From: a virus | Direction: 5' to 3' (one strand) | DNA length: 64,000 nucleotides | IMG/VR virus record: IMGVR_UViG_3300026382_000006 | Span: 62,001 to 126,000 of that record | Made by a program: the position numbers and the translations under genes | The notes under the pieces: generated by a model | What the model was told of the DNA's origin: nothing | What the model saw: only the letters and a program-made list of their open reading frames with translations | Database searches by the model: none | Shown here: piece by piece, positions 1 through 64,000 of the stretch | Layout of the letters: each line of letters opens with the position of its first letter | Numbering within the stretch: the stretch's first letter is position 1

Positions 1-14
1 TAAAAGGATAACAA

Positions 15-701
15 ATGGATAAGATTAAAAATAGCATTTATATAGATTTGGATAGTCTCTTAGATACACGGTTTTCTCTTCTAACAGAAATGAGTCCTAA
101 AATAGCAGGTGAAGTGTTATTAAATAAACAATATTTTAATAGATTAAGAGATAGTTTTCCTCCAATACCTGAAATAGTATTTAAAACATTCTATAAATAT
201 AGAGATAACAGTTTATTAAAGACCGCAATACGTACACATATTACTGATGTTTTATTTTCTGAAGTATGTTATGTAGAATTGAATCCACAAATTAAAGAGG
301 GTGTTAAAGTAGCTAATATAGTAATAAATACATATCCTTATAGACTAACAAAAAAAGAAATAGATGATATTAAAAAATCTATTAGATTCACTATGGGTAA
401 TATAGATTTCAATATCAAAGATACATACTTTAATCCTTATAATGTAAGTTTAACAGATTTTAAAGAATTCTACAGTATTATTATGTATGATGGATTAAAC
501 TGGTTAAAATATAGAATTGCTACTAATGAGTTTTTTAATTTTAACATGCCAAGCACTAGACTATATATACCTGCATTTTTGGAGAAAATAGAAAAAAATA
601 AAAATATTGAAGACATATTTAAAGATATGAAAAGATCTATGGAATACTTCATAGATTTACAATTTACACCTGTAAAAATGTTTAGTTTAAAACATGAATA
701 A
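15..701 (+). CDS. Hypothetical protein, 228 aa
   Basis: Open frame of 228 codons with an AAAGGA ribosome binding site just before the ATG. I do not recognise the family. The protein is rich in Lys, Ile, Asn, Phe and Tyr, has no signal peptide or clear membrane segment, and no motif I can name. It converges on the RNA polymerase beta-N gene, and a perfect inverted repeat separates the two. Because it is one of few plus-strand genes in the first 7 kb, it probably belongs to a transcription unit starting outside the window. The coding call is firm; the function is unknown. Confidence 0.75.
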   Translation: MDKIKNSIYIDLDSLLDTRFSLLTEMSPKIAGEVLLNKQYFNRLRDSFPPIPEIVFKTFYKYRDNSLLKTAIRTHITDVLFSEVCYVELNPQIKEGVKVANIVINTYPYRLTKKEIDDIKKSIRFTMGNIDFNIKDTYFNPYNVSLTDFKEFYSIIMYDGLNWLKYRIATNEFFNFNMPSTRLYIPAFLEKIEKNKNIEDIFKDMKRSMEYFIDLQFTPVKMFSLKHE

Positions 702-728
702 TAGGTAGAGGAATTTTCCTCTACCTAT
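701..728. terminator. Inverted repeat between convergent genes
   Basis: Perfect 13-bp arms around a TT centre sit exactly between the stop codons of two convergent genes. The arm contains AGAGGAA/TTCCTCT. There is no long U-tract, so it may end transcription in both directions by a phage-specific mechanism or protect 3' ends. Confidence 0.6.
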
Positions 729-2407
729 ATGTTAATTTCTTCGATACGTTCTTTCTCTAGTATTTCATCGTTTTCAAATTTACCTTCCAGTAAGTGCTCC
801 ATTTTGTTTAACCTACGTTTCATATCGTCATCCATTTTTATTTTACCGGTATTTATATCTACCTCTAAAAATGGATTAATTCTGAATCTAGGCGATGGTG
901 ACTTTTTAACAATATACAGGATGTTACCTAGATATAGATCTTCAGCATGTAAGTTCCTAGCAAAGTGAGGGAAACTAGCTTTCTTATCTCTTTTCACACC
1001 AGAACCACGATTTTGATCTTCTAGGATAGCAGTAATTTTAGGATAATAGTTATCTCCAGAATAATCAATAGGCATTAATGCCAAGTTAGTAGCTCCTTTG
1101 ATTAAACTAAATATTTTCCTACTAGTCAAATGTTTGTTAAACAAGTTCTCAATATCTCTTAAACTTAATTTATCACCCTTTTTGGTATATTCCTTATTTA
1201 TTCCATAAAAGATTTTATTTATACCTGCAATGATTTCAAACATTAGATAATATATCACATCTATATATCTAAATTCTAAATTAGAGCTCCTCCTTTCTGA
1301 ATTAATTACTAGTTCGTTATAATTCTTAATAATATAAGCTACCAAGTCATAAAAGTCTTCTATTACAATTCCGGATTCTTTTAGTTTAGCATCAATAATA
1401 GGATCTATATAAGTATTAATTACACTTATATATTCCTGCATAGCATTTAATATTTTATCTTGGGTATACTTGTTTCTAAATATTACTTTACCCAGTAATA
1501 CTCTCCAAAATGTATTTTCATCCATTCTAGACTTACCTGTTAATATATCTGGTAAATGTCTAGAAAATACATTTATTAAATCAAAGCTATAAATTAATCC
1601 ACCTATTACTGATTCCATAAATGGATTTACTTTATCTTTTTCTACTAAAATTTTGATACCATGTGGTCTATAATTTGGATCGTGTAGAATTCTAGGTTTT
1701 ACACCAGTAGACTCAAACACTGTATATTTTTCTCTTTCTTTATCAGTGACCATGTCGTCTGGTCCTTTTATAATTGGTTTAGTATTAAAATACTTTTCAA
1801 ACACACCATAAAAACCGTTTCTAACAAATAGATATAACGCCATAGGTACCTTATCGTTTACTCCTTGTGTGAATTTATAAGCTCTACTATGAATTACTGG
1901 CACAGGTGTTTTTACTCCGTCTATTAAAATATTTCTTTCCATTCTTTTAAATATTAATTTATCTTTCAATAGCCTTACAAAGACTTCTTTATTTGTAGGA
2001 TATACGACATATTCTGTTAGCACAGGGACTACTGAATATATAGCATCAGATAGATACATTATGCTACCTTTTTCTACATATGGTAGTAGTAATACTCTTT
2101 TTAATTCTTGTCCATTGAATTCAAAACTGAATTCAATTTTATACAGTGTGTTTTTAGCTACGTCAATACTATTTTTACTACTACTAGATTTGAATTGGTC
2201 ATGAAAGTCCTCTTCTGGAGATAGGTATCTCCATCCATTGTAACTGAATGGTATTTCTGGTATTAGGTTAGCTACACCAGTCCTAATAATACTATCTAAA
2301 TATTCAGGTACTTTATCTAAATAAAGTTTACCCATACCGCTTACGACTTGGGGATTAAATTTTGATTTACTCTCAGTGTGTTTGAATACGCGTTTATTTA
2401 AATTCAT
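725..2407 (-). CDS. RNA polymerase beta subunit, N-terminal part (phiKZ-type split subunit)
   Basis: Probably the N-terminal half of a beta subunit of a phage multisubunit RNA polymerase. In phiKZ relatives both polymerases have beta and beta-prime each broken into two proteins. Residues about 105-175 resemble the beta lobe/fork region. Near residues 485-525, RNLHAEDLYLGN followed by RFRINPFLEVD matches the conserved beta pattern that runs from the R-x-x-H-P...G-x-x-C segment to the GF-x-x-TPY segment, with most catalytic-site signatures eroded. It ends where beta-N proteins are expected to end; the complementary C-terminal part is at 23100-25358. Whether it belongs to the virion or non-virion polymerase cannot be settled here, but its virion-gene neighbours favour the virion enzyme. 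The stop is TAG. Confidence 0.65.
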   Translation of the reverse strand: MNLNKRVFKHTESKSKFNPQVVSGMGKLYLDKVPEYLDSIIRTGVANLIPEIPFSYNGWRYLSPEEDFHDQFKSSSSKNSIDVAKNTLYKIEFSFEFNGQELKRVLLLPYVEKGSIMYLSDAIYSVVPVLTEYVVYPTNKEVFVRLLKDKLIFKRMERNILIDGVKTPVPVIHSRAYKFTQGVNDKVPMALYLFVRNGFYGVFEKYFNTKPIIKGPDDMVTDKEREKYTVFESTGVKPRILHDPNYRPHGIKILVEKDKVNPFMESVIGGLIYSFDLINVFSRHLPDILTGKSRMDENTFWRVLLGKVIFRNKYTQDKILNAMQEYISVINTYIDPIIDAKLKESGIVIEDFYDLVAYIIKNYNELVINSERRSSNLEFRYIDVIYYLMFEIIAGINKIFYGINKEYTKKGDKLSLRDIENLFNKHLTSRKIFSLIKGATNLALMPIDYSGDNYYPKITAILEDQNRGSGVKRDKKASFPHFARNLHAEDLYLGNILYIVKKSPSPRFRINPFLEVDINTGKIKMDDDMKRRLNKMEHLLEGKFENDEILEKERIEEINI

Positions 2408-2427
2408 TTTTACTCCTTTTATGGTCT

Positions 2428-2435
2428 ACAATATA
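2428..2435 (-). promoter_or_regulatory. Weak TATATTGT promoter-like box
   Basis: The minus strand reads TATATTGT 28 bases upstream of the RNAP beta-N start. It is one base away from the TATATTAY box found upstream of other minus-strand genes in this window, so it is a low-confidence member of that set. Confidence 0.3.
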
Positions 2436-2453
2436 TAATGAATTTTACAAAAA

Positions 2454-3530
2454 TTATAGTATACCTTTTAGTAGCTTAAGAGATTCTGTAAAGTCTTTTA
2501 AGCTACTACGTTCTAACGCATTTATTGCTGTTTCATTTTTTACTAATTGTTCCATTAACTTATATAATTGTAAATTCTCTTTTATCAAATACTCTCTTAA
2601 TTCTCTAACATGTTTAATTCTTTCAGCTACTACTTCAGTAGAGAGCTTTACTCTATCTACTACTTGACTAATCAAATCGTCATTATTCACATCACTTTTA
2701 TTTTCGTATAACTCTTTAAATGGATCATCTGTATTGAGAATTAAACGTTCTCTTATTTTGTATCCATCTCTATAATATGCTACACGTACTTGAGGATGTT
2801 TAACATCTGAAACATTAGGACGAATTTCCATCACGTCTCCTAATATTTTCAGATATCTCCTATCCTCACTTGCTCTACTATTAAATTCTATCTCCAAAAG
2901 TAGTTTATTTCCAGTATCTACTTCCACTACTGTATCGAATAATTTAGTAGATTGATTAGATATTAACTCGAAATTTTCTACGCTATCGCTAAATATCATG
3001 TTTGTTTCTGTATATTCCACTAATGTAGTAGATGTTAATAATTCCAATGGTATAAAATCGATTAATCTAATACTAATTTCATAACTTTGTTCGTTAAAAT
3101 TCTTTAGTATATTTTCTAATTCTTCAATTACGTACTTCTTTACTTCAGGTCTCAGTAATTTACTTACATTCTTGTGGTAATCCAAAATCTTTAAAATTAA
3201 CTGTATAGATTTTTCATAAATGGTATAGTATCTGATTACAAATATTCCTTCATTACTCATATCTTTTTTCTTGGGTATAAGATTGTTTAAATCATAATTA
3301 TATTCTACTGGTAAAAGCATACCATCTCTAAGAAAATAAAATCTTCTATCGTCTACATTTGTATATACATACATTCGATGGTGTGGTTTACCATAATTTA
3401 TGCCGAATCTTTCCATCTTCGTTACTAATGGATTTACATCAGTATGTAGTGGAATTGTTGGTTTTGGAAAGATTCTTTGTTCTACTTCAGTATTAAATGT
3501 TTCTGATATTATCTTATCATCTACCACCAT
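2454..3530 (-). CDS. Hypothetical protein, probable virion protein
   Basis: A 358-residue protein when started at the ATG at 3530, which is preceded by AAAGGAGATGAC. The frame extends seven codons further up, but that stretch is the ribosome binding site itself. I do not recognise the family. The sequence is acidic and Glu/Asp/Arg-rich with helical C-terminal segments and no membrane span. It lies between RNAP beta-N and the capsid locus on the same strand, which suggests a virion or polymerase-associated role; that is inference from position only. Confidence 0.7.
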   Translation of the reverse strand: MVVDDKIISETFNTEVEQRIFPKPTIPLHTDVNPLVTKMERFGINYGKPHHRMYVYTNVDDRRFYFLRDGMLLPVEYNYDLNNLIPKKKDMSNEGIFVIRYYTIYEKSIQLILKILDYHKNVSKLLRPEVKKYVIEELENILKNFNEQSYEISIRLIDFIPLELLTSTTLVEYTETNMIFSDSVENFELISNQSTKLFDTVVEVDTGNKLLLEIEFNSRASEDRRYLKILGDVMEIRPNVSDVKHPQVRVAYYRDGYKIRERLILNTDDPFKELYENKSDVNNDDLISQVVDRVKLSTEVVAERIKHVRELREYLIKENLQLYKLMEQLVKNETAINALERSSLKDFTESLKLLKGIL

Positions 3531-3558
3531 GTCATCTCCTTTCATCTTCACTAACTAA

Positions 3559-3566
3559 ATAATATA
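3559..3566 (-). promoter_or_regulatory. TATATTAT promoter-like box
   Basis: The minus strand reads TATATTAT, ending 29 bases before the start at 3530 (36 bases from box start to start codon). It resembles the TATATTAC core I recall for phiKZ early promoters. AT-rich background makes single occurrences weak evidence. Confidence 0.4.
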
Positions 3567-3597
3567 TTATTATAAAAAATTAGAAAAAAAATAAAAT

Positions 3598-3624
3598 ACA
3601 TACTAGGGTTTATCCCTAGTATGT
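3598..3624 (-). terminator. Hairpin downstream of the 3626 gene
   Basis: Eleven-bp arms (ACATACTAGGG and its complement) flank a 5-base loop, directly after the stop of the minus-strand gene at 3626-4324. Likely a terminator or 3'-end stabiliser. Confidence 0.6.
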
Positions 3625-3625
3625 A

Positions 3626-4324
3626 TTAACTATTTGTTGTATAGAATCTAGTAATGTTTTCTCTGGCTGCTTCTGGTAAATCAGATAGCGCACTTTCTAA
3701 ACTAATTGTTTTACCAATTTGTTTTCTATTACCTGGATTAGCTAATGTAGTAATTAATTCTACCAATTTTTCATATTGAGATTTAGATTTTAATCCCCAT
3801 CTCCATTCAAAATCGTATCTACTTAGATTAATAGGACTAAACACACCTTTTCTACCTAAAAGGAATGCTTTATTCAATACTTTAAATTGTAATTGGAATT
3901 TATTATAGTCTGGATTCTTAGCTATACTGATAATTAAATTATACATTTCATAGTTTTTAGCTGCACCATCTTTCGGATTTAATACTTTGCTTGTACCCAT
4001 CGCGTCTATATACGCTTTTAATCTACCAGCTATTAATTTAGTTAGCGGTGATTTTCTAAGTTTATCTAGTAAATCATCTAGACTTTTACTCTCTGTTAGA
4101 ACGGCTTCTACATATTGAGGATTATTTGTATCCAAAGATTCGATATCTATTTTTTTATTTTTTGGTTTATTTTGTTTAGGTTGCTCTTTTTTAGTTTCCT
4201 CTTCTACAGGTGCAGGTTGTTCTTCTTTAGGTTGTTCAACTGTTTCTTCTGCTTTTACCTCTTCTTGTTTAATTTCCTGTTCTTCTACTTTAGTTTTTCT
4301 AGTTCTAGTTGTTCTTCTACCCAT
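3626..4324 (-). CDS. Capsid-adjacent protein with charged low-complexity N-terminus
   Basis: 232 residues. The first 10-12 residues are very basic (GRRTTRTRKTK); residues about 13-60 are a Glu/Lys/Gln/Pro low-complexity tract, followed by a compact helical domain from about residue 60 to the end. I do not recognise a named family. It lies directly downstream of the major capsid gene on the same strand, behind the capsid gene's own hairpin. Disordered charged tracts beside capsid genes occur in scaffold, core and minor capsid proteins, so an assembly role is plausible but not shown. Confidence 0.7.
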   Translation of the reverse strand: MGRRTTRTRKTKVEEQEIKQEEVKAEETVEQPKEEQPAPVEEETKKEQPKQNKPKNKKIDIESLDTNNPQYVEAVLTESKSLDDLLDKLRKSPLTKLIAGRLKAYIDAMGTSKVLNPKDGAAKNYEMYNLIISIAKNPDYNKFQLQFKVLNKAFLLGRKGVFSPINLSRYDFEWRWGLKSKSQYEKLVELITTLANPGNRKQIGKTISLESALSDLPEAARENITRFYTTNS

Positions 4325-4379
4325 TATATCTCCTTATATTATTGTAATGTTTCAAAGTATTCTAAGGAAAAAATATTTT

Positions 4380-4405
4380 ACTTAGAGTCCATTTGGACTC
4401 TAAGT
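4380..4405 (-). terminator. Hairpin downstream of capsid gene
   Basis: Perfect 11-bp arms (ACTTAGAGTCC and complement) around an ATTT loop, immediately after the capsid gene stop on the minus strand. Confidence 0.65.
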
Positions 4406-4409
4406 AGTA

Positions 4410-6536
4410 TTAAACTGTTTTTGTATTTACTGCTAGTTTACCCAATACAGACTCAACATTAGTAACGTTAAATACTCCTACGATTGGTAGGTTAGCTACA
4501 TGTCTAAATCTTGGCATTGTAGTAAGTTCGCTTCTAGTTGATCCATTAACTGTTTTAAGTACGTTAATTACAATTTCAGGAGACCAGAAACACTGACCAA
4601 AGTTTAGTGCATTAGGTTCTTTATTTCTGTTACCATCGAATACACCAAATGAGAATACGATTTTACCTCTCATCATTGGGTTTACAGATGTTCTAATTTC
4701 ATAATTAAACTGTGCATCATTTTCGATACCACCGTTTCCTAGTAGGAATGCACCTATAATAGGATCAGTACCAATGATGATTGTTGGTTTTAAATCAGGT
4801 CTTAATGTACTTAGAGCTATTCCGTAATTTGATTCTAGATAAGCTCTGATTGCTGCATTTTTAATTTTTAATGTTAACGCTTTTCTTACATCTTCTTCTC
4901 TAGTATTACTGTTTAGAGAATCTACTAGTTTAGTAAGGTCTAGTGTTTCTTCTACAAAGAATTTGTTTACTAGTTTAGTACTTAGACCAGTCATTTGTGG
5001 ATCAATTCTGTCTGTTGATCTTAGATAATCGATTACTCCTGTTAATACTTTAAATCCAGCCATATTCATTTTAGCTCTACCAGCATTGATTTGTGAATTC
5101 AAATATTGTAGGTCACCGTCGTCACCATTAATAACTACTGGTGTTTGAATAGTAATACCAGTTCTATAAGGTACTGTGAATACTTCTGTATATCTGTCAG
5201 AAGTTACAATCAATCCTCTCATTCTAGCGTTTGTATTCGTTAAATATGCTTCTACATCATAACCAAGTGGTTTAATTGTATCAAACACTGCTTTAACATC
5301 GCTATAAACATCAGATGTTTTAGGAAGTTCTCTTCCAGCTGCATCATATACACTAACAAGTTCTAATTTGTTTACATATACAGCTACGTCACCGTATTGA
5401 GTATTACCCGCACCATTCAATACTAGTCTAAGTTTAGCTGTATAACCTTCTGGTAGATTACCTAATACCACACTATCTGCACCTTGAGCTGTTTTAGTTT
5501 CTCCAAATACCATAGCAAGACTATCAGTGTCTAGTCCAAGAATAATGTCTTTGTTATGGTCTCTAGTACTATATGTGAAGTGAGCTGGTAATTGTGATAA
5601 ATCAAATCTGAATTGCTCAGTTACTTCATTACCTTCACTATCTTTACCTGTTAGACTAGCGTATAGTCCAAGAATTCTAACATTTGCATCCAATGCATCA
5701 GTTTCATCCATTACACCTCTAGCTAACATGCTATCAGTTTGTGAAATTGACAATAGGTTTACTTCTTCATTTACTTTAAGAGGTGCTGTTGTTACGGTCT
5801 CACCATTGTAATTTACTGTTTCAGAAAGTGTATCTACAAATTTAGTTTTATTTTGGTCTCTTAGTACTGGTACTAATCTGTTTTTATCTACGTCAATTTT
5901 ATCTGGATCATTTACGATTTTAACTAATGGTGTTTTATCGAATTTAGGTTTATTTACATTACCATCAACTGTTCTAGTAACTTCTCTCATTACGCTATCG
6001 ATTACCATTGATACAGTAGCACCACTTGATTTTGGATCGATAGGTATAATTGGGAAGAATAGTTCTACTACATCATCTTGTTGCATCACCATAGCATTGT
6101 ATAATACTGAGAAATGAATACTAGGTGTTACGTTTTGACCATCAAATGCTTCATACCCAACACCAATTGCATCATCTGCATCAAAGATTGTAGAATCAAT
6201 AGTAACTGCTTCACTACCTGCTGTAATTTCAGGATTTCTTCTATTTTTAGAAAGATTTTTAATTACTGTAACAGGATCAGTTGCTAGTACTGCTACCTTT
6301 TTAACTGCATCTAATACGTGATCTTTAATATCTACACCGTCTTCCATCTTAGCAGATTCAAAAGCTGCTACTACTGCATTTTCAATACTAGCTGCTGCGT
6401 CTCTAGCTGCTTGTTTTGTGAATTCATCTGCTGATTCAAATCCTACTACAGTCATTGCTGCAGATTGTTTTTTATCAGCACCGTTTACGCTTAGTTCTGT
6501 TTTAATCTTTTCGAATAAGTTTTGTACAAGACTCAT
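4410..6536 (-). CDS. Major capsid protein, phiKZ-type
   Basis: 708 residues, close to the roughly 750 of phiKZ-type capsid proteins. An N-terminal propeptide of helical, Ala/Lys/Glu-rich sequence is followed at residues 127-129 by GYE in the context IGVGYEAF, where I infer cleavage, leaving a mature protein from about Ala130. A second motif, VVGFES, lies at residues 31-35. The mature part has long beta-rich stretches and an MMRGKIVFSFGVFDG segment near the C-terminus, consistent with a HK97-fold shell protein with insertions. Codon use is richer in Ala, Gly and Val than its neighbours, as expected for the most abundant protein. The gene has a strong AAGGAGAAACA ribosome binding site. The identification rests on overall resemblance and context. 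Confidence 0.8.
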   Translation of the reverse strand: MSLVQNLFEKIKTELSVNGADKKQSAAMTVVGFESADEFTKQAARDAAASIENAVVAAFESAKMEDGVDIKDHVLDAVKKVAVLATDPVTVIKNLSKNRRNPEITAGSEAVTIDSTIFDADDAIGVGYEAFDGQNVTPSIHFSVLYNAMVMQQDDVVELFFPIIPIDPKSSGATVSMVIDSVMREVTRTVDGNVNKPKFDKTPLVKIVNDPDKIDVDKNRLVPVLRDQNKTKFVDTLSETVNYNGETVTTAPLKVNEEVNLLSISQTDSMLARGVMDETDALDANVRILGLYASLTGKDSEGNEVTEQFRFDLSQLPAHFTYSTRDHNKDIILGLDTDSLAMVFGETKTAQGADSVVLGNLPEGYTAKLRLVLNGAGNTQYGDVAVYVNKLELVSVYDAAGRELPKTSDVYSDVKAVFDTIKPLGYDVEAYLTNTNARMRGLIVTSDRYTEVFTVPYRTGITIQTPVVINGDDGDLQYLNSQINAGRAKMNMAGFKVLTGVIDYLRSTDRIDPQMTGLSTKLVNKFFVEETLDLTKLVDSLNSNTREEDVRKALTLKIKNAAIRAYLESNYGIALSTLRPDLKPTIIIGTDPIIGAFLLGNGGIENDAQFNYEIRTSVNPMMRGKIVFSFGVFDGNRNKEPNALNFGQCFWSPEIVINVLKTVNGSTRSELTTMPRFRHVANLPIVGVFNVTNVESVLGKLAVNTKTV

Positions 6537-6574
6537 TGTTTCTCCTTCAATTCTAAATTTATATCATATCATTT

Positions 6575-6598
6575 ACAGTATATATAATTCTATACTGT
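6575..6598 (-). terminator. Weak hairpin after the 6598 gene
   Basis: ACAGTATA and TATACTGT arms with an 8-base loop lie immediately after the minus-strand stop at 6598. AT-rich, so only a modest candidate. Confidence 0.4.
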
Positions 6599-7152
6599 TA
6601 TTCTTTAAACATTAAACGTTTAATGTTTCTCATTAATAGTAGCTTATATGCTACATTTTCATCATTTTTCTTAATTAACTCGTTACTCACATCCAGTATG
6701 AACATCTCAAATAGTTTTTCATTAGTTAGTAAATTTTCTATAACATTAGTATTTTTAATTACGATAAACATGTAACCATCTTTTTCTACTATTTCAAACT
6801 TTACAGTATTATTCATACCATCAGTAGTTTTTTCATCTATTTTTATATCATCAATAGTAATTAAACCATCTAGTAATGTATAATAGCCAGATAAATTAGC
6901 TATTACTAGATTTCTTAATCCCGAATTGAATATTTTTCTATTTAACAATAGGAACATACCTAAATTGTAACGGTCTACAGATTCTTTAACCATCGTAAGA
7001 TGGTATTCTCTTTCTTCTACGTTTTTTCTTAACTCAGATTCATAATAACCTTTTAAGTGTTTTATAAAACTCTCATTATTTAAAAGATCTTCTGTCACTA
7101 CTCCAATAGGAACACTTTTCTTATTAATACCGTTAAACTTACTCTTATACAT
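6598..7152 (-). CDS. Hypothetical protein, 184 aa
   Basis: 184 residues, mixed alpha/beta composition, no membrane segment, no recognised motif. It is preceded by AAAGGAATGAAAA. It sits just upstream of the major capsid gene on the same strand and diverges from the helicase gene at 7223. A structural or assembly role is possible by position, but nothing in the sequence shows it. Confidence 0.7.
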   Translation of the reverse strand: MYKSKFNGINKKSVPIGVVTEDLLNNESFIKHLKGYYESELRKNVEEREYHLTMVKESVDRYNLGMFLLLNRKIFNSGLRNLVIANLSGYYTLLDGLITIDDIKIDEKTTDGMNNTVKFEIVEKDGYMFIVIKNTNVIENLLTNEKLFEMFILDVSNELIKKNDENVAYKLLLMRNIKRLMFKE

Positions 7153-7183
7153 TTTTCATTCCTTTTTTATCAAGATTGGATAC

Positions 7184-7197
7184 CTTGAAATTTCAAG
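7184..7197. promoter_or_regulatory. 14-bp palindrome in divergent promoter region
   Basis: CTTGAAATTTCAAG is a perfect palindrome in the 70-base gap between the divergent 6598-7152 gene and the helicase gene. It could be a dimeric regulator site; no regulator is identified. Confidence 0.3.
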
Positions 7198-7222
7198 AAA
7201 AAACAAATGAAAGGAATCCTTA

Positions 7223-8713
7223 ATGAATGCAATAGAAGCTCTAGTTAAAACGATACTATTATTAGCATCAGAATATAAGCATGGTGCTATAGAATCTATA
7301 GAATTAGCTATAATTATCAGGGATCATGTTTTAAAACAAAAAGATAAACATTTTAATGGTGAAGCGGAATTACTTAATAGTCTTTTAAATGTTTTAAACG
7401 ATATTATAGAAAATGGTATAAATGATATAAACTCACTAGCTAGTAGTTTAGGTAGTATTTTAATAGATAGACCTGCTTTATCAACTTTAGTTTTAAAAGA
7501 TTTAACAGAAGAAGTAGATGCAAAAGCTATTTATAATAGAAAAAAAGAAATAGGTAATTTTATAAACTTTTTAAAATTAAAAAATATTATTTCAGTAGCT
7601 GAAAAAAGATTAAATAGAAAGAATGTGAATATTTATAAACTAGCTAATGAAGTAATAAATGAATTACAAGATGTGATTGAATTTGTAGATATAAAAGATG
7701 AGGCTATAATTAATGAAGTAGATTTTGATAGTGAAGATGATATAGTTAAAGCAGTAGAATCCAGTAGCAATCTGTTAAATACTAGTACAGTATTAAAAAC
7801 TGGTTGGAAATGCATTAATGAGATGTTACAAGGAGGTTTACGTAGAGGCGAGTTTGTTATGATTTCAGCTTTACCTCATAACTATAAATCAGGATTTGTA
7901 AAATCTTTATTTTTACAATTAGCCAGATTAAACGATCCTGTTATGAATGATAAAAATAAAAAACCATTGATGCTGTTTTTTAGTTTTGAAGAAGAATTAT
8001 CCGTGGTAATGTTATTTTTTTATGCATATTTAAAATATTTAAACGAAGGTATAGCAATTAATCCGGAAAAAGCTAATATAGATAAACAAGAAATGGTGGA
8101 CTATTTAAGGAAATATCTAAAAGAGGATATTAAGTATAATATTAAAGTAATCAGAATGGATCCGTCACAGACTACTTATAAAAAAATTGTAAAAATTATT
8201 GATGAATATGGTAAAAAAGGATTTGAAATACATGCAGTATTTGCAGATTACTTAAGTCAAATTTCTACGGAAGGATGTACGAAAAACGGTCCAGCAGGTG
8301 TGGAATATAAAGACTTATATAAAAGAATGAGAAACGAAATGAGTAGAAGAAATATTCTATTTGTGACACCACATCAGTTGTCTACTGAAGCCAAGAGATT
8401 AATTAGAAATGGTATACCTGCTATTGAATTTGTAAAACATTTACCTGGTAAGGGTTATTACGCGCATAGCGGACAATTAGATCAAGAGGTAGATTTAGAA
8501 ATTTTTTTAGCTAAAGCTTATAAGAATAGAAAACCTTATTTAACAGTACAAAGAGGTAAACATAGAATACCTACTGTAATAGATGAAGAGAAACTATATA
8601 CGATGTTAGAATTTCCTAAAGGAGCACCTATTCCTGAAGATAGAAAAGATGAAGATGGTAATTGTATTACAAATTGTGTAAATGAAAACGTAGATGAAGA
8701 TTTTGGATTTTAA
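7223..8713 (+). CDS. DnaB-like replicative DNA helicase (SF4)
   Basis: 496 residues. Residues 1-185 are a helical N-terminal domain; residues about 190-460 are a RecA-like SF4 helicase core. The Walker A position is ALPHNYKS at 216-223, keeping the Lys-Ser pair but lacking the usual glycines. LFFSFEEE follows strand 2 (about 251-258). The Walker B-like VFADYLSQIS lies at about 339-348, then VTPHQLSTEAKRL (DnaB motif H4) and a GQLDQEVDLEIFL segment. It would be a hexameric ring unwinding DNA ahead of the phage polymerase. The C-terminus is acidic and ends DEDFGF. It is a lone plus-strand gene between minus-strand blocks, with ribosome binding site AAAGGAATCCTTA. Confidence 0.85.
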   Translation: MNAIEALVKTILLLASEYKHGAIESIELAIIIRDHVLKQKDKHFNGEAELLNSLLNVLNDIIENGINDINSLASSLGSILIDRPALSTLVLKDLTEEVDAKAIYNRKKEIGNFINFLKLKNIISVAEKRLNRKNVNIYKLANEVINELQDVIEFVDIKDEAIINEVDFDSEDDIVKAVESSSNLLNTSTVLKTGWKCINEMLQGGLRRGEFVMISALPHNYKSGFVKSLFLQLARLNDPVMNDKNKKPLMLFFSFEEELSVVMLFFYAYLKYLNEGIAINPEKANIDKQEMVDYLRKYLKEDIKYNIKVIRMDPSQTTYKKIVKIIDEYGKKGFEIHAVFADYLSQISTEGCTKNGPAGVEYKDLYKRMRNEMSRRNILFVTPHQLSTEAKRLIRNGIPAIEFVKHLPGKGYYAHSGQLDQEVDLEIFLAKAYKNRKPYLTVQRGKHRIPTVIDEEKLYTMLEFPKGAPIPEDRKDEDGNCITNCVNENVDEDFGF

Positions 8714-8744
8714 AAAAAAATAAATATGCAAATCGTAAAAGAAG

Positions 8745-8771
8745 ATTCCGAGAATTAATTGTTCTCGGAAT
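8745..8771. terminator. Inverted repeat between convergent genes
   Basis: ATTCCGAGAA and its complement with a 7-base loop, placed between the helicase stop and the end of the convergent minus-strand gene. Confidence 0.6.
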
Positions 8772-9795
8772 TCATGTTTTCTATTTCTACGTTAATGGCT
8801 GAAATCATTTCTTTAATTTCAGCTATACGATTTCTAATACGCGACCTTTCTCTTAATAAACTTCTAGATTTGGTATCTAAAAGTAATCCTCTAGGTAGTC
8901 CACGATAAAGCATCTCAACTCTTTTGCAAACAAGATAATCTAAAGCATAGCCTCTGTCTTCTTTTAACTCTAATAATCTTTTATACCTCTTTAAATAATT
9001 TTCGATCTTTTCAGGTTCACACTTTAAAGTGTGTTTTTTATTTTTTACAAATTTTAAATATTCTCCAAAACTTTTTAGATACGGATATTTAAATTTAACA
9101 TCTTTTACTTCTCTAGCTTTTGTCAGTAAACGAACATTTAAACTTTTACAACTTTCATCAGTTTTAATTTCTTCATTTACTTTCTTTAGTTCTTTATAAA
9201 GTTGATTTAAGTCTTTATATAAATCCTCTTTAAGATGTTCCCTTTCCCTTATCAGAAAAAACTTGTAGATCTCGTCGTCTGATTTTGAAAGGATTTCAGA
9301 AGGAAATTCTTTATCATAGGAGATAAAAGTAGTTTTAATGCCTGGAAATTCTTTTAAAAAGGTCTTTATTGTTTCAACAGTAGCCGAAGTACTCCTATCG
9401 AATAGAAGTTTATAGTTCGCAGCTGGTATAAGTATAGTATGGTTAGACTTTACTAATCTTTCCATATATTTGCCATAAGGTGTATCAGTTTCAAACCTGT
9501 TAAGATCATCATTAATAGTCTTTACATTATCTAACCATTCATGTAGATCCAAATTCGTAAAAACACAATTTCCGCTTCTTGATGAAACCTTATAAGAATT
9601 TAATGCATAAGATTTCACATATTTAACCAAGTCACCTGTTTTAAGTTCTATATGTAAAAACAACTCTTTCACATCCTTACATACACTTATATCAAAAATG
9701 ATTTCTTCTAGTTTTAATACGGCATGATGAACAGAGTTATGTCTTTGTCCTGTCCAATCTGAATTTAAATCTGGTATTGTATCGTAAACTAACAT
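8755..9795 (-). CDS. Hypothetical protein with coiled-coil C-terminus, probable early gene
   Basis: 346 residues. The N-terminal half is mixed alpha/beta; residues about 190-225 and 300-346 are charged, Leu/Glu/Lys/Arg-rich and likely coiled coil. No family recognised and no membrane segment. It has its own TATATTAC box 44 bases upstream (9832-9839), the closest match here to the phiKZ early promoter core, so I infer early transcription. Early genes of unknown function in such phages often act on the host, but nothing specific can be claimed. Confidence 0.72.
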   Translation of the reverse strand: MLVYDTIPDLNSDWTGQRHNSVHHAVLKLEEIIFDISVCKDVKELFLHIELKTGDLVKYVKSYALNSYKVSSRSGNCVFTNLDLHEWLDNVKTINDDLNRFETDTPYGKYMERLVKSNHTILIPAANYKLLFDRSTSATVETIKTFLKEFPGIKTTFISYDKEFPSEILSKSDDEIYKFFLIREREHLKEDLYKDLNQLYKELKKVNEEIKTDESCKSLNVRLLTKAREVKDVKFKYPYLKSFGEYLKFVKNKKHTLKCEPEKIENYLKRYKRLLELKEDRGYALDYLVCKRVEMLYRGLPRGLLLDTKSRSLLRERSRIRNRIAEIKEMISAINVEIENMNSENN

Positions 9796-9831
9796 AATAA
9801 ACTCCTTTTATTTGTTTTGTTTTCTATCTTA

Positions 9832-9839
9832 GTAATATA
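9832..9839 (-). promoter_or_regulatory. TATATTAC early-type promoter box
   Basis: The minus strand carries TATATTAC inside TTTCATTTATATATTACTAA, starting 44 bases before the ATG at 9795. Almost the same 20-base block recurs at 16670-16685. The octamer equals the core I recall for phiKZ early (virion RNAP) promoters. Confidence 0.55.
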
Positions 9840-9862
9840 TAAATGAAATTTTTTAAACATCA

Positions 9863-9888
9863 GTAATAGGAGTAAATACTCCTATTAC
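9863..9888 (-). terminator. Hairpin after prohead protease gene
   Basis: GTAATAGGAGT and its complement flank an AAAT loop, overlapping the last bases of the protease gene on the minus strand. Confidence 0.6.
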
Positions 9889-10634
9889 CAATTCATAATT
9901 ATATCTACTACATCTTTATCTTTTGCTAATACACTCTCTAGAGTCTCTATCACGCACTTACCATCTTTACAACCGCCTTCATAACCTACAATTATATTTT
10001 TTAAATCATTATCAGATAGGACTACATCCATTGTGGATTCTAATCCAGCTGCATTCCATTGGTTTGCCATATGCACACCGCCGTCATATACATAGTCCCA
10101 CGTAGATACTAACAATACATCTCTAATTACTAAATTTCCTACTGTTTTTTGTTTTACCAATGACCTTACAGAAAAATAGACATTCTCATCAGGATTTTCT
10201 AATGCTTCTTCCAATACTGCTTTTTTAGGTCCTTCTGGTTTTACCCAACCATATATTTTATAAATAGGATTTTTAAATCCTGGTTCTACTCTACCCGTAT
10301 TCTCTATTTCTATTTTCTTAATATGTGCGCATTTATTATCCGGGTCTAATCTAATAGTACGTTTTGTAAGTCCATTTATATCGTCATTTCTAATAAACCC
10401 CTCTACATCAGGGTGATCCTTTTCAGCTATTAAAATACCTTCGTTTATTCTTTTGGCTACTAAACTACCTGGTCCTAAAATAGCATTTATATCAGGCACA
10501 TTATAATAAATTCCTGATTTATTAAACGTATTAAATGCTCCAAAAGTTACTTTATAATATCCGTTTTCATCTTTTATTACTGTATTTTTAAAATTCTTTT
10601 TTTCTTTTTTACTAGCTAATACCATTTTATTCAT
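9885..10634 (-). CDS. Prohead maturation protease (T4 gp21 / S80 type)
   Basis: 249 residues. The family-typical His lies in AEKDHPDVEG (His74), and the Ser in VYFSVRSLV (Ser155), the arrangement of gp21-type prohead proteases (phiKZ gp175 family); these enzymes have a herpesvirus-protease-like fold. The role would be to cut capsid and inner-body propeptides inside the prohead. A VGYEGG motif at 216-221 has the same form as the proposed cleavage sites in the capsid and inner-body proteins, suggesting self-processing that would release a 30-residue tail. The start is supported by AAGGAGTAAAT. A short membrane ORF is upstream. Function is confident; the self-cleavage is inference. Confidence 0.82.
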   Translation of the reverse strand: MNKMVLASKKEKKNFKNTVIKDENGYYKVTFGAFNTFNKSGIYYNVPDINAILGPGSLVAKRINEGILIAEKDHPDVEGFIRNDDINGLTKRTIRLDPDNKCAHIKKIEIENTGRVEPGFKNPIYKIYGWVKPEGPKKAVLEEALENPDENVYFSVRSLVKQKTVGNLVIRDVLLVSTWDYVYDGGVHMANQWNAAGLESTMDVVLSDNDLKNIIVGYEGGCKDGKCVIETLESVLAKDKDVVDIIMNW

Positions 10635-10674
10635 ATTTACTCCTTAGAAAAATACTCTCAGAGAAATTACTCTA

Positions 10675-10700
10675 TAGACAGTAGTTTATACTACTGTCTA
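10675..10700 (-). terminator. Hairpin downstream of 29-aa ORF
   Basis: Perfect 10-bp arms (TAGACAGTAG and complement) around a 6-base loop, starting one base after the stop of the small gene at 10702. Confidence 0.6.
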
Positions 10701-10701
10701 T

Positions 10702-10791
10702 TTAAATATACCGATAAACTGCTATCATTACTATAAATACTGAAATAAATATAATAATTAATAAAGGATCTATTTTTATTTTTTCACCCAT
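10702..10791 (-). CDS. Small single-span membrane protein, 29 aa
   Basis: A 29-codon frame begins with ATG at 10791, one base after the stop of the upstream gene, behind an AAGGGA binding site. It encodes a short polar start (MGEKIKIDP) and one hydrophobic stretch of about 18 residues ending in YRYI. A hairpin follows the stop directly. Size and layout argue for a real translated small membrane protein. Its function is unknown; holin-like or host membrane-modulating roles are possible. Confidence 0.55.
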   Translation of the reverse strand: MGEKIKIDPLLIIIFISVFIVMIAVYRYI

Positions 10792-10792
10792 A

Positions 10793-11527
10793 TTATTCCC
10801 TTAAGACGTGTTCTAAATCCGAAATTTCTTTTTCTGGATTAATAATAGCTGATACCAATCCTAACTCCATATAACTACCAGCTATCTTGGATACGGTAGA
10901 ATTAAAACTATAAAAAATATTTTCTAACCCTACCCATTCTAATTCTTTTTCGTTTTCTTTACCTATTTCATTTACATAATTACGATATTGTATTTTTTTA
11001 TTCTTTTTTATTCTGGCTACTATGGATGTTAAAAGCTCAATAACTGCTCTATTATCTGCTGCCTTACTACCTGTATATTTATTAATCTTATCAAATACTT
11101 CCACTACGTCTTTATAATTAAGATACCAAGGTATTTTCGATTTAATTAATAATAAATCAAAAATATCAAACATATAACCTGCTTCTTTTACTATGTTATT
11201 ATTAGATATTATATCGGTATCTTCCATAAATTCTAAAAGCACATATTCGGTATCGTTTATAACCGCGGTATCTATTTCAGCAGGTTGCATTTGAATTCTC
11301 CCAGGTACTTTAATTACAGTATAGCGTTTAGCTTCTAAGTCTACAAGAGCCATTATACCCATCACATAACATGTAGTTCCTAATTCCGATAATCCCTTAT
11401 CCACAAACTTCTGAGGAAACAATACCACTAAATCTTTTTTAGTAATTACTGTTTCTCCAGTTTGTTTTAAGATAGGTTTAAAATATTCAGGATCTCTTTT
11501 TAATTCTGATACATCTAGTTTAATCAT
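10793..11527 (-). CDS. Hypothetical protein, 244 aa
   Basis: 244 residues, no recognised family. The N-terminal 120 residues look beta-rich (alternating hydrophobics such as YVLLEFMED), the C-terminal half helical. No membrane segment. It lies between a fibre-like gene upstream and the small membrane gene and protease downstream, all on the same strand with very short gaps, so it is likely co-transcribed with virion genes. Function unknown. Confidence 0.7.
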   Translation of the reverse strand: MIKLDVSELKRDPEYFKPILKQTGETVITKKDLVVLFPQKFVDKGLSELGTTCYVMGIMALVDLEAKRYTVIKVPGRIQMQPAEIDTAVINDTEYVLLEFMEDTDIISNNNIVKEAGYMFDIFDLLLIKSKIPWYLNYKDVVEVFDKINKYTGSKAADNRAVIELLTSIVARIKKNKKIQYRNYVNEIGKENEKELEWVGLENIFYSFNSTVSKIAGSYMELGLVSAIINPEKEISDLEHVLRE

Positions 11528-11537
11528 TTTTTTAATC

Positions 11538-12449
11538 CTAATTAGTTTCTTGTTCTAAAGTTTGATAAGTAGTTAACGGTATGTATTTAGGACCAATAAT
11601 ACGGTCATTATCCATTGTATAGGTTACAGAAATAATATAAAACCTAGTAATATCTTTAAACAAATCTCTCTCTAAAGTAATAGTAAAGACATCACTATCC
11701 TTATTTGTTAATTCATCAACTTGATTTTCTGCTACTGAATATAATTTAACATTAATACTCTTTACATCATCTATCGGTTTTAATTTTAATATGTAATCAT
11801 CATTGCTAACGTCTACATTAGTAGTATCAGACAGTACCTCTATTTCGTTTATTTTAGGTACTGTAAATGTAAACATACCTATAGGTGAAACATCGTTACT
11901 ACTAGATTCATGAGTCACTTTTACAGTATAGACTTCGCCTTCTTTTAATACTATGTTTGATACAAATAAACTGGTTAAATTGGTACTGTTATTTAAATCA
12001 GAAAACACTACTCTACCATCACTATCTTCAATTATATAACTAGTGGACATATGTTTAGCATTACTAGTACATGTAAAATTACTAGTATTGATAGTAAAAA
12101 ATGTACTAGGTACATTATTAGGATTAAAGTTTATGTTTACTTCAGGTAGACCTACTAATGTAGGTATATCTGTTGTAACATTAATTGTATTTCTATCTTT
12201 TAATTTTATTACTTCAACATTAGACCATTCTGCTAAACCTTTATTAAATACAATTCTAGACCTAGCATAATAAACCTTATTTATATCCAGATCTTTATCG
12301 TCAAATATTTTAACTAATTTATTTTCTGTATCACCTAGAGATTCTAAAACTATATTCTGAAAATCCTCATCCTCTGCTACTTGCCAATCTGTAGCATCAT
12401 GTGTCCAACCTGGACTTAGAACAGGTGGCGTTGTGAATAAAACTAACAT
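11538..12449 (-). CDS. Virion surface or fibre protein with fibronectin-III-like modules
   Basis: 303 residues, almost entirely beta-strand-like and rich in Thr, Ser, Asn and Val. The N-terminal module (about 10-85) has the pattern W-x-V-A-x-D-x-x-F-x-N-I followed by YYARSRI and AEWSNVEV, typical of fibronectin type III / Ig-like phage surface domains. The same module pattern occurs at the start of the protein at 56991-57995. Two or three further beta modules follow (about 90-290). Probably a capsid decoration or tail appendage binding carbohydrate or host surface. The stop is TAG. Confidence 0.6.
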   Translation of the reverse strand: MLVLFTTPPVLSPGWTHDATDWQVAEDEDFQNIVLESLGDTENKLVKIFDDKDLDINKVYYARSRIVFNKGLAEWSNVEVIKLKDRNTINVTTDIPTLVGLPEVNINFNPNNVPSTFFTINTSNFTCTSNAKHMSTSYIIEDSDGRVVFSDLNNSTNLTSLFVSNIVLKEGEVYTVKVTHESSSNDVSPIGMFTFTVPKINEIEVLSDTTNVDVSNDDYILKLKPIDDVKSINVKLYSVAENQVDELTNKDSDVFTITLERDLFKDITRFYIISVTYTMDNDRIIGPKYIPLTTYQTLEQETN

Positions 12450-12520
12450 ATTATCTCCTTATTACCTTATAGCTTTAAATATTCATGAAATGTTCAAAAG
12501 AGGGCAAAAAAGAAAAACTA

Positions 12521-12542
12521 ATAGGAGATAATCATCTCCTAT
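12521..12542 (-). terminator. Hairpin after the 66-aa gene
   Basis: ATAGGAGAT and its complement with an AATC loop; overlaps the TGA stop of the minus-strand gene. Confidence 0.55.
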
Positions 12543-12732
12543 CTAATGTTTTATTACTAAACAATTTGGACTCAGAATTACTATAAGCTCCGTAGAGAGA
12601 ATTAATTCCCAAAGTCTGTACCGTTCTTATTTCTCTCCATATTTTTTCTTTCTTTTTAGGATCCGTTTCTGCTCTATATTCTTGTTGTAGACTGATTAAT
12701 TCTTCTATTAGTTTTTGTCTGATTTTGTCCAT
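12532..12732 (-). CDS. Small protein with a DNA polymerase motif B-like segment
   Basis: 66 residues, helical and charged, starting behind AAAGGAGCAAATA. Residues about 44-53 read GINSLYGAYS, closely resembling motif B of family B polymerases (K-x3-N-S-x-Y-G, e.g. KILINSLYGALGN in RB69), and the preceding Lys/Arg-rich helix also fits. The essential Lys four residues before Asn is Thr here, and no other polymerase motif is present, so it cannot be catalytic. It is either a relic, a decoy or accessory peptide, or a chance match. The first 59 bases overlap the end of the upstream small gene. Confidence 0.6.
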   Translation of the reverse strand: MDKIRQKLIEELISLQQEYRAETDPKKKEKIWREIRTVQTLGINSLYGAYSNSESKLFSNKTLDRR

Positions 12733-12901
12733 TATTTGCTCCTTTATTATGTTTTACGACTAAAGCTATGTTAGTTACTACTCCACGGAATTTTTCCAAT
12801 GCTTCAATTCTACGCTCTTTGTCCAATACATTTACTTTTTCCACTTCTTTATTTAATTCTTCTATAACTTCCAGTAAAAGTTCGCATGTAATCTTTTTCA
12901 T
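12674..12901 (-). CDS. Small hypothetical protein, 75 aa
   Basis: 75 residues, starting behind AAAGGAGTAAATA. The first 45 residues form a likely helical, Glu/Leu/Lys-rich segment; the last 30 are Asn/Gln/Thr/Arg-rich. The tail is encoded over the start of the next gene (59-base overlap in another frame), so the polar tail may be a by-product of that arrangement. It belongs to a run of small genes (12532-14320) probably driven by the TATATTAT box at 14351. Unknown function. Confidence 0.6.
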   Translation of the reverse strand: MKKITCELLLEVIEELNKEVEKVNVLDKERRIEALEKFRGVVTNIALVVKHNKGANNGQNQTKTNRRINQSTTRI

Positions 12902-13085
12902 TATTTACTCCTTTATTAAAGATATTTATCCATTTAGCCCATACGTTTATATGCTGGTGCATAGGAAAATATACTGTCATAAACCAAATCATTTGTATTT
13001 TTTCCTTTTTGTTTAATTTAACGTATGGTGAAATTAAATTACCTTCTTTGTCTAAAACTAGACCTTTCTTTATCACCTCTAACAT
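12849..13085 (-). CDS. Small hypothetical protein, 78 aa
   Basis: I start it at the ATG at 13085, nine codons inside the longest frame, because AAAGGAATAATT lies just before it. 78 residues with a Trp/Phe/Met-rich central segment (IWFMTVYFP) and a basic end (GSYRRIK). The last 53 bases overlap the next gene's start in another frame. No family recognised. Part of the small-gene run of probable early accessory genes. Confidence 0.6.
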   Translation of the reverse strand: MLEVIKKGLVLDKEGNLISPYVKLNKKEKIQMIWFMTVYFPMHQHINVWAKWINIFNKGVNNEKDYMRTFTGSYRRIK

Positions 13086-13104
13086 AATTATTCCTTTCAT
13101 AATC

Positions 13105-13596
13105 TTACTCACATATCATGTGTTTAATATAACCGTTTTCATAATTGTTTTTATCTCTAATTGTCCGCCATACAGGTATATTACCAAGAGTACAGGCTAT
13201 GAATTTTCTAAACAGTTTAGTGGCTATCATTTCTAGTTGTTCTTCGGAAAAATCATTTATATTATCAGTTAGACATTCTTCCCCTCTATAACAATTTCCT
13301 TTCTTTCTAGAATATAATACCCAACTACCTCTATAAAGGATGTCTTCATTTGTTAGTACAATTTCATTTTCATTGTCTATCTCATGTATTAGCTTAGACA
13401 TAACGTTAGTATTGTACAACAAAGATTTTGCATTTACTTCTTTAGAATAATTCCTTTTTAATAAATGTTGAATTGTTTCTTTCGGACCATCTAATTTTTT
13501 CCAGTAAAACAACGTTTTTATACGTATATCAACCTCGTAATACGTATGCTCTAATAACTCGGTCTTTCTTTTGGTTAATCTTACGTCAATCCTCAT
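13105..13596 (-). CDS. Hypothetical protein, 163 aa
   Basis: 163 residues, no recognised family. The N-terminal third looks beta-rich (HTYYEVDIRIKTLFYW), the rest helical, with one Cys pair spaced C-x5-C (CYRGEEC). It overlaps the upstream gene by 11 bases and has an AAAGGATTAAACG site, suggesting translational coupling. Likely an early accessory gene by its promoter context; function unknown. Confidence 0.65.
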   Translation of the reverse strand: MRIDVRLTKRKTELLEHTYYEVDIRIKTLFYWKKLDGPKETIQHLLKRNYSKEVNAKSLLYNTNVMSKLIHEIDNENEIVLTNEDILYRGSWVLYSRKKGNCYRGEECLTDNINDFSEEQLEMIATKLFRKFIACTLGNIPVWRTIRDKNNYENGYIKHMICE

Positions 13597-14320
13597 CGTT
13601 TAATCCTTTCATTACTTTTGTACCTAAACCAGTCCACATTAGTTCACTAATGTATTCATTTAGAACATGTTCTACTGCTCCTTTAGTTAAAATGTTAGGA
13701 CTATGTTTAGCTTTTGACAAAAGAATTTCAGCAAAACCAAATACACTCGCATTACAAGCAACAACTTCATCAGTCATAATTGGATATGTTAACCTTGTCG
13801 ATATGTCATTAATATTACCATTTACTAATTCTATAGAAATAGATATACCATTTAGATAATTTAAATCTACCCATCCATTCATTTCTTTTAACAACTTATT
13901 TCTTTTCTCTACAGAGATAATAAAACTATGACCAAATTTAGTATTAAATAAGACACCAGGACCAAATGGCTTCATATTTTTTAGTTCTTCATAATCGAAT
14001 AGTTTATCAACTACTCTAAAATTATGATACCAACTATATCCTAATATTTGATCTAAATAATTTTTTTCGCAAGCAGCTAAATATTGTAAAACATGATAAC
14101 AACAACCTCCAATAATATAGTCTACCTCAAATCCACTAATATCTTTTTCGTCTTGAAATACATCTTTTAACACTACGTCGCATTGTCTACAATCTATATG
14201 TTCACTACTGCAATATTCCCTAGACATTTCAATAGCATCTCTTTTATAGCCCTTTCTTAATAAAGCTTCTAATTGATATAGAAATTCAGTAGCATTTCTT
14301 AATTTATTAATTACATTCAT
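13586..14320 (-). CDS. Cys-containing hypothetical protein, 244 aa, probable early gene
   Basis: 244 residues. Cys residues cluster near residues 37-50 (YCSSEHIDCRQC) and 73-85 (GGCCYHV...AAC), with nearby His, so metal binding is possible. No family recognised. It is the first gene after the TATATTAT box at 14351-14358, 38 bases upstream, and heads a chain of four smaller genes. Ends with TGA inside the next gene's start. Probably an early accessory gene; function not inferable. Confidence 0.66.
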   Translation of the reverse strand: MNVINKLRNATEFLYQLEALLRKGYKRDAIEMSREYCSSEHIDCRQCDVVLKDVFQDEKDISGFEVDYIIGGCCYHVLQYLAACEKNYLDQILGYSWYHNFRVVDKLFDYEELKNMKPFGPGVLFNTKFGHSFIISVEKRNKLLKEMNGWVDLNYLNGISISIELVNGNINDISTRLTYPIMTDEVVACNASVFGFAEILLSKAKHSPNILTKGAVEHVLNEYISELMWTGLGTKVMKGLNDED

Positions 14321-14350
14321 TTTTCACTCCTTCATATGGTTTTCTATTTA

Positions 14351-14358
14351 ATAATATA
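14351..14358 (-). promoter_or_regulatory. TATATTAT promoter-like box
   Basis: The minus strand reads TATATTATTAAATAGAAAAC with the box starting 38 bases before the ATG at 14320. The downstream TAA-A-TAG-AAAAC context matches the box at 9832-9839, which supports a shared promoter class. Confidence 0.45.
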
Positions 14359-14375
14359 AAGATAAAAATAAATAG

Positions 14376-14403
14376 ATACTAGAGTCCTTAAGGACTCTAG
14401 TAT
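14376..14403 (-). terminator. Hairpin after fibre-like gene
   Basis: A 28-base perfect palindrome with 12-bp arms and TTAA centre, just after the minus-strand stop at 14415. Confidence 0.65.
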
Positions 14404-14414
14404 TAATAATTAGA

Positions 14415-15236
14415 TTAAGCTTGATCTGCTTCTCTCCAGAAGTATGATACCATTGCTTTACTATCAGAGCTAATTTCAACTGGACATTCGATTTTAAATA
14501 CTTTACCACTGTCGTCATCTGGATCTTTTACACATGTAAAGATACCTGTAATAATCATATTTCCATCATTATCAGTAATGTATACTTTTGCTTCGCTGTT
14601 AAATACAATTCCACTTGCTGGTACTTTAGCTAGTGTAATTTTATTACCTTCAGCTACAGCTAAGTCTTTTTCAAAATTATATTGTGGAATAGATGCTTGT
14701 ACGTCTGCTAAAGAATTACTAGTATCGCCTTGCATATCTGCAACTTGGTCTTTTACCTCTTTAATTCTCTGTTCAATTTTTTCTAATGTATTATAATCAT
14801 CAGATGCATTACCTACTATTGCGTCGATTTTTGCATTTAGGTTATCAATTAGACCTTGGAAATCACTCGCTTCACTGTTAATATAATCTACTATTTCTTT
14901 AAGCGTATCGTATGCTTCTCCAGCACCATTAATTAATGCATCCAAAGCAGTTTTAATTTTGTAATCTACAGAACCTTCAGTATTACTGTCAGCATTTAAT
15001 AATGTTATTGCATCTTGAAGTGATTTAATCTCATTATCTTTAAGACTCTGTACTTGATCATCTATATATGTTTGTAAGTCATTAATATCGCTTTCATGCT
15101 TACTTTGTAAATTTGTAATATTTGTATTAATATCATTAATGGCTGCATTGAATGCAGTTAAATCTACTTTAGTATTATATAAATCAAGTATACTAGCGTC
15201 TTGATCTAGATCTTTTTTAAACATGATTTGTGGCAT
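14415..15236 (-). CDS. Fibre-like virion protein with coiled-coil stem
   Basis: 273 residues. Residues about 25-185 are heptad-like and polar (INDINTNITNLQSK, DALINGAGEAYDTLKEI, LEKIEQRIKEVKDQ), a pattern common in trimeric phage fibre stems. Residues about 190-273 form a beta-rich end domain (KITLAKVPASGIVFNSEAKV). Most likely a short fibre or whisker subunit on tail or capsid. It has an AAGGAGATTGTC binding site and its own terminator-like hairpin, consistent with separate, abundant expression. Confidence 0.6.
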   Translation of the reverse strand: MPQIMFKKDLDQDASILDLYNTKVDLTAFNAAINDINTNITNLQSKHESDINDLQTYIDDQVQSLKDNEIKSLQDAITLLNADSNTEGSVDYKIKTALDALINGAGEAYDTLKEIVDYINSEASDFQGLIDNLNAKIDAIVGNASDDYNTLEKIEQRIKEVKDQVADMQGDTSNSLADVQASIPQYNFEKDLAVAEGNKITLAKVPASGIVFNSEAKVYITDNDGNMIITGIFTCVKDPDDDSGKVFKIECPVEISSDSKAMVSYFWREADQA

Positions 15237-15316
15237 GACAATCTCCTTCTAATATTCTAATAGGTAATAACCCATTTATAAATGTATTAAATACATCATA
15301 TCAAAATAGAAAAAGA

Positions 15317-15787
15317 TTATGAAAATGTGAAGTAGGACACACTAGCTATTCCATTCACTGTATCCTTAGATAGTTTACATTTTAAATTATTTAAATCTAC
15401 ATCTACGTCATCGTAGAATTCGTACATATTGGTTAATTCACCATCCTCGTTAAATAGTCTGACCACTACGAGGTTATTAATAAAATAACTATCGTCCATT
15501 GCTAAAGGTCGTCTTTTTAATTTAAATTCACCATTTGTAACTAGGCATTTTTCTGTTATAGGTTTAAATTCTAATTTAGGTGTTAATTTAATTCCTTCTC
15601 TGTATAAAAGTTTTAAAAAATCTATTACCTTATTACAAGTAAATTTATTGTTAAAATATTCTACTAGGCCCTCAATGGTATAAATATTGTTATTAACAAT
15701 AACTTGTTGTAATTCTACTATATCTTTTGCTGTAAAGGTAACATTCATATCACATAAGTCTATACTACCTTTTTCTACTGTAGCCAT
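15317..15787 (-). CDS. Hypothetical protein, probable virion-associated
   Basis: 156 residues. The N-terminal half is mixed; the end is beta-rich (NNLVVVRLFNEDGELTNMYEFY). No family recognised, no membrane segment. It lies directly upstream of the fibre-like gene on the same strand, so a tail or fibre attachment role is possible by position only. Confidence 0.62.
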   Translation of the reverse strand: MATVEKGSIDLCDMNVTFTAKDIVELQQVIVNNNIYTIEGLVEYFNNKFTCNKVIDFLKLLYREGIKLTPKLEFKPITEKCLVTNGEFKLKRRPLAMDDSYFINNLVVVRLFNEDGELTNMYEFYDDVDVDLNNLKCKLSKDTVNGIASVSYFTFS

Positions 15788-15843
15788 TCATCACTCCTTA
15801 ATTTTAACTTTTCAGACAAAAAAGAAAAAGGGGAAGAGAGAAT

Positions 15844-16476
15844 TTATTCAGGTTTTACCAGCCATCCCCATCCTTGTGGTAAATTCCAGATGTAAAATGA
15901 CTGTCTAGAAACCGTTCCGGGTTCCGGGTGAATATGAAATATGACCGGAACATCTCTATAACTGATTTTTGTTTCGCAATCCTCCGGGTTATTCCTTGTA
16001 CCGCAATTCCAACTGAGATTACAGACACCCCCCTTTGGATTACAGGTTAATGCAGGATCCCATCCACCAGTTATTAGAATGTCTGGCACTATCTCGCTGG
16101 TACACGATACCTGCTTCTTGTATGTACAACCTCCTTTTTCGTCAAATTCCACCCAGTCTTTAACAGTCGGATTTCTCTTGTGAAACCCAATCTCAAGTGT
16201 ATCCTGCCCAGCAGTCGCTGCTGAGATCAGGATGTAATTTCTAGTAATAAAATCCCATATTCCCGGTATTTTACCGGTATTATGGATATTCCACTTTCCT
16301 CTACGAGCATCTCTCTCAAGTTTTTCAAACCAGTTTAGTGCAGCATTATCGGACCCTGTCCTTTTAAAAAATTGCACTACGTCATATAACCCACCACCTC
16401 TGCTGGTAACTTCAACTAACGCAATATATAATGTACCTTTTTCATTTCTATTATTTGTTTTTATTAATGCTGACAT
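15844..16476 (-). CDS. Cys/Trp-rich protein of atypical base composition, probably acquired
   Basis: 210 residues with clearly higher GC and different codon choice than any neighbour (CCGG- and CCC-containing codons, common Gly/Trp/Pro). Eight Cys occur in the second half, including GGCTYKKQVSC, CNPKGGVCNLSWNC and DCETK, suggesting metal binding or disulfides. Trp-rich motifs end the protein (NLPQGWGWLVKP). No signal peptide. I do not recognise the family. With the small membrane gene upstream and an early-type promoter, it forms a separate two-gene cassette between virion genes and the ligase block, as expected for a recently gained accessory (moron) gene. Confidence 0.65.
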   Translation of the reverse strand: MSALIKTNNRNEKGTLYIALVEVTSRGGGLYDVVQFFKRTGSDNAALNWFEKLERDARRGKWNIHNTGKIPGIWDFITRNYILISAATAGQDTLEIGFHKRNPTVKDWVEFDEKGGCTYKKQVSCTSEIVPDILITGGWDPALTCNPKGGVCNLSWNCGTRNNPEDCETKISYRDVPVIFHIHPEPGTVSRQSFYIWNLPQGWGWLVKPE

Positions 16477-16634
16477 GATAGATCCCTTTTATCTTTACTT
16501 AATTCTAATCTTTCTTCTAGAAATAGGACTGACAGACCTATTATCCAGCTCAACCCACAAGCAACTTCACCAAATTGTACACCTAAACTAACGCTTATAA
16601 GCGAGATAAGTGCGAACATTAATATAAATTTCAT
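16464..16634 (-). CDS. Small membrane protein, 56 aa
   Basis: A 56-codon frame from ATG at 16634 behind AAAGGAGTCTATT. Two hydrophobic segments (residues about 2-18, FILMFALISLISVSLGV, and about 28-40) are followed by a charged tail. Its 3' end overlaps the start of the Cys-rich gene, so the two are probably translated together. It could be a holin-like, spanin-like or membrane-anchor partner of the downstream protein; the sequence does not decide. Confidence 0.6.
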   Translation of the reverse strand: MKFILMFALISLISVSLGVQFGEVACGLSWIIGLSVLFLEERLELSKDKRDLSCQH

Positions 16635-16669
16635 AATAGACTCCTTTAATTTGTTTTATTCTCGTATTA

Positions 16670-16677
16670 GTAATATA
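16670..16677 (-). promoter_or_regulatory. TATATTAC early-type promoter box
   Basis: The minus strand carries TATATTAC in TTTCATTTATATATTACTAA, 43 bases from box to the ATG at 16634. The block is nearly identical to that at 9832-9839, including downstream spacing to AACAAA and AAAGGAG. It drives the accessory two-gene cassette. Confidence 0.55.
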
Positions 16678-16698
16678 TAAATGAAAAAAATTGGAAAT

Positions 16699-17256
16699 TT
16701 ATAGAGACTTATTCTCTATAAATTTATAAACATATTTTGGTAAAGCAGGAATCCCGTATTTAAACTGATTATGTAGTTCAAAGATAACCTTACTATCTTT
16801 ATTTTTTTCTTTTAAAGACACTATAGAAGGATTACCTAATTCAAGGTTTAGTTTAATTACTCTCTCTTCTCTATTTTTTACTATGGCGGTATCTTTCCAA
16901 TTTGGATCATTAATAGGATACGGTTTCTTAAGTTCAGGATTAATTCTCGGATTATCTATTAATTCAATCTCCTTAAGAATAGCAGACATGTATCTAATAG
17001 TTCCATTCCTACAAGATACTTCAATTATAGGTCTAAAGTATTTTATTTTATCTTTATTCTGTTCTTCGTATTTTATTAGCTCATCTGGTAAATATCTAAA
17101 TTCTTCAAGTTTATTAAGATACTCTTCAGTAAACTCTACGTAAGGTTTCCATGTTTCATCAACACCATCATATATTACAGAAAGTTCCCCATTGTTTAAA
17201 GCATCTACTTGTTCCTTTTTATTAATTGTAAATTCTAAGTTATTAATTTTAATCAT
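16699..17256 (-). CDS. Hypothetical protein, 185 aa
   Basis: 185 residues, acidic, mixed alpha/beta, no recognised family and no membrane segment. Its ATG overlaps the ligase stop by 8 bases (ATGATTAA), implying translational coupling to the ligase. That context suggests a replication or repair accessory role, but no motif supports it directly. Confidence 0.65.
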   Translation of the reverse strand: MIKINNLEFTINKKEQVDALNNGELSVIYDGVDETWKPYVEFTEEYLNKLEEFRYLPDELIKYEEQNKDKIKYFRPIIEVSCRNGTIRYMSAILKEIELIDNPRINPELKKPYPINDPNWKDTAIVKNREERVIKLNLELGNPSIVSLKEKNKDSKVIFELHNQFKYGIPALPKYVYKFIENKSL

Positions 17257-18550
17257 TTTTGACTCCTTTTATTAAATCCGTTTCATCTTTATCAAATCTG
17301 ATACCATTAAAGACTGGTAAAAATAACGATAAATTACCGTTATCATCAGTAATAAACTCGTTATATTTTACTTCTACAATTCTTCCTATATAATAATCTT
17401 TAGGCAAATCACGATCCTTGTCTGTTAAACCACTACCAACCGATACTCTTAGTTTACCGTCATCTGTTTCACATTGTAAACTACCAATCATATTTTTATA
17501 TTTACCACTGCCCTCAGTAACGCCCGCTACCCTTAAATCAATTGTGTTTTCTGCTTTTAATTTTCTAAAAGCGTCACTACGTTTAAACTCGTATTCCCTA
17601 TTAACAGGTTTAATCATTATACCTTCTTTACCATTTTGCAAGACTTCATGGAACTTTTCATCAATACGTTCTCTATTTGTATAATCTACTTTTTCATATG
17701 GTACCTTTATTATGGTATCAGAATAGTATCTATCGAATAACGCATCTAACCTTTTCTTTCTTTCTGATAAAATTACAGATTTTCTAGTTTCCCATTCCTC
17801 CTTGGTTATTATATCAAATACATAATAAACTAAATGACTATCGTCTATGTCAAGTTTTGGATCTTGCATTTGGCTATTTAAAAAACCTGATAATTTTTTA
17901 CGAGAAAACTTCTTACTTATTAATTCACCATCTAATATATAGTTTCTGTATTTAGCATTAAATCTAACAAATAAATTTAATGCCTTATTGAGACTAGGTA
18001 GTAAGATTTCATTTCCTTTTCTAGTATAGACACCTATTATTTCCTCATTACCTATTTCTACTAGTATTCTAACACCATCTAGTTTTTCTTCTAAATAAAC
18101 AGGAAAATCTTTTTTCTTTAAAGGTTTCTTTACAGCTAATTGTACAGGAAATTCAGGAATTAAGTTATCATATACCTTATTAAAAGTTTTTACAGACACA
18201 CCAATATCTAAATTCCTTCTAAGTATTAAATCCAACAAATTTTTATATTCATCTGGTAAATTATATCTAAGACAAGACAAAGTTTCATAAGCACTACTAC
18301 CAGTAATCTCTCTACTATTTAAAAGATCCAGAATACTAAATATAGCATTTAGATAATCTTCCAATTCAATTTTAGAACATTCTGAGACATTATCAATTTT
18401 TGAAAATTGATAATGTCTATTTGTATCATATGTATATTTTAACAATTTAATCCAATCTTTGTTATTCCTGTATTTTTCTAAAATCTCAATCTTATCGTTT
18501 CTTTTGTTGGTATTACGTAGTTCTTCAATAATTTCTAATACGTTTTTCAT
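17249..18550 (-). CDS. ATP-dependent DNA ligase
   Basis: 433 residues, the size of phage ATP ligases. Motif I, the adenylated lysine site, is EEKLDGVR with Lys156. Then VYTRKGNEI (motif Ia), DGELISK (motif III), EGIMIKP (motif IV) and FRKLKAE (motif V) appear in order. A C-terminal OB-fold follows with GSGKYKNMIGSLQCE, usual for these ligases. Residues 1-150 are a helical N-terminal domain. It seals nicks during phage replication and repair. It lies in a minus-strand block with the UvsW-like helicase upstream. Confidence 0.92.
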   Translation of the reverse strand: MKNVLEIIEELRNTNKRNDKIEILEKYRNNKDWIKLLKYTYDTNRHYQFSKIDNVSECSKIELEDYLNAIFSILDLLNSREITGSSAYETLSCLRYNLPDEYKNLLDLILRRNLDIGVSVKTFNKVYDNLIPEFPVQLAVKKPLKKKDFPVYLEEKLDGVRILVEIGNEEIIGVYTRKGNEILLPSLNKALNLFVRFNAKYRNYILDGELISKKFSRKKLSGFLNSQMQDPKLDIDDSHLVYYVFDIITKEEWETRKSVILSERKKRLDALFDRYYSDTIIKVPYEKVDYTNRERIDEKFHEVLQNGKEGIMIKPVNREYEFKRSDAFRKLKAENTIDLRVAGVTEGSGKYKNMIGSLQCETDDGKLRVSVGSGLTDKDRDLPKDYYIGRIVEVKYNEFITDDNGNLSLFLPVFNGIRFDKDETDLIKGVKND

Positions 18551-18562
18551 TATTCAACCCTT

Positions 18563-20074
18563 TTAAATATTGTTCTTATAGACTACAAATTTTACATCTT
18601 TAGCAATATCTTTAAAATATTTAATTCGATTGTAATTATATCGTCTATGGGATTTTATATCACCAGACCATAAATAGTAAAAGTAAACATCTCTATCTTT
18701 CAAGTCCCTTAATCTACCTATAGATTGTTTATTGGCTGCAGGACTATCTATCGCTACTGTTTGTATTACTGCTCTCAGATTTTTAATATCTACAGCTGTG
18801 CCTAAACTATTAATAGTAGATACGATTATATCAGCTGTTTCAATGCTGCTATATTCGTCTTCCCCGCTATTATATTTTATAATGTTTAAATCCTTAACTC
18901 TATCTTTAAAGTAATCTCTGATTAAAGTACACATTTCTATAGTACCTGCAAATATTAATAACTTATCTACGTCTGTTTTATATTTAGCATAACCAGCTAA
19001 ATAGATATCAAAAATCATTTTTAAATACCTCTCTAACATATCTGAGTTTCTGATAATAGATTGTTCAAATGTAGCTTGATTATATCCAAATCCTCTATCG
19101 AATCTAATACGTTTAGGATTTCTAAAATGATATTTAATGGATATCACATTTATATAGCGTTTATCTACTAAGTTTTGTAATCTATGTTCTTCAGGAAATA
19201 ACAATGCATGCATTTTCTTTAATCTATAATCATTCGTATCTAAAGTAGCTGTGAGTCCTAATAAGAAATTTACATTAGCAAATAACATAAATCTAAACAC
19301 ATTATGAAATTCCAAATGAGACTCATCGTTCAATACTACTGAAAAATCTAATTCTTCTGCTATTTTATCTGGAGATACAGAAAAACTAAATATCTCGTCC
19401 ACATTTAACCATTCTCTTATATATTTACTAATAGTAGACATAGATGCAATATAACACTTTATTTTATCTTTTTCTTCTTTAGGTAATTCAAATAGTTTTC
19501 TTAAGCTATCACTACCTCTTATTACATAAATTTCTTCAGGTTTTATATTAGTGTTACTAGTTACATCCCCTATCCATTTTTCTATATACATAGGTAATAC
19601 CAGTATTAGAAATCTCTTTTTTATTTCAGCTAACATCTCTAATGCTAAAATAGACTTACCCCCTCCTGTTCTTAGGTTTACAATTGTAGTATGCTTATCT
19701 TTAAAATTCTTTAACATAGATTCTTTATAAGTTTTCTGATAATCTCTTAATTCAAATCCATGTGTTGTCTCTATTTCTATATTTTTACCTATTACAGGTT
19801 TTACATCATCTATCTTTATTTCTTCGTTAGGATAAAGAGTTTGTAACGTAGTTAGCATATCTCCCAGTACAGTAATTGGATATCTTATTACATTATTTCT
19901 ATAATCTATTACAAAAAATTCTTTATCTACTTGTACTTTTTGATTTCTACTTCTTTTACTAGGTCTTTTAAAAGTCTTTAAATTCTTATTAAATAAAAAT
20001 AAATCAAAAATTAGTTTATCGAACATATCGGAAGTAATTGTGAAAAATTGTTTAAATTTATTAATAGTTATCAT
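18563..20074 (-). CDS. UvsW-like SF2 DNA helicase
   Basis: 503 residues. GFELRDYQKTY (Q-like motif), Walker A LRTGGGKS at 134-141, NDESH (motif II, DEAD/DEAH position), GLTATLD (motif III), and QSIGRLRD with a terminal YFYYLW strand (motif VI region) occur in the order of SF2 helicases. The closest named type is T4 UvsW, which branch-migrates and unwinds recombination and stalled-fork structures. The N-terminal 100 residues are a separate domain. Next to the ligase on the same strand, it fits a recombination and replication block. Confidence 0.85.
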   Translation of the reverse strand: MITINKFKQFFTITSDMFDKLIFDLFLFNKNLKTFKRPSKRSRNQKVQVDKEFFVIDYRNNVIRYPITVLGDMLTTLQTLYPNEEIKIDDVKPVIGKNIEIETTHGFELRDYQKTYKESMLKNFKDKHTTIVNLRTGGGKSILALEMLAEIKKRFLILVLPMYIEKWIGDVTSNTNIKPEEIYVIRGSDSLRKLFELPKEEKDKIKCYIASMSTISKYIREWLNVDEIFSFSVSPDKIAEELDFSVVLNDESHLEFHNVFRFMLFANVNFLLGLTATLDTNDYRLKKMHALLFPEEHRLQNLVDKRYINVISIKYHFRNPKRIRFDRGFGYNQATFEQSIIRNSDMLERYLKMIFDIYLAGYAKYKTDVDKLLIFAGTIEMCTLIRDYFKDRVKDLNIIKYNSGEDEYSSIETADIIVSTINSLGTAVDIKNLRAVIQTVAIDSPAANKQSIGRLRDLKDRDVYFYYLWSGDIKSHRRYNYNRIKYFKDIAKDVKFVVYKNNI

Positions 20075-20134
20075 TGTTTCCTCCTTAGGATCAAACTGTC
20101 ATTGATATATAGAGCGGTGAAAATAATGAATAGA

Positions 20135-20160
20135 CTATAGGAGATTCTACTCTCCTATAG
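20135..20160 (-). terminator. Hairpin after small membrane protein pair
   Basis: CTATAGGAGA and its complement around a 6-base loop, overlapping the stop of the gene at 20155. Same TAGGAGA arm as at 12521, 21038 and 44257. Confidence 0.6.
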
Positions 20161-20607
20161 CGCCTTTTGTAAATCATGATTTACAAGATACGATATCATC
20201 TTCTCTCTATTTATTTTCAATGTTCTACAAATTGATTTTATAAATTTGCCAAAGATATAATTAAGTTCTTCTGGTTCATTTTTTAAATATGAATTACTAG
20301 TACGTTTAATATATCTATCTACACTATATATAATCTGTTTATAATCAGATATTTTTGCAAAATAGTGTATAGACAAAATTGCTAAAATCAGTATAAAAAT
20401 ATATACTACTACTATAGCTGCTTCCGATGCAGTAGCGTTAACAATCGCTTTCTCAATAGTAGGTATTAATATTGCTGTTAATAATAATATTGTTAAAACT
20501 AGTGTTACCTTTATCATTGTTTTTCTGTAGACTCTAGAAACTTCACTCCTTACATATTTTAAATAATTTAATATCTCCGTAGGAGATAATTGTATTTTAC
20601 TACCCAT
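20155..20607 (-). CDS. Membrane protein, 150 aa, two spans
   Basis: 150 residues with two hydrophobic segments (about 32-55, VTLVLTILLLTAILIPTI, and 63-85, AAIVVVYIFILILAILSI) flanked by cytosolic-looking basic ends. No family recognised. It overlaps the 3' end of the 20600 gene by 8 bases; that protein also has two spans, so they may form a pair. They lie between the RNAP genes and the UvsW gene. A role in the infected-cell membrane is inferred, not shown. Confidence 0.65.
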   Translation of the reverse strand: MGSKIQLSPTEILNYLKYVRSEVSRVYRKTMIKVTLVLTILLLTAILIPTIEKAIVNATASEAAIVVVYIFILILAILSIHYFAKISDYKQIIYSVDRYIKRTSNSYLKNEPEELNYIFGKFIKSICRTLKINREKMISYLVNHDLQKAL

Positions 20608-20998
20608 GAGCGTCCCTTTCTAAATTTAGCATATCGTAGTATTTTTTATCTTTAAGATGTTTGCTAAACTCTTTAAAATGGATTCTGATAAAAGCAGAAA
20701 TTTTTCTAAAAAAATGTTCTTTTTCATCCCCCATCTCATATTCATAACCATCCAGTAAAGCTTCTAGAGATCTAGTCAACAGTATTCTATTGTTTAACTC
20801 TAAAATAATAAGAGTTAATATAAAAAAGGCAATTGTTAATAATGGAAACAACACATTAGATTCACAACTTACCTTAGTAGATACCACAGTCATTATACCA
20901 GCAGATATCACTGCTGTTAGTCCAGATAAATAATATAAATTTCTCTTATGCTTACGTATGTCCGCGTTTAATCCATCTCTATCTAGTCTACTCATCAT
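20600..20998 (-). CDS. Membrane protein, about 132 aa, two spans
   Basis: The frame can open at a GTG (21004), but AAAAAGGTG lies directly before the ATG pair at 20998/20995, so I start at 20998. Two hydrophobic segments (about 26-45 and 53-70, LLTIAFFILTLIILEL) are followed by a charged, helical C-terminal domain. The topology mirrors its downstream partner at 20155, with which it overlaps by 8 bases (TAG stop). No family recognised. Confidence 0.62.
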   Translation of the reverse strand: MMSRLDRDGLNADIRKHKRNLYYLSGLTAVISAGIMTVVSTKVSCESNVLFPLLTIAFFILTLIILELNNRILLTRSLEALLDGYEYEMGDEKEHFFRKISAFIRIHFKEFSKHLKDKKYYDMLNLERDAHG

Positions 20999-21037
20999 CT
21001 TCACCTTTTTAAAGATATTTCACATCAATGTAGAAAA

Positions 21038-21068
21038 AATAGTAGGAGATTACTTCTCTCCTACTATT
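21038..21068 (-). terminator. Hairpin after RNAP beta-prime-C gene
   Basis: AATAGTAGGAGA and its complement with a 7-base loop, overlapping the stop of the gene at 21050 on the minus strand. Confidence 0.62.
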
Positions 21069-23086
21069 TTAATAACTTCATTAGGTTTAAATAATACATC
21101 TAGCGGATGATCTGGTTTGAAATTTTTCTCATGTAGCGCTGGATCAGCTATTTTGGCTTGTAATTTACTCCAGCCATAGCTACCACCTATTGACCTATAA
21201 TCAATTGCATACTTCAACCCTACTAGGTCGTTATTTGGACTATTTCTACCCAGATCATAATTTTCATTATTAATATCCCAAGCAGTAAAAGGATACACTA
21301 AAGCTTCTAATAATGCAATATTAATATCCAGTTTCTTATTTACTAAATCGAACAATTTCTGGACTAATACATCTGGTGTAAATTCTGCTCTTTTAACGCC
21401 ATTTACTTTATAATATTTCCTTGTCTTAATTAGTTTCTTAAATTCTTTAGACAATGTAGCAAAATCGAATTCCATTTTTTCATATTGGATAATTGGTTTC
21501 TTATAATCCCAATTTTCTAAGTCTACTACATAGTTATCAAATTCATCTATTTCATATCCGTGCTTAATCACATACTGCCAAAAGTATGTTGTAAAGAATC
21601 CAAACTTATTACCAGATTTCAAATTGATAGGATCAAATACAGGTGCCTTATTACCTGTTTCTTCTATTAAAATATCTGATAACCTGGATACCTTATTAAG
21701 GTTAATTTTAAGAATGTTACCTATCTGTAGTACATCTTTTAGACCAAAAGCTTGTTCTTGCGGTATATGAATTCTGAGATGTTTTGTTTTCCTACCGAAA
21801 TACTTACTTAAAAATACCAATTTATTTTTATCTTTTACAGTAAAATACTTTTTAGCACTATTGTCTATCTCTACAGCACCACTACTAGCTGACTTTGTTA
21901 AGTGCTTAGTGGATATAATAGATTGCGATATAGGCTTAGTAATATTTACAGTATTTACATGCCCTACGTTTTGATGTGGGAACAGCGAATATGCTAATTC
22001 ACCATAGCATGCACTACAAATTTGTTTCTTATCTCTTAACTTACAATTCACCGCTGAACGTAATTTAATTGTTTGCCCTTCTAACCAAGTATGATCTTTT
22101 GTGATTACTTCTTCTTTACCAGTATTAGGATTTAAAAATCGTTTACCTATTAAATTTTTCAAATCTCCTTTATAAATAAGTTTTCCAGTAACTGGATCTA
22201 CTTCTTTAGGAGTTACATAATAGTCTACATATTCTTTACTACCACAATCCCCTATTACTAAGTTTTCAGCTACCATAGTAGCTAACTGTAATTCTCTTGC
22301 CATATATTCCGAATCCTGAATAGCTCGAGATGACAAGAATAAAGCTTTAGCACCTGCTCTAGATTCTATAGCTAATTCATAGATATTTTTAGCACCTAAG
22401 GTAAAACTATTTGTCATCGGTAAAGCAAATATTCTAGAATTAATTTCTGTAAGAAATCCTCTACTACCAAACAATTGTCTTAACTGATCCAGATTTACCA
22501 TCTTACTAAGATAAATCAATCTGATTATATTTTTATTATCTAATTTATTACGTACAATATCATCCAAGACATTGTATGTTTGTTCAATATGGTGTTGATC
22601 TGGGTGTTTAGTTACCTCTACTATTGAATCCAATAATTCTTTGTGAAATTGTACCTCTAAAATGTCTTGTACTTCTACACCAATTACATACTCTCCAAGA
22701 TGAGGTACTAAATCTTTTGTAATCTTATTTGTGGCTTTATATATTTCTTTTAACAACTCTCTAATTAGTATTCTACCATCTGAATACTTTTTAGCTACAT
22801 GCTCTGTAAATGTTTTAAACACCACACTAAACATTCCTGTATATGTACCGCTATTAAAATAACCTTCTTCATAATGTTTACTAATAAACATATCAGATAT
22901 AATAGGCATTTTTTTAGCTTCTTTTAGTTTTGTAACAAAATCCATAAAATATCTAAAGACAATAATTTCTCTAGGTTTAGCATCAATTACCACACCATCT
23001 TCAAACAGGATAGGAAATCCTGTTTTTAGATTTACTATTTCACTAGGTTTGAGATTGAATAGATTTCTTACTGGGATCGGGTTCAT
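21050..23086 (-). CDS. RNA polymerase beta-prime subunit, C-terminal part
   Basis: 678 residues from ATG 23086, chosen because AAAAAGGAGCCAAA precedes it; the longer frame's first eight codons would overlap the beta-C stop. Residues about 210-285 follow the beta-prime bridge-helix/trigger-loop layout: FGSRGF, then NSFTLGAKNIYEL, SRAGAKALFLSSRAIQDSEYM and IGDCGS, matching the bacterial pattern from GSRG to DCGT. About 60 residues on, NCKLRDKKQICSACYGE matches the second zinc-binding cluster, then SQSIISTKHLTKSAS corresponds to the AAQSIGEPGTQLT region. It is one of the split pieces of a phiKZ-type polymerase. The N-terminal beta-prime part with the catalytic DFDGD loop is not in this window. 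Confidence 0.85.
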   Translation of the reverse strand: MNPIPVRNLFNLKPSEIVNLKTGFPILFEDGVVIDAKPREIIVFRYFMDFVTKLKEAKKMPIISDMFISKHYEEGYFNSGTYTGMFSVVFKTFTEHVAKKYSDGRILIRELLKEIYKATNKITKDLVPHLGEYVIGVEVQDILEVQFHKELLDSIVEVTKHPDQHHIEQTYNVLDDIVRNKLDNKNIIRLIYLSKMVNLDQLRQLFGSRGFLTEINSRIFALPMTNSFTLGAKNIYELAIESRAGAKALFLSSRAIQDSEYMARELQLATMVAENLVIGDCGSKEYVDYYVTPKEVDPVTGKLIYKGDLKNLIGKRFLNPNTGKEEVITKDHTWLEGQTIKLRSAVNCKLRDKKQICSACYGELAYSLFPHQNVGHVNTVNITKPISQSIISTKHLTKSASSGAVEIDNSAKKYFTVKDKNKLVFLSKYFGRKTKHLRIHIPQEQAFGLKDVLQIGNILKINLNKVSRLSDILIEETGNKAPVFDPINLKSGNKFGFFTTYFWQYVIKHGYEIDEFDNYVVDLENWDYKKPIIQYEKMEFDFATLSKEFKKLIKTRKYYKVNGVKRAEFTPDVLVQKLFDLVNKKLDINIALLEALVYPFTAWDINNENYDLGRNSPNNDLVGLKYAIDYRSIGGSYGWSKLQAKIADPALHEKNFKPDHPLDVLFKPNEVIKIVGEK

Positions 23087-23099
23087 TTTGGCTCCTTTT

Positions 23100-25358
23100 T
23101 TACTCGTCATCTGTGTGGTCGTCTTCTATATGCTCCACAGAATCTAAATCAATTTTATTATCTACTTTTTCAATAGGTTCGTAATATCTGTGCTTATCTT
23201 CTACAAATTCTAAATCCAATCCTACTGAATTAAACAGTGTCTCTAGATTTACTAATGCTCTGTCTCCACCATATGGATGTTTATTTCTATCTATTAAGAC
23301 ATCAATATTGGTAGGTTTTTCAGCTTTCAGTATGTTTTCATATACCTTAGAGTGTGTTTCTACAGATGCTGCTCTATCTTTTAACTCAGCTAGTAACTTT
23401 CTACCACCATAACTAGCAAATATTCTAGATTCAGTTTCACCGATTGTTCTAGTAGGTGAATTTCTCCAAGGCAATCTATATTTATCGGATTTAGATACCC
23501 CAATAGGTAATCCAAAATGATTTAATTTTGCAGATGCACAACTTAACATGCCATCAGCGATTTTATTTAACAACATCATATATAGCGGTGCAATCATTAC
23601 AGGATCTTGTGTTACATATGTTTTCCCATATTCTTTATATTTCACAGGACCATACGGTGGCTTGAACTTACTATTCTCAATATCCAATACTACTTCATAT
23701 GCTCTTTTTTCCATTTCATTATTATAATGGATATAAAATTCATTTTCTACAATATCCTTTAACGTAACTTTGATTTCTTCAATCTCGTTATTTTCATAAG
23801 CCTCTTTAAATATCTCATACTGTGGTGTATCAATTAGTTTTAGAAACTCTAAGACATCATGATTCCAAATTACACCTATCTGTTCTAACGACAGTTTGTC
23901 TACATCATCTCCAGTAATTTCATCTTCTTTTTTGTTTAAAAATTCAGCAATATCTTGTCTTATAATCTTCTTAGCTTTTCTACTAGCTGCTCCAAAATAT
24001 CTTTCATAGAGTCTACCTATATTTAATCTAGAAACAGTAGATGCTGGGTCAGCAATAATATCAGCTCTGTTACCATCTTCATCCACAGGCATATTCTCAT
24101 CATCCCAGATTTGTACTATTACACCTTTAGCACCGTGATAGTCGGTTAGCTTCATACCTATGGTAGATTCCATTAAATATTCGATAACAAATTCTACTCT
24201 ATACAAATCCATATCTTCTTTACGATAAGTCTTTTTAATCCTAGCATTTTCTTTACTACTACCTAAAATATTCATAGCTTCAACCACTAATCTATTAAAC
24301 TCATGTCCCACTACCAAACTATTACCAGTAAGACTTTTATGTTGTTGATTTAAGTTATTATAAACAGATACAATCTGTTTATAAAAGTTTAATAACTCTT
24401 CTCCATATCTTTCTAACTGTTCATCAGTATTTTTAGGTAGTGTTTTCTTTTTCTTAGGATTTTTGTAGACTTTAATATCTACGACTTTACCTCCTTCACC
24501 GCTTACATAAACTACATTGTCAAAAATAGGATTAAAAGATTTCATATCTTCTATACCCATTAAACCTGGTACTAAATCGTCCCTATATTTCCTACTAGCA
24601 GCTACTACGGATGTTTCATTAATTTCTTCATATAGTTCAGGAAAAGCTTTAAAATGCTCATTATCTCCGTAAATATTTAACGGATAAGCATTTTCACCAA
24701 ACGTTATACTTCTAGATTCAAACATTCTAAACATCAACTTCTTTAAAGCACTTTTACTAATAATAAAACCATCTTCAGCTACGCCGTCTAAAGACATAAG
24801 CGCCATATTCATATTGACACCGATGCCGTAACCATCTTCTAACACAGTATTAGGCCATGCTACTTTTGTACCTGCTGGTATAACATCACCTGCAAAAAGA
24901 TTGTCTAACAAATCTTTATTAATATTATACTTAAATCCAAAATATGGATGAAACTTGTTATAATATGGAATCGACATAGAGTCAATTTTACCTGTTTCTA
25001 AATCTTTATAAATTACAACATACTCAGTAGGTTCTTTACCTAATGTGGTTTTATTATATCTATGTACTATAGATATAACTTCACTATCGTGTTCAAACTC
25101 TTTTGTAATCGCATATTTACCAAATTCATTTTCTAGACCAGTATAGACAATTCTTTTTTCTGGTTTTTCTAATACTAATATTTGCGCTACATGACTAGAC
25201 ATCATCAAACCTCTAGGACTACTATTATAAATGATGAATGGATTTAATCCTGAAGTAGCTAATAACCTATTATCAATTTTTAAATCAGGATCATGTTCTT
25301 TAAACTTATCAAACATGCTTTTAATTTCGTTAGACACTTGTAATCTTTTTTTGGACAT
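23100..25358 (-). CDS. RNA polymerase beta subunit, C-terminal part
   Basis: 752 residues. NMALMSLDGVAEDGFIIS at about 183-200 matches the conserved beta segment with the Glu-Asp pair near the active site. GMKLTDYHGAKGVI matches the beta pattern KLAGRHGNKGVI, and ADIIADPASTVSRLNIGRLYE matches DI-x-NP-x-G-x-PSRMN-x-GQ-x-x-E. The C-terminus holds the SRIFASYGGRKLLAELKDRA segment that pairs with beta-prime. It is the complement of the beta-N gene at 725-2407 and directly precedes beta-prime-C. Ribosome binding site AAAGGAGTCCAAT. Confidence 0.9.
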   Translation of the reverse strand: MSKKRLQVSNEIKSMFDKFKEHDPDLKIDNRLLATSGLNPFIIYNSSPRGLMMSSHVAQILVLEKPEKRIVYTGLENEFGKYAITKEFEHDSEVISIVHRYNKTTLGKEPTEYVVIYKDLETGKIDSMSIPYYNKFHPYFGFKYNINKDLLDNLFAGDVIPAGTKVAWPNTVLEDGYGIGVNMNMALMSLDGVAEDGFIISKSALKKLMFRMFESRSITFGENAYPLNIYGDNEHFKAFPELYEEINETSVVAASRKYRDDLVPGLMGIEDMKSFNPIFDNVVYVSGEGGKVVDIKVYKNPKKKKTLPKNTDEQLERYGEELLNFYKQIVSVYNNLNQQHKSLTGNSLVVGHEFNRLVVEAMNILGSSKENARIKKTYRKEDMDLYRVEFVIEYLMESTIGMKLTDYHGAKGVIVQIWDDENMPVDEDGNRADIIADPASTVSRLNIGRLYERYFGAASRKAKKIIRQDIAEFLNKKEDEITGDDVDKLSLEQIGVIWNHDVLEFLKLIDTPQYEIFKEAYENNEIEEIKVTLKDIVENEFYIHYNNEMEKRAYEVVLDIENSKFKPPYGPVKYKEYGKTYVTQDPVMIAPLYMMLLNKIADGMLSCASAKLNHFGLPIGVSKSDKYRLPWRNSPTRTIGETESRIFASYGGRKLLAELKDRAASVETHSKVYENILKAEKPTNIDVLIDRNKHPYGGDRALVNLETLFNSVGLDLEFVEDKHRYYEPIEKVDNKIDLDSVEHIEDDHTDDE

Positions 25359-25399
25359 ATTGGACTCCTTTTTTCTTAATTTCTAATCTATCCTAATTA

Positions 25400-25407
25400 A
25401 TAATATA
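25400..25407 (-). promoter_or_regulatory. TATATTAT promoter-like box upstream of RNAP genes
   Basis: The minus strand has TATATTATTAATTAGGATAGA, box starting 49 bases from the beta-C ATG. It lies in the 141-base divergent gap with the plus-strand gene at 25500. Confidence 0.42.
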
Positions 25408-25499
25408 TTATCTAAAAAATATTGAATTTCCATTGATTATTTAGATAAATTATATAATATTTCGTAATCTCTTTTTCAAAAGGGAGAAAGGATTGAGCC

Positions 25500-26099
25500 A
25501 TGAATATAAATGGAATAGAAATAGATACCGAAATTCTTATTTCTTTAATAGGTTCCGCAGTAGCGGGATTAGGTGCTATTTATTCTATTAAAGGTAAAAT
25601 TAATGAATTAACTGGTAGAATAGAAGATTTAGAAACAGAAAATGATAATTTAAAACATTATATTAATACTACTATAAAAGAACATAGTCTAAAAGTAGAA
25701 AAAGAATTAAATAAAAACATATCCGATATCAAAACAGAATTAGAAAAGGTAGAAAAAAATTTTACAAAAATAAACGAAAAGATCGAACATGATTTAACAG
25801 TTAAAATAAACGATGATAAATTGGAAATGGAAAATAGAACTAAACTCTTATTTAGTAAATATGATACACTACGTGATTTAATTTCTGAAAATGATAAAAT
25901 TGTAACTGGTATAAAAACACAAATTCTGACATTAGATAAAAGTATTGAATACATTCAATCCCACAGTGAAGTTTTTCACGAATATAAAGTCTTAAAAGCT
26001 GAAGTAGCCAGATTGACCAGAGACTTTAATACACTCGATGATAAATTAGATCGCGTCAGAGAGATGATGTTTGGACATTTGATGGAAGTTAAAAAATAA
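25500..26099 (+). CDS. Membrane-anchored coiled-coil protein
   Basis: 199 residues. A single hydrophobic segment near the N-terminus (residues about 11-30, ILISLIGSAVAGLGAIYSI) is followed by an almost continuous charged heptad-like region to the end (ELTGRIEDLETENDNLKHY onward). This is the layout of an inner-membrane anchored coiled coil. Binding site AGGATTGAGCC. It opens a two-gene plus-strand unit. Unknown function; spanin, tether or membrane-scaffold roles are all conceivable. Confidence 0.7.
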   Translation: MNINGIEIDTEILISLIGSAVAGLGAIYSIKGKINELTGRIEDLETENDNLKHYINTTIKEHSLKVEKELNKNISDIKTELEKVEKNFTKINEKIEHDLTVKINDDKLEMENRTKLLFSKYDTLRDLISENDKIVTGIKTQILTLDKSIEYIQSHSEVFHEYKVLKAEVARLTRDFNTLDDKLDRVREMMFGHLMEVKK

Positions 26100-26111
26100 A
26101 AAGGAAAGAAA

Positions 26112-26444
26112 ATGGACATAGAAAAATTAAGGACACTAAATAATCCTGTTATTGAAATCGATAGTAAATTGATTCAAGACTGGGATAAAATAGTAAATAC
26201 TGAATTTGTTAAAAATAATATAAGTCCTACTGAAATATCACAAGCAGTAGGTAATAGTTATATCGGTAATTTTTTTGGATTACTAAGTAATGAATTAAAT
26301 ATACCTATGGATGTCTGGGTACCTACTATGATTATTAATAATTTAACAAATCCTTTAGATTATAAAGGTGATAGAAAAATTTACATTATTTCTCCGGATA
26401 CAATAGATGCTATATTAGGTTATATGAAACAAAAAAAGAAATAG
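26112..26444 (+). CDS. Hypothetical protein, 110 aa
   Basis: 110 residues, no recognised family, no membrane segment, slightly basic end (KQKKK). Follows the coiled-coil gene by 12 bases behind AAAGGAAAGAAA, so probably co-transcribed. Converges on the 26448 gene with an inverted repeat between. Function unknown. Confidence 0.68.
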   Translation: MDIEKLRTLNNPVIEIDSKLIQDWDKIVNTEFVKNNISPTEISQAVGNSYIGNFFGLLSNELNIPMDVWVPTMIINNLTNPLDYKGDRKIYIISPDTIDAILGYMKQKKK

Positions 26445-26446
26445 GA

Positions 26447-26470
26447 TTCAGTATCCAAATGGATACTGAA
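26447..26470. terminator. Inverted repeat between convergent genes
   Basis: TTCAGTATCC and complement around an AAAT loop lie at the junction of convergent genes; outer GGAT/ATCC bases extend it with mismatch. Confidence 0.55.
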
Positions 26471-27773
26471 ATCCCATATTCATTCCTGGATTCATGCCTT
26501 GTGGTGGATTAGTTTGTTGCTGGGTGAATTGTTGTTGCATAGGTGGTAAACCTATACCTGGATTCACCATTTGAGGCTGCATAGGCTGTATTGTTTGTTG
26601 ATAATTTGGCATCATAGGTTGTTGTTGCATAGGCGGCATCATTTGCTGTTGAGGAAGAATTCCGCCCATAGGATTCGGCATAGGAGACCCTATATTGTTT
26701 AAAATTTTATTAATAGGATCTTCATCTTCTTCTACCTGTTGAGTATTATTAATGGTTTGTTGTTGCTGTGGTGTTTCATTAGTTATTGTTGGTTCTACTG
26801 TTGTAGATGTTTGTGCGCTAAACATTAGTTCATTATCGCTAGGTATTTCTTTTACCTCATACCAGACTTGCTCTATAAATTCTTCTAAGCTTTTAATATC
26901 AATAGGTAAATCTTTTAATTTAGCAGATTCCAAATAATCTACATCATAACCTTGTGCTTTTATAATATCAATCATAGAGTTAATATTATTCTTTATTAAC
27001 TCATAAGCTGTTAACAATATTATAAAAGCCGGAGATTTTTTATTTTCGGTACCTAGTTGAATACCACTTAAAATTTCTTCATGTGTCTTATTAAAGACGT
27101 ACTGATGAAACACCATATACGCATGTTTATCTTTATTTCTGATTTTTACATTATAGAATGTCTCGTTCTTTTTCAGATTGTTTAATCCTTCATACACAGG
27201 AAACGTAACAGTAGCTACTCTCGTATATTTTTTATCTCCTATTTTACCTCCTCTTTTTAGAAATGTATGTATATACAGCTTATTAGTTTCTAGACCAAAA
27301 ATAGCTTTATAAATGTCTACCCAATTTTTAACAGTAGACTCATCTACCAAATGCTTAATTCCAGGTGCTTTATATTTATTAAGCTCCTGAATAAATGTGA
27401 TTAGATTTGGATCTTCAATATCTTTTTTATCTGCTAAAATAGTAAACAATACTTCACCCATAACTGCAAAACTATTATTTATCTTTCTTTCCATAATTTC
27501 TCTTAATCTTAATAACGATTTATTTTCTCCTTTGATAGCAGACTCATCTACTGGATTAAATAATGCTAGAACTTGAACTGGTTTCCCATTGTTATCAATT
27601 TCTACACTAGCTCTTATATTTTCAGTAGTAGGTAATACTAACGGTTTACCATCTAACTCTACCATTAACTTACCACGTTTATCACTCTCTATGAATAGTT
27701 TTCCATTGTTATCAGTTTTTATATCAAAGACCTCTAAAAGGTCTTTATAAAAATCTATTAGATTCTTAACCAT
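26448..27773 (-). CDS. Large hypothetical protein with Gln/Pro/Met-rich C-terminal tail
   Basis: 441 residues. Residues 1-315 are an ordinary mixed domain; residues about 318-441 are low complexity, rich in Gln, Pro, Met, Asn and Gly with many QQQ and MPP runs, ending FQYPFGY. No named family. Such tails often mediate multivalent binding or self-association. It is the last gene of a minus-strand run with the 27786 and 29288 genes, likely co-transcribed. A virion or assembly role is plausible but unproven. Confidence 0.68.
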   Translation of the reverse strand: MVKNLIDFYKDLLEVFDIKTDNNGKLFIESDKRGKLMVELDGKPLVLPTTENIRASVEIDNNGKPVQVLALFNPVDESAIKGENKSLLRLREIMERKINNSFAVMGEVLFTILADKKDIEDPNLITFIQELNKYKAPGIKHLVDESTVKNWVDIYKAIFGLETNKLYIHTFLKRGGKIGDKKYTRVATVTFPVYEGLNNLKKNETFYNVKIRNKDKHAYMVFHQYVFNKTHEEILSGIQLGTENKKSPAFIILLTAYELIKNNINSMIDIIKAQGYDVDYLESAKLKDLPIDIKSLEEFIEQVWYEVKEIPSDNELMFSAQTSTTVEPTITNETPQQQQTINNTQQVEEDEDPINKILNNIGSPMPNPMGGILPQQQMMPPMQQQPMMPNYQQTIQPMQPQMVNPGIGLPPMQQQFTQQQTNPPQGMNPGMNMGFQYPFGY

Positions 27774-27785
27774 TTTACACTCCTT

Positions 27786-29243
27786 TTATATTGTTACTAT
27801 GTCGATTAGATTTCTATACTGATCAGCTACGTTATCAAATGTAGCTTTATCAGCAATCAATGGACTAAATGTAGAATCTGCAAATGTAGGAATTCTGAAA
27901 ACTACATTCGGATTATTATTTACAGATATATCTACAATGGTATCTCCTAAAATATTAGCATTTACAATTACATTTACTAACATTTGATTACCTTGTGTTA
28001 GGACAGGAGCCACCATGCTCTCAAATTTTATTCTTACCTTTTCTGCAAATTCGGATGTAATAATACCATCTACAAAAGTCTCAGCACCGAAAACTCTAGT
28101 ATCAAATTGTCCTGTTTCGTTAGTAAATGTCAACGTTATGCTAGAAAGTAAATTTTCAGATAACAATGAAGACAATGACTCCACTAACATAGTAGCCAGT
28201 CTATTCTCAATATTGCTGAGGTATAAATCTTCACTATCCATGATAGGTTGTTGACTAGTTACTACTCCTGGTCCCCTAGCATAAATTTCTTTTATCCTAT
28301 CTACGTTAGGATCAATCTTTTTCAAGTCTGCAAATGTGAATGTGTTTGTTTCACGCATTCCGTACATGGTAGATATTATCCCCATAAATTTAGATTTAAA
28401 CCTGTTATCGCTTCTCACAAATGAGATGCTGTTATCTAAAATATCTGCATCTGAATAAGTTTGTTCAGATATTTCTCTAGCATTCAAAACACCAGTAATT
28501 GTTTTGGATATATGATAAGCAGGTAAACTCAATGTTTTGTCTGTATCTACTGGTTGAATTAATGTACCTTGTGGTACGATATTTGTTTTGGGTATATCCA
28601 TACTATACTGAGCATTTATTGTTACTAATAAATCTTCAGGTCTGATAGCTACTGCATGGTTTTGATTAGGAAGCATTCCTGGATAATGTTGATGTGTTAA
28701 ATCGTTTATTTCTAATCCTCCGTTTGGAAGATGTAGTATGCTTAACTGAAGTAACACTCTAGCTATTAGTGTGCCGGTATTTGGATCAAAAGCTCTGTGT
28801 AGTTTATACAGACTGTTTACATAAAATCTCATTCTGTCATCCACCAGATCTTTATCTAGAATTACCCCAGGATATTCAGTATACCCTTGTAAAATTACTA
28901 CATTCTCACCATACCCTGTAGGGTTTGGTTCAATTACTTCCATAAAAAATCTATACCTTTTTTCTCCCCATCCATACGGGATATCTACTTTACCAACAGG
29001 GACAGCAGACGGCAACATTATGTCAGGTACAGAATTAGCAATATCAATGGGTTTGATATTCTTAGTACCTAGACTTCTTGATTTATCCACTACGTTTTCT
29101 AATCTTTCAATTTGTTCGTGTCCTGCGTTTACTTCAAAAGACCTAATGAATTGGTCTTTATAACCTTGTACCTCTGATAAAATTAATTTTGTTATTTTAA
29201 CTGGTTGTTCTAATTGTTGGGTTGGATTTGGACTGAATTCCAT
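27786..29243 (-). CDS. Probable virion structural protein, 485 aa
   Basis: 485 residues, beta-rich and Pro/Val/Thr/Asn-rich like phage structural proteins: an N-terminal domain with YRFFMEVIEPNPTGYGENVV and YTEYPGVI, then LSILHLPNGGLEINDL. No membrane segment. It resembles conserved jumbo-phage virion proteins in style, but I cannot name the phiKZ counterpart. AAAGGAGTCTAAA precedes the start and a TATATTAT box lies 39 bases upstream. Confidence 0.68.
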   Translation of the reverse strand: MEFSPNPTQQLEQPVKITKLILSEVQGYKDQFIRSFEVNAGHEQIERLENVVDKSRSLGTKNIKPIDIANSVPDIMLPSAVPVGKVDIPYGWGEKRYRFFMEVIEPNPTGYGENVVILQGYTEYPGVILDKDLVDDRMRFYVNSLYKLHRAFDPNTGTLIARVLLQLSILHLPNGGLEINDLTHQHYPGMLPNQNHAVAIRPEDLLVTINAQYSMDIPKTNIVPQGTLIQPVDTDKTLSLPAYHISKTITGVLNAREISEQTYSDADILDNSISFVRSDNRFKSKFMGIISTMYGMRETNTFTFADLKKIDPNVDRIKEIYARGPGVVTSQQPIMDSEDLYLSNIENRLATMLVESLSSLLSENLLSSITLTFTNETGQFDTRVFGAETFVDGIITSEFAEKVRIKFESMVAPVLTQGNQMLVNVIVNANILGDTIVDISVNNNPNVVFRIPTFADSTFSPLIADKATFDNVADQYRNLIDIVTI

Positions 29244-29274
29244 TTTAGACTCCTTTTCATTATTTTGTATCTTA

Positions 29275-29282
29275 ATAATATA
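29275..29282 (-). promoter_or_regulatory. TATATTAT promoter-like box
   Basis: The minus strand reads TTTATATATTATTAAGATAC, sharing TTTATATATTAYTAAGATA with the box at 9832-9839; it starts 39 bases before the ATG at 29243. Confidence 0.5.
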
Positions 29283-29287
29283 TAAAC

Positions 29288-30826
29288 TTATGCTTGTGCA
29301 AACTCCTCTACGTCAATTAGCAATCTAGCTAACTGATTTTTAATATCTTCATTTATTCTAACATGTTTCGATGTGACATCCTCAAACATTTCTTCCACGG
29401 GTAGTGTCGTAATTAGGTTGTATTTATTTAATTCGATCGCTACGGTATCTATGAATTCTCTTATATAGGAAACATACTTAATTTCATTTTTAGATTTAAT
29501 ACCTCTATGATATGGATAAAGTTCGTTTAACCTTTCTTCCAAATCTTTGGATACTTTATTTCTAAGTGATATGGATAATTGATGTAAATCGTCTTTTACC
29601 TTATAACTACCCATAATTAATGCCAATTCTTTATGTCCTCTTTCAAGACACCATTCAATAGCCACAGCTAGACCATTTAATAATAAATCAATAGGAATAT
29701 AATCTACTGATCTAGGATCTATTATCCTCTTTAAAATAATAGCAATTAGTTTAATTGTTTCTACTGGTATTAACTCGCTAGCTAATGGCTCTATAGCCTG
29801 TCTTATTTTATATACGTTATCTGGATTTTTAATTCCCATATCTCTGATTAAATAATCTAAATTTTCATATACGAATTTAAATTCTACCGCAAAGCCTTCA
29901 GTTATATCAGTAGGTACCCTGTATGTTTCCATAGTAGATTCATTATCTTCTTCACTACTACCACCAAAAGCTTGTTTCTTAATTCTTACATTACTACTAC
30001 TAGTAATGTCTTTTAGTTTAATTTTATTCTTTACAAAATTATAAAGTTTAGTTACTAAGTTTTTCTCATTGATATCTGCTCTCTCGTTACTAACTAGTAA
30101 TCTCTGAAATAACGCGCTACCTAACACATAATAAGGCATATCGTCTTTAGATACTATCTTTTCTATAATCCTAATACTGGATTCTTCTTCATTAAGGAAG
30201 CTAATATCTGTTAATTTAGTAATATAATCCAATAACTTTTGAAATGGAGGCGATTTAAATATTGGATGCCCTACATAAAAGTTTAACAATATAAACTCTT
30301 TATATAGTTGGGGTATTTGTGATTCTTTTACAGCTGCAAATTCACCTACTACACCTAGTGTCGATTTTAAGACAGTGATGAGAGATACCAGTTGATAATA
30401 ATCTTCTTTAAGATAAGTTTGTTCTCTAGATCCCTCATCATTGACTATTATTTCATCGTTAAATTCATCTTTTAACATTTCAGGTGCTCTTACAATACCT
30501 GTTTGTTTAATGAAATTATAGACATCCTGCAAATCAAACATATCCAAAATATGATGCACGTATTCAACAGGCAGAGGATCTAGTGATCTAGTCGTGAATA
30601 CAGAAAGCATTCCTTCTTTAGCCTCTTCTTCTCTTTTAAATAATTCATCTTTAAATTCTTTGCCTTTATAATCCAGATAACGATTTAAAATATAAAACGT
30701 ACCCTCCTTATCTAAACCATCTTTCAATCTCCTATTAATTATAGACTCAATGCTGAATTCTATAGATTTATTTTTATGTTCTACTAACACCTTTGTATTG
30801 GCTAATAAATCCGACAATTTAAACAT
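29288..30826 (-). CDS. Hypothetical protein, 512 aa
   Basis: 512 residues, predominantly helical and charged, with no recognisable catalytic motif or membrane segment. A Ser/Glu-rich linker (GGSSEEDNESTMET) lies near residue 300. It precedes the 485-residue virion-like gene. Its size is close to the fifth, non-catalytic subunit of the phiKZ non-virion RNA polymerase (gp68, about 520 residues), and RNAP genes are nearby, but length alone does not establish that; I list it only as a possibility. Confidence 0.68.
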   Translation of the reverse strand: MFKLSDLLANTKVLVEHKNKSIEFSIESIINRRLKDGLDKEGTFYILNRYLDYKGKEFKDELFKREEEAKEGMLSVFTTRSLDPLPVEYVHHILDMFDLQDVYNFIKQTGIVRAPEMLKDEFNDEIIVNDEGSREQTYLKEDYYQLVSLITVLKSTLGVVGEFAAVKESQIPQLYKEFILLNFYVGHPIFKSPPFQKLLDYITKLTDISFLNEEESSIRIIEKIVSKDDMPYYVLGSALFQRLLVSNERADINEKNLVTKLYNFVKNKIKLKDITSSSNVRIKKQAFGGSSEEDNESTMETYRVPTDITEGFAVEFKFVYENLDYLIRDMGIKNPDNVYKIRQAIEPLASELIPVETIKLIAIILKRIIDPRSVDYIPIDLLLNGLAVAIEWCLERGHKELALIMGSYKVKDDLHQLSISLRNKVSKDLEERLNELYPYHRGIKSKNEIKYVSYIREFIDTVAIELNKYNLITTLPVEEMFEDVTSKHVRINEDIKNQLARLLIDVEEFAQA

Positions 30827-30849
30827 ATTGGACTCCTTTTATAGTATTC

Positions 30850-31497
30850 TTAAAAATCAAACTCTTCTAACTCACTAGGTGTTGATGATGATTTTTTGTC
30901 TTCTTTCTTATAAGATTTTGTAGTTGTTTTTCCATTGTCGTTTTCATTTGGTTCAGGCAACACTTCTGGAAACATTGAAAGTACTTTATCAAATGTACTG
31001 GCATACGCCATAGTCCATCTCTTGCTAGCCTCGCTATCTGGTAAAGGATTACCTTTATTATCTAATAATCTTAAATATGGTGTAGGTAATAACTTAAAAT
31101 AATACCTTTTACCTTCAGGTGTTTTAACACCTATAAAGTTTACTACTTCACCATCAAATTCTTTTCTACCAACAACTAAATAACCTGCTAAAGCCTTTTC
31201 ATCTGTCATCTTCTTAGTTTTTTCATCCCAGATAGGTCTAGATACCTCTATAAATCTTACATAATCATTGGGTTGTTCATTTAGTATATATAATTCATTT
31301 ACAAGTACTTCAACACCTATTCTATTTACAGGTAAATTAAAAACAGGTTTTGTAAATTTATCTCTCTCTGAGATTTTGTTTATATATACATAGAATCTTA
31401 AAAAATTTTTCCATCCGCCTATTCTTAGTCTGACCTCTTTTTCTCCGTGCTGATTATATAATGTTACCTTTCCAAAGATTTTATCTTTGTCCCACAT
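30850..31497 (-). CDS. Probable single-stranded DNA-binding protein
   Basis: 215 residues. Residues 1-150 are beta-rich with aromatic and basic positions (FGKVTLYNQHG, VRLRIGGWKNFLRFYVYI, GRKEFDGEVVNFIGV), compatible with an OB fold. Residues about 178-205 are a Lys/Ser/Thr/Asn linker. The end, ELEEFDF, is the acidic hydrophobic tip typical of SSB proteins, which binds partner replication proteins. Domain order and tip are as in SSBs; sequence identity is too low to name a family. A perfect 20-bp palindrome upstream may be an autoregulatory site. Confidence 0.55.
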   Translation of the reverse strand: MWDKDKIFGKVTLYNQHGEKEVRLRIGGWKNFLRFYVYINKISERDKFTKPVFNLPVNRIGVEVLVNELYILNEQPNDYVRFIEVSRPIWDEKTKKMTDEKALAGYLVVGRKEFDGEVVNFIGVKTPEGKRYYFKLLPTPYLRLLDNKGNPLPDSEASKRWTMAYASTFDKVLSMFPEVLPEPNENDNGKTTTKSYKKEDKKSSSTPSELEEFDF

Positions 31498-31519
31498 TTT
31501 TAACTCCTTAATTTAATTT

Positions 31520-31539
31520 AATGTTTTCCGGAAAACATT
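31520..31539. promoter_or_regulatory. 20-bp perfect palindrome upstream of SSB-like gene
   Basis: AATGTTTTCCGGAAAACATT has no loop and sits about 22 bases upstream of the ATG at 31497, separate from the upstream gene's own hairpin. It may be an operator for a dimeric regulator or a leader RNA hairpin. Confidence 0.45.
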
Positions 31540-31586
31540 AGGAATATTCTTTCCTCATGAATGATATATGGTTAAAAAACATTGTA

Positions 31587-31609
31587 GTCTACCGTATTGA
31601 ACGGTAGAC
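31587..31609 (-). terminator. Hairpin at end of the 31589 gene
   Basis: GTCTACCGT and its complement with an ATTGA loop; overlaps the final codons of the minus-strand gene. Confidence 0.45.
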
Positions 31610-32443
31610 ATACGGTATTTCTCGTTTTAACTTTGTATAAAAATCTAAGTCGGTATGTAAAATGTCTCTTTTAATTTTCTCTATTTTTGTTCTATAATTC
31701 CAGTGTTTTTTAAGTGCTATATCGTATATCTTTTCTCTTATTGGTATATTCATAGGTTTAACAAAATAATCATCTCCAAATATATAATAAATGAATTCGT
31801 TAAATGGTAAAATACTCATATCTTTTTTTCCTAACTTTTTATACTTAGTATACCATTTGTTATATTTCTTAAATTCACCTGTAAAAGACTCTATTAAATC
31901 TACTCTTGTATTATACACATAATTTAATAAGTCTATACCATTATGTGTCGTAATTAATGTTTTACTGTAATCATCATCAAACTTAGGTAATTTAAAACCC
32001 GTTTTAATTACAGGTAAATCTTGATATTCCAAAATGGCTTTAGATACTACCTCTTGTGTAATTAATGTATAGTATTTCAACGACTTAAAATCATTAATGG
32101 TTTTAAACCTATTACCTAACTTACTGGATACCTGTTTATAATTAGGTATGTAAAACACTATTTCTGTATCGCTGTTATTAAAGTTTTCTATTATCAATTT
32201 CATTTCTTCTACCAAATATTTGGTAAAATCAATTAAGTTATTATCTAATTTCAAATATCTTATTTTATCACCGGTCTTACCATCCATCATAGCTATTAGG
32301 TTTCTAACTAATGTATGAACATTTATCAAGTATCTTTGATAAGAATTTAATAATTCTTTTTCTATTAGTTTTTCTATTATTACACCAGTTGCTGAATTAA
32401 TACCAGTATAGCTCTTTCTATCACTAGGTAGATTTGGTTTCAT
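31589..32443 (-). CDS. Hypothetical protein, 284 aa
   Basis: I start at the ATG at 32443, behind AAAAGGAGTCTAAG; the longer frame would add eight codons that are the binding site. 284 residues, helical, Lys/Tyr/Ile-rich, no recognised motif or membrane span. It lies between the SbcD-type nuclease and the SSB-like gene on the same strand, which suggests a DNA-metabolism accessory role by context only. Confidence 0.68.
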   Translation of the reverse strand: MKPNLPSDRKSYTGINSATGVIIEKLIEKELLNSYQRYLINVHTLVRNLIAMMDGKTGDKIRYLKLDNNLIDFTKYLVEEMKLIIENFNNSDTEIVFYIPNYKQVSSKLGNRFKTINDFKSLKYYTLITQEVVSKAILEYQDLPVIKTGFKLPKFDDDYSKTLITTHNGIDLLNYVYNTRVDLIESFTGEFKKYNKWYTKYKKLGKKDMSILPFNEFIYYIFGDDYFVKPMNIPIREKIYDIALKKHWNYRTKIEKIKRDILHTDLDFYTKLKREIPYVYRSIR

Positions 32444-32474
32444 CTTAGACTCCTTTTCGTATATCATCCTTTAA

Positions 32475-32482
32475 ATAATATA
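32475..32482 (-). promoter_or_regulatory. TATATTAT promoter-like box
   Basis: The minus strand reads CTAATATATTATTTAAAGG, box starting 39 bases before the ATG at 32443 and immediately after the nuclease gene stop. Confidence 0.38.
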
Positions 32483-33610
32483 TTAGAGTATATTATTTAA
32501 TTCCTCTAACAATAATTTCTCATCTATATCGTTAGGTATATTTTCCATAATATAATTCTTAATAGCCTCTTCATCTAGCTTTACAATATCTATATTTATA
32601 TCTGTTGTTAATTCCATATTGTTAATTTCATTTTTTACTTTATCCTTTTTTGTAACAGTGAATCTTAAGTTTGGATAGAGTTGTTTTAATTCAAAAAGAT
32701 TATCTTTTATTTTTATTTCATCTGTAGTCAAAAACCTTACAAATGCTAATTCGTTATTGTTTAATTTTTTAAGTTCTTTTTCTATTTTATTCCAATCTGT
32801 TTTACTCAAATCGAATGTTTTAAAAATCATGGCTGTTTTATTCTCTAATACCTTAAAATCAAAAGTACCATTTTCAAAAAGATTTACTATCAATCCACCT
32901 TTTGTATCTTTTTCGTCAGAATGGTTTAATCTATCAAAACTACCAGGTACTAGAATTTTCTCATATACAGAAGGATTATGCACGTGACCGCAGTTAACAG
33001 TATAATTTACCAATTTAACATACTCTTCTTGGTTATGAAATGCTGGTGATTCTATATTAGGTATTTGATACTTGAATGCACCGTGCATAATTATTATATC
33101 TACTTTATCTAAACCATGTGTAATTAAAATCTTCTTCACATCTTTTAACGTATCCTCAGCATTTTCCTTCCATTCGTCAGGTATATACAAAACTGATAAA
33201 CCTAAATCTTTCATGAACTCAATATCTAATTTATCAAAGTACCTATAATCTACTTCATCTTCTATGCCTAACGATTTTATAATTTCTGTCAATTGTTTTA
33301 CCTGTTTTCTATCATGACTAGGTGTACCTTCTAAAATTCTTAACTTAATATCATTATTTTTACAAAATACTAATAGTCTGGATAACCAGCTATATGCTAG
33401 TATACTATCTTTATTACTGTTTGATAATAGCCTATCAAACACATCTCCTGCTATAAAAATAATTCTTGTTTTTAATATTGTATCTAAATTTCTTTTAAAA
33501 AACAAATCTAAATTTCTTACTATGTATTCTGTTTTATTTTTATCATGTCCCAAATGTAAATCTGATAACAATAAATATGAAATTACTGGATATTTGATAC
33601 TAGTTTTCAT
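32483..33610 (-). CDS. SbcD/Mre11-type metallophosphoesterase nuclease
   Basis: 375 residues. Calcineurin-like metal motifs occur in order: LLLSDLHLGH (Asp17, His19), IAGDVFDRL (Asp56, Asp59), GTPSHDRK in the usual GNHD position (His99, Asp100), MHGAF, and CGHVHNP. These are the signatures of SbcD/Mre11 and phage gp47-like nucleases, which process DNA ends and recombination intermediates with an SbcC/Rad50-type ATPase. No such ATPase gene is visible in this window. The Asn of GNHD is replaced by a longer Thr-Pro-Ser insertion. The helical C-terminal 80 residues may bind the partner. Confidence 0.85.
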   Translation of the reverse strand: MKTSIKYPVISYLLLSDLHLGHDKNKTEYIVRNLDLFFKRNLDTILKTRIIFIAGDVFDRLLSNSNKDSILAYSWLSRLLVFCKNNDIKLRILEGTPSHDRKQVKQLTEIIKSLGIEDEVDYRYFDKLDIEFMKDLGLSVLYIPDEWKENAEDTLKDVKKILITHGLDKVDIIIMHGAFKYQIPNIESPAFHNQEEYVKLVNYTVNCGHVHNPSVYEKILVPGSFDRLNHSDEKDTKGGLIVNLFENGTFDFKVLENKTAMIFKTFDLSKTDWNKIEKELKKLNNNELAFVRFLTTDEIKIKDNLFELKQLYPNLRFTVTKKDKVKNEINNMELTTDINIDIVKLDEEAIKNYIMENIPNDIDEKLLLEELNNIL

Positions 33611-33653
33611 TAGTCCTCCTGATTTGATGAAAATTTATTTTAAAGGAATTATC

Positions 33654-34064
33654 ATGGCAACCTTACCCACCCTAACATTATCTGGTTTTACAGAAGACAG
33701 AGGTGTAATGATATATAAACTGTTTGGATATTTTCTTACATCAGACTATTCGCAGACTGTAATTTATTATGGTAAAATTCATAGTCTTAAATACATATTA
33801 ATGCAATCGAGTAATGATTTTACAGAATTAAAAAGTAATATAAATGCTAGTTTAACAGAACTTTACAAGCGGTATTATGATACAGTAGATGTGACTACAG
33901 AGATTAAAGAAGAAGATGAGAATAAGAAAAAGAAATACAGTATTACCATTGAAATAGAAGCTACTTACAATGGTAATGTCTATAAATTAACACAAACAGC
34001 ACACATTGCAAACAATATTATTTCTAACCTAGATGAATTATTGAGTAAATTATTATTACTATAA
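33654..34064 (+). CDS. Hypothetical protein, 136 aa
   Basis: The start at 33654 is chosen for AAAGGAATTATC just upstream; the longer frame would run back into the divergent nuclease gene. 136 residues, beta-rich at both ends with a central Glu/Asp/Lys stretch (KEEDENKKKK). No family recognised. First of a two-gene plus-strand unit, 10 bases before the next gene. Function unknown. Confidence 0.66.
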   Translation: MATLPTLTLSGFTEDRGVMIYKLFGYFLTSDYSQTVIYYGKIHSLKYILMQSSNDFTELKSNINASLTELYKRYYDTVDVTTEIKEEDENKKKKYSITIEIEATYNGNVYKLTQTAHIANNIISNLDELLSKLLLL

Positions 34065-34074
34065 GGAGTAAATT

Positions 34075-34683
34075 ATGGAAGAAAATCAAAATGCCTTATT
34101 AAAGCTAAAGGAAATGCAAGAAAGAAGCATTATAGAATACTTAGAAGAAGCTAGCAACATCGTAAGCGAAGTTCTAAAATATGAAGATGAACCACTGGTA
34201 GAAAGTGATTTTATTAAATACTTTTTACCATTATTAAAAGGCGATATTGAACCAAATGAAGAAAACATAAAAACTTACATAGAAAATATGTATAACGCTA
34301 CTGGTAGCTATTATAGAGGGATAAAAGTAATCGATGATAAAACTAAAGAAGAATTATTTGTATTACCGCCTATTATGTTAGATATCGATCCTGACTCCAT
34401 CGTGGCTAAAAACGTAGATTATTATAAAATGGTAAATATGTTTAAACAAATTTCAGACAATAATCCATTCGAAGCTGAAAAGTTTTTAGGTAAAGCTACT
34501 GAAGGAATTGCAAAAGCTACAAAACCAGACGAAGAACAATTAAAAAAATATTTGGATGGAGTAGTTAAAATGTTTAAACGTTATAATATAAACTTTGAAA
34601 GTAATGAGAAAAGCAAAAATAAAGAGACATTAAAACAAACTGAACCTGAAGACAGCATAAGTGATTTTTTAGATTATGAATAA
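34075..34683 (+). CDS. Hypothetical acidic helical protein, 202 aa
   Basis: 202 residues, acidic and mostly helical, ending in a Lys/Glu-rich linker and an acidic aromatic tip (DSISDFLDYE) similar in style to protein-interaction tails. No recognised family. Binding site AAGGAGTAAATT. A chaperone or partner role is possible but not shown. Confidence 0.66.
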   Translation: MEENQNALLKLKEMQERSIIEYLEEASNIVSEVLKYEDEPLVESDFIKYFLPLLKGDIEPNEENIKTYIENMYNATGSYYRGIKVIDDKTKEELFVLPPIMLDIDPDSIVAKNVDYYKMVNMFKQISDNNPFEAEKFLGKATEGIAKATKPDEEQLKKYLDGVVKMFKRYNINFESNEKSKNKETLKQTEPEDSISDFLDYE

Positions 34684-34686
34684 TAT

Positions 34687-34720
34687 TAGATTACTGAGAG
34701 TAAACACTCTCAGTAATCTA
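34687..34720. terminator. Inverted repeat between convergent genes
   Basis: Fifteen-bp arms (TAGATTACTGAGAGT and complement) around an AAAC loop, between the stops of the convergent genes at 34683 and 34710. The longest arms of the set. Confidence 0.68.
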
Positions 34721-35051
34721 ATGGACTTATATATTCGTATGTATAACCATCTAGCATATCGTTTACCTGATCCACTTTACCTACGTAAAAACTGTACCTA
34801 CTACCACCAAACATAAAATTAAAAATAACAGGTCTTTCTGATAACTTATCTTTATAATTTTTTATTACATCAGTTACTAGTAACCTCAGAATTAATCCTT
34901 CGTTAAAATTCGCCGTATTTAATTTGTTAATTCCTATACCTATATCACCTATTGTGGTATGTATTATATCTAACATTTCTTTAAGATCTTCCGAAGAAAT
35001 ATCTAGATTATAGATATTATCCCTGATATGTTTAATATCTTTTATTAACAT
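34710..35051 (-). CDS. Hypothetical protein, 113 aa, tail/baseplate locus
   Basis: 113 residues, N-terminal half helical, C-terminal half beta-rich (RPVIFNFMFGGSRYSFYVG). No named family. It lies 3 bases after the hub-like gene on the same strand, so probably a small tail or baseplate component; this is positional inference. Confidence 0.62.
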   Translation of the reverse strand: MLIKDIKHIRDNIYNLDISSEDLKEMLDIIHTTIGDIGIGINKLNTANFNEGLILRLLVTDVIKNYKDKLSERPVIFNFMFGGSRYSFYVGKVDQVNDMLDGYTYEYISPLDY

Positions 35052-35054
35052 TTT

Positions 35055-36362
35055 TTACTTCCTTTCTATCATAAAGTTTAATAAAATAGCATTCTCTTTT
35101 TTAATAAAATTATAACTTTCATATAACGATTGCAACACACCTCTCCTTTCTACTACTTCATCACCTCTTTGATGTATATATTTTACTAACATACCTGGTC
35201 TAATAAACCTAGTATCCACCATGTTTAATTTTAATTTAGCATTTAATAAATTGTTCCTAATTATGTTAGATCTGTACTTGAATAAATTATCATCAAAGTT
35301 TGTATATATAGGATTTATAATATTGTTAGATTTAACTCCTAAAAGTTTAATTTCATTACAACCATAAACGTCAAACATTATTTGTTTATCGTTTACTAAT
35401 GTCATATCTTTACTAATTGCGGCTATTGGATATGTGACTTTTAAAGCATTTCCGTGTTCTATCAAATTCATACTGCCTCTGTTTTCTATTTCTATCGAAG
35501 ACGTTACTAATTTATATAATCTAGTGTTAGGCTCTTTCCAAAACGAGACATCGTTTAAATCGGCAGATACAATTCTACTGTTATAGAAAATAATTTTATC
35601 TTCTAATAATGTATCGAATAATTCATAATTAAACAATGGGTAAATATATATCCTATATGTATTTTCTTTAATTTGTTCTATGAAATGGTTTATACCACCA
35701 TTATATACGCCATAGTCGTAATCTTGTAAATAATGTAATAATTTTGCTAATTTAGTATTACTCTTTATTATAATGTGGTCATAAGTTCTGTCATTATCTG
35801 GTTTTCTCATATCTATAGCAAAATCAATAGACCTACCTGCTATTTTAATATCCTTAAAGTTTTTACTAAACAAACCTTTTATAACTTTTTCTACATTTAC
35901 ATTTTTATAAATACCCGAAACAAACAATTGTTTATAAATTAAAACAATAGGATCTACGCATTGACCTTTAACAGTTACCATATCCATTTTATTTAAATCT
36001 TCACCGTCCATGTGGCTGTATCTAGTAGTATCTGATTTTTTATCTACATTCAACGGTATGAATGAATACCTCTTTATATCTGAAAATTCTGGATAATCTA
36101 TCTGGATAGTCATTTCCAAATTATCTCTATTTTTAAAAATATAATTTACATAATCACCCATACCTATACCAAATTCTACTGTAATTTCTGAAAATAAGTT
36201 AGAATTATAGTTTTTATTTATATCTAAAAAAATAGGATATGTAATAGGCATATCAAAGTCTTCACCATGCAAATACAATTTTATATCTGGAAATTCAAAC
36301 TTTTTACTGTTGCTTAAAACTTCTGATACTTCGTTTTCTAATAATTTTACTGTATATGACAT
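35055..36362 (-). CDS. Probable baseplate hub-like tail protein
   Basis: 435 residues from ATG 36362 (AAAGGATTATAAA before it). Beta-rich throughout. Near the end, VDTRFIRPGMLVKYIH followed by GVLQSLYESY and LLNFMI resembles the closing region of phage hub proteins (gp27/VgrG-like), where R-P-G-x-x-V is typical. Earlier, VDPIVLIYKQLF and LHYLQDYDYGVY also suit a hub. Neighbours are tail-type proteins and inner-body paralogs. The assignment is by pattern, not by clear homology. Confidence 0.5.
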   Translation of the reverse strand: MSYTVKLLENEVSEVLSNSKKFEFPDIKLYLHGEDFDMPITYPIFLDINKNYNSNLFSEITVEFGIGMGDYVNYIFKNRDNLEMTIQIDYPEFSDIKRYSFIPLNVDKKSDTTRYSHMDGEDLNKMDMVTVKGQCVDPIVLIYKQLFVSGIYKNVNVEKVIKGLFSKNFKDIKIAGRSIDFAIDMRKPDNDRTYDHIIIKSNTKLAKLLHYLQDYDYGVYNGGINHFIEQIKENTYRIYIYPLFNYELFDTLLEDKIIFYNSRIVSADLNDVSFWKEPNTRLYKLVTSSIEIENRGSMNLIEHGNALKVTYPIAAISKDMTLVNDKQIMFDVYGCNEIKLLGVKSNNIINPIYTNFDDNLFKYRSNIIRNNLLNAKLKLNMVDTRFIRPGMLVKYIHQRGDEVVERRGVLQSLYESYNFIKKENAILLNFMIERK

Positions 36363-36391
36363 TTTATAATCCTTTAAAAGAAACAATTATG

Positions 36392-36419
36392 TTCTAGTCA
36401 GAAAAATATCTGACTAGAA
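36392..36419 (-). terminator. Hairpin after inner-body paralog A
   Basis: TTCTAGTCAGA and complement around a 6-base loop, 8 bases after the minus-strand stop at 36427. Confidence 0.58.
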
Positions 36420-36426
36420 AATTTAA

Positions 36427-37692
36427 CTAATATTTTTTAAATCTTTCATTTAACTTTTTCTTATAATAATTACCCCATGTTTTAATGGATTCTATTAGCC
36501 AATTTGTAAATGGTGGTTTTATAATATATTCAGATAACTTAACTACATTATTTAAATCATCTCTTACATCACCTATTATGTAGTTTGACAGAATACTAGC
36601 TACTGCGACCATGTCTTCATCAGCATCTTTTTCAGCTGATTTAACAAATTTCTCTACCTTTACTTTAACATCTTTAATTAATTTATTAGACTTATTGACA
36701 ATTTTTTCTACATCTGAATATTTTTTAATACCTGTATTTACTACTTCACCGACCTCTACAAAATCTAAAGGTTCTGTTATTTTTTTCAAAAGACCTTCAT
36801 AAAGTTCTTTCGTAATCTCCACACTATAGTCATGCTTTTTAATACTTTGTAACAATTGTTTTGTCTTTTTAATATCTCCGTTTTTAGCTGCATTTATTGC
36901 TTCATCAAGTTTATCTTTAGGGATTGTAACTATTTGTAACTTAATAGATACTCTATCTATCTTTTTTAATCTTACATTAATTATTTTATCATTAGTTTTA
37001 AAATTCTTTAAAAATTTACTATAAGTTCTATCGTATATTGCATTTTTACTACCTTCTAAAGTCCATCTTAATATAAACATTATTAAACTCTTATTTAATG
37101 TTCCGGATACTAACTGTTTATATTTATCTTCTAATTCTGTATAACTATTTTCTAATTGTCTTTCAATTTTATCATAAAATTTTATCATACCCTTAGCACT
37201 CGGTTCTACTTCGAACCAGTCTAATGCGACTGCTTCTTTAGCAATTAAAATCCTGACTGGTTCTGAAAAATTACCTTCTGGAACAATATTCCCTTTTTTA
37301 TCTGCTTCATCTAGTATTTTTTTAATTTTATATAGCGTAGTATTCTTATTCTTTAATCTGGTTAAAAAGAACGCAAATACCTTATTAAAAAAATCTACTA
37401 TGGAATTTATCAGTCTAGTTATTGTATTTAAAATACCTGATAACATTTTCTTAGCATCTACTTCATATCCTGTTGTAATTCTATCTGGTGATATCCCCAA
37501 CATAATCAAATTAGATTCAGTTATCTTATCTATATCTTCATAAGCTACTGTTAACAATCTAGTGTCCGATTCATTTTGTTTCATAACTTCTATAGAATCT
37601 ATTAAGTCGCACGGATTGACTGGTTTGTCACTTTCTTCATACCCTAATACTGATTTAACTTCATCTTCTAAATGTTTTGTTAAAAAATTCAT
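36427..37692 (-). CDS. Inner-body (internal head) protein paralog A
   Basis: 421 residues. Member of a seven-copy family in this window. The propeptide has several G/A-Y-E motifs (LGYEE, VAYED), then the shared block NLIMLGISPD and TTGYEV (Gly75-Glu77), where I infer protease cleavage. Directly after it comes a hydrophobic amphipathic run (MLSGILNTITRLINSIVDFF, residues 83-102). The remaining 300 residues are Lys-rich and helical. phiKZ packs paralogous, protease-trimmed proteins into its inner body and injects some into the host; that is the model for the role here. Confidence 0.7.
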   Translation of the reverse strand: MNFLTKHLEDEVKSVLGYEESDKPVNPCDLIDSIEVMKQNESDTRLLTVAYEDIDKITESNLIMLGISPDRITTGYEVDAKKMLSGILNTITRLINSIVDFFNKVFAFFLTRLKNKNTTLYKIKKILDEADKKGNIVPEGNFSEPVRILIAKEAVALDWFEVEPSAKGMIKFYDKIERQLENSYTELEDKYKQLVSGTLNKSLIMFILRWTLEGSKNAIYDRTYSKFLKNFKTNDKIINVRLKKIDRVSIKLQIVTIPKDKLDEAINAAKNGDIKKTKQLLQSIKKHDYSVEITKELYEGLLKKITEPLDFVEVGEVVNTGIKKYSDVEKIVNKSNKLIKDVKVKVEKFVKSAEKDADEDMVAVASILSNYIIGDVRDDLNNVVKLSEYIIKPPFTNWLIESIKTWGNYYKKKLNERFKKY

Positions 37693-37703
37693 TATTTCTC
37701 CTT

Positions 37704-38207
37704 TTAAACTTCTAATTTACTAATGTCAATTTTTGGTCTAATTCTTTCAGAAGACATAAATAAGTCATCTTCTAGTCCATCATCATTAATTTGCTCATTA
37801 ATTTTATTAACAATGTAATCTTTATTCAAATCTATTACTCCATCTAAAAACATTTTAATTTTATCTTTCAATTCAGTATCGGTTACATTTAAGCTATATT
37901 CTAATAAATCTAAAACTTCTGTTAAGAATTCAGCAATAGCAGGTATTTCATCCGAATTCACTATTCTAATTGTAAATCCATTACTGTAAATATCTAATAT
38001 TTTACTTAAAGGTAACATTACTGTAGTATATTGTGTAATTGATTTCTTATCCTCTTTACCATCTACAATATTAATTGGTATACCCATAACTTTTAATTCT
38101 TCTTCTGAATATAGTGCTACTTGGGGTACTCTTACTAAAATCAATCTTTTGTTTAATTTCTCGTATGCTTGCATTTTTATAGTAACTGGACTAACATAAC
38201 CATTCAT
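37704..38207 (-). CDS. Hypothetical protein, 167 aa, tail locus
   Basis: 167 residues; beta-rich first half (RLILVRVPQVALYS), helical second half, basic end. No recognised family. It lies between the 419-residue hypothetical and paralog A with 1-12 base gaps, so co-expressed with virion genes. Function unknown. Confidence 0.65.
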   Translation of the reverse strand: MNGYVSPVTIKMQAYEKLNKRLILVRVPQVALYSEEELKVMGIPINIVDGKEDKKSITQYTTVMLPLSKILDIYSNGFTIRIVNSDEIPAIAEFLTEVLDLLEYSLNVTDTELKDKIKMFLDGVIDLNKDYIVNKINEQINDDGLEDDLFMSSERIRPKIDISKLEV

Positions 38208-38208
38208 T

Positions 38209-39465
38209 TCATTCTCCTATACTAACAGTAGTAAAACTGTTTAAATAGTATTTTATAATAAAATATAAAATAGGTATAAAATATAATTGTTGTACAACAC
38301 TCAAATCCTCTTTACTACGTATTAAAGTTAAAATATCATTTTTATCAATAGGTTCCTTATCTATTAATTTTAATATCACATTTTCAAATAACGTTAAGTT
38401 AGTATCTTCTATTACTTTAATACCAAATAAAACATCATAAAAGTCTTCTGAAAATATATAACTTTTTTTATTCAATGGCGGATAATATTCATTTTCATTA
38501 TTTTCGAAATTTTCATCAATTTCCGGAGTGTTATAGACATTTTCTAGTTTCACTACCCAATTTACAGGACTATATCTAATAGGTTTTAAATAAACATTAT
38601 TACCGTATTCTGTAACGAACTTTAAGTTCCTGTATCGTTTAATCTCTTCTATCATAATAGAATCATCTATCATATAGTCTAATATAGATATCTGTTTATC
38701 TAAATCATAAAGATAAACATCTCTTTTTAAATTGGATACACCAATGACTCTTTTAATAAAGTATTCTAAATTTGGATCATAGATAATTCCATTAAGTGTT
38801 TTATAACCTATTATGTTGTAATTAGTAGGTAAAATCATTCTTCTATTAAAAAATGATATTAAGTTAGATAATTCTGCTTTAAAGAAATTTACATCTACAT
38901 ACTGTTCAGTAGTATATATTTGTTGGTTATTTTCTATTCCATATCTGTCGTTATAATAAAAACTATTAACGGTTTTTTCTTTTAATCTTTTCACTATCTC
39001 TATGTTTGTATTGTCTATTATGTAATATAGTTTAAAGTTAATTTTATATACATCTCTATTATTGTATACGCCTCTAGTAACACCAGTTAAAATAAACAAT
39101 CCTTTTCTTCCATCCATTAAATTCGCTATAAATAAATCTCCTAATTTAGGCAAGACAGATAATAGGATAATACCTTCTCCCGTAATATCGTCGGGCTTGC
39201 TATTATCTAATGGTGAATTTAAAAATATAATTAAGTCCTTTATTTCGTTATACTCGGTAATCGGTAAATCTAACGACAAATCAAAATCAGATTGGTAATC
39301 AGTTATGTTGGTAATTAAATTAAAATAATTTACCTTCCATTTATAACCGCCTATCTGATTTAAAATAATAGTATTAGGTTCATCTGTTTCCATTATTCTA
39401 GTATTATCTACTTTTGTTTCTTCAACGTTTACCTTTATATCTTCTTTTACACTAAATATAGGCAT
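38209..39465 (-). CDS. Hypothetical virion-type protein, 418 aa
   Basis: AAGGAGATAATG lies before tandem ATGs at 39468 and 39465; spacing favours the second. 418 residues, beta-rich and Asn/Tyr/Ile-rich like the other tail proteins here, with no membrane segment apart from a hydrophobic C-terminus (FIPILYFIIKYYL). No named family. Position among tail genes suggests a baseplate or tail component. Confidence 0.65.
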   Translation of the reverse strand: MPIFSVKEDIKVNVEETKVDNTRIMETDEPNTIILNQIGGYKWKVNYFNLITNITDYQSDFDLSLDLPITEYNEIKDLIIFLNSPLDNSKPDDITGEGIILLSVLPKLGDLFIANLMDGRKGLFILTGVTRGVYNNRDVYKINFKLYYIIDNTNIEIVKRLKEKTVNSFYYNDRYGIENNQQIYTTEQYVDVNFFKAELSNLISFFNRRMILPTNYNIIGYKTLNGIIYDPNLEYFIKRVIGVSNLKRDVYLYDLDKQISILDYMIDDSIMIEEIKRYRNLKFVTEYGNNVYLKPIRYSPVNWVVKLENVYNTPEIDENFENNENEYYPPLNKKSYIFSEDFYDVLFGIKVIEDTNLTLFENVILKLIDKEPIDKNDILTLIRSKEDLSVVQQLYFIPILYFIIKYYLNSFTTVSIGE

Positions 39466-39510
39466 CATTATCTCCTTAAATACTTTCTTTCACAGAAAGA
39501 AAGGGATATT

Positions 39511-39536
39511 AGTAAAGAGGATATTTCCTCTTTACT
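39511..39536 (-). terminator. Hairpin after inner-body paralog B
   Basis: AGTAAAGAGGA and its complement around TATT, overlapping the stop at 39535. A second small inverted repeat (CTTTCTTT/AAAGAAAG) lies just downstream at about 39484-39504. Confidence 0.6.
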
Positions 39537-40761
39537 ATTTAATTTTTTCAGATTTTTTAATTATTGCTTCATACCTAATAGGTAAACTTGCAATACCGTT
39601 ATACAAAGTAATTAAAGAATCAAAATACGTATTTATCATAAGCTGCATTCCTGCACCAATCTTTAACTGTTTAGCTAATTTTACTATTGCTCCTGGTAGA
39701 CCACCCATTACTTCAGCTGCGTCATCTATCATACCGTCTAACCAGTTTTCAGCTACTCCTTTACTATAGTAATCATCTATTTCCTTCATAACTTTATAAA
39801 GTTTTTTACTATCTTTTACAAGTTTAATAAGATCTTCTCTTTTAATAGTAATTTCATCTACTTTAGGTACTATACCTGAGCACATTGCTCTTTTATAATC
39901 AACTTTTTCATTATTTTCAGAAGGTTTATAACCAATTATTTCGACTTTTTTATTACTAAAACCTATAGGTGCCAATACTAAATCAGGTTTCCAACTTTTT
40001 AATTCGTTCAACATTCTACAATCTATTTTATCCAACATTTTTAATACTGTAGTATTTTTAGGAAATGATTTAGAAACGTCCTTAGGACCTTTGATTTTCA
40101 TCAACTCGACATACAATTTACGTATACCCTCGCTAATACTTCCATCTAAAAGTTGATCAGCATTAGTATTCACAAAGTCCTCCATATTTTTAAAATTTAG
40201 ATCTTTGTAAATATTAAAATAAAGATTAAGTCCGATGTTATCAGTTTTTACTTTAAAAGACTTCACATCAGTCATTTCCTCTAGTTCTTTAACTATATCG
40301 TCTAGGTGTTTATTATAACCCATGAACCATCTTCTTATTTTACCTAGTTTTTTAAGTACCGATTTTAAACCGTTAAATACACCTTTCATAGCTGCTTTAA
40401 GTTTTTCTAATACTTTTTTAGCCATATCCTGTAGACCTTCATAGCCTGCTTCTACAGATTCATAACCAGGTATAGTTACACTTTCGTTACCAAAAATAGT
40501 TCTTTCTATATTAGCTACTACTTCAAAACCTTTAGCAATATCTAGTTCTGTAAGTTTACCTTCTTGATGTTTAGTTTCTATCTTAACTAGCATTTCTTCC
40601 ATAGCAACAGTTGCTCCATATATCATCTCTAAACCAGCCGAAACATTATTCATTTCTGCTTCTAAAAGCCCGGTACCTACTTCGACTATCTCCTCATAGC
40701 CAGGTGCAGTAAATGGTTCAGTTGTTTCCTCAAAAGCTTCATATCTATCTAAAATACCCAT
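39535..40761 (-). CDS. Inner-body protein paralog B
   Basis: 408 residues. The long acidic propeptide carries many motif copies: APGYEE, AKGFEV, IPGYES (99-101) and EAGYEG (106-108). The last is followed by a strongly cationic amphipathic stretch (VLEKLKAAMKGVFNGLKSVL, residues 117-136) and then a helical body. N-terminal MGILDRYEAFEE matches the starts of paralogs D, F and G. Likely trimmed by the prohead protease and packed in the inner body. Confidence 0.7.
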   Translation of the reverse strand: MGILDRYEAFEETTEPFTAPGYEEIVEVGTGLLEAEMNNVSAGLEMIYGATVAMEEMLVKIETKHQEGKLTELDIAKGFEVVANIERTIFGNESVTIPGYESVEAGYEGLQDMAKKVLEKLKAAMKGVFNGLKSVLKKLGKIRRWFMGYNKHLDDIVKELEEMTDVKSFKVKTDNIGLNLYFNIYKDLNFKNMEDFVNTNADQLLDGSISEGIRKLYVELMKIKGPKDVSKSFPKNTTVLKMLDKIDCRMLNELKSWKPDLVLAPIGFSNKKVEIIGYKPSENNEKVDYKRAMCSGIVPKVDEITIKREDLIKLVKDSKKLYKVMKEIDDYYSKGVAENWLDGMIDDAAEVMGGLPGAIVKLAKQLKIGAGMQLMINTYFDSLITLYNGIASLPIRYEAIIKKSEKIK

Positions 40762-40797
40762 TATTTCTCCTTCATTTTTTTTTAATCAAATTATCCA

Positions 40798-41871
40798 CTA
40801 CACAACTACTAAGTCTTTACTATCTGACAATTTAATTTCTATTCCTTTACACAAGTTTAAAGATTTTACACCATATGTATAAATATTTGATTTAATAAGA
40901 CCGTTTAATGATTTTGTATTGTGTTTTAAAAAGTTTCTAATAACACCACCGTTTACTTTATCTAAAACCTTAATAGCTCTTAATACTTCAGGATAAAACA
41001 CGCCCATAATCAATGCACTATTAACTGGATCCATCTTCTTTTCTTTAGTTATATATAAAGTCTTTAAATCTTTATTAACTTTTTTCATCATTTTTGTAAC
41101 TTTGTCTAATTCTTTTTCACCGTTATTCAACTCTTTTGTTAAATCGTTTATCAATGATTTACCCGTTTTTATAAGAGGTAAAATTTCCTTATTAGGATCT
41201 AAAGGTTTAACTTCGGCATTTTTTATATAATCTTTTCTTATTATTATTTCTTCCGAAATTAAACTTAATTTTCCTACTTCATTTTTAAATTTCATCTTCA
41301 ACTTGAAATCTTCTTTACTAATTTTTTCACCAGCAATCATCTTTTTAAAGAAAACTTTATAATCATTAAACGCGTTTTCCAATTCTTTAACATCGCCTTT
41401 ATAAACTATACCAGTTACGTAAATAATATCATCTTTCACGCCTGTAATATCTACAAATCCAGGTAATCCCAATAACTTCTTCATTTGTAAATAATCATTT
41501 ATTACCTTATCTAATTCACCGTTATTTTTAGATTCTACTTTACCGTCTTTTAATCTTTCTATTAACGCACCAAATCCTTTTTTATCAGAATAGTATGCAA
41601 TTTCTCTAATATCATTAAGATTAAATGTTGACAAAGTTGAAACATAAACACCAAAATAATTCTCAATATTTTTAGTATTCTTTTTCATTTTGTCTTCTAC
41701 TGCAGTATAGTATTCTAATAAACCTTTACCGTCTAAATGGTTTTTATTAAATATGACAGGTAATGATAGTTTAGATGCTAGAATTTGTTTAGTTTTATCG
41801 TCAAATTCATTCTTTTCTAAAACTAATTTTTTCTTACCATTTTCACTAACTTTATTATATGTTTCTTCCAA
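40798..41871 (-). CDS. Inner-body protein paralog C, C-terminal part (after in-frame TAG)
   Basis: 357 codons from a TTG at 41871 that has no ribosome binding site. Upstream, 27 sense codons in the same frame lead back to a TAG at 41953-41955 that ends the 105-codon N-terminal part. The 27 codons encode VSKVLDFIKKLLGKK, the cationic amphipathic element that follows the cleavage site in the paralogs. So this is the body of a 490-codon inner-body gene interrupted by one amber codon. It may be lost, made by suppression, or reflect a sequence error. The body is Lys-rich and helical. Confidence 0.65.
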   Translation of the reverse strand: MEETYNKVSENGKKKLVLEKNEFDDKTKQILASKLSLPVIFNKNHLDGKGLLEYYTAVEDKMKKNTKNIENYFGVYVSTLSTFNLNDIREIAYYSDKKGFGALIERLKDGKVESKNNGELDKVINDYLQMKKLLGLPGFVDITGVKDDIIYVTGIVYKGDVKELENAFNDYKVFFKKMIAGEKISKEDFKLKMKFKNEVGKLSLISEEIIIRKDYIKNAEVKPLDPNKEILPLIKTGKSLINDLTKELNNGEKELDKVTKMMKKVNKDLKTLYITKEKKMDPVNSALIMGVFYPEVLRAIKVLDKVNGGVIRNFLKHNTKSLNGLIKSNIYTYGVKSLNLCKGIEIKLSDSKDLVVV

Positions 41872-41952
41872 TCTACTAAATGAATCTATTTTTTTACCTA
41901 ATAATTTTTTAATAAAATCTAGTACTTTAGAAACTAGATCTTTAATACTGTA

Positions 41953-41955
41953 CTA
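41953..41955 (-). other. In-frame amber codon interrupting paralog C
   Basis: TAG with context CTT-TAG-TAC. Both sides are in one reading frame with no other stop over 490 codons, and both sides match the paralog family. Other genes here end with TAG, so general reassignment is unlikely. Confidence 0.8.
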
Positions 41956-42270
41956 AAGTTTTAGTAAAACATCACCTATTCTTTCACCCATGTTTTTAAT
42001 GGTATCTTTCACGCCTTCATAACCTGGACTATATGTAACTCCAAGTGCCTTTAAATTAGTTTCTAAATACCGATACCCTTCTTCAAAACCAATTTCAAAA
42101 TTATCGACATCATCAATATTTGCTAACATTTCATAACCAACTTCTGCATCTCTTACTTTCTCAATTATAGTAACTAAATCTAAATCTTCAAAACCATACT
42201 CAGTTTTACTTTCTTCATAAATAAATTCAGTTTTATTTATTTCATCATACTTTTCTAAAATATTCATCAT
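41953..42270 (-). CDS. Inner-body protein paralog C, N-terminal propeptide part
   Basis: 105 residues, ending at TAG. It has the family propeptide layout: MMNILEKYDE start, YGFED and VGYEM motifs, NLKALGVTYSPGYEG with the predicted cut at Gly83-Glu85, and about 20 residues of the mature part. A normal ribosome binding site (AAGGAGTAA) precedes it. On its own it would be little more than a propeptide, which argues that it is not an independent gene but the first part of paralog C. Confidence 0.68.
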   Translation of the reverse strand: MMNILEKYDEINKTEFIYEESKTEYGFEDLDLVTIIEKVRDAEVGYEMLANIDDVDNFEIGFEEGYRYLETNLKALGVTYSPGYEGVKDTIKNMGERIGDVLLKL

Positions 42271-43686
42271 TTACTCCTTATTTTTATTAAAATCATTCAA
42301 AGTCATTGTTATAATCTTCATCAACATTACTGTATACATGATATTGTCAGTCTCATAATGATATTGTAAATTTAATTTTTTCAACATTTCTATATATTGT
42401 TGTGCTAAATTATAATTTAAACCATCCGGGCTAAATATTATATTTAAATCCACTACTACGTTTAATACTATCCTATACGTCTTATTTAAATCCAACTCCT
42501 TACTACTCCTAATTTCTCCATCTGTATTTAAATAAAGTCCTAAATCCCTTAAGTTTTGATTTTCAAATAACTCAAAATGAAAAATATCAAATCCTGGTTT
42601 AAATAATGAATCGCCTATCCTAGTCTTTAGATAATCTAAAACAAATTCATTAATACCCAGAGCTTTTAATTCTTCAAGTGTTAAAATTAAATTAGGATCT
42701 TCTGGTAAAATTTCTAACAGTATAGATACTAATCTTACCATACCAGGTTTCTTAGCTATTCTATTAAAATCAAAACTGTCGTAATTTGGTACCTTAATAA
42801 TTACATCCGATTCCCTAACATACATATCTACATTATTTTTAATCTTTTCCATTGCTTCTGTGAAATAATTATTTGCATCTACATGTATTCTCGTAATTTC
42901 ATCTGGTAAAAACTTTTTATCTATAGGTTTGTTATTTACTGTAATAGGATATCTTAAAAATAATGAACTCGGTATTTCAATATCAAAACTAAATTGTAAT
43001 TCTATATAGTAACCTTTTTCATCTTTTTCAGGTTTTAAATCATATGGCTCTGACATTAAATAAATAAACACATTAGGTTGTATTTCCCTTACAATAGGTA
43101 CCTTATAATCATCTGTTCTCGATTTAATATAATCAATAGGTACACGTGATATTTCCAACAAATATTCACTAGGTTTTTTATTTAATAATTCTGCAATATT
43201 AATTGTTAAAGCTAACACAGGAACAGGAATTGTATAATAATATTCTACATCCATTACTAATCTATTACTATCTGTAATAGCTGTAGATTTTAATAAACTA
43301 ATTAATCTCACTATTTCATTTCTATTCTTACTATATAATCTTATATTTAAGTTAAAAGTAGTATTTATGATGTTATTATTTACTAAATAACCTATATTGT
43401 TATCCATTAATATAGCTTTACTATCTGGATATACCGCAGTATTATTAAACATGTAATCCGATTCTTGTATCTTTTCTACATTTACTTCCATATGGGTAGA
43501 ATAAGTTTTATTATCTTTAATATTATAATCTGTTTCAAAATTAGCCTCTTCTTTATCAGTTATAAAATAAACAGGCATTTCCTTATTTTTTAATAAATCA
43601 TTTTTTATCTTATCTATTGCCGATTTTACTATAGGTCTATCTATTGTAAACTCAGTATTATTCAGTAATACTATTCTTGTTATCAT
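42271..43686 (-). CDS. Probable tail/baseplate protein, 471 aa
   Basis: 471 residues, beta-rich and Asn/Ile-rich, with segments such as LNIRLYSKNRNEIVRLISLL and FIYLMSEPYDLKPEKDEKGY, then YITVNNK-like strands. No membrane span. It overlaps the upstream gene by 29 bases. It is similar in style to the plus-strand 52453 protein, both discussing strand-rich folds with central DPxL motifs, but I cannot name a family. Placed among inner-body and tail genes. Confidence 0.62.
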   Translation of the reverse strand: MITRIVLLNNTEFTIDRPIVKSAIDKIKNDLLKNKEMPVYFITDKEEANFETDYNIKDNKTYSTHMEVNVEKIQESDYMFNNTAVYPDSKAILMDNNIGYLVNNNIINTTFNLNIRLYSKNRNEIVRLISLLKSTAITDSNRLVMDVEYYYTIPVPVLALTINIAELLNKKPSEYLLEISRVPIDYIKSRTDDYKVPIVREIQPNVFIYLMSEPYDLKPEKDEKGYYIELQFSFDIEIPSSLFLRYPITVNNKPIDKKFLPDEITRIHVDANNYFTEAMEKIKNNVDMYVRESDVIIKVPNYDSFDFNRIAKKPGMVRLVSILLEILPEDPNLILTLEELKALGINEFVLDYLKTRIGDSLFKPGFDIFHFELFENQNLRDLGLYLNTDGEIRSSKELDLNKTYRIVLNVVVDLNIIFSPDGLNYNLAQQYIEMLKKLNLQYHYETDNIMYTVMLMKIITMTLNDFNKNKE

Positions 43687-44221
43687 CGTAGATTCCTAAT
43701 ATTTTTAACAATCCTACTGACAATAAAGTACCTATGGTTAATCCATAAAATGTAAATGCGAATATTATTAAATCACTTACTTTATCAGAATTAGTAAAGT
43801 TAACAGATGTCTTTTCACCAAATTCTTTAATATCAAACACTAACTCTTCGTAACATTCATTATTAGACAATATGTTTTTATACATAAAGGCAATAATATC
43901 TCTATGATTCTGATCTACTAATTGACAATTATTCGTATTATCGATATTCTCTAAATTAAAACTATCTTTAAATTCTGAATAATCTTCTAATAATTCGTTT
44001 ACTGGCTTCAATATACAATTATCTGGTCTGTCTATATAAATTTTTGATATTCTACTTAATTCTCCTATACTAACATCTTTTTCATTCTCCTTTAGGAAAT
44101 TAACAATATACATTACGATGTATAACATTTTATTTTCTTCTAAATCAAGACAGTCGATTTTGTTTTCCATAATACATCTTTTTGCTCTTGAATAAAGTGT
44201 TTCTATGTATTCTTTTTTCAT
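43658..44221 (-). CDS. Hypothetical protein with C-terminal membrane segment
   Basis: 187 residues. The first 145 are polar and acidic with several Cys (CIMENKIDCLDLE, NNCQLV, ECYEEL). One hydrophobic segment lies near the C-terminus (about 150-175, LIIFAFTFYGLTIGTLLSVG). No family recognised. It overlaps the next gene by 29 bases. A membrane-anchored role in infection, or a virion protein with a hydrophobic tail, is possible. Confidence 0.62.
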   Translation of the reverse strand: MKKEYIETLYSRAKRCIMENKIDCLDLEENKMLYIVMYIVNFLKENEKDVSIGELSRISKIYIDRPDNCILKPVNELLEDYSEFKDSFNLENIDNTNNCQLVDQNHRDIIAFMYKNILSNNECYEELVFDIKEFGEKTSVNFTNSDKVSDLIIFAFTFYGLTIGTLLSVGLLKILGIYDDNKNSITE

Positions 44222-44256
44222 CTATTACTCCTTATAATTAATAATTCATGAGAACA

Positions 44257-44282
44257 CATATAGGAGAATTCTCTCCTATATG
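44257..44282 (-). terminator. Hairpin after inner-body paralog D
   Basis: CATATAGGAGA and its complement around ATTC, overlapping the stop at 44276. Shares the TAGGAGA arm with three other hairpins. Confidence 0.62.
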
Positions 44283-45832
44283 CGATCTAAAAGATGACCT
44301 AAACTACTTATATTTTTAAGTATAAAATCTGTATTTTCACCTAAAATCTTTTCTTCCAATACTAACTTATTTACCTCGTTAATAATTTTTGTAATGGAAT
44401 TTAGATTATTATTAAAACAATTTACTATTTTATTATAATCGTTAGAAACTTTTCTAATTAAAGTTAGTTGCATATCGCTTAAAGCTTCTCCGTTTAATGC
44501 GCTATCTACTATATTCTTTATACTTCTTGTATCTTTTTCCAAAGTTTTTATATATGGATCTAGTAATTTGTGCTTTTTAATATTTATTAAAAAGTCATAT
44601 AAGTTTCCAAATTCATTAAGTAAAAGCTTGGTATTAGATGTAGTTTTTCCTATTACATCAAAATTAGAATATGGAAAATCTGATATTACCTTTTCTAATT
44701 TAATTTGTAATTCATTTTTTAATACTGTATCTTTCATTATGTCTTCTAGATTTTTATTTTCTACTAGCTTTATTATTTCATCAATTACTTCTGTGTTAAT
44801 TCCAGTAAAATATGTATCTTTAAAACAAATAGGTGCAATGCTATTCTCGACATCTTCTATTGCTGGTAATCGAGATGCCATCGCTATTAATTTGCTATCT
44901 GCTTCTTTACCTGCAAGTAGCATTAGTAAGTATTTATACAACATTCTGACTCTAGATATAAAATCCAATATTATAACTGGCGATACACCATTCAACATGC
45001 AATACTTTGCGAGTTTGTTCTCATCTAGAAAATTATTTAACCTTGATCTTATTGTAAGAGCTTTTTTACCGGAAATATCTATGAATTTCTCCAACAATTC
45101 TATATAGAATTCTAAATCTTTTTTATACGAATCTTTCTCACGATTGGCAGCATTTAAACTAGCTACCAAGTTTTCCAATTTTTTCTTAGTTTTTTGAAGC
45201 TCTTGAGATAATTTTTTATTCTCTTCGGATAGAATTTTTTCATCCTCACGTGCGTTATTAATTCTTTCTTGTAATTCCGCGTTATGTGATTCCAGATTAT
45301 TTATTATTTCTTTATAATTATTAATCCTGTTTTTAAGACCTTCAAGATTTATATTTAATTCTCTAAGTTCTTGATCTTTTTTCTTAATTATTGCTTCTAA
45401 TTCTTCTATTTTCCTTTTGTTTTCTTCTTTTACTTTTTCTAGTCCTTCACTGTCTTTACCGAATATTTTCTTAAATACTTTCTTAAACCAGTTAACTACT
45501 TTTTCTACCATACCTACTATAAAATCCCATAATTTTTTTATACCAGTTTTTATAGCAGTTATAGTCTTAGATAAAATATTATCTTTGCCTTCGTATCCTA
45601 ATCTTATTGTATCTGGATCTATGCCTAACATAATTAAATTAGATTCAAATCCTGTATTTAATTTGGATACTGTTTCATAACCTATATATAGGATATTTAA
45701 ATCGGTAGATATTTGTTTTGTTTTTTCTACATTATCCAACAAATCCACCAACTCATAACCTATCTCTATCTCATCACCATCTACTGATGTTGTCTGATTA
45801 CTATTTTCAGTGTATTTACTTAAAATGCTCAT
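44276..45832 (-). CDS. Inner-body protein paralog D with long coiled coil
   Basis: 518 residues. Propeptide: MSILSKYTEN, IGYEL, IGYET, TGFES, NLIMLGIDPD and LGYEG (Gly79-Glu81, inferred cut). Next, AIKTGIKKLWDFIVGMVEKV and NWFKKVFKKIFGKD (about 93-124) form cationic amphipathic helices. Residues about 125-240 are a long, strongly heptad-like coiled coil unique to this copy. The remaining half resembles the other bodies. The coiled coil may give the inner body its rod-like packing; that is inference. Confidence 0.72.
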   Translation of the reverse strand: MSILSKYTENSNQTTSVDGDEIEIGYELVDLLDNVEKTKQISTDLNILYIGYETVSKLNTGFESNLIMLGIDPDTIRLGYEGKDNILSKTITAIKTGIKKLWDFIVGMVEKVVNWFKKVFKKIFGKDSEGLEKVKEENKRKIEELEAIIKKKDQELRELNINLEGLKNRINNYKEIINNLESHNAELQERINNAREDEKILSEENKKLSQELQKTKKKLENLVASLNAANREKDSYKKDLEFYIELLEKFIDISGKKALTIRSRLNNFLDENKLAKYCMLNGVSPVIILDFISRVRMLYKYLLMLLAGKEADSKLIAMASRLPAIEDVENSIAPICFKDTYFTGINTEVIDEIIKLVENKNLEDIMKDTVLKNELQIKLEKVISDFPYSNFDVIGKTTSNTKLLLNEFGNLYDFLINIKKHKLLDPYIKTLEKDTRSIKNIVDSALNGEALSDMQLTLIRKVSNDYNKIVNCFNNNLNSITKIINEVNKLVLEEKILGENTDFILKNISSLGHLLDRI

Positions 45833-45859
45833 AATTTGCTCCTTTTTTTTATCAGTTTA

Positions 45860-47230
45860 TTAAAATACTTCATATAGTTTTAAACATTCATCTAAGTAAT
45901 CATAAATAGCATAATTGTTCACATTTCTAGACATACTAATAAGTCCATTAAAACTATCTATAATGAATTTAAATTCTGTATTTAGTAAATAGGACACCAT
46001 ATTTCTATATACTTCACCCTTTAATTTTTGAAGACTATCACCGTGTTCTAATAGTTTGTTAACGTATTTATTAAACTTACTAAACTGTCTTTTATACTTA
46101 TCTAAGATACCCTTATAATGTTTAGCCATTAATTCTATTTCACGTATTGTTCCATCTACTTCATCAACGTCTAGTACTTTAACAGTGAAATTCTTGTAAT
46201 TTGTATTTGTAGGATTTAAAGAAATTTTTTCATACTTTGTTAAAGATTTTAATTTATTCATAGCATCATTTAACAATGTTAAGTTTTCATCACCTTTACT
46301 ATAGACCATATTTTTAATAATATTACTAGTATCCGGATTTTTATACATCCGTACACCTAATACTACTTTATCATAATTTAAGGAAATAATGTTTATTTTC
46401 TTGTCTAAGTTACTTGGTAAAATTTTGTCTAAAACTTTGTCTATTTCAGATAATCCAATTTTATTATTATAATAAGAAAATAATAAAAGTGATTCGAAAA
46501 TATCTAATATTTCATCTGGATCATCAGGTATATTTATATTTTTCTGTTTTATAATTCGAATACCTGTTAACTTTTGAAAAATAGTTTTTACTTTACTGGC
46601 TATCTCACTAGGATTATCCTCTAATGCTGCAATTAAGGCTACGTTATTGTATTCCTTAACATCTAAACCTTTAACTACATTAAAATACCTAAATAACCCT
46701 ACATAACTAATTTCGTTAGACACAATACCAACACCAAATAATTGTTTTCTTATTTTATCAGCAACTTTATCCGATAATGCTGTAGAAGCTCTGGATAATC
46801 GCTTTGTTCGTATTTCATTCACTCTTTTTCTCATCTGTGAGATAAACACAGTCTTACCTGTAATTACTCTAAACAAGAAATTAACTGCTTTTACCATTAA
46901 TTCAGCTGTAATTCTTATAGATTCTATTATAGCCGTCTTTACTATTCTCCATGTCTTTTTTAAAAGAGTTTTAGCATCTTCATTACCTGTTCTAATATCA
47001 GATATACCTAATATTTTAAGATTGCTTAGCATGTCCTCATAACCGTTTGTCACTATGTCATTATTTACATTATAAGCATTTAACGCTAAGTCTGTAGCTT
47101 TAGAAATTTGTATTTGCTCATCTATCAGATCCATATATTCCATTTCCTCTAACCCAATGGATAGTTCATCATCTTTTTCAACGCTCACCTCACATTCAAC
47201 ATTATACGTGTATTGTTTTATTAAATCCAT
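45860..47230 (-). CDS. Inner-body protein paralog E
   Basis: 456 residues. Propeptide with TNGYED at 62-66 and the shared NLKILGISD block, but at the usual cut position it reads RTGNED (Gly82-Asn83-Glu84), the only copy with Asn in place of Tyr/Phe. If the aromatic residue is needed, this copy may be cut elsewhere or not at all. Residues about 88-120 (LLKKTWRIVKTAIIESIRI) are again cationic and amphipathic. The body is Lys/Ile/Asn-rich and helical. Confidence 0.7.
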   Translation of the reverse strand: MDLIKQYTYNVECEVSVEKDDELSIGLEEMEYMDLIDEQIQISKATDLALNAYNVNNDIVTNGYEDMLSNLKILGISDIRTGNEDAKTLLKKTWRIVKTAIIESIRITAELMVKAVNFLFRVITGKTVFISQMRKRVNEIRTKRLSRASTALSDKVADKIRKQLFGVGIVSNEISYVGLFRYFNVVKGLDVKEYNNVALIAALEDNPSEIASKVKTIFQKLTGIRIIKQKNINIPDDPDEILDIFESLLLFSYYNNKIGLSEIDKVLDKILPSNLDKKINIISLNYDKVVLGVRMYKNPDTSNIIKNMVYSKGDENLTLLNDAMNKLKSLTKYEKISLNPTNTNYKNFTVKVLDVDEVDGTIREIELMAKHYKGILDKYKRQFSKFNKYVNKLLEHGDSLQKLKGEVYRNMVSYLLNTEFKFIIDSFNGLISMSRNVNNYAIYDYLDECLKLYEVF

Positions 47231-47270
47231 CTTTTTTCCTTTAGTCTAATCTCATTCATGGAAAAAAGTG

Positions 47271-47297
47271 ATTCACTAGGGAATTTCCCTAGTGAAT
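47271..47297 (-). terminator. Hairpin after inner-body paralog F
   Basis: Thirteen-bp arms (ATTCACTAGGGAA and complement) with a one-base centre, a few bases after the stop at 47309 on the minus strand. Confidence 0.62.
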
Positions 47298-47308
47298 TAT
47301 TTAATACC

Positions 47309-48667
47309 TTAAGATTTAGTATATAGTTTAACACTATATGTAACTAACATAGCAATTCTAGATTTAGTAAGTTCAGCTGCCGTATTTATAGCTCCCGTAG
47401 CAACTGCCCTGCTCATCGGTATTATTACCTTATTAAGAAATACTAAGTATGTTTTATATAAGTCATCTTTTTCAGCAATTTTAATTAAATCTTTAATTTG
47501 TTTATCTGTTTCTTTAACAACTTTTTTAATATCTTTTACTGTTTTACTAATAGGTTTAGACGCTTTCTCAAGAGCTGTCACAATTTGCTCAGCTTCTTTT
47601 ACATCTACAGGTTGAATTTTCTTAGCAAGAGCCTCTACCTGCTTTTTATCAGGTCTTACTTCTACTACATTGTATGCTATTGCTTTTCTTAAATCATTAA
47701 TAACTTTTGTAAGGTTAGCATCGTCCTTATTAAGTTCTGTTTCAATTTCATCTATTCTTTTTTTATCGGCCGATAAAACAACTACCTTAATTAAATTAGG
47801 TCTAATTTCACTAACTGTACCATAAACGTATTTATTATCAAGTTTTATTTTATTTTTAACTACTTCACCAGCTACGCCTTCGATCTTACCTGATTTAAGA
47901 CTAGAAATAGTACCCAATAAAGATGCTTTAATTTTCTTTTCATCTTTATTATCTGTTATCGTCTTTGACAATATTTCATAGCCGTCTACTGTAGTTGCAA
48001 ATATATCCTCTGCTTCTTTTAGGAAGCATTCAATTCCTTTTACATCTACAGTTTTACATACTGTTTCAATTACTGCTAGATTATTGGCTAGAGTTTTAGC
48101 ATCACCTTCGCTAAATTTAGCATCTTTAGGTAAATCTTTACCTGCTTCTTTTACTTTCTCAAGTAGTTTTTTAAGACTATCTGCACTTCTAGCTCTTTTA
48201 CCGAATAGGCTAGCTATAAAATCAGATACTTTTTCTACGAATCTAACTACAGCTTCCCATAATTTTTTAAGTCCGGTTTTAATAGCTCCCCAGATTTTAC
48301 CTAGCCATCCTTCTTTTTCACCTTTACCACCATCTTCTTCAAATCCCGCTACAGCTACAGACTCAGGATCTACACCTAACATTTTTAGGTTTGCTTTAAA
48401 AGACTCAAATCCTACTACTGCTGTTTCGGGTGTCATTTTACCTTTTGCAATCAATTCAGCATCGATAGCTATGCTATGTTCGATAGCTTCGAATCCGTTT
48501 GTCAATACTTCTAAATCGGTTGCCACAGTAGTTACTTCTTCAAAAGCTTCTACTGCTTCCATCATTGCTTCTTCTGGTTCTACTTCTGCATTACCGAAGT
48601 CAATTACTCCGTTACCAGTAAGCTCATCTGCTTCTTCAAATCCTAATACTCTATCTAATGGTCCCAT
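47309..48667 (-). CDS. Inner-body protein paralog F
   Basis: 452 residues from ATG 48667; AAGGAGATTTTA precedes it, five codons inside the longest frame. Propeptide motifs: LGFEE, TNGFEA, VGFES and AVAGFEED (Gly108-Glu110, inferred cut), after NLKMLGVDPE. Then WLGKIWGAIKTGLKKLWEAV (about 121-140) and RFVEKVSDFIASLFGKR form the amphipathic element. Codon use is richer in Ala, Gly and Val than the other copies, similar to the capsid gene, suggesting this is the most highly expressed paralog. Confidence 0.74.
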   Translation of the reverse strand: MGPLDRVLGFEEADELTGNGVIDFGNAEVEPEEAMMEAVEAFEEVTTVATDLEVLTNGFEAIEHSIAIDAELIAKGKMTPETAVVGFESFKANLKMLGVDPESVAVAGFEEDGGKGEKEGWLGKIWGAIKTGLKKLWEAVVRFVEKVSDFIASLFGKRARSADSLKKLLEKVKEAGKDLPKDAKFSEGDAKTLANNLAVIETVCKTVDVKGIECFLKEAEDIFATTVDGYEILSKTITDNKDEKKIKASLLGTISSLKSGKIEGVAGEVVKNKIKLDNKYVYGTVSEIRPNLIKVVVLSADKKRIDEIETELNKDDANLTKVINDLRKAIAYNVVEVRPDKKQVEALAKKIQPVDVKEAEQIVTALEKASKPISKTVKDIKKVVKETDKQIKDLIKIAEKDDLYKTYLVFLNKVIIPMSRAVATGAINTAAELTKSRIAMLVTYSVKLYTKS

Positions 48668-48708
48668 TAAAATCTCCTTCAATTTTGATTTATTTTTTCA
48701 ATACAAAG

Positions 48709-50280
48709 TTACCTAACTGGCATTTTTGTATAATAATCAGATAATATTCTTATAAATAAAGACATACCTTTCTTGTTAAAGATAAAGTCCCTATAGTATT
48801 TACTAATACTGTGCACAGTATTACTCATCATTTGTAATGTATGTAAGATGAGTTCACTATATTTAAACCAAACTTTACCTAATCGTTTCATGTCTGGATT
48901 ATCGCTATTATTTAAAAATTGTTTCATCACTTCATTCATAGTTTTAAAACTTCTCATAAACTTATTTATTTTGTTTTTTAATTCTTTTTCTCTATATATA
49001 CCTATTTTAAATTTTTCAGTAACAGCGTCATATGTAGCTAATGCTTTTATTACTTTCTCTAATTGTCCTCTAGTAACTATGTCGGATTCATCCAACATAT
49101 CTTTAAATTTATATCCTAAAGATTCTACTATATCTTTTGTTAACCTACCAGGCATAATACTAATATTTAGATAAGTTTTATAAATACTGTTAAACACCTC
49201 TAATAATTCATCAAACGCTCTTTCATCAGCTTTAGTAGAACGTTTTAATATTTCCATCATGTCTTTATAACATTTCTCAAAATCAGGTTTTATTGTTAAT
49301 CTTAAATATGAAATCTCATTAGGTCCAATAGATGTAATAATTATTTTATTATTGTCAGTATCTTTTATATCTTCATACGTTAAAATGTCTTTATAAACTT
49401 TTATTAAATAATCACTATCATATTTTACATCAAATAGTAATGGTAATTTATGTAGCTCTTTTAAATCATCTCTATATAGTTTTTTAATAACATCTACTTC
49501 ATTAGCTAGTACTTCATAATCTTTAGACAATACAACTGTATTAATATTTTCCATAATTTTATTTTTAAATATAAACATATGTGTATCCATAGGGAATATC
49601 ATATCTAATGCTTCAGGTATCTGTAAATTTTCTAATTTATAAAATACTTCTAATAAAGCTCTCATTACGTCTATAACATTATAAGAATCGATATGTCCTG
49701 CCATATATAAGACCATAGGCATTCTCATCAATGTCTCATTTTTTATTCTATCTAATAAATCATAATCTTCATCATTTTCTACAATTCTATCTAATTCTTC
49801 ATCGATATTTTTATGTTCTTTTTCAGCTTTCTTTTTAGCTTTTTCATAACTTTCTTCTACTTCTTCTTTAACAGTCTTTTTATCTTTTTTAAACCATGAT
49901 ATAATAGTATTTATCAATTTGTCTAGAAATTTATAAATAGCTTTTAATAATTCACCTATTGTATTTATAATTGTTTTAAAAAAGTTTTTGATAGCATTTA
50001 TACTGGTATCTAACACTCCCTCGAAACCTGGATCAACTGTATTTATATTTATTCCCAACATTTGTAAATTGATTTTAACATACTCAGTAGCTACATACAA
50101 ATCATCAGTCTGTGTGGTATTATTTATAACACTACTAGCAGTAGAGACTTTACTAGCTTTAACTAAGTTTTGTTTTAAATCTTCTACAGCGTCTATATAA
50201 TCGATATACGATTCTTCTTTACTAGACTCATTATTAGTTGTTTCAACCTCAAAACCTTCATATTTATTTATTCTATCCAT
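48709..50280 (-). CDS. Inner-body protein paralog G
   Basis: 523 residues. MDRINKYEGFEVE start, NLQMLGININ block, then DPGFEG at Gly85-Glu87 (inferred cut). Residues about 95-140 contain INAIKNFFKTIINTIGELLK and LINTIISWFKKDKK, again amphipathic and cationic. A Lys/Glu coiled stretch (about 145-165) follows, then a large helical body ending YYTKMPVR. Seventh member of the family, first of the minus-strand inner-body run. Confidence 0.72.
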   Translation of the reverse strand: MDRINKYEGFEVETTNNESSKEESYIDYIDAVEDLKQNLVKASKVSTASSVINNTTQTDDLYVATEYVKINLQMLGININTVDPGFEGVLDTSINAIKNFFKTIINTIGELLKAIYKFLDKLINTIISWFKKDKKTVKEEVEESYEKAKKKAEKEHKNIDEELDRIVENDEDYDLLDRIKNETLMRMPMVLYMAGHIDSYNVIDVMRALLEVFYKLENLQIPEALDMIFPMDTHMFIFKNKIMENINTVVLSKDYEVLANEVDVIKKLYRDDLKELHKLPLLFDVKYDSDYLIKVYKDILTYEDIKDTDNNKIIITSIGPNEISYLRLTIKPDFEKCYKDMMEILKRSTKADERAFDELLEVFNSIYKTYLNISIMPGRLTKDIVESLGYKFKDMLDESDIVTRGQLEKVIKALATYDAVTEKFKIGIYREKELKNKINKFMRSFKTMNEVMKQFLNNSDNPDMKRLGKVWFKYSELILHTLQMMSNTVHSISKYYRDFIFNKKGMSLFIRILSDYYTKMPVR

Positions 50281-50323
50281 TATTATTCTCCTTAATTATA
50301 CAGAAATTCAAAGAAATCTCGCA

Positions 50324-50339
50324 GATAGGAAAACCTATC
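50324..50339 (-). terminator. Short hairpin after the 50345 gene
   Basis: GATAGG and CCTATC around AAAA, 6 bases after the minus-strand stop. Short arms, so modest confidence. Confidence 0.4.
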
Positions 50340-50344
50340 CACGA

Positions 50345-51259
50345 TTATTCTACATCCATAATAGCTTCTATTTTTTCTTCTGTTTTGGCTAGTTTCTTTT
50401 CATAATACTCAATTTGTTTTTTAAGTTTTTCATCATTAGGATTATCCTTTAATTTATTCTTTAGTTCCAATAGTTTTAATTCTAACAATCTCTTTTTATC
50501 TTTTAAAGATTCTAATTTGTTTAATTCTACATCCACTAAAAATTTTCTAATATGATATATAGGATTATATTTAAAATTAGTTTTTAAATCTCCTGCTGAC
50601 CATGAAAGTAAACCTGTCGTTAAACCTAATGTAAAATTATTATTTACATTTAATTCATTTTTCATAAATTTGGCAATTAAACTAGCCATGAATCCTGATT
50701 TAGATTTTGGTGTAGGTAAATTCCCAATATTAGATACTATTTCGTTTAAATCGGCTTTTACATAATCTAGAAAATAAACTAATGTAGGCATACTTTCAAC
50801 TACTTTATTATAGAGTTTAACTTGGTCTTCTGTAAATGCCTCTTTCAAATATAAACCATCCACTGCCCATGTAATAAAATCAGGTATATAGTAAGCAAAG
50901 AAAGTTGACATTGATACCATCGTAAGCGCTGTATTAATATTTGGATCATTAGTTTCCAAAGGTATTGATTCTGGTAAATCATTTACTATTTTAGTCTCTA
51001 GTTCTGGAATAACATCAGATATTTTCATAATTAACTTTTTAATGTCTGTAAGTAATTCAATATCATCCTTATAACCTAAATCCCTAAAATAAACATGTTT
51101 AATTATTTCTGTTCTTTCTTTTTTAGGTAATCCGGACAACAACTTGATTAATTTAGATAATTCGAGTATTGTAACATTGTTTAACCAATCTTCTGCATGT
51201 TCTAAAGCTTTTACAAGATTATCTTTACTATAAGTTTTCTTAAATAAATTTGATAGCAT
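50345..51259 (-). CDS. Hypothetical helical protein with coiled-coil end
   Basis: 304 residues. Two moderately hydrophobic helices near residues 105-135 (TMVSMSTFFAYYIPDFITWA), then at the C-terminus a clear Lys/Leu/Glu coiled coil (about 245-304, KKRLLELKLLELKNKLKDN). No G-Y-E motif, so probably not processed like the paralogs. Its position in the inner-body run suggests a virion component. Family not recognised. Confidence 0.66.
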   Translation of the reverse strand: MLSNLFKKTYSKDNLVKALEHAEDWLNNVTILELSKLIKLLSGLPKKERTEIIKHVYFRDLGYKDDIELLTDIKKLIMKISDVIPELETKIVNDLPESIPLETNDPNINTALTMVSMSTFFAYYIPDFITWAVDGLYLKEAFTEDQVKLYNKVVESMPTLVYFLDYVKADLNEIVSNIGNLPTPKSKSGFMASLIAKFMKNELNVNNNFTLGLTTGLLSWSAGDLKTNFKYNPIYHIRKFLVDVELNKLESLKDKKRLLELKLLELKNKLKDNPNDEKLKKQIEYYEKKLAKTEEKIEAIMDVE

Positions 51260-51273
51260 AACTTTCTCCTTTT

Positions 51274-52368
51274 TTAAAATGGTGGTCTACCAGATAATAG
51301 ATTTTTAAATATTTCATTTGCATCTGTATCTTTTTCTTTACCTAACATCTTAAACGTAATTACTGATGGTATTTTACTTAACTTTGTTAAATAAAATATT
51401 CTTTCTTTGTTATTATCTACAAACGATACGCTAAATGCTCTCAATGCCTCTAATAAATTATCTTTGTATTTACTACTTTTAATTACGTCACCTTTTATAA
51501 TATTGTCTATCATTGATTTTTCATTAATGTCAAAATTAAATATGTTATAATATTCAGAAAAACTTCTGCCTCTACCGCTTAATAATTTTAACATGTTATT
51601 TGATTTTTTCTCTGTCAAAATCTTGACTATATCTGATTGATTTTTGATTCTATTCTTTTTATACTCTTTTACTAAATCTGTGGCAAATAAAAATTCTGCT
51701 AAACTGATAGCTCCTGCTCTCCATTCGTCTAATCTAGCAAAAAATCCTACATCTTTTTCAACTACTCCATCCAATAACGCTTTGGTATCTGTGAATATAA
51801 TATTAGCTTGTATAAATAAAGGTATTACTACTAACTTGGTAGTATCACCTATTTTAGTTTCTATCTTAACCTCATATTTACTAACAAATATTCCTGTATC
51901 TTTCATTACGTCTTTTTTATCAATAACAGTTTGTTTTTTCTTTTCATTGTCTTTAGCTTCAAAACCAGTGGATACTAGACCTTCAATGTCAAACATATTC
52001 GTAATAAAATCAGTTTCTTCATTACCAGAAAATAAATTATTAGCAGCACTAGTTACACTGGCACTTCTCACGTCTCTTATTTTTTCAATAATTACCCTAG
52101 GACTTAAATTATAAACGTCTGCCATTACTCTAATTGATTCAGCTACAATTGAACCAAATACAGCCAACTCTGCCTTTATTAAGCTTCTTAAATTTTTTTC
52201 GTCCATGTATTTCAAATTGTTACTCAAAACTACATTTGGCGTAATAACATAATCCTCCATAAATGTAACAACATCATTGCTAACGGTGACTGGTAAACTA
52301 GTATTATCCAAAGTTATTTTTTCAGAAAGATTTTGTAAAACAGTAAGCACTGAATTAATACTCAACAT
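51274..52368 (-). CDS. Probable processed virion protein, 364 aa
   Basis: ATG at 52368 chosen because AAGGAGAAAATA precedes it; the longer frame adds ten codons of leader. 364 residues. Residues 133-138 read STGFEA, the family cleavage motif, after a 130-residue helical leader, so this may be another protease substrate although it lacks the NLxMLG block and the amphipathic helix. The remainder is Lys-rich and helical, like the inner-body proteins. Confidence 0.66.
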   Translation of the reverse strand: MLSINSVLTVLQNLSEKITLDNTSLPVTVSNDVVTFMEDYVITPNVVLSNNLKYMDEKNLRSLIKAELAVFGSIVAESIRVMADVYNLSPRVIIEKIRDVRSASVTSAANNLFSGNEETDFITNMFDIEGLVSTGFEAKDNEKKKQTVIDKKDVMKDTGIFVSKYEVKIETKIGDTTKLVVIPLFIQANIIFTDTKALLDGVVEKDVGFFARLDEWRAGAISLAEFLFATDLVKEYKKNRIKNQSDIVKILTEKKSNNMLKLLSGRGRSFSEYYNIFNFDINEKSMIDNIIKGDVIKSSKYKDNLLEALRAFSVSFVDNNKERIFYLTKLSKIPSVITFKMLGKEKDTDANEIFKNLLSGRPPF

Positions 52369-52452
52369 TATTTTCTCCTTAATATAATAGATATTCAATT
52401 CAAACGATTCCTGGATTTCTTGAAAATGCGATATATGATTAAAGGAAAAGGC

Positions 52453-53544
52453 ATGAATGATAAAACTATGAAACCTATTTATGATGGCAATATAAACGAT
52501 TTTTTGGAAAATACAAATTTAGGAGCTATGGATAAGTCTTTAAGCAATATGTTATATGGTCTAAAGCATACAAGACTCTTACCTCCTGTAAAATCCAGTT
52601 TAGATTATCAAGGATTTACCTTTTTTACTAGACCACAACTAAACTTAAGATCTACTAATTTAAGAAACATTAGGCAATTTTATCCTTTGTTAACTAAAGA
52701 CCCAATGACTATACAAAGATACGTGAGAGTAATGTTGGATCCTAGATTACCATTTAAGTTATATGTAAATGGTAAATTAGAAGATAAATATTATGGTAGT
52801 GAAACAATAGACTGTCCTTTAGTAGACAAATTTAATCCTTTCATACCTATCCTAACTAATACTATACAAAACGTAAGTGGTTGGCCCGATATCGTAGTAC
52901 CAGAATGGACAAGTTCTTCTGGTCTGAGGAGAGAACAAGTTTCATATATAGATGGTACTTATGAAGTAAATGATGTATTTGATTTAGATATTACGTTTAA
53001 AAACTTAGTGACAGATCCAATATTGTTATTATTTCAAACTTGGATACAATATGCTTCATTAGTATTTGAAGGAATGATAGCACCATATTGGGACTTTGTA
53101 TTAGAAAACGAAATAGATTATAATACTCGAATATATAGAGTAGTATTAGACCCAACATTAAAATATATAAAAAGAATAGCAGCTACTGGTGCTGCATTTC
53201 CAATAAATGTACCTACAGGTAAGTTCTTTGACTTTAGTAATGATAGACCTTATTCAGACCAAACAAAAGAAATAAATATCAGATTTAAATGTATGGGTGC
53301 CAATTATAACGATGATATTTTAATAAGGGAATTTAATGCCGTCCATGGTATATTCAATCCAGCCTATAGATCATATCTAGCAGGAAATAAAGACGTGATG
53401 GTTGAAATACCGTATGAATTATTGGAAATAGTGAATTTTAGAGGTTATCCTTATATAGATCCTAAAACATATAGATTCAAGTGGTTATTACCTAAATCTA
53501 GTGCTACTTATAAAACATTAGAAGAAAAAATTAAAGGAGTATAA
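52453..53544 (+). CDS. Probable baseplate/tail protein, 363 aa
   Basis: Start at 52453 chosen for AAAGGAAAAGGC just before it; the longer frame adds eleven codons of the divergent leader. 363 residues, beta-rich with many Pro, Tyr, Asp and Phe (RLLPPVKSSLDYQGFTFFTR, DPILLLFQTWIQYASL). The style matches conserved myovirus tail or baseplate proteins. It precedes the large wedge-like gene by one base, so the two are co-translated. No exact family named. Confidence 0.66.
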   Translation: MNDKTMKPIYDGNINDFLENTNLGAMDKSLSNMLYGLKHTRLLPPVKSSLDYQGFTFFTRPQLNLRSTNLRNIRQFYPLLTKDPMTIQRYVRVMLDPRLPFKLYVNGKLEDKYYGSETIDCPLVDKFNPFIPILTNTIQNVSGWPDIVVPEWTSSSGLRREQVSYIDGTYEVNDVFDLDITFKNLVTDPILLLFQTWIQYASLVFEGMIAPYWDFVLENEIDYNTRIYRVVLDPTLKYIKRIAATGAAFPINVPTGKFFDFSNDRPYSDQTKEINIRFKCMGANYNDDILIREFNAVHGIFNPAYRSYLAGNKDVMVEIPYELLEIVNFRGYPYIDPKTYRFKWLLPKSSATYKTLEEKIKGV

Positions 53545-53545
53545 A

Positions 53546-56401
53546 ATGGCAAATATGTTAGATGATTTAAGACCATTGCTTTATAACCCAGGAGCAATAC
53601 AAAGTAAAGTATTATCTATTTTAGAAGAAAATACCAAAGGTAAAATCAATATACCTGATCCAAATAATCCTTTCGTATTTTTAGTAGAAAGTAATGCGTT
53701 AGTAGGTAGCGCAGTAGTTATGGAGTCGGCATATAATATTAAAAAAATGTATCCTCAATTAGCTACCACCAAAGAAGATCTTTATCACCATTTAGCAGAT
53801 AATGAATTACAAGATATTTTTGCTACTCCAGCTACTGGTGATTTTAGATTCTTTATAAATAAAAAAGAATTATTAACATATGGGATAAGAGGTAGCAGTT
53901 ATATAGAAATAATAATGCCTAAATTTACAAAAATAATAGTAAACGATGTCAGTTTTACATTGTTAAACGACATTGATATACGTCTTTATGATACTAATAA
54001 AACGTTTGTAAGATTAGTAGGTAATGATTTAGGTATCAGCCATGATAATGACTTAATTTTAAATTCTGGTATAATAACAGATGGTAATTTAGTAGAATGG
54101 ATTATCTTCGATGTATCTATTCAGCAATTATTATATACTAAAATTTTAGATAACATAGTGTCTAGTAAACCATATAGTAAAGAAATTCTAATTAATGATC
54201 AGTACTGTTATACAGATATTAAAGCATATTCCCCGAATCTAAACGATATGTTTACATTACGTAAAACATATAGTAATTTTGTTTACAATCCTAACGTAGT
54301 TACAGCATTTATAAAACCTATAGATAATAAAGTTTTAGTGGAGATACCATTAAATTATATATTAGATAATATGGTAGCAAACGATATAATAATAGATATG
54401 TTTACTACAAAAGGTGAATTAATATTACCTTTACAAGACTATAAACCTGAAGACATTGAAATACAGTATCCAGATTTTACAGATGCTACCGATAATAGAA
54501 TTAAAGCATTACAGAATACTGCGATATATTGTAAAGGTCTTGGTTTTACATATGGTGGCAGAAACGAAATAGGTTTTGAAGAATTAAAAAATAAGATTAT
54601 CTACCATACTACTGGTGATAACGAAATACCAATTACAGAAGATGAGATAATGGAAGAGTTAAATCAATTAGGTTATGATTTAGTAGGTAAAGTAGATACA
54701 ATACTAGATAGGATTTACATAGCTAATAAAAAAATAGGTGATCTAGGTAATGATGTAGATTCACTAGCGGATATTTTTATGGATACTCTAAAAATAGATG
54801 CCGGCGTAATCGATGGTGAAAGAATTAAAACTTTTAATAACAGTGTAATCATTAATCCATTTACTATTTTTAAATTGGAAAATGGAAATCCTATTCCATT
54901 AAACAATTCAGAATTAGATAATCTATTAAATACTACAGATGCAATTAGTTTAATGGAATTATTAAATAATAAAAAATTATTTTACAATATTTACAAATAT
55001 ATAACTGACTATGATGACGAATTGAAAGTTAGAGCATATGATTTAAATGCACCTAGAGTATTTGGTAACAAAGATACAAAATTAAACGATACCATTGATA
55101 TGTTAGTAACTCTATCTGATTATAGATTAAGTAGAGTAAAAGATGACTACTATTTATATTTTAGACTAAATCCGGATGATAATTTTCTTAGTATGGATTT
55201 AGAAAATATAAAATTACAATTAACTTTATTAACAGATAACAAAGATATAAACTTTACATTCTTCGGTAATGTCTATAGTGATAATATAGGTTTAATAGGT
55301 AAAATTAAAATTTCTACCACAGGATACATAGATAATGAAAATAAAATCTTAATAAAAGACTTTTTATCAAAAGTATCCGTGGGAAAAATAGACTTAATAA
55401 ATAACGCACACCTGTTAATTTATTCTACAAAATCTATACCAAATGATACTGATACAAATATGAAAAATAAAATATTAGACATAGATGGAAAATCAGCTAT
55501 CTACCAAGAAAGTCTTGTATTAGAATTTGGTAAGTATTTAAAATATCTATATAGTAACTACGATGTAAATTATACAAATAGAAAATATAAAAAATATGAA
55601 AATGATATTTATTTAACATACGCAGAAGATATATATGAACTAGATGAATCTGGTACTCCTAAATATGAAGAAGTAGACACTGACGGCGATGATATAAATG
55701 ACGACATTAAATTAGTCGTGTTACATAAAAAGGGAGATCCAGTATTGGACGAAGACGGTAATCCAATAATACTCCATAAAAAGGGAGATGTAATACTAGA
55801 CGAAGATGGTAATCCTATTATAGATTTCGACTTAGGAATAGAACATTATGTAGATATTTTATTTTTAGAATATCCTTATAGGGCAGCTAACAATAATAAA
55901 TACATTAATTATAGAATTGATTTATACACAGAATTAACAAGATCAATTGTAGATGAATTAGAATACATAAACAGCAGATTATTAGAAAACACTGTCATTA
56001 AGTACAAACCTAAAAACAATTTAAAGGATGTAAAATTAACTGTTAATAATCTAGTTTATGTTTCTCCTAATTTTGTAACGCCAGTAATTACAATATATGT
56101 AGTAGATACAACTGTTACTCCTGAATTAATTATTAATTTTAAATCAGTAGCAGGTAAAATTCTACAACAAGGTTTAAGAGATAATAAACGTGTATCTGAA
56201 ATAGCAAATGAAATTGCTAATACATTAGGAGAATCAATAGTATCTGTAAAAATTACAAATCTAGATTCAGCCGGCGATGTAGATATTAAAAAATATACAA
56301 CTAATAGTAGTCAAATAGTGATAAATAAAATTTTAACACAAGCAAATGACGGTACGTTAAGACCTGAATTAGATATTAAATTAGATATCACTAGCTTATA
56401 A
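53546..56401 (+). CDS. Large baseplate wedge-like protein, 951 aa
   Basis: 951 residues, the largest protein in the window. The N-terminal 110 residues (LRPLLYNPGAIQSKVLSILE, DPNNPFVFLVESNALVGSAV) resemble the opening of T4 gp6-like baseplate wedge proteins of large myoviruses. The middle is beta-rich, and the end (about 830-950, VTPVITIYVVDTTVTPELI) fits a baseplate J-like domain. Residues about 727-758 hold a tandem repeat, LHKKGDPVLDEDGNPI then LHKKGDVILDEDGNPI. The role is inferred from pattern and context. Confidence 0.6.
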   Translation: MANMLDDLRPLLYNPGAIQSKVLSILEENTKGKINIPDPNNPFVFLVESNALVGSAVVMESAYNIKKMYPQLATTKEDLYHHLADNELQDIFATPATGDFRFFINKKELLTYGIRGSSYIEIIMPKFTKIIVNDVSFTLLNDIDIRLYDTNKTFVRLVGNDLGISHDNDLILNSGIITDGNLVEWIIFDVSIQQLLYTKILDNIVSSKPYSKEILINDQYCYTDIKAYSPNLNDMFTLRKTYSNFVYNPNVVTAFIKPIDNKVLVEIPLNYILDNMVANDIIIDMFTTKGELILPLQDYKPEDIEIQYPDFTDATDNRIKALQNTAIYCKGLGFTYGGRNEIGFEELKNKIIYHTTGDNEIPITEDEIMEELNQLGYDLVGKVDTILDRIYIANKKIGDLGNDVDSLADIFMDTLKIDAGVIDGERIKTFNNSVIINPFTIFKLENGNPIPLNNSELDNLLNTTDAISLMELLNNKKLFYNIYKYITDYDDELKVRAYDLNAPRVFGNKDTKLNDTIDMLVTLSDYRLSRVKDDYYLYFRLNPDDNFLSMDLENIKLQLTLLTDNKDINFTFFGNVYSDNIGLIGKIKISTTGYIDNENKILIKDFLSKVSVGKIDLINNAHLLIYSTKSIPNDTDTNMKNKILDIDGKSAIYQESLVLEFGKYLKYLYSNYDVNYTNRKYKKYENDIYLTYAEDIYELDESGTPKYEEVDTDGDDINDDIKLVVLHKKGDPVLDEDGNPIILHKKGDVILDEDGNPIIDFDLGIEHYVDILFLEYPYRAANNNKYINYRIDLYTELTRSIVDELEYINSRLLENTVIKYKPKNNLKDVKLTVNNLVYVSPNFVTPVITIYVVDTTVTPELIINFKSVAGKILQQGLRDNKRVSEIANEIANTLGESIVSVKITNLDSAGDVDIKKYTTNSSQIVINKILTQANDGTLRPELDIKLDITSL
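55720..55818 (+). repeat. Tandem 16-17-residue repeat within wedge-like gene
   Basis: Two adjacent copies of L-H-K-K-G-D-x-[V/I]-L-D-E-D-G-N-P-I are encoded in tandem (about 51 bases each) and differ by synonymous and a few replacement changes, so the duplication is not very recent. The acidic DEDGN core could bind calcium. Confidence 0.65.
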
Positions 56402-56415
56402 GCTAGTGATATCTA
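56382..56415. terminator. Palindrome between convergent genes
   Basis: A 34-base perfect palindrome (TAGATATCACTAGCTTA and complement) spans the stop codon of the wedge-like gene and the junction with the convergent 56416 gene. Confidence 0.62.
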
Positions 56416-56931
56416 TTAAGAAATTCTAATACCACGTAAAATAAATCCAGTAATATCGTTTACATTATTAAACAATTTGAGTTTTTCCCCATACATATTT
56501 TCTGGTAAAATATCATTTTTTAATGTTAATAGATCTTTAAGACCATATGTATCTTCAGCTACTATCGAACTAAATCTAGCTTTAAATAATAAATTGGCTT
56601 TATTAACTACTTCGTTATAATCGGATTGATAAATAACACCCATTGTATCTAAGATATACCTTACAACCTGCTTAAATCCTAGAATATAGCTCTCTTTTTC
56701 AAAATCGATATCTACTTCTTCCAATTTGAATTTGATAAAATCAGTTATTGCAACAGCTATTGCTGATAATATAATTGAGTTATCTGTATTAGTCTCATAT
56801 ATTCTTGTAAGGTTATCTATTGCACTTTTATAGTTTGCAGTAGGTAAGTACATGCTTGTCAAAATTTCTTTATTAAACTTTTTATCCACGAATAAAGGTA
56901 CTTTTTTATCGTTAGCTACCAAATAAAACAT
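56416..56931 (-). CDS. Hypothetical protein, 171 aa, baseplate locus
   Basis: 171 residues, helical, no membrane segment, no recognised family. Binding site AAGGAGAAAAG. It is sandwiched between two plus-strand structural genes but transcribed opposite to them, so its expression is separate. Assembly or tail role by location only. Confidence 0.62.
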   Translation of the reverse strand: MFYLVANDKKVPLFVDKKFNKEILTSMYLPTANYKSAIDNLTRIYETNTDNSIILSAIAVAITDFIKFKLEEVDIDFEKESYILGFKQVVRYILDTMGVIYQSDYNEVVNKANLLFKARFSSIVAEDTYGLKDLLTLKNDILPENMYGEKLKLFNNVNDITGFILRGIRIS

Positions 56932-56990
56932 CTTTTCTCCTTAATGATTGTAATTTCTTCAAGTGAACAAGTATGTTTAAAGGAGAACTT

Positions 56991-57995
56991 ATGGCAAAAT
57001 TTTATGTAGATAAATATCTAATTTATAACACACTCACTGATATCAAAAAAGCATGGTATCAAGTAGCGTTAGATGAAAAATTTGAAAATATAATAACAGA
57101 TGAAATAGTAACAGTAAATTTATCAGAATGGTTCAACAGTTTGCAGTTACCGGATGGTAAATTTATCGAAGAAGATACAGATATATTTGCAAGAGTGAAA
57201 TTATATACAGACAATGGAGAATCACCCTGGTATTTATTAAAACCTGACAAAAGTAAAATAGTAAGATTTTACGATAAGGATAAATTTGTAAAAGAAAAAA
57301 TATATAACAAAAAGAATGAACTAATACAAGTAAACGAATTTAAAAAAGATGATAACCCTATAGATATATGGTTTTATAATACTGTTTATAAAGAAGATTT
57401 TTTAGTGGATTATCTAGATCCAGATGAATGGAAGATTTATTTTGGACAAGGTATTAATGGTAGTTTTAGTAATAAATTTATAGATTTAATAAATGACGGT
57501 GTCGAAGGGTGGTTAAAAATAGGCACTGGTGAAGATCAAGGATTTCATAACAGCATGATTTGGTCTTTATATAAGGTAAATATTAAAAATAAATATATCG
57601 AATCTAGAATTAAATTAAAGAATGTATTAAATAGTAGTTTTGTATTAAACTTTAATGCGGATGATGTCGTTATAAGACTAGCTAATGTAAAATCTACTAA
57701 TAAATTATTTAAAGTGTATAGCATGGTAATAAAAAATGGTTTAGCATTAGGTATTTTTGAAATACCTGTAAACGATAAAAAAGAAATATTGCCAGGAGCA
57801 TTGATAAAGGACAACGAAATAATCTTATATAATAATCATAAAGAAATAGGTAGAGTAGAAAACATATCTGTAACAAACGATGCAAAAATTGAAATAAAAG
57901 CCGAAGTAACAGGTAGTTTTACCTATGGTAACGAAGTACTAATAGATTATATAAAAACTATGGAACATTCTGGTTTTAAAGTAAACCATTACTAA
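56991..57995 (+). CDS. Virion surface or tail protein with fibronectin-III-like N-terminus
   Basis: Start at 56991 chosen for AAAGGAGAACTT. 334 residues. The first 85 residues form a module with WYQVALDEKFENII and IFARVKLYTDNGESPW, the same W-x-V-A-x-D-x-x-F-x-N-I pattern seen in the 11538 protein. The rest (about 110-334) is a beta-rich, lectin-like domain with GWLKIGTGEDQG and INGSFSNKFIDL. Likely a receptor-binding or decoration protein; the ligand is unknown. Confidence 0.6.
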   Translation: MAKFYVDKYLIYNTLTDIKKAWYQVALDEKFENIITDEIVTVNLSEWFNSLQLPDGKFIEEDTDIFARVKLYTDNGESPWYLLKPDKSKIVRFYDKDKFVKEKIYNKKNELIQVNEFKKDDNPIDIWFYNTVYKEDFLVDYLDPDEWKIYFGQGINGSFSNKFIDLINDGVEGWLKIGTGEDQGFHNSMIWSLYKVNIKNKYIESRIKLKNVLNSSFVLNFNADDVVIRLANVKSTNKLFKVYSMVIKNGLALGIFEIPVNDKKEILPGALIKDNEIILYNNHKEIGRVENISVTNDAKIEIKAEVTGSFTYGNEVLIDYIKTMEHSGFKVNHY

Positions 57996-58020
57996 TAGGC
58001 AGAACATCCTGCCTATTAGT
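57991..58020. terminator. Inverted repeat between convergent genes
   Basis: Twelve-bp arms (ACTAATAGGCAG and complement) around a 6-base loop at the junction of the 56991 gene and the Tad2-like gene. Confidence 0.65.
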
Positions 58021-58028
58021 GGTTTTCT

Positions 58029-58496
58029 CTATTCTACTATCATCCAATCTTCAGCTGTCATGTCTGTCTGACTAGCTAACCAACCAGGTTGCAATGTTCC
58101 CTGTGCTGTATACATATCAATGTGTCCATCAATTCTAATTTTACCTCTTAAACCAGCATTCCAGTAAGGTGTATTTTCTCTTATTTCTACTTCGTTACCT
58201 GGTACATATATTAACCACATACCTTTCCCATTCCAACCTTTTCTGGCTACTTTTTTACCTTGCTTTAATGCCTCTATAGCTTCGCTAAATGTCATGTTCT
58301 CATTACTAAGTTCTTTATAACCATTAACAAATGCAGCATAAGGTGACCAACTTTCATAATTATCACTATACTTTACTCTAAATCCGGGTTGGTTTTCTGC
58401 ATCTGGTTCATAATCTCTAACCAATCCTAAACTTCCAGCATCATGATACGTCATTGGTTCCGCTTCTACTACTTTAATACATTTATATTTTTTCAT
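58029..58496 (-). CDS. DUF2829 (Tad2-like) protein, candidate anti-Thoeris factor
   Basis: 155 residues. Residues about 67-155 match the DUF2829 pattern: MTFSEAIEALKQGKKVAR, GWNGKGMWLIYVPG, IRIDGHIDMYTAQGTLQPGW, LASQTDMTAEDW. DUF2829 proteins include Tad2, a phage sponge that binds the cyclic-ADP-ribose signal made by the Thoeris defence system. Residues 1-66 are an extra N-terminal domain (KYKCIKVVEAEPM, YESWSPYAAFVNGY) frequently seen in other phage proteins. Composition is richer in Gly, Trp and Pro than neighbours. Domain identity is confident; anti-defence activity is inferred. Confidence 0.75.
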   Translation of the reverse strand: MKKYKCIKVVEAEPMTYHDAGSLGLVRDYEPDAENQPGFRVKYSDNYESWSPYAAFVNGYKELSNENMTFSEAIEALKQGKKVARKGWNGKGMWLIYVPGNEVEIRENTPYWNAGLRGKIRIDGHIDMYTAQGTLQPGWLASQTDMTAEDWMIVE

Positions 58497-58499
58497 TGT

Positions 58500-58670
58500 T
58501 TACTCCTTTAAATCTTTCATCATTTTTTTCCACATCTTTGCATACTTTTTAGCTTCTTTACCTCTCAAATTGAGTTTTTCCATTAATATATTTTTTAGAA
58601 TCTGTACAGATTCATTTTTGCTATATCTACCATCCAGTGTAATGAGTACATCTAACGGTATATTGTTCAT
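58500..58670 (-). CDS. Small helical protein, 56 aa
   Basis: 56 codons starting behind a strong AAAGGAGGTATCT site and ending 3 bases before the Tad2-like start, whose binding site it contains. MNNIPLDVLITLDGRYS is followed by a Lys/Met-rich amphipathic helix (KYAKMWKKMMKDLKE). No family recognised. Likely co-translated with the Tad2-like gene. Confidence 0.6.
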   Translation of the reverse strand: MNNIPLDVLITLDGRYSKNESVQILKNILMEKLNLRGKEAKKYAKMWKKMMKDLKE

Positions 58671-58714
58671 AGATACCTCCTTTTTTAGTTTCTTTATTAT
58701 ATCAATCTGATAAA

Positions 58715-59293
58715 TTAATCATAAATATTTTTTAACTTCTTTTCGATTACATATTTAACTAATCTATCTGCTTCATCTTCCATAACTGTTAATTGTCCTT
58801 TTTTATTTTTTACGTTTACATCAGGTTTAATTTTATCTACTTCATATCTTTTTCCATTCTTACCACAGTTACTAGTATCAGAATGCAACCTCACCACGAG
58901 TCCATTCATTTGTTTTATCATTTCTGCTTCTAACACGAATCTTGTATCTGGTAATATTACAATATCTATATTTTCTATTTTGTTTAATTCTTTCTTAAGT
59001 GCGTCTATAAAAACGTCTTCTCCTAAGTTTTTTCTAATACTATCTGCTACTCTTATTATATAATCTCTAGTAGTCATAATTTCAATTCCATTACTAACTA
59101 AAATATTATCATTTTTCATTTTTTCTAAAAGGTGTCTATCTACTTTCATTATGTCTGCTGTTACATCTTTTAGTTTATCTGCAAACGATCGTATAGCTAC
59201 CTCTTTCTTATGTTTTTTAAACTCTTTTACTAACATTTTTGCAAATGTATCTTTACCACATCTATCTAATCCTACAATTCCAATTATAAACAT
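58715..59293 (-). CDS. Deoxynucleoside monophosphate kinase
   Basis: 192 residues. P-loop GLDRCGKDT at 8-16, then IRSFADKLKDVT, DSIRKNLGEDVFIDAL, and VILPDTRFVLEAEMI (nucleotide and Mg handling). This is the layout of T4 gp1-type dNMP kinases, which phosphorylate dNMPs for DNA synthesis. It overlaps the upstream membrane gene by one base (TAATG). It serves the same nucleotide-supply role as the MazG-like and polymerase genes nearby. Confidence 0.85.
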   Translation of the reverse strand: MFIIGIVGLDRCGKDTFAKMLVKEFKKHKKEVAIRSFADKLKDVTADIMKVDRHLLEKMKNDNILVSNGIEIMTTRDYIIRVADSIRKNLGEDVFIDALKKELNKIENIDIVILPDTRFVLEAEMIKQMNGLVVRLHSDTSNCGKNGKRYEVDKIKPDVNVKNKKGQLTVMEDEADRLVKYVIEKKLKNIYD

Positions 59294-59772
59294 TATTTAT
59301 CCTTAAGATAGTAATCTTTATCAGTAGCTCTACCTACTACATTATACGTAGTCTTCTCTATAATTGTAATAGGTTCGTTATTCTTAAGTTTTTGTTCTAA
59401 TCTATAATAGTCTTCATTAGTCGTATCTTGTAGATAAAAACATTTAACATTTCCCTTTACTAAACCACATATTTCATTATTTACTTCCTTAGCGTTTTTT
59501 ACAACATAGTAATTAGTAACTTTAGTTTTGTCAAACATGCCTAAAAATGTTGGAATTGCTCCTCCTAATAAAATACCAAATAAACTAATAGCTATTATAG
59601 CTCCTAACAAATCATTACCCACTGTATCATCTACTGTTACAAACGCAATAATTAATATAACAAATATGACCAATGGTATTAAACCAGATATATAAAGTGC
59701 AGATAATGCAGTTAAAATGGCGCTTAAAGCAAATACTATTATTAAAATTTTATTTTCAGTTTTTTCGTTCAT
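59293..59772 (-). CDS. Membrane protein, 159 aa
   Basis: 159 residues. Three hydrophobic segments in the first 85 residues (about 9-30, 31-47, 55-80; KILIIVFALSAILTALSALY, SLFGILLGGAIPTFLG) precede a soluble C-terminal domain of about 70 residues with two Cys (EICGLVKGNVKCFYL). Preceded by AAAAGGAGAGATC. No family recognised; it may act in the host membrane. Not obviously a holin, which would normally be shorter. Confidence 0.65.
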   Translation of the reverse strand: MNEKTENKILIIVFALSAILTALSALYISGLIPLVIFVILIIAFVTVDDTVGNDLLGAIIAISLFGILLGGAIPTFLGMFDKTKVTNYYVVKNAKEVNNEICGLVKGNVKCFYLQDTTNEDYYRLEQKLKNNEPITIIEKTTYNVVGRATDKDYYLKDK

Positions 59773-59786
59773 GATCTCTCCTTTTC

Positions 59787-60194
59787 TTAATCATATTCTT
59801 TGTAGTCGTTTAAAATATAACAAATTGCTCTGGCTTGATTGATAGATGTGACTCCGAACATATCTGTAATTGTCTTACCTTTTGCTTTATTTTTTATTTC
59901 TTTTAGCAATGTAGGATTTTCTTTAAAATATTGTTCCCATAGTATTACATACTCTTTAAATAATTCATTTTCTGTCTTATTATTTAATGGCGGTTTACCT
60001 TTAGCTTCTTTCCAATGTTTTACTTTATCTCTGTAACCCTTAATATCTAGTTGGTAAATTTCTTCTATGGATTTATTATTATAACTACTTAAACGAGCAT
60101 AGAGAGCTGAATATCTTTTATCACCTTTACTGGATACTTCGTAATAGGGTTCACCTCTATTTACTCTCCTAGCCCATTTGTAAATTACTTTTTT
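59787..60194 (-). CDS. Frame without a normal start: possible -1 frameshift extension of DNA polymerase
   Basis: 135 open codons in the frame -1 to the polymerase, ending TAA at 59787. No ATG, GTG or TTG occurs until late in it. The sequence (KWARRVNRGEPYYEVSSKGD, SIEEIYQLDIKGYRDKVKHW, EAKGKPPLNNKTENELFKEY, GVTSINQARAICYIL) is plainly coding and resembles a small conserved phage protein I have seen as a free-standing gene. It begins beside the A_AAA_AAG heptamer before the polymerase stop. Options: programmed frameshift fusion, a rare start codon, or a base lost in the sequence. Confidence 0.6.
   Translation of the reverse strand, partial: KKVIYKWARRVNRGEPYYEVSSKGDKRYSALYARLSSYNNKSIEEIYQLDIKGYRDKVKHWKEAKGKPPLNNKTENELFKEYVILWEQYFKENPTLLKEIKNKAKGKTITDMFGVTSINQARAICYILNDYKEYD
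60185..60194 (-). promoter_or_regulatory. dnaX-type slippery heptamer before polymerase stop
   Basis: The minus strand reads GA_AAA_AAG followed by TAA. The heptamer A_AAA_AAG in this register is the E. coli dnaX -1 frameshift site. AAAGGA lies 6 bases upstream (an SD-like stimulator position), and a small stem (AATAG/CTATT with GG/CC, TGAA loop) lies about 30 bases downstream. Confidence 0.5.
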
Positions 60195-62353
60195 TCAGCA
60201 TCCTTTAAAAATGGTAATTCTTCGGATAATATTAAGTTTGGTTTAACATAATATCCCATGCTGTTTAAAATAATATATAACATATTACAATTATCTTTTA
60301 CTACTTTCTTAATATCTATAATATCCATTATCTCTTTAGGGAAACCTTTATTGTGTAAATTTACTAATGGAAATTTGAATGTCTTAATTTCTGTTTTGTT
60401 ATATTTTTTCATAAACTCTCTAAACTTATTAGTAAATTCTTGATCTTCTAAACTAGATAACCAATTTTCCATATCTTTTTTACTATTAATTATGGTAGGA
60501 ATTTTAACAGCCATATAAGTAGGATCAGGTGCATTACCATATTTATCTGCAAAGACATCTTGCCATAATAAATATTGTAAATAAGGAGATTTATCCATTT
60601 CTGCTTTATATGCTGTAGGTTCTTTTATTTTTTCTAATTTTAATACATTAGGGCTACCTGATTTAATTGCTTTAATAATCATTTGTTCTGCTTCTACTAC
60701 TTGTTTCAAATATTTTGTTAATGACAATTTTTCGTTTCTAGAGATAGTATCCATAATATCTCTCATCATTTTTTCAGCTAAGTCTCTTACCGGTTGGTAA
60801 GCATATGATGCTATAAGATGCACACCTTTCTTCTCTAGGTCTGGTTCTTTAAATACATTACCCTCTTGTATTCTAACATTAGCGAAATAGTGTTTGGATA
60901 CATCTGTATTTACAAATACATCCCAGAAAAATTCATTTTTCATTTGTAAATTCTTAGCTCCCTCGTAACCAATATTCATATTTGCACCTAGTACTTTAAT
61001 ATAATGGTCTATTGCTTGTGTATTAAATGTCATCACTATAGCAGTCAGACCTATTGCTGTAGAATTTATCACAGGTTTACCAAAATACCATTCTATCCAA
61101 TTTTGATATGTAGCACATGTACTATCTGTATCTGATAACACAATTACTTCTCTTAACATATCTCTTATATATGCTATAGAGATAGGAAATACCTTTGTAA
61201 CAAATAATGTCTGTATTAAGTCTTTGTAATTATGAAATACTCTTTGAGCATTTAAACCTGCTTTAGCTAAATCTATTATTACCTCATCTGGTAATTTATC
61301 TTCCCCCTCTAAAACATATTTTCTACCACGTACTATATCAGCTTTCAGATGTAGTAATAAGTTTATTATCCAATCTTCTAAAGATTTTAAGACTTCTATA
61401 GCTTGTTCGACAGTATTTATTTTTGCTTCTTTAAATAGTATACTATCTAATAACTTCCTTACAAATTCAGGATTAAATTCTCTTAGTTGGTATAAATCAT
61501 TCACATATGTAATAGCTGCTCTTTCTACGGGAGATAATCTTTTCAAAAATTCTAATATTCTATGTTCTCTATAAGTATTTCTCCAGTAATATTTACTAGA
61601 CTTTAATATTACTTTATTTAATACTTCTTCAGCTGTAGGATAATATAATTCGTACTTATCCATTATCTGTTTAAAGTTATCCATGTCTATATTTGTTACA
61701 ATAGCTGTTAAATGGTTTAATGTCACATTAGGATCTCTATAATGTCTATTACCTGTAATCATTGATTCAGATATAGCATTACCTATTCCTGATACACATC
61801 TTGTAATAGATGTTAGTGTATAGTGTGCCGATGGATTATATAGTACTGTACCTGCACTAGCATATGCTCCTGATAAACTATTGTTTTTAATTTTCATAGA
61901 TTTTTGCAATGTATTATGATAATTGGATTTTTCTTTATCACCATCCATTTTATACTTAAAAGCCAATTTTTTATGTTTAGATCTTAAGGCAATATTTTCA
62001 CTAATAAATTCAGCATGCAGTGATTTCTTCTTTTTACGATTAAAATATACTGTAAAAGATGGTACTAAAATATCATCATTCTGTTTTACATAATTTATAT
62101 ATCCTAATATAGTTGTATACTGATTATTAATTATTTTACCATCTAATGTTCTTTCCCTATATCTCACTCTAGGATTTCTAATCTGATGTTCTTGTTTTAA
62201 TTTATTTAAAACATTTTTAACTTTCTTTTTTGCTTCTTCTATAGGTAAATGATTTTGTGTTGCTATGTATTTACTAGCTTGCTCTATATAGTGGTTAATA
62301 GGATCTATATCGGTGGTATATTTATCTTTCTCTAATTTAAATACTTCAAACAT
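60185..62353 (-). CDS. Family B DNA polymerase, catalytic (palm/thumb) part, phiKZ-type
   Basis: 722 residues. Motif B is KIKNNSLSGAY with Lys154 and Asn158-Ser159; the usual Tyr of NSxYG is Ser. Motif C is VLSDTDSTC with Asp408 and Asp410. About 245 residues separate them, far more than in T4-type enzymes. No motif A (DxxSLYPS) and no 3'-5' exonuclease motifs are visible, so these must lie in a different gene or be unrecognisable here; phiKZ relatives are known to carry the proofreading domain on a separate protein. The stop follows an A_AAA_AAG heptamer. The start is the ATG at 62353 behind AAAGGAAAAAA. Confidence 0.82.
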   Translation of the reverse strand: MFEVFKLEKDKYTTDIDPINHYIEQASKYIATQNHLPIEEAKKKVKNVLNKLKQEHQIRNPRVRYRERTLDGKIINNQYTTILGYINYVKQNDDILVPSFTVYFNRKKKKSLHAEFISENIALRSKHKKLAFKYKMDGDKEKSNYHNTLQKSMKIKNNSLSGAYASAGTVLYNPSAHYTLTSITRCVSGIGNAISESMITGNRHYRDPNVTLNHLTAIVTNIDMDNFKQIMDKYELYYPTAEEVLNKVILKSSKYYWRNTYREHRILEFLKRLSPVERAAITYVNDLYQLREFNPEFVRKLLDSILFKEAKINTVEQAIEVLKSLEDWIINLLLHLKADIVRGRKYVLEGEDKLPDEVIIDLAKAGLNAQRVFHNYKDLIQTLFVTKVFPISIAYIRDMLREVIVLSDTDSTCATYQNWIEWYFGKPVINSTAIGLTAIVMTFNTQAIDHYIKVLGANMNIGYEGAKNLQMKNEFFWDVFVNTDVSKHYFANVRIQEGNVFKEPDLEKKGVHLIASYAYQPVRDLAEKMMRDIMDTISRNEKLSLTKYLKQVVEAEQMIIKAIKSGSPNVLKLEKIKEPTAYKAEMDKSPYLQYLLWQDVFADKYGNAPDPTYMAVKIPTIINSKKDMENWLSSLEDQEFTNKFREFMKKYNKTEIKTFKFPLVNLHNKGFPKEIMDIIDIKKVVKDNCNMLYIILNSMGYYVKPNLILSEELPFLKDAEKK

Positions 62354-62422
62354 TTTTTTCCTTTATGTCCTTTTCTAAAATAATGTTCTTAATGAAAAAA
62401 TTTTAGACAAATGCAATATGTA

Positions 62423-62705
62423 TGATAGCAAAAGCTATTAGGACCTTAAATTGTACTGTAGGTACGATATCAAAATACTACTCAAGATTGAGATAGTTGC
62501 GATCACTCTACTAGTATAGCTGTAGCGAGGGGCTATACGACCAGTCAGTACATGCTTTATACCTGTAGTACCTGCCTCCATGAGGTAAGGGCTACAGGTA
62601 TGGAGTGGTCTGGACCATATTAGCTGGTATGGAATCTGGGAGGAGCAGAGGAGCGGGAGTCCCTCGCTGGGCGGAGGGTGGGTAATGCGACAGCATGTAG
62701 TACCG
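62423..62705 (+). ncRNA. Candidate structured RNA in divergent intergenic region
   Basis: About 280 bases that are far richer in G and C than their surroundings and full of inverted repeats. On the plus strand: ATAGC/GCTAT (62425-62438), TTGTAC/GTACGA (62451-62467), GTATAGC/GCTATAC (62514-62538), an outer GACCA/TGGTC (62539-62543/62606-62610) enclosing a 9-bp TACCTGTAG/CTACAGGTA stem (62560-62568/62592-62600) with an inner TACCT/AGGTA, then CCATA/TATGG, and CCCTC/GAGGG (62661-62665/62674-62678). TACATGC (62549-62555) can pair with GCATGTA (62693-62699), making a pseudoknot across the outer stem. No family recognised; no open frame of note. Strand is a guess. Confidence 0.5.
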
Positions 62706-62756
62706 AATTATATAAATATATAATAATGAGACATATATATAAATAAAGGATGATAT

Positions 62757-63230
62757 ATGAAGAAATTAGTAAAATTATTTATGAATAAATTAAATATTAA
62801 AAAAGAAGATAAATTAGTAATAAGGACATTAGGAATAGGTAAAGATTATTTAAGTAATGTCTACTTATCCACTACATTAGACTCAGAGTTAAGAAAAGAA
62901 TTTATAGAGGAAAATCGTGATGTAGAAATATTAAATATAGGTAATGAAGATATTACAATAGTTGATTACAAGTTGTATAATAAATGGAGTACAAAACAAA
63001 AAGAAAAAAATTGTAATTGTAGAGAGTATGAAATTAAATTACATAGTAAACTGATAAAAGAATTAATTTTAAATTTGATTAAAAAATTAAATATAGAAAT
63101 ATTAGAAAAGGAAATGAAGTATGAAAATAAGTATTTATATTTAAAAGTAAAAAAGAATGAAAATATAGCCATATTTGAGGATGCGTTAAATAAAATATTA
63201 GATATGGATAATGAAAGAGATCAAATCTAG
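62757..63230 (+). CDS. Hypothetical basic protein, 157 aa
   Basis: 157 residues, Lys/Asn/Ile-rich, helical, with a NCNCREYE motif in the middle. No family recognised. Binding site AAAGGATGATAT. It is the first gene downstream of the structured region on the plus strand, so that region could be its leader. Function unknown. Confidence 0.65.
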   Translation: MKKLVKLFMNKLNIKKEDKLVIRTLGIGKDYLSNVYLSTTLDSELRKEFIEENRDVEILNIGNEDITIVDYKLYNKWSTKQKEKNCNCREYEIKLHSKLIKELILNLIKKLNIEILEKEMKYENKYLYLKVKKNENIAIFEDALNKILDMDNERDQI

Positions 63231-63255
63231 ATAGGATATTAAATCCTATCTAGAT
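63225..63255. terminator. Inverted repeat between convergent genes
   Basis: Thirteen-bp arms (ATCTAGATAGGAT and complement) around a 5-base loop at the junction of the 62757 and 63257 genes. Confidence 0.64.
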
Positions 63256-63256
63256 A

Positions 63257-63619
63257 TTATAATTTAAATTCTGTTGTAATTTCATAATTAGCTATAATGT
63301 GTTTAAGACATAACTTAGACAATATTTCTTCTAATTCTGAAATAGTTAGATTTATATTTTTTAAGTAAATAAATAATTTTTTATTTTCTATTTTTAGTAT
63401 TAATTTACCAGGTATGTATTTGTATTTATATTTGATAGTGTTTTCTGATACATCTGATACAATTTCATATCCAGTTAAATGTTTGTATAGTGGAATACCG
63501 TTTATTTGTCTTTCTAGAGCTGGTATATGTTTTAATTGTTTTCTGATATGGTAAGTTATATCTTCTATGGACTCACTTATTAGAGAGTCTTCTAGAGTAC
63601 AAATAGCTGCTAAAATCAT
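63257..63619 (-). CDS. Hypothetical protein, 120 aa
   Basis: 120 residues, alternating helices and strands (YKYKYIPGKLILKIENKKLF), no motif recognised and no membrane segment. Binding site AAAGGAGAATAAAA. It follows the MazG-like gene on the same strand, separated by a hairpin. Function unknown. Confidence 0.64.
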   Translation of the reverse strand: MILAAICTLEDSLISESIEDITYHIRKQLKHIPALERQINGIPLYKHLTGYEIVSDVSENTIKYKYKYIPGKLILKIENKKLFIYLKNINLTISELEEILSKLCLKHIIANYEITTEFKL

Positions 63620-63655
63620 TTTTATTCTCCTTTAATTTAAAATTTAGATTAATCA

Positions 63656-63681
63656 GTATAGTAGGAAGTTTCCTACTATAC
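63656..63681 (-). terminator. Hairpin after MazG-like gene
   Basis: Twelve-bp arms (GTATAGTAGGAA and complement) with a 2-base centre, overlapping the TAG stop at 63681. Confidence 0.6.
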
Positions 63682-64000
63682 TATTTTTTACCTGCTAGGA
63701 TTTGTCTTTCTTTTTCTAGATTCCTATTTAGAGTATTTTCGACAGTAAATTTTTCTGGATATCTAGCTTGTAATTTTTCGATGTTGATTCTACATATAGT
63801 AGGTAATTCGAAATCTTTTACATCTTTAGGTAAATCTAGATTAATATCGTTTTGTAGTTTAAATTCTACTAATTGGATATTTTGTTTTATATAATCTTTT
63901 ATAATATTTAAATCTAGTTTTTTACCATAGAATAATGTAGCTTTAATAGCAGATATGACTTCACCGCTATCAGTATCAAAATTAGAAAAATCATCAGCGT
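63681..64000 (-). CDS. MazG-like nucleotide pyrophosphohydrolase, C-terminal part (cut by window end)
   Basis: About 105 residues to a TAG stop, the rest lying outside the window. The end reads EKLQARYPEKFTVENTLNRN followed by LEKERQIL, the usual ending of phage and bacterial MazG-like NTP pyrophosphohydrolases (EKL-x-x-RYP-x-KF...NRDLE-x-ER). The upstream part (TDSGEVISAIKATLFYGKKL) matches the conserved helix with E and D metal positions. Such enzymes hydrolyse NTPs or alarmones and adjust nucleotide pools. Partial, so the full length is unknown. Confidence 0.7.
   Translation of the reverse strand, partial: ADDFSNFDTDSGEVISAIKATLFYGKKLDLNIIKDYIKQNIQLVEFKLQNDINLDLPKDVKDFELPTICRINIEKLQARYPEKFTVENTLNRNLEKERQILAGKK

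Follow-up and report, generated by a model that had tools for sequence, protein, structure and literature searches.

The window analysed here is a stretch of 64,000 nt of the virus record IMGVR_UViG_3300026382_000006 (positions 62,001-126,000), in which the region of interest spans positions 36427-50280. The record measures 186 kb and belongs to a distant relative of phiKZ; no close relatives were found by single-protein searches of viral contigs or by a nucleotide search of phages. The region contains seven genes, referred to as copies A to G, all on the minus strand and interspersed with homologues of phiKZ gp98 and gp99. The family is flanked by a gp101 homologue at one end and by genes of the gp90 and gp89 types at the other; beyond the latter, gp88 and gp87 are found on the opposite strand. 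The gp87, gp88, gp90, gp98, gp99 and gp101 homologues follow the order of phiKZ gp87-gp101, and the seven copies occupy the place of the phiKZ_IP genes, beside gp87-gp90 and gp98-gp101. All copies are laid out alike: a short N-terminal tag comes first, then an acidic propeptide in which G-[YF]-E sites recur, and after the last cut a cationic amphipathic helix. The features are listed in Table 1, in which the start of copy B has been corrected from TTG 48682 to ATG 48667, which is preceded by the Shine-Dalgarno sequence AAGGAG.

Table 1. Features of the seven-copy family and of related head genes (window coordinates).
Feature	Coordinates	Strand	Remarks
gp89 / SPN3US gp50-type head protein	51274..52398	(-)	assigned by gene order and a weak profile match; GFE-147
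phiKZ gp90-type head protein	50345..51259	(-)	
Copy A, 523 aa	48709..50280	(-)	tag MDRINKYEGFE, 87-aa propeptide, GFE-87, amphipathic helix, divergent body
Copy A, putative maturation site GFE-87	50020..50028	(-)	E87 lies in an almost invariant Glu column of alignment A5
Copy A, post-cleavage amphipathic helix	49870..50019	(-)	first 50 predicted mature residues
Copy B, 452 aa	47309..48667	(-)	best PF12699 match; GFE-110
Copy B, putative maturation site GFE-110	48338..48346	(-)	Glu kept in 93% of 57 homologues
Copy B, Trp/Lys amphipathic segment	48143..48337	(-)	start of mature body; first part of predicted 61-residue helix (115-175)
Copy C, 456 aa	45860..47230	(-)	site GNE-84
Copy C, putative maturation site GNE-84	46979..46987	(-)	
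Copy D, 518 aa	44276..45832	(-)	four G[YF]E sites, the last GYE-81; then amphipathic helix and coiled coil
Copy D, putative maturation site GYE-81	45590..45598	(-)	
phiKZ gp98 homologue	42271..43686	(-)	lies between D and E, outside the family
Copy E	40798..42270	(-)	propeptide, GYE-85 and half of the helix (41953-42270), in-frame TAG, body ORF (40798-41871) in the same frame
Copy E, in-frame TAG	41953..41955	(-)	inside the helix
Copy E, putative maturation site GYE-85	42016..42024	(-)	relatives-only cut profile sets P1 exactly here
Copy F, 408 aa	39535..40761	(-)	sites GYE-101 and GYE-108; no LGI block
Copy F, last site GYE-108	40438..40446	(-)	
phiKZ gp99 homologue	38209..39468	(-)	lies between F and G, outside the family
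Copy G, 421 aa	36427..37692	(-)	sites GYE-19 and GYE-77
Copy G, putative maturation site GYE-77	37462..37470	(-)	
Prohead protease, phiKZ gp175 homologue	9885..10634	(-)	34% identity; C-terminal GYE-219 aligned with phiKZ GFE
Major capsid protein, phiKZ gp120 homologue	4410..6536	(-)	GYE-129 aligned with SPN3US ATE-130 and phiKZ GLE

Copy E is interrupted. Its first ORF ends at an in-frame TAG and the same frame runs on into the body ORF, which has a TTG start without a ribosome-binding site; the stop falls within the helix, where 96% of the relatives have a hydrophobic residue. Since TAG is a normal stop in this phage (it terminates 38 of the 150 ORFs of at least 150 aa) and no tRNA genes were found in it, recoding was rejected as the reason and the codon was treated as a single amber. 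It could reflect a copy broken by mutation, an assembly error or readthrough.

With regard to the record as a whole, both its ends carry the same 125-base direct repeat (G000:C1:1-125 and 186089-186213, outside the window), and the RNA polymerase gene homologous to phiKZ gp178 spans their join, so that the genome looks complete at about 186 kb. This size is below the 200 kb limit for jumbo phages, yet a chimallin homologue is present (G000 128422-130236, E 7e-7). The gp178 homologue is contained in two ORFs, one of 1049 aa and one of about 405 aa across the join, with a gap of about 236 bases (G000:C1:838-1073) that could represent a split gene, an intron or an error.

One family of phiKZ_IP homologues

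Judged by their sequences, the seven minus-strand genes are one paralogous family, as the preliminary description had held. In leave-one-out profiles built from the conserved propeptide block, the site and the 30 residues that follow, each omitted copy ranks ahead of every phage ORF outside the family (E 2e-17 to 1e-3). With a profile made only of relatives, the seven copies take ranks 1 to 7 among about 196 phage proteins, with scores of 97.5% for B, 92% for D, 36.5% for C, 33.7% for F, 22.8% for A, 15.8% for G and 15.4% for E (read through its stop); the best non-family protein reaches 3.5%. The agreement of both kinds of profile with the gene order is the reason for grouping the copies together, with A and C as the weakest members by sequence; homology support for single copies is strong for B and D, and weaker for A, C, E, F and G. 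Some weak profile matches to tape-measure and coiled-coil models could be taken to mean that the seven ORFs are unrelated proteins of those kinds, alike by composition. We consider this very improbable: it is contradicted by the relatives-only ranking, and gene order, the site column and the fold search likewise indicate one family.

The motifs recognized at the outset fared somewhat differently from one another. The common N-terminal start holds for every copy, as the pattern M-x-x-[ILN]-x-[KRQ]-[YHV] fits 7 of 7, with about one chance match among the other 188 proteins. A G-[Y/F/N]-E site is present throughout, copy C having GNE at its last site. The block given as NL-x-M-LGI-x-P stands in six copies as NLxMLGI; it is absent from F, and its proline occurs only in B, D and G. 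Outside the family, the block-site-helix profiles score highest for two neighbouring small proteins (G000:C1:29886-30821, minus strand, and 31449-32192, plus strand), in which a short N-terminus ending in GYE (19 and 22 aa, respectively) is followed by an amphipathic segment; these may be further cut head proteins.

On the same kind of evidence the seven genes are divergent homologues of phiKZ_IP (PF12699), the phiKZ gp93-type inner-body or ejection proteins. PF12699 matches copy B with 25.9 bits (E 7e-6) and copy E, read through its stop, with E 1e-3. As the Pfam gathering score is 27 bits, 1.1 bits above B and further above the other copies, we file them as divergent homologues and not as Pfam-curated members. 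In the reverse direction, the profile of the family alignment finds phiKZ gp93 at 2.6e-20 and gp162 at 1.8e-7, both significant, so that the search for gp93/gp95/gp162-type homologues proposed in the preliminary description backs this identity. Some relatives, such as L042, match both gp93 (3e-12) and copy B (4e-6), and the matches of a BFVD fold search are phiKZ-like internal head and virion structural proteins. Divergence is nonetheless wide, with identities of about 11-23% between copy B and the other rows of the family. Proteins of this kind are known to be present in the virion head and to be injected in phiKZ and SPN3US (PMC10449902, PMC5694885), the injected phiKZ members being gp93, gp94, gp95, gp97 and gp163 (PMC10449902). 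By analogy with these relatives, the seven copies are predicted to be located in the virion and injected.

Putative maturation sites and the helix behind the last cut

The G[YF]E motif occurs 54 times in the phage proteome against 17.2 expected, a threefold excess clustered in the seven-copy family. Two alignments lend it credibility as a prohead-protease site: GYE-129 of the capsid protein shares a column with the mapped SPN3US cut ATE-130 (PMC10052503 Table 2), and GYE-219 of the protease lies opposite the GFE of phiKZ gp175. Portal GYE-223, gp84-like GFE-17 (SPN3US gp45 ASE-20) and gp89-like GFE-147 match by position only. The SPN3US counterparts of all five head proteins (capsid, protease, portal, gp84-like and gp89-like) are known to be cut (PMC10052503 Table 2).

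Within the family, the glutamate of the last site of copy B is the most conserved column of the 57 aligned homologues, and a second site about 15 residues further on is kept in most relatives. SPN3US gp53 is cut at AQE-125 and gp54 at ARE-137, giving mature proteins that start with GWKETLKDLFER and SLWDDIK; gp54 is cut also at AQE-124, and so at both sites (PMC10052503). This double cut matches the two-site layout of the relatives; in the window copies the two sites are mostly merged into one. Cleavage of the propeptide in this phage is predicted from those relatives whose cuts have been mapped, and its removal by a protease, as originally suggested, is backed by homology, the phage encoding a gp175-type enzyme of its own (Table 1).

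The N-terminal tag is common to the seven copies and a gp84-like protein (G000:C1:159282-161297, minus strand), which begins with MDILSKY as in the family and is unrelated in the remainder. Its GFE-17 is near the SPN3US gp45 cut (position 20), suggesting that the tag may be a portable head-targeting element. A protein of 104 aa (G000:C1:165087-165401, plus strand) starts with MENILTKYLGFE, a family-like tag with an immediate GFE site, and is possibly another head-targeted protein. Among the relatives, whose starts were chosen mechanically, the tag pattern [ILVMF]..[YLIFVM].. is found in only 18 of 66; in many of them the tag is short and ends in [SA]xE, with otherwise variable letters.

The description of a Lys/Trp/Phe-rich amphipathic helix directly past the cut is supported by homology, and the helix is kept in the relatives too. 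In each copy the stretch past the last site includes an 18-mer whose amphipathicity places it in the top 1.2% of the phage proteome, and no more than 1% of all 45-mers reach the observed charge and moment. The net charge switches from between −9 and −20 in the propeptides to between +1 and +10 in the first 45 mature residues (+1 in B). In the relatives the helix-proximal cut is followed by G-I-K-[ED]-x-x-K-x-I-W-x-x-I, with hydrophobic positions spaced 3-4 residues apart as far as P45'. Conservation at positions 2-4, 6, 9 and 10 is partly by construction, as these were fixed in the seed pattern, and only the other positions count as evidence; positions 13, 17, 20, 21, 24, 27, 28 and 31, which were not fixed, are 82-100% hydrophobic. 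A profile of the helix region built without window sequences has as its best phage matches D (3e-9), B (7e-8), F (4e-5), E read through its stop (1e-4) and G (4e-4), and it sets the cut exactly in E and F; copy A scores E 4.5 with this profile and copy C was not found by it. Tryptophan amounts to 5-7% of residues 1-32 after the helix-proximal cut in the relatives versus 0-0.7% elsewhere; the copies in the window show less of an excess, with 2-3% in residues 1-48 versus 0-0.4%. Overall, the last-cut glutamate and the helix are the best-conserved part of a very divergent family. No such helix is found behind the cuts of the shell (capsid) and portal proteins; phiKZ gp86 and SPN3US gp47, the latter with a transmembrane segment, have a hydrophobic segment right after the cut.

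The AlphaFold model of copy B (pLDDT 80, pTM 0.74) consists of two propeptide helices, a loop holding GFE-110, and the helix that opens the mature body; the model of copy A (pLDDT 57) has the same order of elements. The best match of both among solved structures is phiKZ gp86 (chain G of the capsid model 8y6v), from about the SQE of gp86 onward, with Z 11.0 over 230 residues for B and Z 8.4 over 199 residues for the low-confidence model of A, values in a range (8-11) that helical bundles can reach through a shared arrangement. A Foldseek search against the PDB gave no match with E < 0.001, and matches to pore-forming toxins and fusion proteins were set aside, as they sit in the helical background. 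The chains of gp93 and gp162, both found by the family profile, are present in 8y6v. The preliminary description had spoken of membrane-active or DNA-condensing peptides; this wording is not supported. In the model the helix stays joined to the mature body as the first part of its long first helix, which weakens the idea of a free peptide, and the alignment with gp86 from just after that protein's own site further counters it.

Proposed role of the post-cut helix

From the homology, gene order, site placement, conservation, charge switch and predicted fold, all computed here, we consider it likely that the seven genes encode inner-body (ejection) proteins that are trimmed by the gp175-type protease, exposing a helix that docks in the head. 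The short tag would probably direct each protein into the prohead, where during head maturation the protease would remove the acidic helical propeptide piecewise at several G-[YF]-E sites, the last cut falling in the loop just before the first long helix of the mature body. To judge from the charges and the order of the parts, the acidic propeptide may keep the cationic, Trp-rich face of the helix unavailable until the capsid is built. Cleavage would then expose this face for docking, so that the protein is retained in the head by contact with the capsid interior, with other inner-body proteins or with packaged DNA; injection would come after docking.

Alternatively, the amphipathic face may be no more than a buried seam along which the first helix packs into a helical bundle; cleavage would then remove a folding and targeting aid and release no binding surface. 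The 3-4-spaced hydrophobic positions, from P2' to P45' along a single predicted helix, speak for such packing; however, Trp and Phe cluster in the first 32 residues and are not spread over the remaining body, and the last-cut glutamate and the helix are conserved better than the rest of the family. We regard ordinary packing as possible, if rather unlikely. The charge switch, together with the fact that inner-body proteins share the head with the packaged DNA (PMC13282480), could instead mean that the cationic helix binds this DNA and organises the inner body around it. This seems unlikely, as the first 45 residues carry only a modest net charge and aromatic residues are no signature of DNA binding.

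A role after injection must also be weighed. The Trp/Lys-rich helix, freed by the cut, would attach to the inner membrane of the host and contribute to forming or anchoring the vesicle that nucleus-forming phages make early in infection. Trp confined to residues 1-32 past the cut and few acids in residues 17-32, both seen in the relatives, are also features of interfacial membrane helices; a transmembrane segment lies just past the cut of SPN3US gp47 (PMC5694885), and the post-cut segments of A, B, D and F give weak tape-measure profile matches. Moreover, phiKZ injects proteins of this family (PMC10449902), the present phage encodes the chimallin homologue mentioned above, and the early infection vesicle is enclosed by a membrane and holds virion proteins that were injected (PMC12908238). 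On the other hand, the helix belongs to the predicted body fold and the related gp86 is matched in the capsid model from that very point, while the tape-measure matches may be due to composition alone. On balance we find a membrane role doubtful, and its stricter version, a protease-licensed anchor that is silent while joined to the acidic propeptide, is released in the head and builds the early infection vesicle after injection, is in our opinion improbable. Docking in the head is the function that we prefer to assign, by inference, to the helix.

Two questions are open in the field: how the early membrane vesicle of phiKZ-like phages arises, and which functions the inner-body proteins have once injected (PMC12908238, PMC13282480). 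The conserved helix, which sits exactly at the maturation cut and holds almost all of the Trp, provides a small, defined segment for tests of membrane, DNA or capsid binding in phiKZ or SPN3US.

Comparison with known systems

Propeptide processing, the paralog family and injection are already known for phiKZ and SPN3US (PMC5694885, PMC10052503, PMC10449902). The conserved Trp helix at the cut, the family-wide two-site propeptide end and the gp86 match are apparently undescribed within the SPN3US and phiKZ papers compared, which is no proof of novelty; the word 'amphipathic' occurs in neither of the SPN3US maturation papers, and 'helix', 'hydrophobic' and 'tryptophan' are absent from PMC10052503.

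The closest parallel is with phiKZ gp93, gp94, gp95, gp162 and gp163 (PF12699, paralog family A), which have in common with the present copies the gene neighbourhood, a short tag ending in an S/A/G-x-E-type site, an acidic multi-site propeptide with a two-site end, a cationic amphipathic helix past the last site, and a helical body. The differences are that here the site is narrowed to G-[YF]-E, and that the seven copies are interleaved with the gp98 and gp99 homologues. In SPN3US gp53 and gp54, which are highly abundant ejection proteins, the mapped cuts fall right before the same helix (PMC10052503); there, however, the motif is A-x-E, the copies are only two, and the propeptides are longer (125-137 aa versus 77-110 aa here). 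phiKZ gp86 likewise has an SQE followed by an amphipathic Trp helix, although its sequence link to the family is weak (E 0.0055). Finally, the tag may work like the capsid-targeting sequence of the T4 internal proteins and Alt, from which the prohead protease removes a short N-terminal tag (PMC5694885), with the difference that the T4 propeptides are of 10-20 aa and a second, acidic propeptide is not part of them.

Follow-up and report, generated by a model that had tools for sequence, protein, structure and literature searches.

A probable recent nonsense mutation in a phiKZ-type internal-head protein gene

Results

An in-frame amber codon interrupts a gene of 105 plus 384 codons

The window analysed here is a 64,000-nucleotide stretch of a viral record of 186,213 bases (G000; 28% G+C) from a large uncultured phage. 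On its minus strand, at 40798-42270, translation from an ATG at 42270 runs for 105 codons to a TAG at 41955-41953; beyond it the same frame stays open for another 384 sense codons and closes with a TAG at 40798, so that codon 106 is the sole break of the frame between its start and its end. The locus comprises the following features:

42274-42278, minus strand: AGGAG ribosome-binding site of the interrupted gene, read in the sequence, with a spacing typical of the phage's genes.
41956-42270, minus strand: N-terminal part of 105 codons, comprising a propeptide that has four G-x-E motifs and a further 20 residues (29.7 bits over family model positions 1-137).
42016-42024, minus strand: GYE-85, the predicted prohead-protease site (P3-P1 codons), where E85 is near-invariant; the phiKZ motif is S/A/G-X-E (PMC5694885).
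41953-41955, minus strand: in-frame amber TAG at codon 106, from the translation.
41872-41952, minus strand: 27-codon bridge, the putative remainder of the post-cut amphipathic helix, aligned with the helix of intact paralogs and present in a low-confidence structural model.
40798-41952, minus strand: C-terminal part of 384 codons plus the terminal TAG, lacking its own ribosome-binding site (36.3 bits over family model positions 141-473).

An earlier note on this DNA, made from the sequence alone, had described a 105-codon and a 357-codon frame lying in one frame and separated by a TAG and 27 sense codons. Translation confirms the shared frame and the 27-codon spacing, but the count of 357 begins at a TTG that has no ribosome-binding site and the real stretch is 384 codons, across which, as the note had also said of the gene body, there is no further stop. 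The chance of an open frame of 384 codons at the phage's base composition is ∼4e-15, and the codon-usage score of this part is normal (0.312 bits per codon, against 0.269 ± 0.072 for intact phage genes).

In an alignment of the paralogs the stop falls in a column that holds tryptophan in three intact copies, inside the first helix past the near-invariant cleavage-site glutamate E85. A structure prediction of low confidence (pLDDT 54), which served only for helix continuity around the stop, places a helix at residues 87-145 that would span codon 106, and termination would therefore cut this helix after 19 residues. The distance of 20 residues between the GYE-85 cut site and the stop is as the earlier note gave it, and the 27-codon bridge, which it took for the post-cleavage amphipathic element, does align with the same helix of the intact paralogs. 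The propeptide carries a charge of -15. The note's further idea, that a terminated product would yield the propeptide and a short cationic peptide, is not supported: because most of the charge lies past the stop, the 20-residue tail between GYE-85 and codon 106 has a net charge of only +1, and the released peptide would be weakly charged.

The gene lies in an array of seven inner-head paralogs

Seven family members, all on the minus strand, lie between 36427 and 50280. The six intact ones and the phage's head protease are:

36427-37692, minus strand: intact paralog of 421 aa, from pairwise comparison.
39535-40761, minus strand: intact family member of 408 aa, the weakest relation to the others (E 5e-4 to the paralog at 47309; weak PF12699 match).
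44276-45832, minus strand: intact paralog of 518 aa with a coiled-coil insertion, from pairwise comparison.
45860-47230, minus strand: intact paralog of 456 aa with an ortholog in the relative G001, from pairwise comparison.
47309-48682, minus strand: intact paralog of 457 aa with a G001 ortholog, the phage's best PF12699 match (25.9 bits, cut-off 27).
48709-50280, minus strand: intact paralog of 523 aa with a G001 ortholog, from pairwise comparison.
9885-10634, minus strand: head maturation protease (phrog_3014, E 6.9e-51).

Each of the seven begins with an acidic stretch containing S/A/G-x-E motifs, and the helix that comes next is net basic over its first 50 residues. E85 of the interrupted gene is one of only three near-invariant columns among 14 family sequences. 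The curated cut-off of PF12699, the phiKZ internal-head/inner-body family, is 27 bits, and the window's own copies all score below it, the interrupted gene at 14.8 and the best paralog at 25.9 bits. Above the cut-off are members from 11 named phiKZ-like phages and from the syntenic locus of a second relative, G002, where the same flanking genes enclose PF12699 members with E down to 9e-42. The interrupted gene is homologous to the 47309-48682 paralog, and a model joined with the G002 members gives it 77.1 bits. Since the phage's own sequences fall short of the Pfam threshold, membership rests on homologous and syntenic sequences that exceed it, and on these grounds we assign the array to the PF12699 family.

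Proteins of family A (PF12699) belong to the inner head and undergo cleavage; they number 2 to 7 per phage, and the phiKZ protease cuts after S/A/G-X-E (PMC5694885). The interrupted gene has a propeptide ending in S/A/G-X-E followed by a basic amphipathic helix, and the phage has a cognate protease predicted to cut there; a search with Pfam PF03420 missed this protease, which PHROGs recovered. The major capsid protein is of phiKZ type (phrog_3231, E 1.4e-111), and every one of its best hits in the annotated phages is a phiKZ-like giant, at <60% identity. The C-terminal part of the interrupted gene alone gave no match in annotated phages.

The two frames are parts of one gene

We built a family profile from 13 intact paralogs and homologs, leaving the interrupted gene out. 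The two parts of that gene fit it back to back, at positions 1-137 (29.7 bits) and 141-473 (36.3 bits), and joined they score 77.1 bits, against ≤7.1 for the best domain in 200 shuffles. The best intact homolog in G001 aligns across the stop (33% identity, E about 3e-12), and the PF12699 match likewise crosses the TAG (E 9.8e-4, 14.8 bits). Because the halves are colinear in the profile and both the G001 homolog and PF12699 run through the stop, 40798-42270 is one interrupted gene, in agreement with the earlier note, which had called it an inner-body paralog split by a single amber; the pairwise hits to intact copies say the same.

The presence of two long frames might instead point to two independent genes, or to a programmed arrangement in which propeptide and body are made as separate products. 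A scan of the second part for start sites, however, found none with a ribosome-binding site: anti-Shine-Dalgarno pairing was +0.4 kcal/mol at the best common start and -1.0 at the best ATG, against a median of -8.2 kcal/mol for 110 phage frames of at least 200 codons. The earlier note had named relatives carrying two independent genes with proper starts as evidence that would speak for such an arrangement, and the split form is seen in no relative. The missing ribosome-binding site, together with two halves that are pieces of a single family profile, rules out a two-gene model for practical purposes, and we regard it as exceedingly improbable.

No other family copy searched carries the stop

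None of the 73 PF12699 matches in the 11 named giant phages contains an internal stop, nor do any of the family members in G001 and G002; in all, some 80 matches to the family, from 13 other records, are stop-free. In G001 the place of the interrupted gene is taken by 70 bp between the flanking genes, with no counterpart there. The members at 36427-37692, 39535-40761, 40798-42270 and 44276-45832 all lack syntenic counterparts in G001, in which the genes to either side nearly abut. Two phages with 72% identity between their capsid proteins thus differ here by four copies of the family. IMG/VR searches with the C-terminal part, the capsid protein and adjacent conserved genes returned no relative closer than G001, and a scan for the flanking DNA, with codon 106 left open, returned no second copy of the phage among the records covered, from which nearly identical ones may be missing. 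The G002 contig (L021, JACUUH010000001.1; 209 kb) is filed under a gammaproteobacterial MAG; with its phiKZ-like head genes and strong PF12699 members, it looks like a giant phage that was placed in a bacterial bin.

A stop peculiar to one copy may also reflect a mistake in consensus calling or assembly, or the choice of a minor variant from a mixed population, in which case the phage in nature would have a sense codon and make the full-length protein. One base change suffices for this, the viral record derives from a metagenome, the frame is otherwise intact and normal in its codon usage, and the family matches in the other records are uninterrupted. Against it, codon 106 was the one stop to fall within the body of a sense-strand gene in the alignments listed by a homology scan of G000 against G001, the other stop-containing alignments being, on our reading, antisense shadow frames or stretches upstream of start codons; the record therefore does not look error-ridden. 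Substitution errors are, moreover, rare in short-read consensus. We consider an error or a mixed population unlikely, though deserving of some weight.

TAG terminates translation elsewhere in the phage

TAG closes 30 of the phage's 114 long frames, and 22 of the 25 TAG-ended frames with a G001 homolog stop within 25 residues of the homolog's end. Judged by these coincident ends, TAG serves this phage as an ordinary terminator. Back-up stops are not enriched behind it, following 13 of 27 TAG-ended genes compared with 35 of 71 TAA-ended ones. ARAGORN found no tRNA in 186.0 of the 186.2 kb (all but the last 213 bases), and Rfam found none in a gathering-threshold scan that was not exhaustive, having missed a group I intron described below. 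Neither around the stop nor behind it does the RNA fold better than shuffled sequence (z -0.61 and -0.75).

These observations bear on several ways in which the amber might be bypassed. Reassignment of TAG is ruled out by its use as a terminator and by the matching homolog ends: in-frame TAG is not common, there being one sense-strand in-gene TAG, nor is TAG avoided at gene ends, and no phage-encoded amber suppressor tRNA was found by either program, a search that the earlier note had proposed. A structured read-through element is likewise rejected, there being no structure beyond that of the shuffles. Frameshift rescue at CTT-TAG would not bypass the stop either, since the other two frames close within about seven codons, and the downstream homology lies in the original frame.

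What can still be entertained is a leaky or suppressed amber, where near-cognate decoding or a host suppressor tRNA would give a small dose of full-length protein. In its favour, the 384 downstream codons are intact and of normal usage. However, no tRNA was found in G000, TAG ends about a quarter of the long frames in keeping with homolog ends, back-up stops are no commoner after TAG than after TAA, there is no RNA structure near the stop, and the stop is common to no relative. A TAG with T as the next base is not known as a leaky context in E. coli, which also counts against leakiness. We therefore judge read-through to be distinctly unlikely. That the amber is actively maintained, with natural low-level read-through setting a small dose of this inner-head protein relative to its six paralogs, or with the full-length form confined to suppressor-carrying hosts, seems to us quite improbable.

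One TAG-ended frame, that of an RNA polymerase beta-like gene, has a G001 homolog that runs on by hundreds of residues, and it was considered as a second amber-broken gene. The cause proved to be a group I intron on the minus strand outside the window, at G000:C1 847-1115 (= L003:847-1115; RF00028, 100.2 bits, E 9.6e-27), which interrupts the phage's gene; the homolog in G001 has no such interruption. Both ends of G000:C1 (L003:1 and L009:19998) fall within one RNA polymerase beta-like gene, which is consistent with a complete genome, circularly permuted and about 186 kb long, a small size among phages of the phiKZ group.

Discussion

We favour, with moderate confidence, a recent single-base nonsense change at codon 106 in a member of the phiKZ internal-head family. 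The earlier note had left the interruption as recent, suppressed or an error; the first is the best supported, and suppression finds no support in the tRNA searches, the use of TAG as a normal terminator or the RNA around the stop. We infer how the intact members are processed and ejected, and also that the interrupted copy is dispensable and its loss recent. By analogy with phiKZ and SPN3US, in which these steps are established, the intact members would start as precursors, each with an acidic propeptide some 80-115 residues long, and enter the prohead, where the head protease would cut them after a G-x-E motif with loss of the propeptide, and the mature proteins would be packed and ejected with the DNA. 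In the interrupted copy translation would be expected to stop 20 residues past the cut site. As this would leave the propeptide and a stub but no mature protein, the copy is probably non-functional. Its loss is probably tolerated, since six intact relatives sit beside it, and the loss of one of seven copies is plausible given that G001 has no counterparts of four copies at this locus.

The timing may be bounded from the rest of the gene. A stop would arise from 282 of the 4401 possible single changes, yet no second stop is present; if constraint is gone, divergence since then would be less than about 0.03 substitutions per site (95%), which argues for a recent event. The absence of decay in the rest of the gene would be equally expected if the protein were still made or if the base were wrong, and to that extent it counts against a nonsense mutation.

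A nonsense mutation here would be a natural nonsense allele within the large inner-head paralog arrays of phiKZ-type phages, which vary in size between phages. Should reads confirm it, it would directly show one member of an array to be dispensable in nature, which would fit the suggestion that many such head proteins may not be essential (PMC5694885). If not confirmed, it would be ordinary gene decay or an error.

The array resembles the named PF12699 inner-body proteins, phiKZ gp93, gp94, gp95, gp162 and gp163 and SPN3US gp53 and gp54 ('paralog family A'), in its long acidic N-terminal propeptides with S/A/G-x-E motifs, in the variable number of paralogs and in forming a clustered gene array in a phage with a phiKZ-type major capsid protein and head protease. 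It differs from them in that none of its individual sequences reaches the Pfam cut-off of 27 bits (the best scores 25.9), and the interrupted copy differs from the ∼80 other family matches searched in that it alone has an internal amber. An in-frame TAG inside a structural gene is also a feature of TAG-reassigned phages, crAss-like and others, but here TAG terminates normally, the case is single and no suppressor tRNA was found. There is a likeness, too, to the laboratory amber mutants of SPN3US ejection proteins such as 47(am1), in which a head/ejection protein is truncated by an amber and the truncated product is still packaged and only partly processed (PMC5694885). SPN3US gp47, however, is cut late (Q482) and is essential (PMC5694885), whereas the natural stop described here lies 20 residues past the predicted cut and would remove nearly the whole mature protein of one of seven paralogs.

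Follow-up and report, generated by a model that had tools for sequence, protein, structure and literature searches.

Putative −1 frameshifting that would append a NADAR-like domain to split DNA polymerases of a phage and, separately, of phiKZ-like phages

How is a conserved domain translated when its reading frame lies directly behind a DNA polymerase gene and offers no ordinary start codon? This question is raised by one end of a gene in a 64,000-nucleotide stretch of viral DNA (hereafter, the window; positions 62,001 to 126,000 of the 186,213-base record IMGVR_UViG_3300026382_000006). The gene, PolC (60185..62353, minus strand, 722 aa), encodes the polymerase half of a split divergent family B DNA polymerase, and its zero frame ends in ...DAEKK*. 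The last codons on the minus strand read GAA (60196-60194), AAA (60193-60191), AAG (60190-60188), and the stop TAA (60187-60185), which places the slippery heptamer A_AAA_AAG (60188..60194) in the PolC register and directly against the stop, as the original prediction had stated. The −1 frame, starting ..KK-VIYKWARRVNRG.., then stays open for 135 codons (60194-59790) up to a stop at 59789-59787. In this ORF, designated P0001 (59787..60194, minus strand), the earliest in-frame ATG, GTG, or TTG is a TTG 93 codons in. Both the predicted length of the open frame and the predicted lack of a start codon near its beginning were thus confirmed.

PolC is a full-length profile match to PF20286 (divDNApol; E = 6.7e-192, 639.8 bits against a cut-off of 25.7) and also matches phrog_2927 (E = 1.4e-194); the best of the matches listed to jumbo-phage polymerases had identities of about 32-35%. 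P0001 matches phrog_9995, a family to which no function is assigned (E = 1.6e-43). Single-sequence scans with P0001 or PolC as the query gave no matches; alignments were required. Among the 54 window ORFs of at least 150 aa, PolC alone has a heptamer of the form X_XXY_YYZ as its final pre-stop heptamer, and in-register A_AAA_AAG occurs at 9 of 19,101 codon positions. The exonuclease half of the polymerase of this phage, PolN (phrog_3011, a relative of phiKZ gp82), is encoded ~67 kb from PolC, and no copy of the domain was found near it.

The PolC-type junction is known from two genomes, the window and a close relative, L263 (a 185,491-base record with 71.6% nucleotide identity to the window over PolC and the domain). 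L263 retains the junction GAAAAAAAGTAATTTACA base for base, heptamer and stop included, whereas the adjacent upstream polymerase codons have diverged; its domain frame, which lacks a canonical start, opens just five codons 5′ of the heptamer. The comparison with related phages that the original prediction had proposed therefore returned the same heptamer, stop, and frame, and no normal ATG. At this junction, 11 of 12 identical residues keep their codon, a degree of codon conservation among the highest in PolC and the domain, although not unique to the junction (another stretch keeps 13 of 14).

These data bear on the simplest explanation, namely that the A7 run was missequenced or misassembled, which would separate the frames of what is really an in-frame fusion gene, or that the domain is a decaying fragment. 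Homopolymer runs are error-prone, and a single extra A would join the two frames. However, an assembly error is very unlikely because L263, a distinct contig, keeps GAAAAAAAGTAATTTACA, with the same A7 and stop, unchanged at 72% nucleotide identity; as an independent assembly, it would need the same indel. In addition, the cultured phages phiKZ, PhiPA3, and Phabio have the −1 arrangement at CCCAAAG, which contains no long run. Between the window and L263, the domain has a dN of 0.118, far below its dS of 1.297, which indicates purifying selection on the extension as a protein. Together with the phrog_9995 match, this upholds the claim that the −1 frame is truly coding and rules against a decaying or dead downstream gene. 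We regard error or decay as hardly credible at this locus.

Domain searches located the domain directly behind the exonuclease gene PolN (gp82 in phiKZ) in phiKZ, PA7, PhiPA3, Phabio, 201phi2-1, Viktualia, HHBS36, Noxifer, and related contigs. Distinct PolN junctions in the −1 register numbered 18, which are not 18 independent events because the sequences are related by descent (those of phiKZ and PA7 being almost identical), and an in-register heptamer was present in all 18: C_CCA_AAG in 11, A_AAA_AAG in six, and G_GGA_AAG in one. Elsewhere in the PolN ORFs, with the last 40 codons of each ORF excluded, CCCAAAG, GGGAAAG, and AAAAAAG were in register at 0 of 16,478 codon positions. No ATG, GTG, or TTG lies between the heptamer and the domain core in 13 of the 18 junctions, and a GTG or ATG occurs near the right place in the other five. 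PolN lineages with A_AAA_AAG have a polymerase frame that continues 36-96 nt beyond the heptamer, and in three loci (L049, L079, and L202) the polymerase stop falls within the domain core.

The annotated start of phiKZ PHIKZ082.1 (L001:4256-4372) is 85 codons inside the domain, so the deposited gp82 locus consists of a polymerase and a shortened ORF; several other phiKZ-like records likewise start the gene late, and no polymerase–domain fusion was found in the deposited annotations examined. PolN is broken by group I introns (Rfam RF00028) in L196, L214, L215, L219 (two introns), L222, and L254, and the break in PhiPA3 (L196) and L214 is near the motif-A region (...ADLD/STYPNVS).

Runs of A can make RNA polymerase slip, and the A7 run of the window sits in an AT-rich genome; the frames might accordingly be joined by transcriptional rather than ribosomal slippage. 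Most PolN junctions, however, carry CCCAAAG or GGGAAAG, which lack a long run and are consistent with re-pairing of tRNAs, and we consider transcriptional slippage quite improbable. For E. coli, PMC4066793 reports CCCAAAG, GGGAAAG, and AAAAAAG to be the −1 motifs of highest efficiency when combined with IS911 or IS3 stimulators. The conservation in L263 and the arrangement in phiKZ-like phages support the central claim of the original prediction, that a −1 frameshift would extend the polymerase by a conserved domain at its C-terminus. From these comparisons of sequences, −1 frameshifting very likely occurs at the end of PolC in the window phage and, separately, at the end of PolN in the phiKZ family.

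The domain could instead be a separate protein, translated by termination–reinitiation from a non-canonical start near the polymerase stop (ATT in the window, ATA in phiKZ). In the window, and likewise in phages with C_CCA_AAG or G_GGA_AAG, there is little or no gap between the stop and the domain, and the window ATT overlaps the TAA stop by one base. Moreover, the sequence is TAATG in PhiPA3 and L197, and a GTG is present in HHBS36, 201phi2-1, and Viktualia. Both PolC genomes place ATT after GTA, so the comparison with L263 does not by itself weigh against an ATT start. Across the junctions, however, the codon at the would-be start varies (ATA, ATG, GTG, GTA, GTT, ACA, ACT, or ATT). A Shine–Dalgarno (SD) match of at least 5 bases precedes 41 of 54 genes in the window phage, nearly always at a spacing of 5-7 nt; the window ATT has no SD at this spacing, and the AAGGA is 15 nt from it. 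Where the polymerase stop is inside the domain core (L049, L079, and L202), a restart at the stop cannot make the domain. A separate start would also leave the distribution of in-register heptamers (18/18 at the junctions versus 0/16,478 elsewhere) unexplained. The rare start codon that had been listed as an alternative thus loses ground, and we judge reinitiation to be improbable, much as we do transcriptional slippage.

Returning to ribosomal frameshifting, we considered what might stimulate it. The original prediction had described an SD-like AAAGGA placed as in dnaX. The motif is present (60201..60206, minus strand), 6 nt 5′ of the heptamer, but the likeness to dnaX did not hold: in dnaX, the upstream SD is roughly 10 nt before the heptamer, and AAAGGA is absent from L263, so conservation of the junction does not extend to the SD-like site, which is probably not functional. 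As AAAGGA is not conserved, dnaX-like SD stimulation was rejected for the window. No downstream stimulator was found in the window, in which the fold z-score was −0.54. In a codon-conservation scan of about 200 PolN codons plus the domain in six phiKZ-like phages, conservation peaked at domain codons 8-18 (0.966 versus a mean of 0.571, sd 0.13), coinciding with a hairpin (GGAGGA/UCCUCC) that lies downstream of the heptamer by about 17 nt. A heptamer–hairpin spacing of ~17 nt is long for a classical stimulator. RNAalifold applied to ten phages of the C_CCA_AAG group did not support one common downstream stem, and minimum free energy z-scores were mixed.

In a variant of the frameshift explanation, the event would resemble that of dnaX, with an upstream SD and a stem-loop as stimulators. 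The heptamer is indeed A_AAA_AAG as in dnaX, and the purine-rich AAAGGA lies upstream of it; nevertheless, the motif is missing in L263, its spacing is 6 nt against roughly 10 nt, and the window has no stable downstream stem (z −0.54). Furthermore, frameshifting in dnaX shortens the product, whereas at PolC it would lengthen it. This variant is unlikely.

The original prediction called the appended segment a conserved accessory domain of the polymerase; its conservation was borne out, and its description is to be corrected to NADAR-like. Two AlphaFold2 models of the domain had mean pLDDT values of 95.6 (window domain) and 96.8. Compared with the Geobacter NADAR 8bat, model 1 gave a Z of 8.7 (128 aligned residues, rmsd 3.8) and model 2 a Z of 8.8 (113 aligned residues, rmsd 3.2), values just above the range (Z < 8) that can reflect a common arrangement. 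E. coli YbiA (2b3w) was matched with a Z of 6.8, and 8bat and YbiA were the sole chains with a Z of at least 2 among the 36 and 87 chains realigned. The NADAR match emerged only through VIA-align realignment: Foldseek against the PDB with the domain models gave no significant match, and hhalign of A5 against YbiA as a single sequence was unsuccessful. PF22397 (NADAR-DarT1) was weakly matched by only two domain members (E = 0.0014), and PF08719 had no match in the genome of the window at E = 0.001.

Across 65 sequences of the domain, E44, K52, and D111 are invariant. The catalytic residues of the E. coli C7 NADAR are E88, K95, and D171, corresponding to catalytic E, K, and D/E/H (PMC11543638, available text). 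E44, K52, and D111 follow this NADAR catalytic order and are candidate counterparts by motif order, with an E-to-K spacing of 8 versus 7. From the predicted models, the domain likely has a NADAR-like fold. Besides the PF22397 matches, context in favour of this assignment comes from related domains, which are fused to YspA-type SLOG in L022 and L090, with one in a Paenibacillus plasmid protein annotated as a macro-domain protein.

In the PolN tree, the domain-bearing PolNs form a single clade (support 100/100), one member of which, L214, is without the domain. On this tree, A_AAA_AAG occupies early branches, G_GGA_AAG occurs in L052, and C_CCA_AAG is found in the crown, with the deep forks within the domain-bearing clade being weakly supported. 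The PolN of the window is far outside this clade and lacks the domain, which suggests that the PolC case arose separately. Among 80 PolC loci, the domain was present at PolC in only L103 (on the same contig as L021), L263 having been added afterwards. A separate origin of the domain at PolC is thus likely, and the best reading of these sequences is that programmed −1 frameshifting arose at least twice and would equip some of the polymerase subunits with a NADAR-like domain.

Other arrangements of the domain were also observed, of which those at PolN with a +1/−2 offset or an in-frame TAG weigh against the frameshift reading. L021 (3004-5607) encodes an 867-aa in-frame fusion in which the domain forms the N-terminus of PolC. 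At residue 135 of this fusion, an internal ATG lies 6 nt behind an AAGGAG, so L021 may produce both fused and plain PolC. In L061 (2983) and L093 (2968), PolN and the domain share one frame with one TAG between them, followed by CTG or CTA, which possibly reflects stop readthrough. As a trivial cause of the in-frame TAG in L093, TAG recoding was considered and, at the scale of this locus, rejected: PolN is split there near the motif-A region, like its relatives with group I introns, although an Rfam search of L093 gave no above-threshold match. In the D6/Psa21 clade (L009, L011, L083, L084, L088, L182, L186, and L187), the domain is in the +1/−2 frame relative to PolN without a heptamer; a conserved GAA-AAG-AAG precedes it, and the would-be start is GTG, TTG, CTG, ACG, or CGG, so that −2 slippage or near-cognate starts are possibly involved. 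The domain also occurs within very long ORFs in L026, L028, L031, and L033 (1138-2121 aa seen, extending past the locus start), three of which have a DFDxD motif, reminiscent of crAss-like phage RNA polymerase proteins. At L040 (1978-3378), it forms the C-terminus of a protein weakly similar to a 5′-3′ exonuclease (PF01367, E = 0.011).

We propose that some ribosomes slip −1 at A_AAA_AAG and bypass the PolC stop, and that these ribosomes would append a 133-residue NADAR-fold (YbiA-like, ADP-ribosyl/N-glycosidase) domain. The phage would then have two products, PolC alone and a PolC–NADAR fusion, an outcome that we hold to be highly probable. The domain may act at the replication machinery on ADP-ribosylated nucleic acid (e.g., DarT1-type guanine marks) or on ADP-ribose signals. 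According to the available text of PMC11125620, NADARs strip ADP-ribose from guanine bases and act as DarT1 antitoxins; the tested E. coli and phage NADARs were active, and rescue from DarT1 was obtained only with DarT1-linked ones. Iyer and colleagues considered that phage NADARs act mostly on small ADP-ribose signals (PMC9503650, available text). A polymerase-bound NADAR would, we infer, fit nucleic-acid cleaning better than a small-signal role. A more speculative reading, which we hold to be less likely than not, is that phiKZ-like phages and distant relatives more than once evolved recoding that arms some of their polymerase or exonuclease subunits with an ADP-ribose remover, which would clear DarT1-type ADP-ribosyl guanine off the template at the fork. 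If this is true, the domain would be a repair or counter-defence device within the replisome, and the frameshift rate would determine how much of the armed form is made.

Laboratory work on nucleus-forming phages uses phiKZ and its relatives as models. If the frameshift is real, a phiKZ-like replication protein has a hidden longer form with an enzyme-like domain, the junctions constitute a natural set of frameshift signals whose heptamers are interchangeable, and phage replication machinery can be tested for a link to ADP-ribosylation-based defence. No earlier report of a polymerase–NADAR frameshift was found in the literature searched; bioRxiv and most subscription papers were outside its scope, and this absence is not proof. 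The available portions of PMC7824862, PMC9503650, PMC11125620, PMC11543638, and PMC4066793, and likewise those of PMC5009743, PMC10299810, PMC13282480, and PMC10885494, contain no such report.

Among known systems, the divergent DNA polymerase of Group 1 jumbo phages (PMC7824862, available text) is similar in that the window PolC likewise belongs to PF20286 and the exonuclease is encoded apart; that text does not mention a frameshift extension or a fused NADAR. With the NADAR superfamily (YbiA, DarT1-associated antitoxins, and phage gp30.3), the domain shares the predicted fold and a YQ motif that follows the first acidic residue, whereas it is shorter (about 125 aa), has an E-to-K spacing of 8 rather than 7, and would be tied to a DNA polymerase through recoding. 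Bacterial −1 frameshifting at X_XXA_AAG (insertion sequences, dnaX, and phage tail genes such as lambda G-GT) has the heptamers A_AAA_AAG, G_GGA_AAG, and C_CCA_AAG in common with the phage polymerases, as well as an overlapping −1 ORF and, in some products, a C-terminal extension, which for the phage polymerases is predicted. Unlike in the bacterial cases, no conserved stimulator was identified here, the site ends a replicative DNA polymerase gene, with the stop often right after the heptamer, and the phage polymerase would gain an enzyme-like domain.

Follow-up and report, generated by a model that had tools for sequence, protein, structure and literature searches.

A conserved pseudoknotted structured RNA in intergenic regions of phiKZ-related large phages

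GOLLD and ROOL are highly structured, pseudoknotted RNAs of phages and prophages without known function, which measure ~660 to >800 nt and are often located near tRNA islands (PMC12286853). The RNA described here is likewise phage-encoded, highly structured and pseudoknotted, but it comprises less than 300 nt, has no Rfam match, and no tRNA genes were found in its phages. Large phage RNAs without assigned function thus have precedents in GOLLD and ROOL, but the new RNA differs from these in size, architecture and setting, and the Rfam covariance models for GOLLD, ROOL and OLE gave no matches in the analysed DNA or in its relatives. The pRNA of phage phi29, which is shorter than the new RNA, is also a phage RNA with loop-mediated tertiary pairing. 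However, its loops pair between molecules, whereas loop and tail of the new RNA pair within one molecule, and Rfam again detected no relationship. ColE1 RNA II and the G-quadruplex-linked R-loop primers, e.g. the mitochondrial primer, are structured, contain G-rich stretches and may form an RNA-DNA hybrid. These features recur in the new RNA, but it has no homology to these primers, its position is variable, and nucleotide skew provides no support for a replication start. Group I introns (RF00028) are GC-rich structured RNAs that occur in the same phage clade. The new RNA is not called by RF00028, although the true intron of a sister phage is (the one group I intron called by Rfam in that phage), and unlike a group I intron it sits between genes in every copy, interrupting no host gene. 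Literature searches retrieved no description of a structured RNA of such sort in phiKZ-related large phages, and blastn against named phages yielded no match to the element.

The window, i.e. the whole stretch of 64,000 nucleotides that was analysed, corresponds to bases 62001-126000 of the 186,213-base IMG/VR record IMGVR_UViG_3300026382_000006 (G000). A 125-base terminal direct repeat suggests that this record represents a complete circular map. The window has genes for a phiKZ-type major head protein, for beta-type subunits of RNA polymerase and for a family B DNA polymerase of divergent sequence, and therefore the phage is regarded as a phiKZ relative. As a sequence search for the phage nucleus protein ChmA found no match, the label "nucleus-forming" was withheld. 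Near the polymerase gene, a Tad2-like protein is encoded at window positions 58029-58496 on the minus strand (Thoeris anti-defence 2 domain, PF11195, E 1.1e-26), which is likely a counter-defence gene judging from this domain. Sequences resembling group I introns by eye, scoring below the Rfam threshold, are present at G000:C1:838-1073 and ~179157-179499 (loci L119 and L125). Such sequences are abundant in the phage clade, with motifs such as GATATAGTCT (L132:2097-2472, minus strand; also L167, L170, L174, L205, L208-L210, L213-L215, L227, L233 and L239).

The initial annotation had drawn attention to a GC-rich block without open frame in this AT-rich genome, located in the divergent intergenic region beside the DNA polymerase gene. 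Indeed, positions 62524-62673 have a GC content of 56%, which is the maximum over 150-bp segments of the window (mean 0.281, sd 0.046) and also the highest for any 150 bases across the whole record, a phage genome of 28% GC. The plus strand of 62423-62705 folds with -105.7 kcal/mol (z = -4.2; 0/200 shuffles as good), as compared to z = -2.2 for the minus strand. The extreme GC content in window and record, and the folding relative to shuffles, rule out a chance fluctuation in GC. The longest start-to-stop run in 62423-62705 is 47 aa and no convincing ORF is present, so a coding function was rejected. The Rfam scan returned no family at gathering score, and a permissive scan only chance matches to animal miRNAs or snoRNAs. 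No tRNA or tmRNA was found at the element in searches that included ARAGORN. Comparison and scans thus agree with the earlier statement that the element is no RNase P RNA, tmRNA, SRP RNA, tRNA or group I intron. The flanking genes and the parts of the RNA are located as follows (window coordinates):

60185-62353, minus strand: DNA polymerase gene, flanking the candidate RNA on one side
62757-63230, plus strand: gene for a 157-aa protein of no known family, flanking the candidate RNA on the other side
62450-62705, plus strand: whole conserved structured RNA, supported by covariance model scores, the nhmmer match in the sister phage and covariation
62461-62512, plus strand: P2 (GGUA 62461-62464 / UACU 62509-62512), closing the 5' domain; paired in 7/7 copies
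62467-62476, plus strand: AUAUCAAAAU, conserved in sequence
62469-62471 and 62501-62503, plus strand: P1a (AUC/GAU), which becomes AGU/GCU in G005a
62477-62497, plus strand: P1 hairpin (ACUA-CUCA, loop AGAU, UGAG, bulged A, UAGU)
62498-62507, plus strand: UGCGAUCACU, the most conserved sequence motif; identical in six copies, one change in G005a
62514-62538, plus strand: P3 hairpin (GUAUAGC/GCUAUAC) with an 11-nt loop at 62521-62531
62524-62531, plus strand: pseudoknot strand 1, AGCGAGGG, within the P3 loop; pairs with 62661-62668
62541-62639, plus strand: P7 (CCAG 62541-62544 / CUGG 62636-62639), closing the junction with P4 and P5
62555-62605, plus strand: P4, a 24-bp hairpin with two mismatches and the conserved tip CUGCCUC-loop-GAGGURRGG
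62615-62632, plus strand: P5 hairpin (CCAUAUU-AGCU-GGUAUGG)
62637-62660, plus strand: conserved purine-rich linker GGGAGGAGCAGAGG...
62661-62668, plus strand: pseudoknot strand 2, CCCUCGCU, immediately 5' of the G-rich tail
62669-62682, plus strand: G-rich tail GGGCGGAGGGUGGG, a possible two-tier G-quadruplex; G runs are kept, spacers vary

The conserved RNA spans ~62450 to ~62690, and conservation of the local 5' hairpin (62423-62440) is weak at most. The linker is GGAGCAGAGG-like in both copies of the sister phage and GGGGGAAAGGAGGGG-like in the other copies.

An alignment of phiKZ-type polymerases used as query yielded 80 related loci; queries with single proteins (polymerase, RNA polymerase subunit) found no relatives, the chosen peptides not being conserved. 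The sister phage (G001; locus L010), whose polymerase is 67% identical and which also has end repeats, carries a homologous GC-rich block in the same divergent place (G001a; nhmmer E 3.8e-11). A covariance model of this copy and the window's own (R1) detected a second copy in the sister phage ~40 kb away (G001b; E 4e-18), which has no counterpart in the window's genome. A motif scan read by eye revealed the RNA in three further contigs of the clade (G004, G050, G008), and a screen of GC-rich intergenic regions uncovered copy G005a in contig G005. When the three-sequence model R2 was run unfiltered, these four non-seed homologues ranked right after the seeds (E 1e-5 to 8e-4). All seven copies were combined in model R3, whose weakest seed, the G005 copy, obtains E 2e-6 over the whole record. 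Two weaker copies, G005b and G006, were found by eye, R3 placing them correctly but with E of only ~1 and ~0.3, and G002 retains a tail-only remnant. The window scores 149.8 bits with R1, 138.7 with R2 and 55.5 with R3, being a seed of each model; E-values are rough, as the models derive from hand-trimmed sequences with short calibration. The strong family set accordingly comprises seven copies in six contigs, in addition to two weaker copies and one remnant. In the sequences covered here, the family was restricted to a single clade of large phages related to phiKZ. R3 under strict filters had no match in eight named phiKZ-like phages, which is weak evidence.

Several other matches were discarded. 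An early sequence pattern search of the loci gave only chance coding matches, the sister phage excepted, and seven pattern matches in bacterial and archaeal genomes, all in unrelated organisms, were judged to be chance on light reading. Weak covariance model matches in L116, L118 and L250 and a pattern match in L245 were read and then dropped. A block at G000:170695, upstream of the terminase-like gene, resembled a second copy at first sight, yet on reading it consists of short coding frames: the GC-rich block G000:C1:170500-171100 contains frames of 30-40 aa with GGAG-type ribosome-binding-like sites on the minus strand. At L165:7155-7215 (minus strand), a tail-only remnant (CCTTGGGGGGAGGATGACGGTCGGGGCGGTGGAGGGCGTCGGG) lies right after a small nuclease-like ORF (7263-7628, minus strand), as if the 5' part of the RNA had been replaced there. 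The motif GAACGNAGTGA is found by or in four RNA copies (L010:4620-4630, minus strand; L127:6087-6097; L172:17565-17575, minus strand; L254:7410-7420, minus strand). It lies just 3' of the RNA in the sister phage and inside the 3' part in G004 and G050, is rare elsewhere in the loci, and may be a hairpin linked to the RNA.

The seven copies were aligned by hand with insertion bases omitted, which leans towards structure; in this alignment 32/37 pairs changed on both sides, 98.8% of cells are paired, and the covariation score is 0.965 versus 0.296 in shuffles (0/500 shuffles reach it). In a control, sliding the partners by 1-3 columns lowered pairing to 34-47%. Changes on both sides were seen for all four pairs of P2, and covariation for the four outer pairs of P1, 4/5 counted pairs of P3, 15/16 of P4 and 4/5 of P5. 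RNAalifold, applied to an unfitted MAFFT alignment of G004, G050 and G008, recovered P3, P4, P5 and P7 with covarying pairs. P7 was absent from the hand-drawn structure and first revealed by this analysis; its strands pair fully in 7/7 own copies, but in 0/40 cross-combinations. When the window was aligned with G001a and G001b without fitting, the 5' domain was placed wrongly and it was mainly P4 and P5 that were recovered.

The initial annotation had also predicted a long-range pairing of 7 bp forming a pseudoknot. This pairing is compensated in relatives, but its length has to be corrected: it comprises 8 bp in the window (62524-62531 with 62661-62668), or 9 bp if one G-U is included. Pseudoknots of 8-9 bp are formed by four copies of unrelated sequence, i.e. 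the window, the two sister copies (CCUGGACA/UGUCCGGG and UUGGCAGG/CCUGCUGG) and G005 (CUGUGAGGU/ACCUUAUGG). In these strong copies, 4-16 of 2000 shuffled loops equal the own pairing (7/2000 as good for the window loop), and the tail of no other copy equals it. The P3 loops of G004, G008, G050 and G006 pair over 4-5 bp only, which alone is not significant. In G000, G001a, G001b, G005a, G006 and G008, the best-pairing strand ends at a distance of 18-21 nt from the end of the tail segment. Thus, the helices including P7 are present in seven copies on six contigs, while the pseudoknot is strong in four and short or weak otherwise. G-U pairs far exceed A-C mispairs (21 versus 0 in P1, P2, P3, P5, P7 and the pseudoknot, 21 versus 2 in P4, 42 versus 2 in total), and therefore the RNA is encoded on the plus strand. 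Judged by these compensatory changes, the pseudoknot between P3 loop and 3' strand is real and the element is a conserved RNA, chance folding being excluded, as the earlier proposal of an unrecognised, pseudoknotted structured RNA had envisaged. A lack of compensatory changes in homologous regions, which the initial annotation had listed among the refuting outcomes, was thus not what the comparison showed. That it is functional we regard as nearly certain. A 5' domain of P2, P1a and P1 around AUAUCWAAAU/UGCGAUCACU, the P3 pseudoknot, the P7 junction with P4 and P5, and the G-rich tail, all shown by the comparison, define a proposed new RNA family.

G runs follow the pseudoknot strand in every copy. 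A two-tier G-quadruplex motif is present in 7/9 copies, but it also arises frequently in G-rich shuffles (P ~0.05 given the G content), and an energy model allowing quadruplexes puts one in the tail of most copies; motif and model are only suggestive of a G-quadruplex.

The genomic placement of the copies is variable. The RNA lies beside the polymerase gene in the window and the sister phage only, whereas in 13 relatives the polymerase locus has 66-99 bp and lacks the RNA. The probable copies G005b and G006 immediately precede a gene resembling the large terminase, with which they are divergently oriented; the G008 copy and the G002 remnant are upstream of a helicase-like gene, and the G050 copy is near an RNA polymerase subunit gene. 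G004, G005a and G001b reside after or between genes without assigned function. The genes downstream of the copies are not homologous to one another, and for G001a, G001b and G004 the next gene is on the opposite strand. Since copies occupy different intergenic places and homologous downstream genes are missing, we favour an RNA gene acting in trans: on balance, the sequence comparisons make a stand-alone structured non-coding RNA of ~230-280 nt from the plus strand the probable, though by no means assured, reading. An intrinsic terminator search right after the RNA in the window found none. In phiKZ, late promoters carry the motif TATG, and transcription starts at its G (PMC4666361). TATG occurs just 5' of the RNA at 62417-62420 and 62421-62424, but we give it little weight because this tetranucleotide is frequent in AT-rich DNA and was not seen at the sister copies.

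Such a gene would give rise to a discrete, stable RNA. Its pseudoknot would clamp the G-rich tail to the 5' domain, and a folded tail, possibly a G-quadruplex, could shield the 3' end. A site of binding or activity may lie in the internal loop that is conserved around UGCGAUCACU, with a phage or host protein as the most likely partner, and the molecule might serve as structural or ribonucleoprotein RNA during infection.

The initial annotation had also named an origin and a priming RNA among the possible roles. The main functional rival is an RNA that initiates replication: an R-loop (RNA-DNA hybrid) would arise at the G-rich tail when the G-rich strand is transcribed, with the structured RNA as pre-primer for the phage DNA polymerase. 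This idea agrees with the conservation of G-rich tail and purine-rich linker, with the one and two copies in the two complete-looking genomes, and with the location of copies next to the polymerase gene (two phages) or a helicase-like gene (one further phage). However, the RNA does not coincide with a turn of the GC or AT skew in either of the complete genomes, it shifts between unrelated places and is missing from the polymerase locus of the 13 relatives, and the sequence-specific folding outside the tail exceeds the needs of a primer. We therefore consider it unlikely. Quite unlikely, too, is a scheme in which the pseudoknot presents a G-quadruplex-forming tail, and the RNA starts or controls replication (or another core step) and relocates between intergenic sites as the phages diverge.

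Variable positions would also be expected if the RNA were a small mobile element that is selfish or relocated by recombination and has no function for the phage; the second sister copy lacking from the window's genome and the G002 remnant, which suggests turnover, fit with this. However, neither an ORF nor terminal repeats nor a clean empty site could be demonstrated, and structure and motifs are strongly constrained in all copies, which speaks for a function. We regard this explanation as improbable.

A cis-acting, riboswitch-like leader of the 157-aa gene had been among the suggestions of the initial annotation. This gene does begin 52 nt past the RNA on the same strand, with a plausible ribosome-binding site (AAGGATG), and a same-strand gene follows at some distance in 6/9 copies including the window, so individual copies may have a role in cis. 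But no same-strand gene follows either sister-phage copy, and the genes after the remaining copies are mutually non-homologous; the consistent same-strand gene or pathway required by a riboswitch or leader is not observed. Because of the differing sites and the absence of a homologous gene downstream, the leader interpretation was abandoned as very improbable in favour of a stand-alone RNA. Least probable of all is a phi29 pRNA-like packaging RNA acting with the large terminase: although two probable copies adjoin a terminase-like gene, upstream and divergent, these are the weakest members (R3 E ~1 and 0.3), the RNA is not near this gene in the window or the sister phage, and Rfam gave no match.

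Taken together, we favour a trans-acting structured RNA whose rapid evolution, with the pseudoknot kept by compensation and two copies in one phage, points to a real, selected role. Large phiKZ-related phages have been studied almost only via their proteins, and most copies were missed by sequence search alone, so many phages may harbour RNAs of this kind that have escaped notice. Pseudoknot, P7 and tail are named elements whose disruption and compensation would make the function of this RNA testable.
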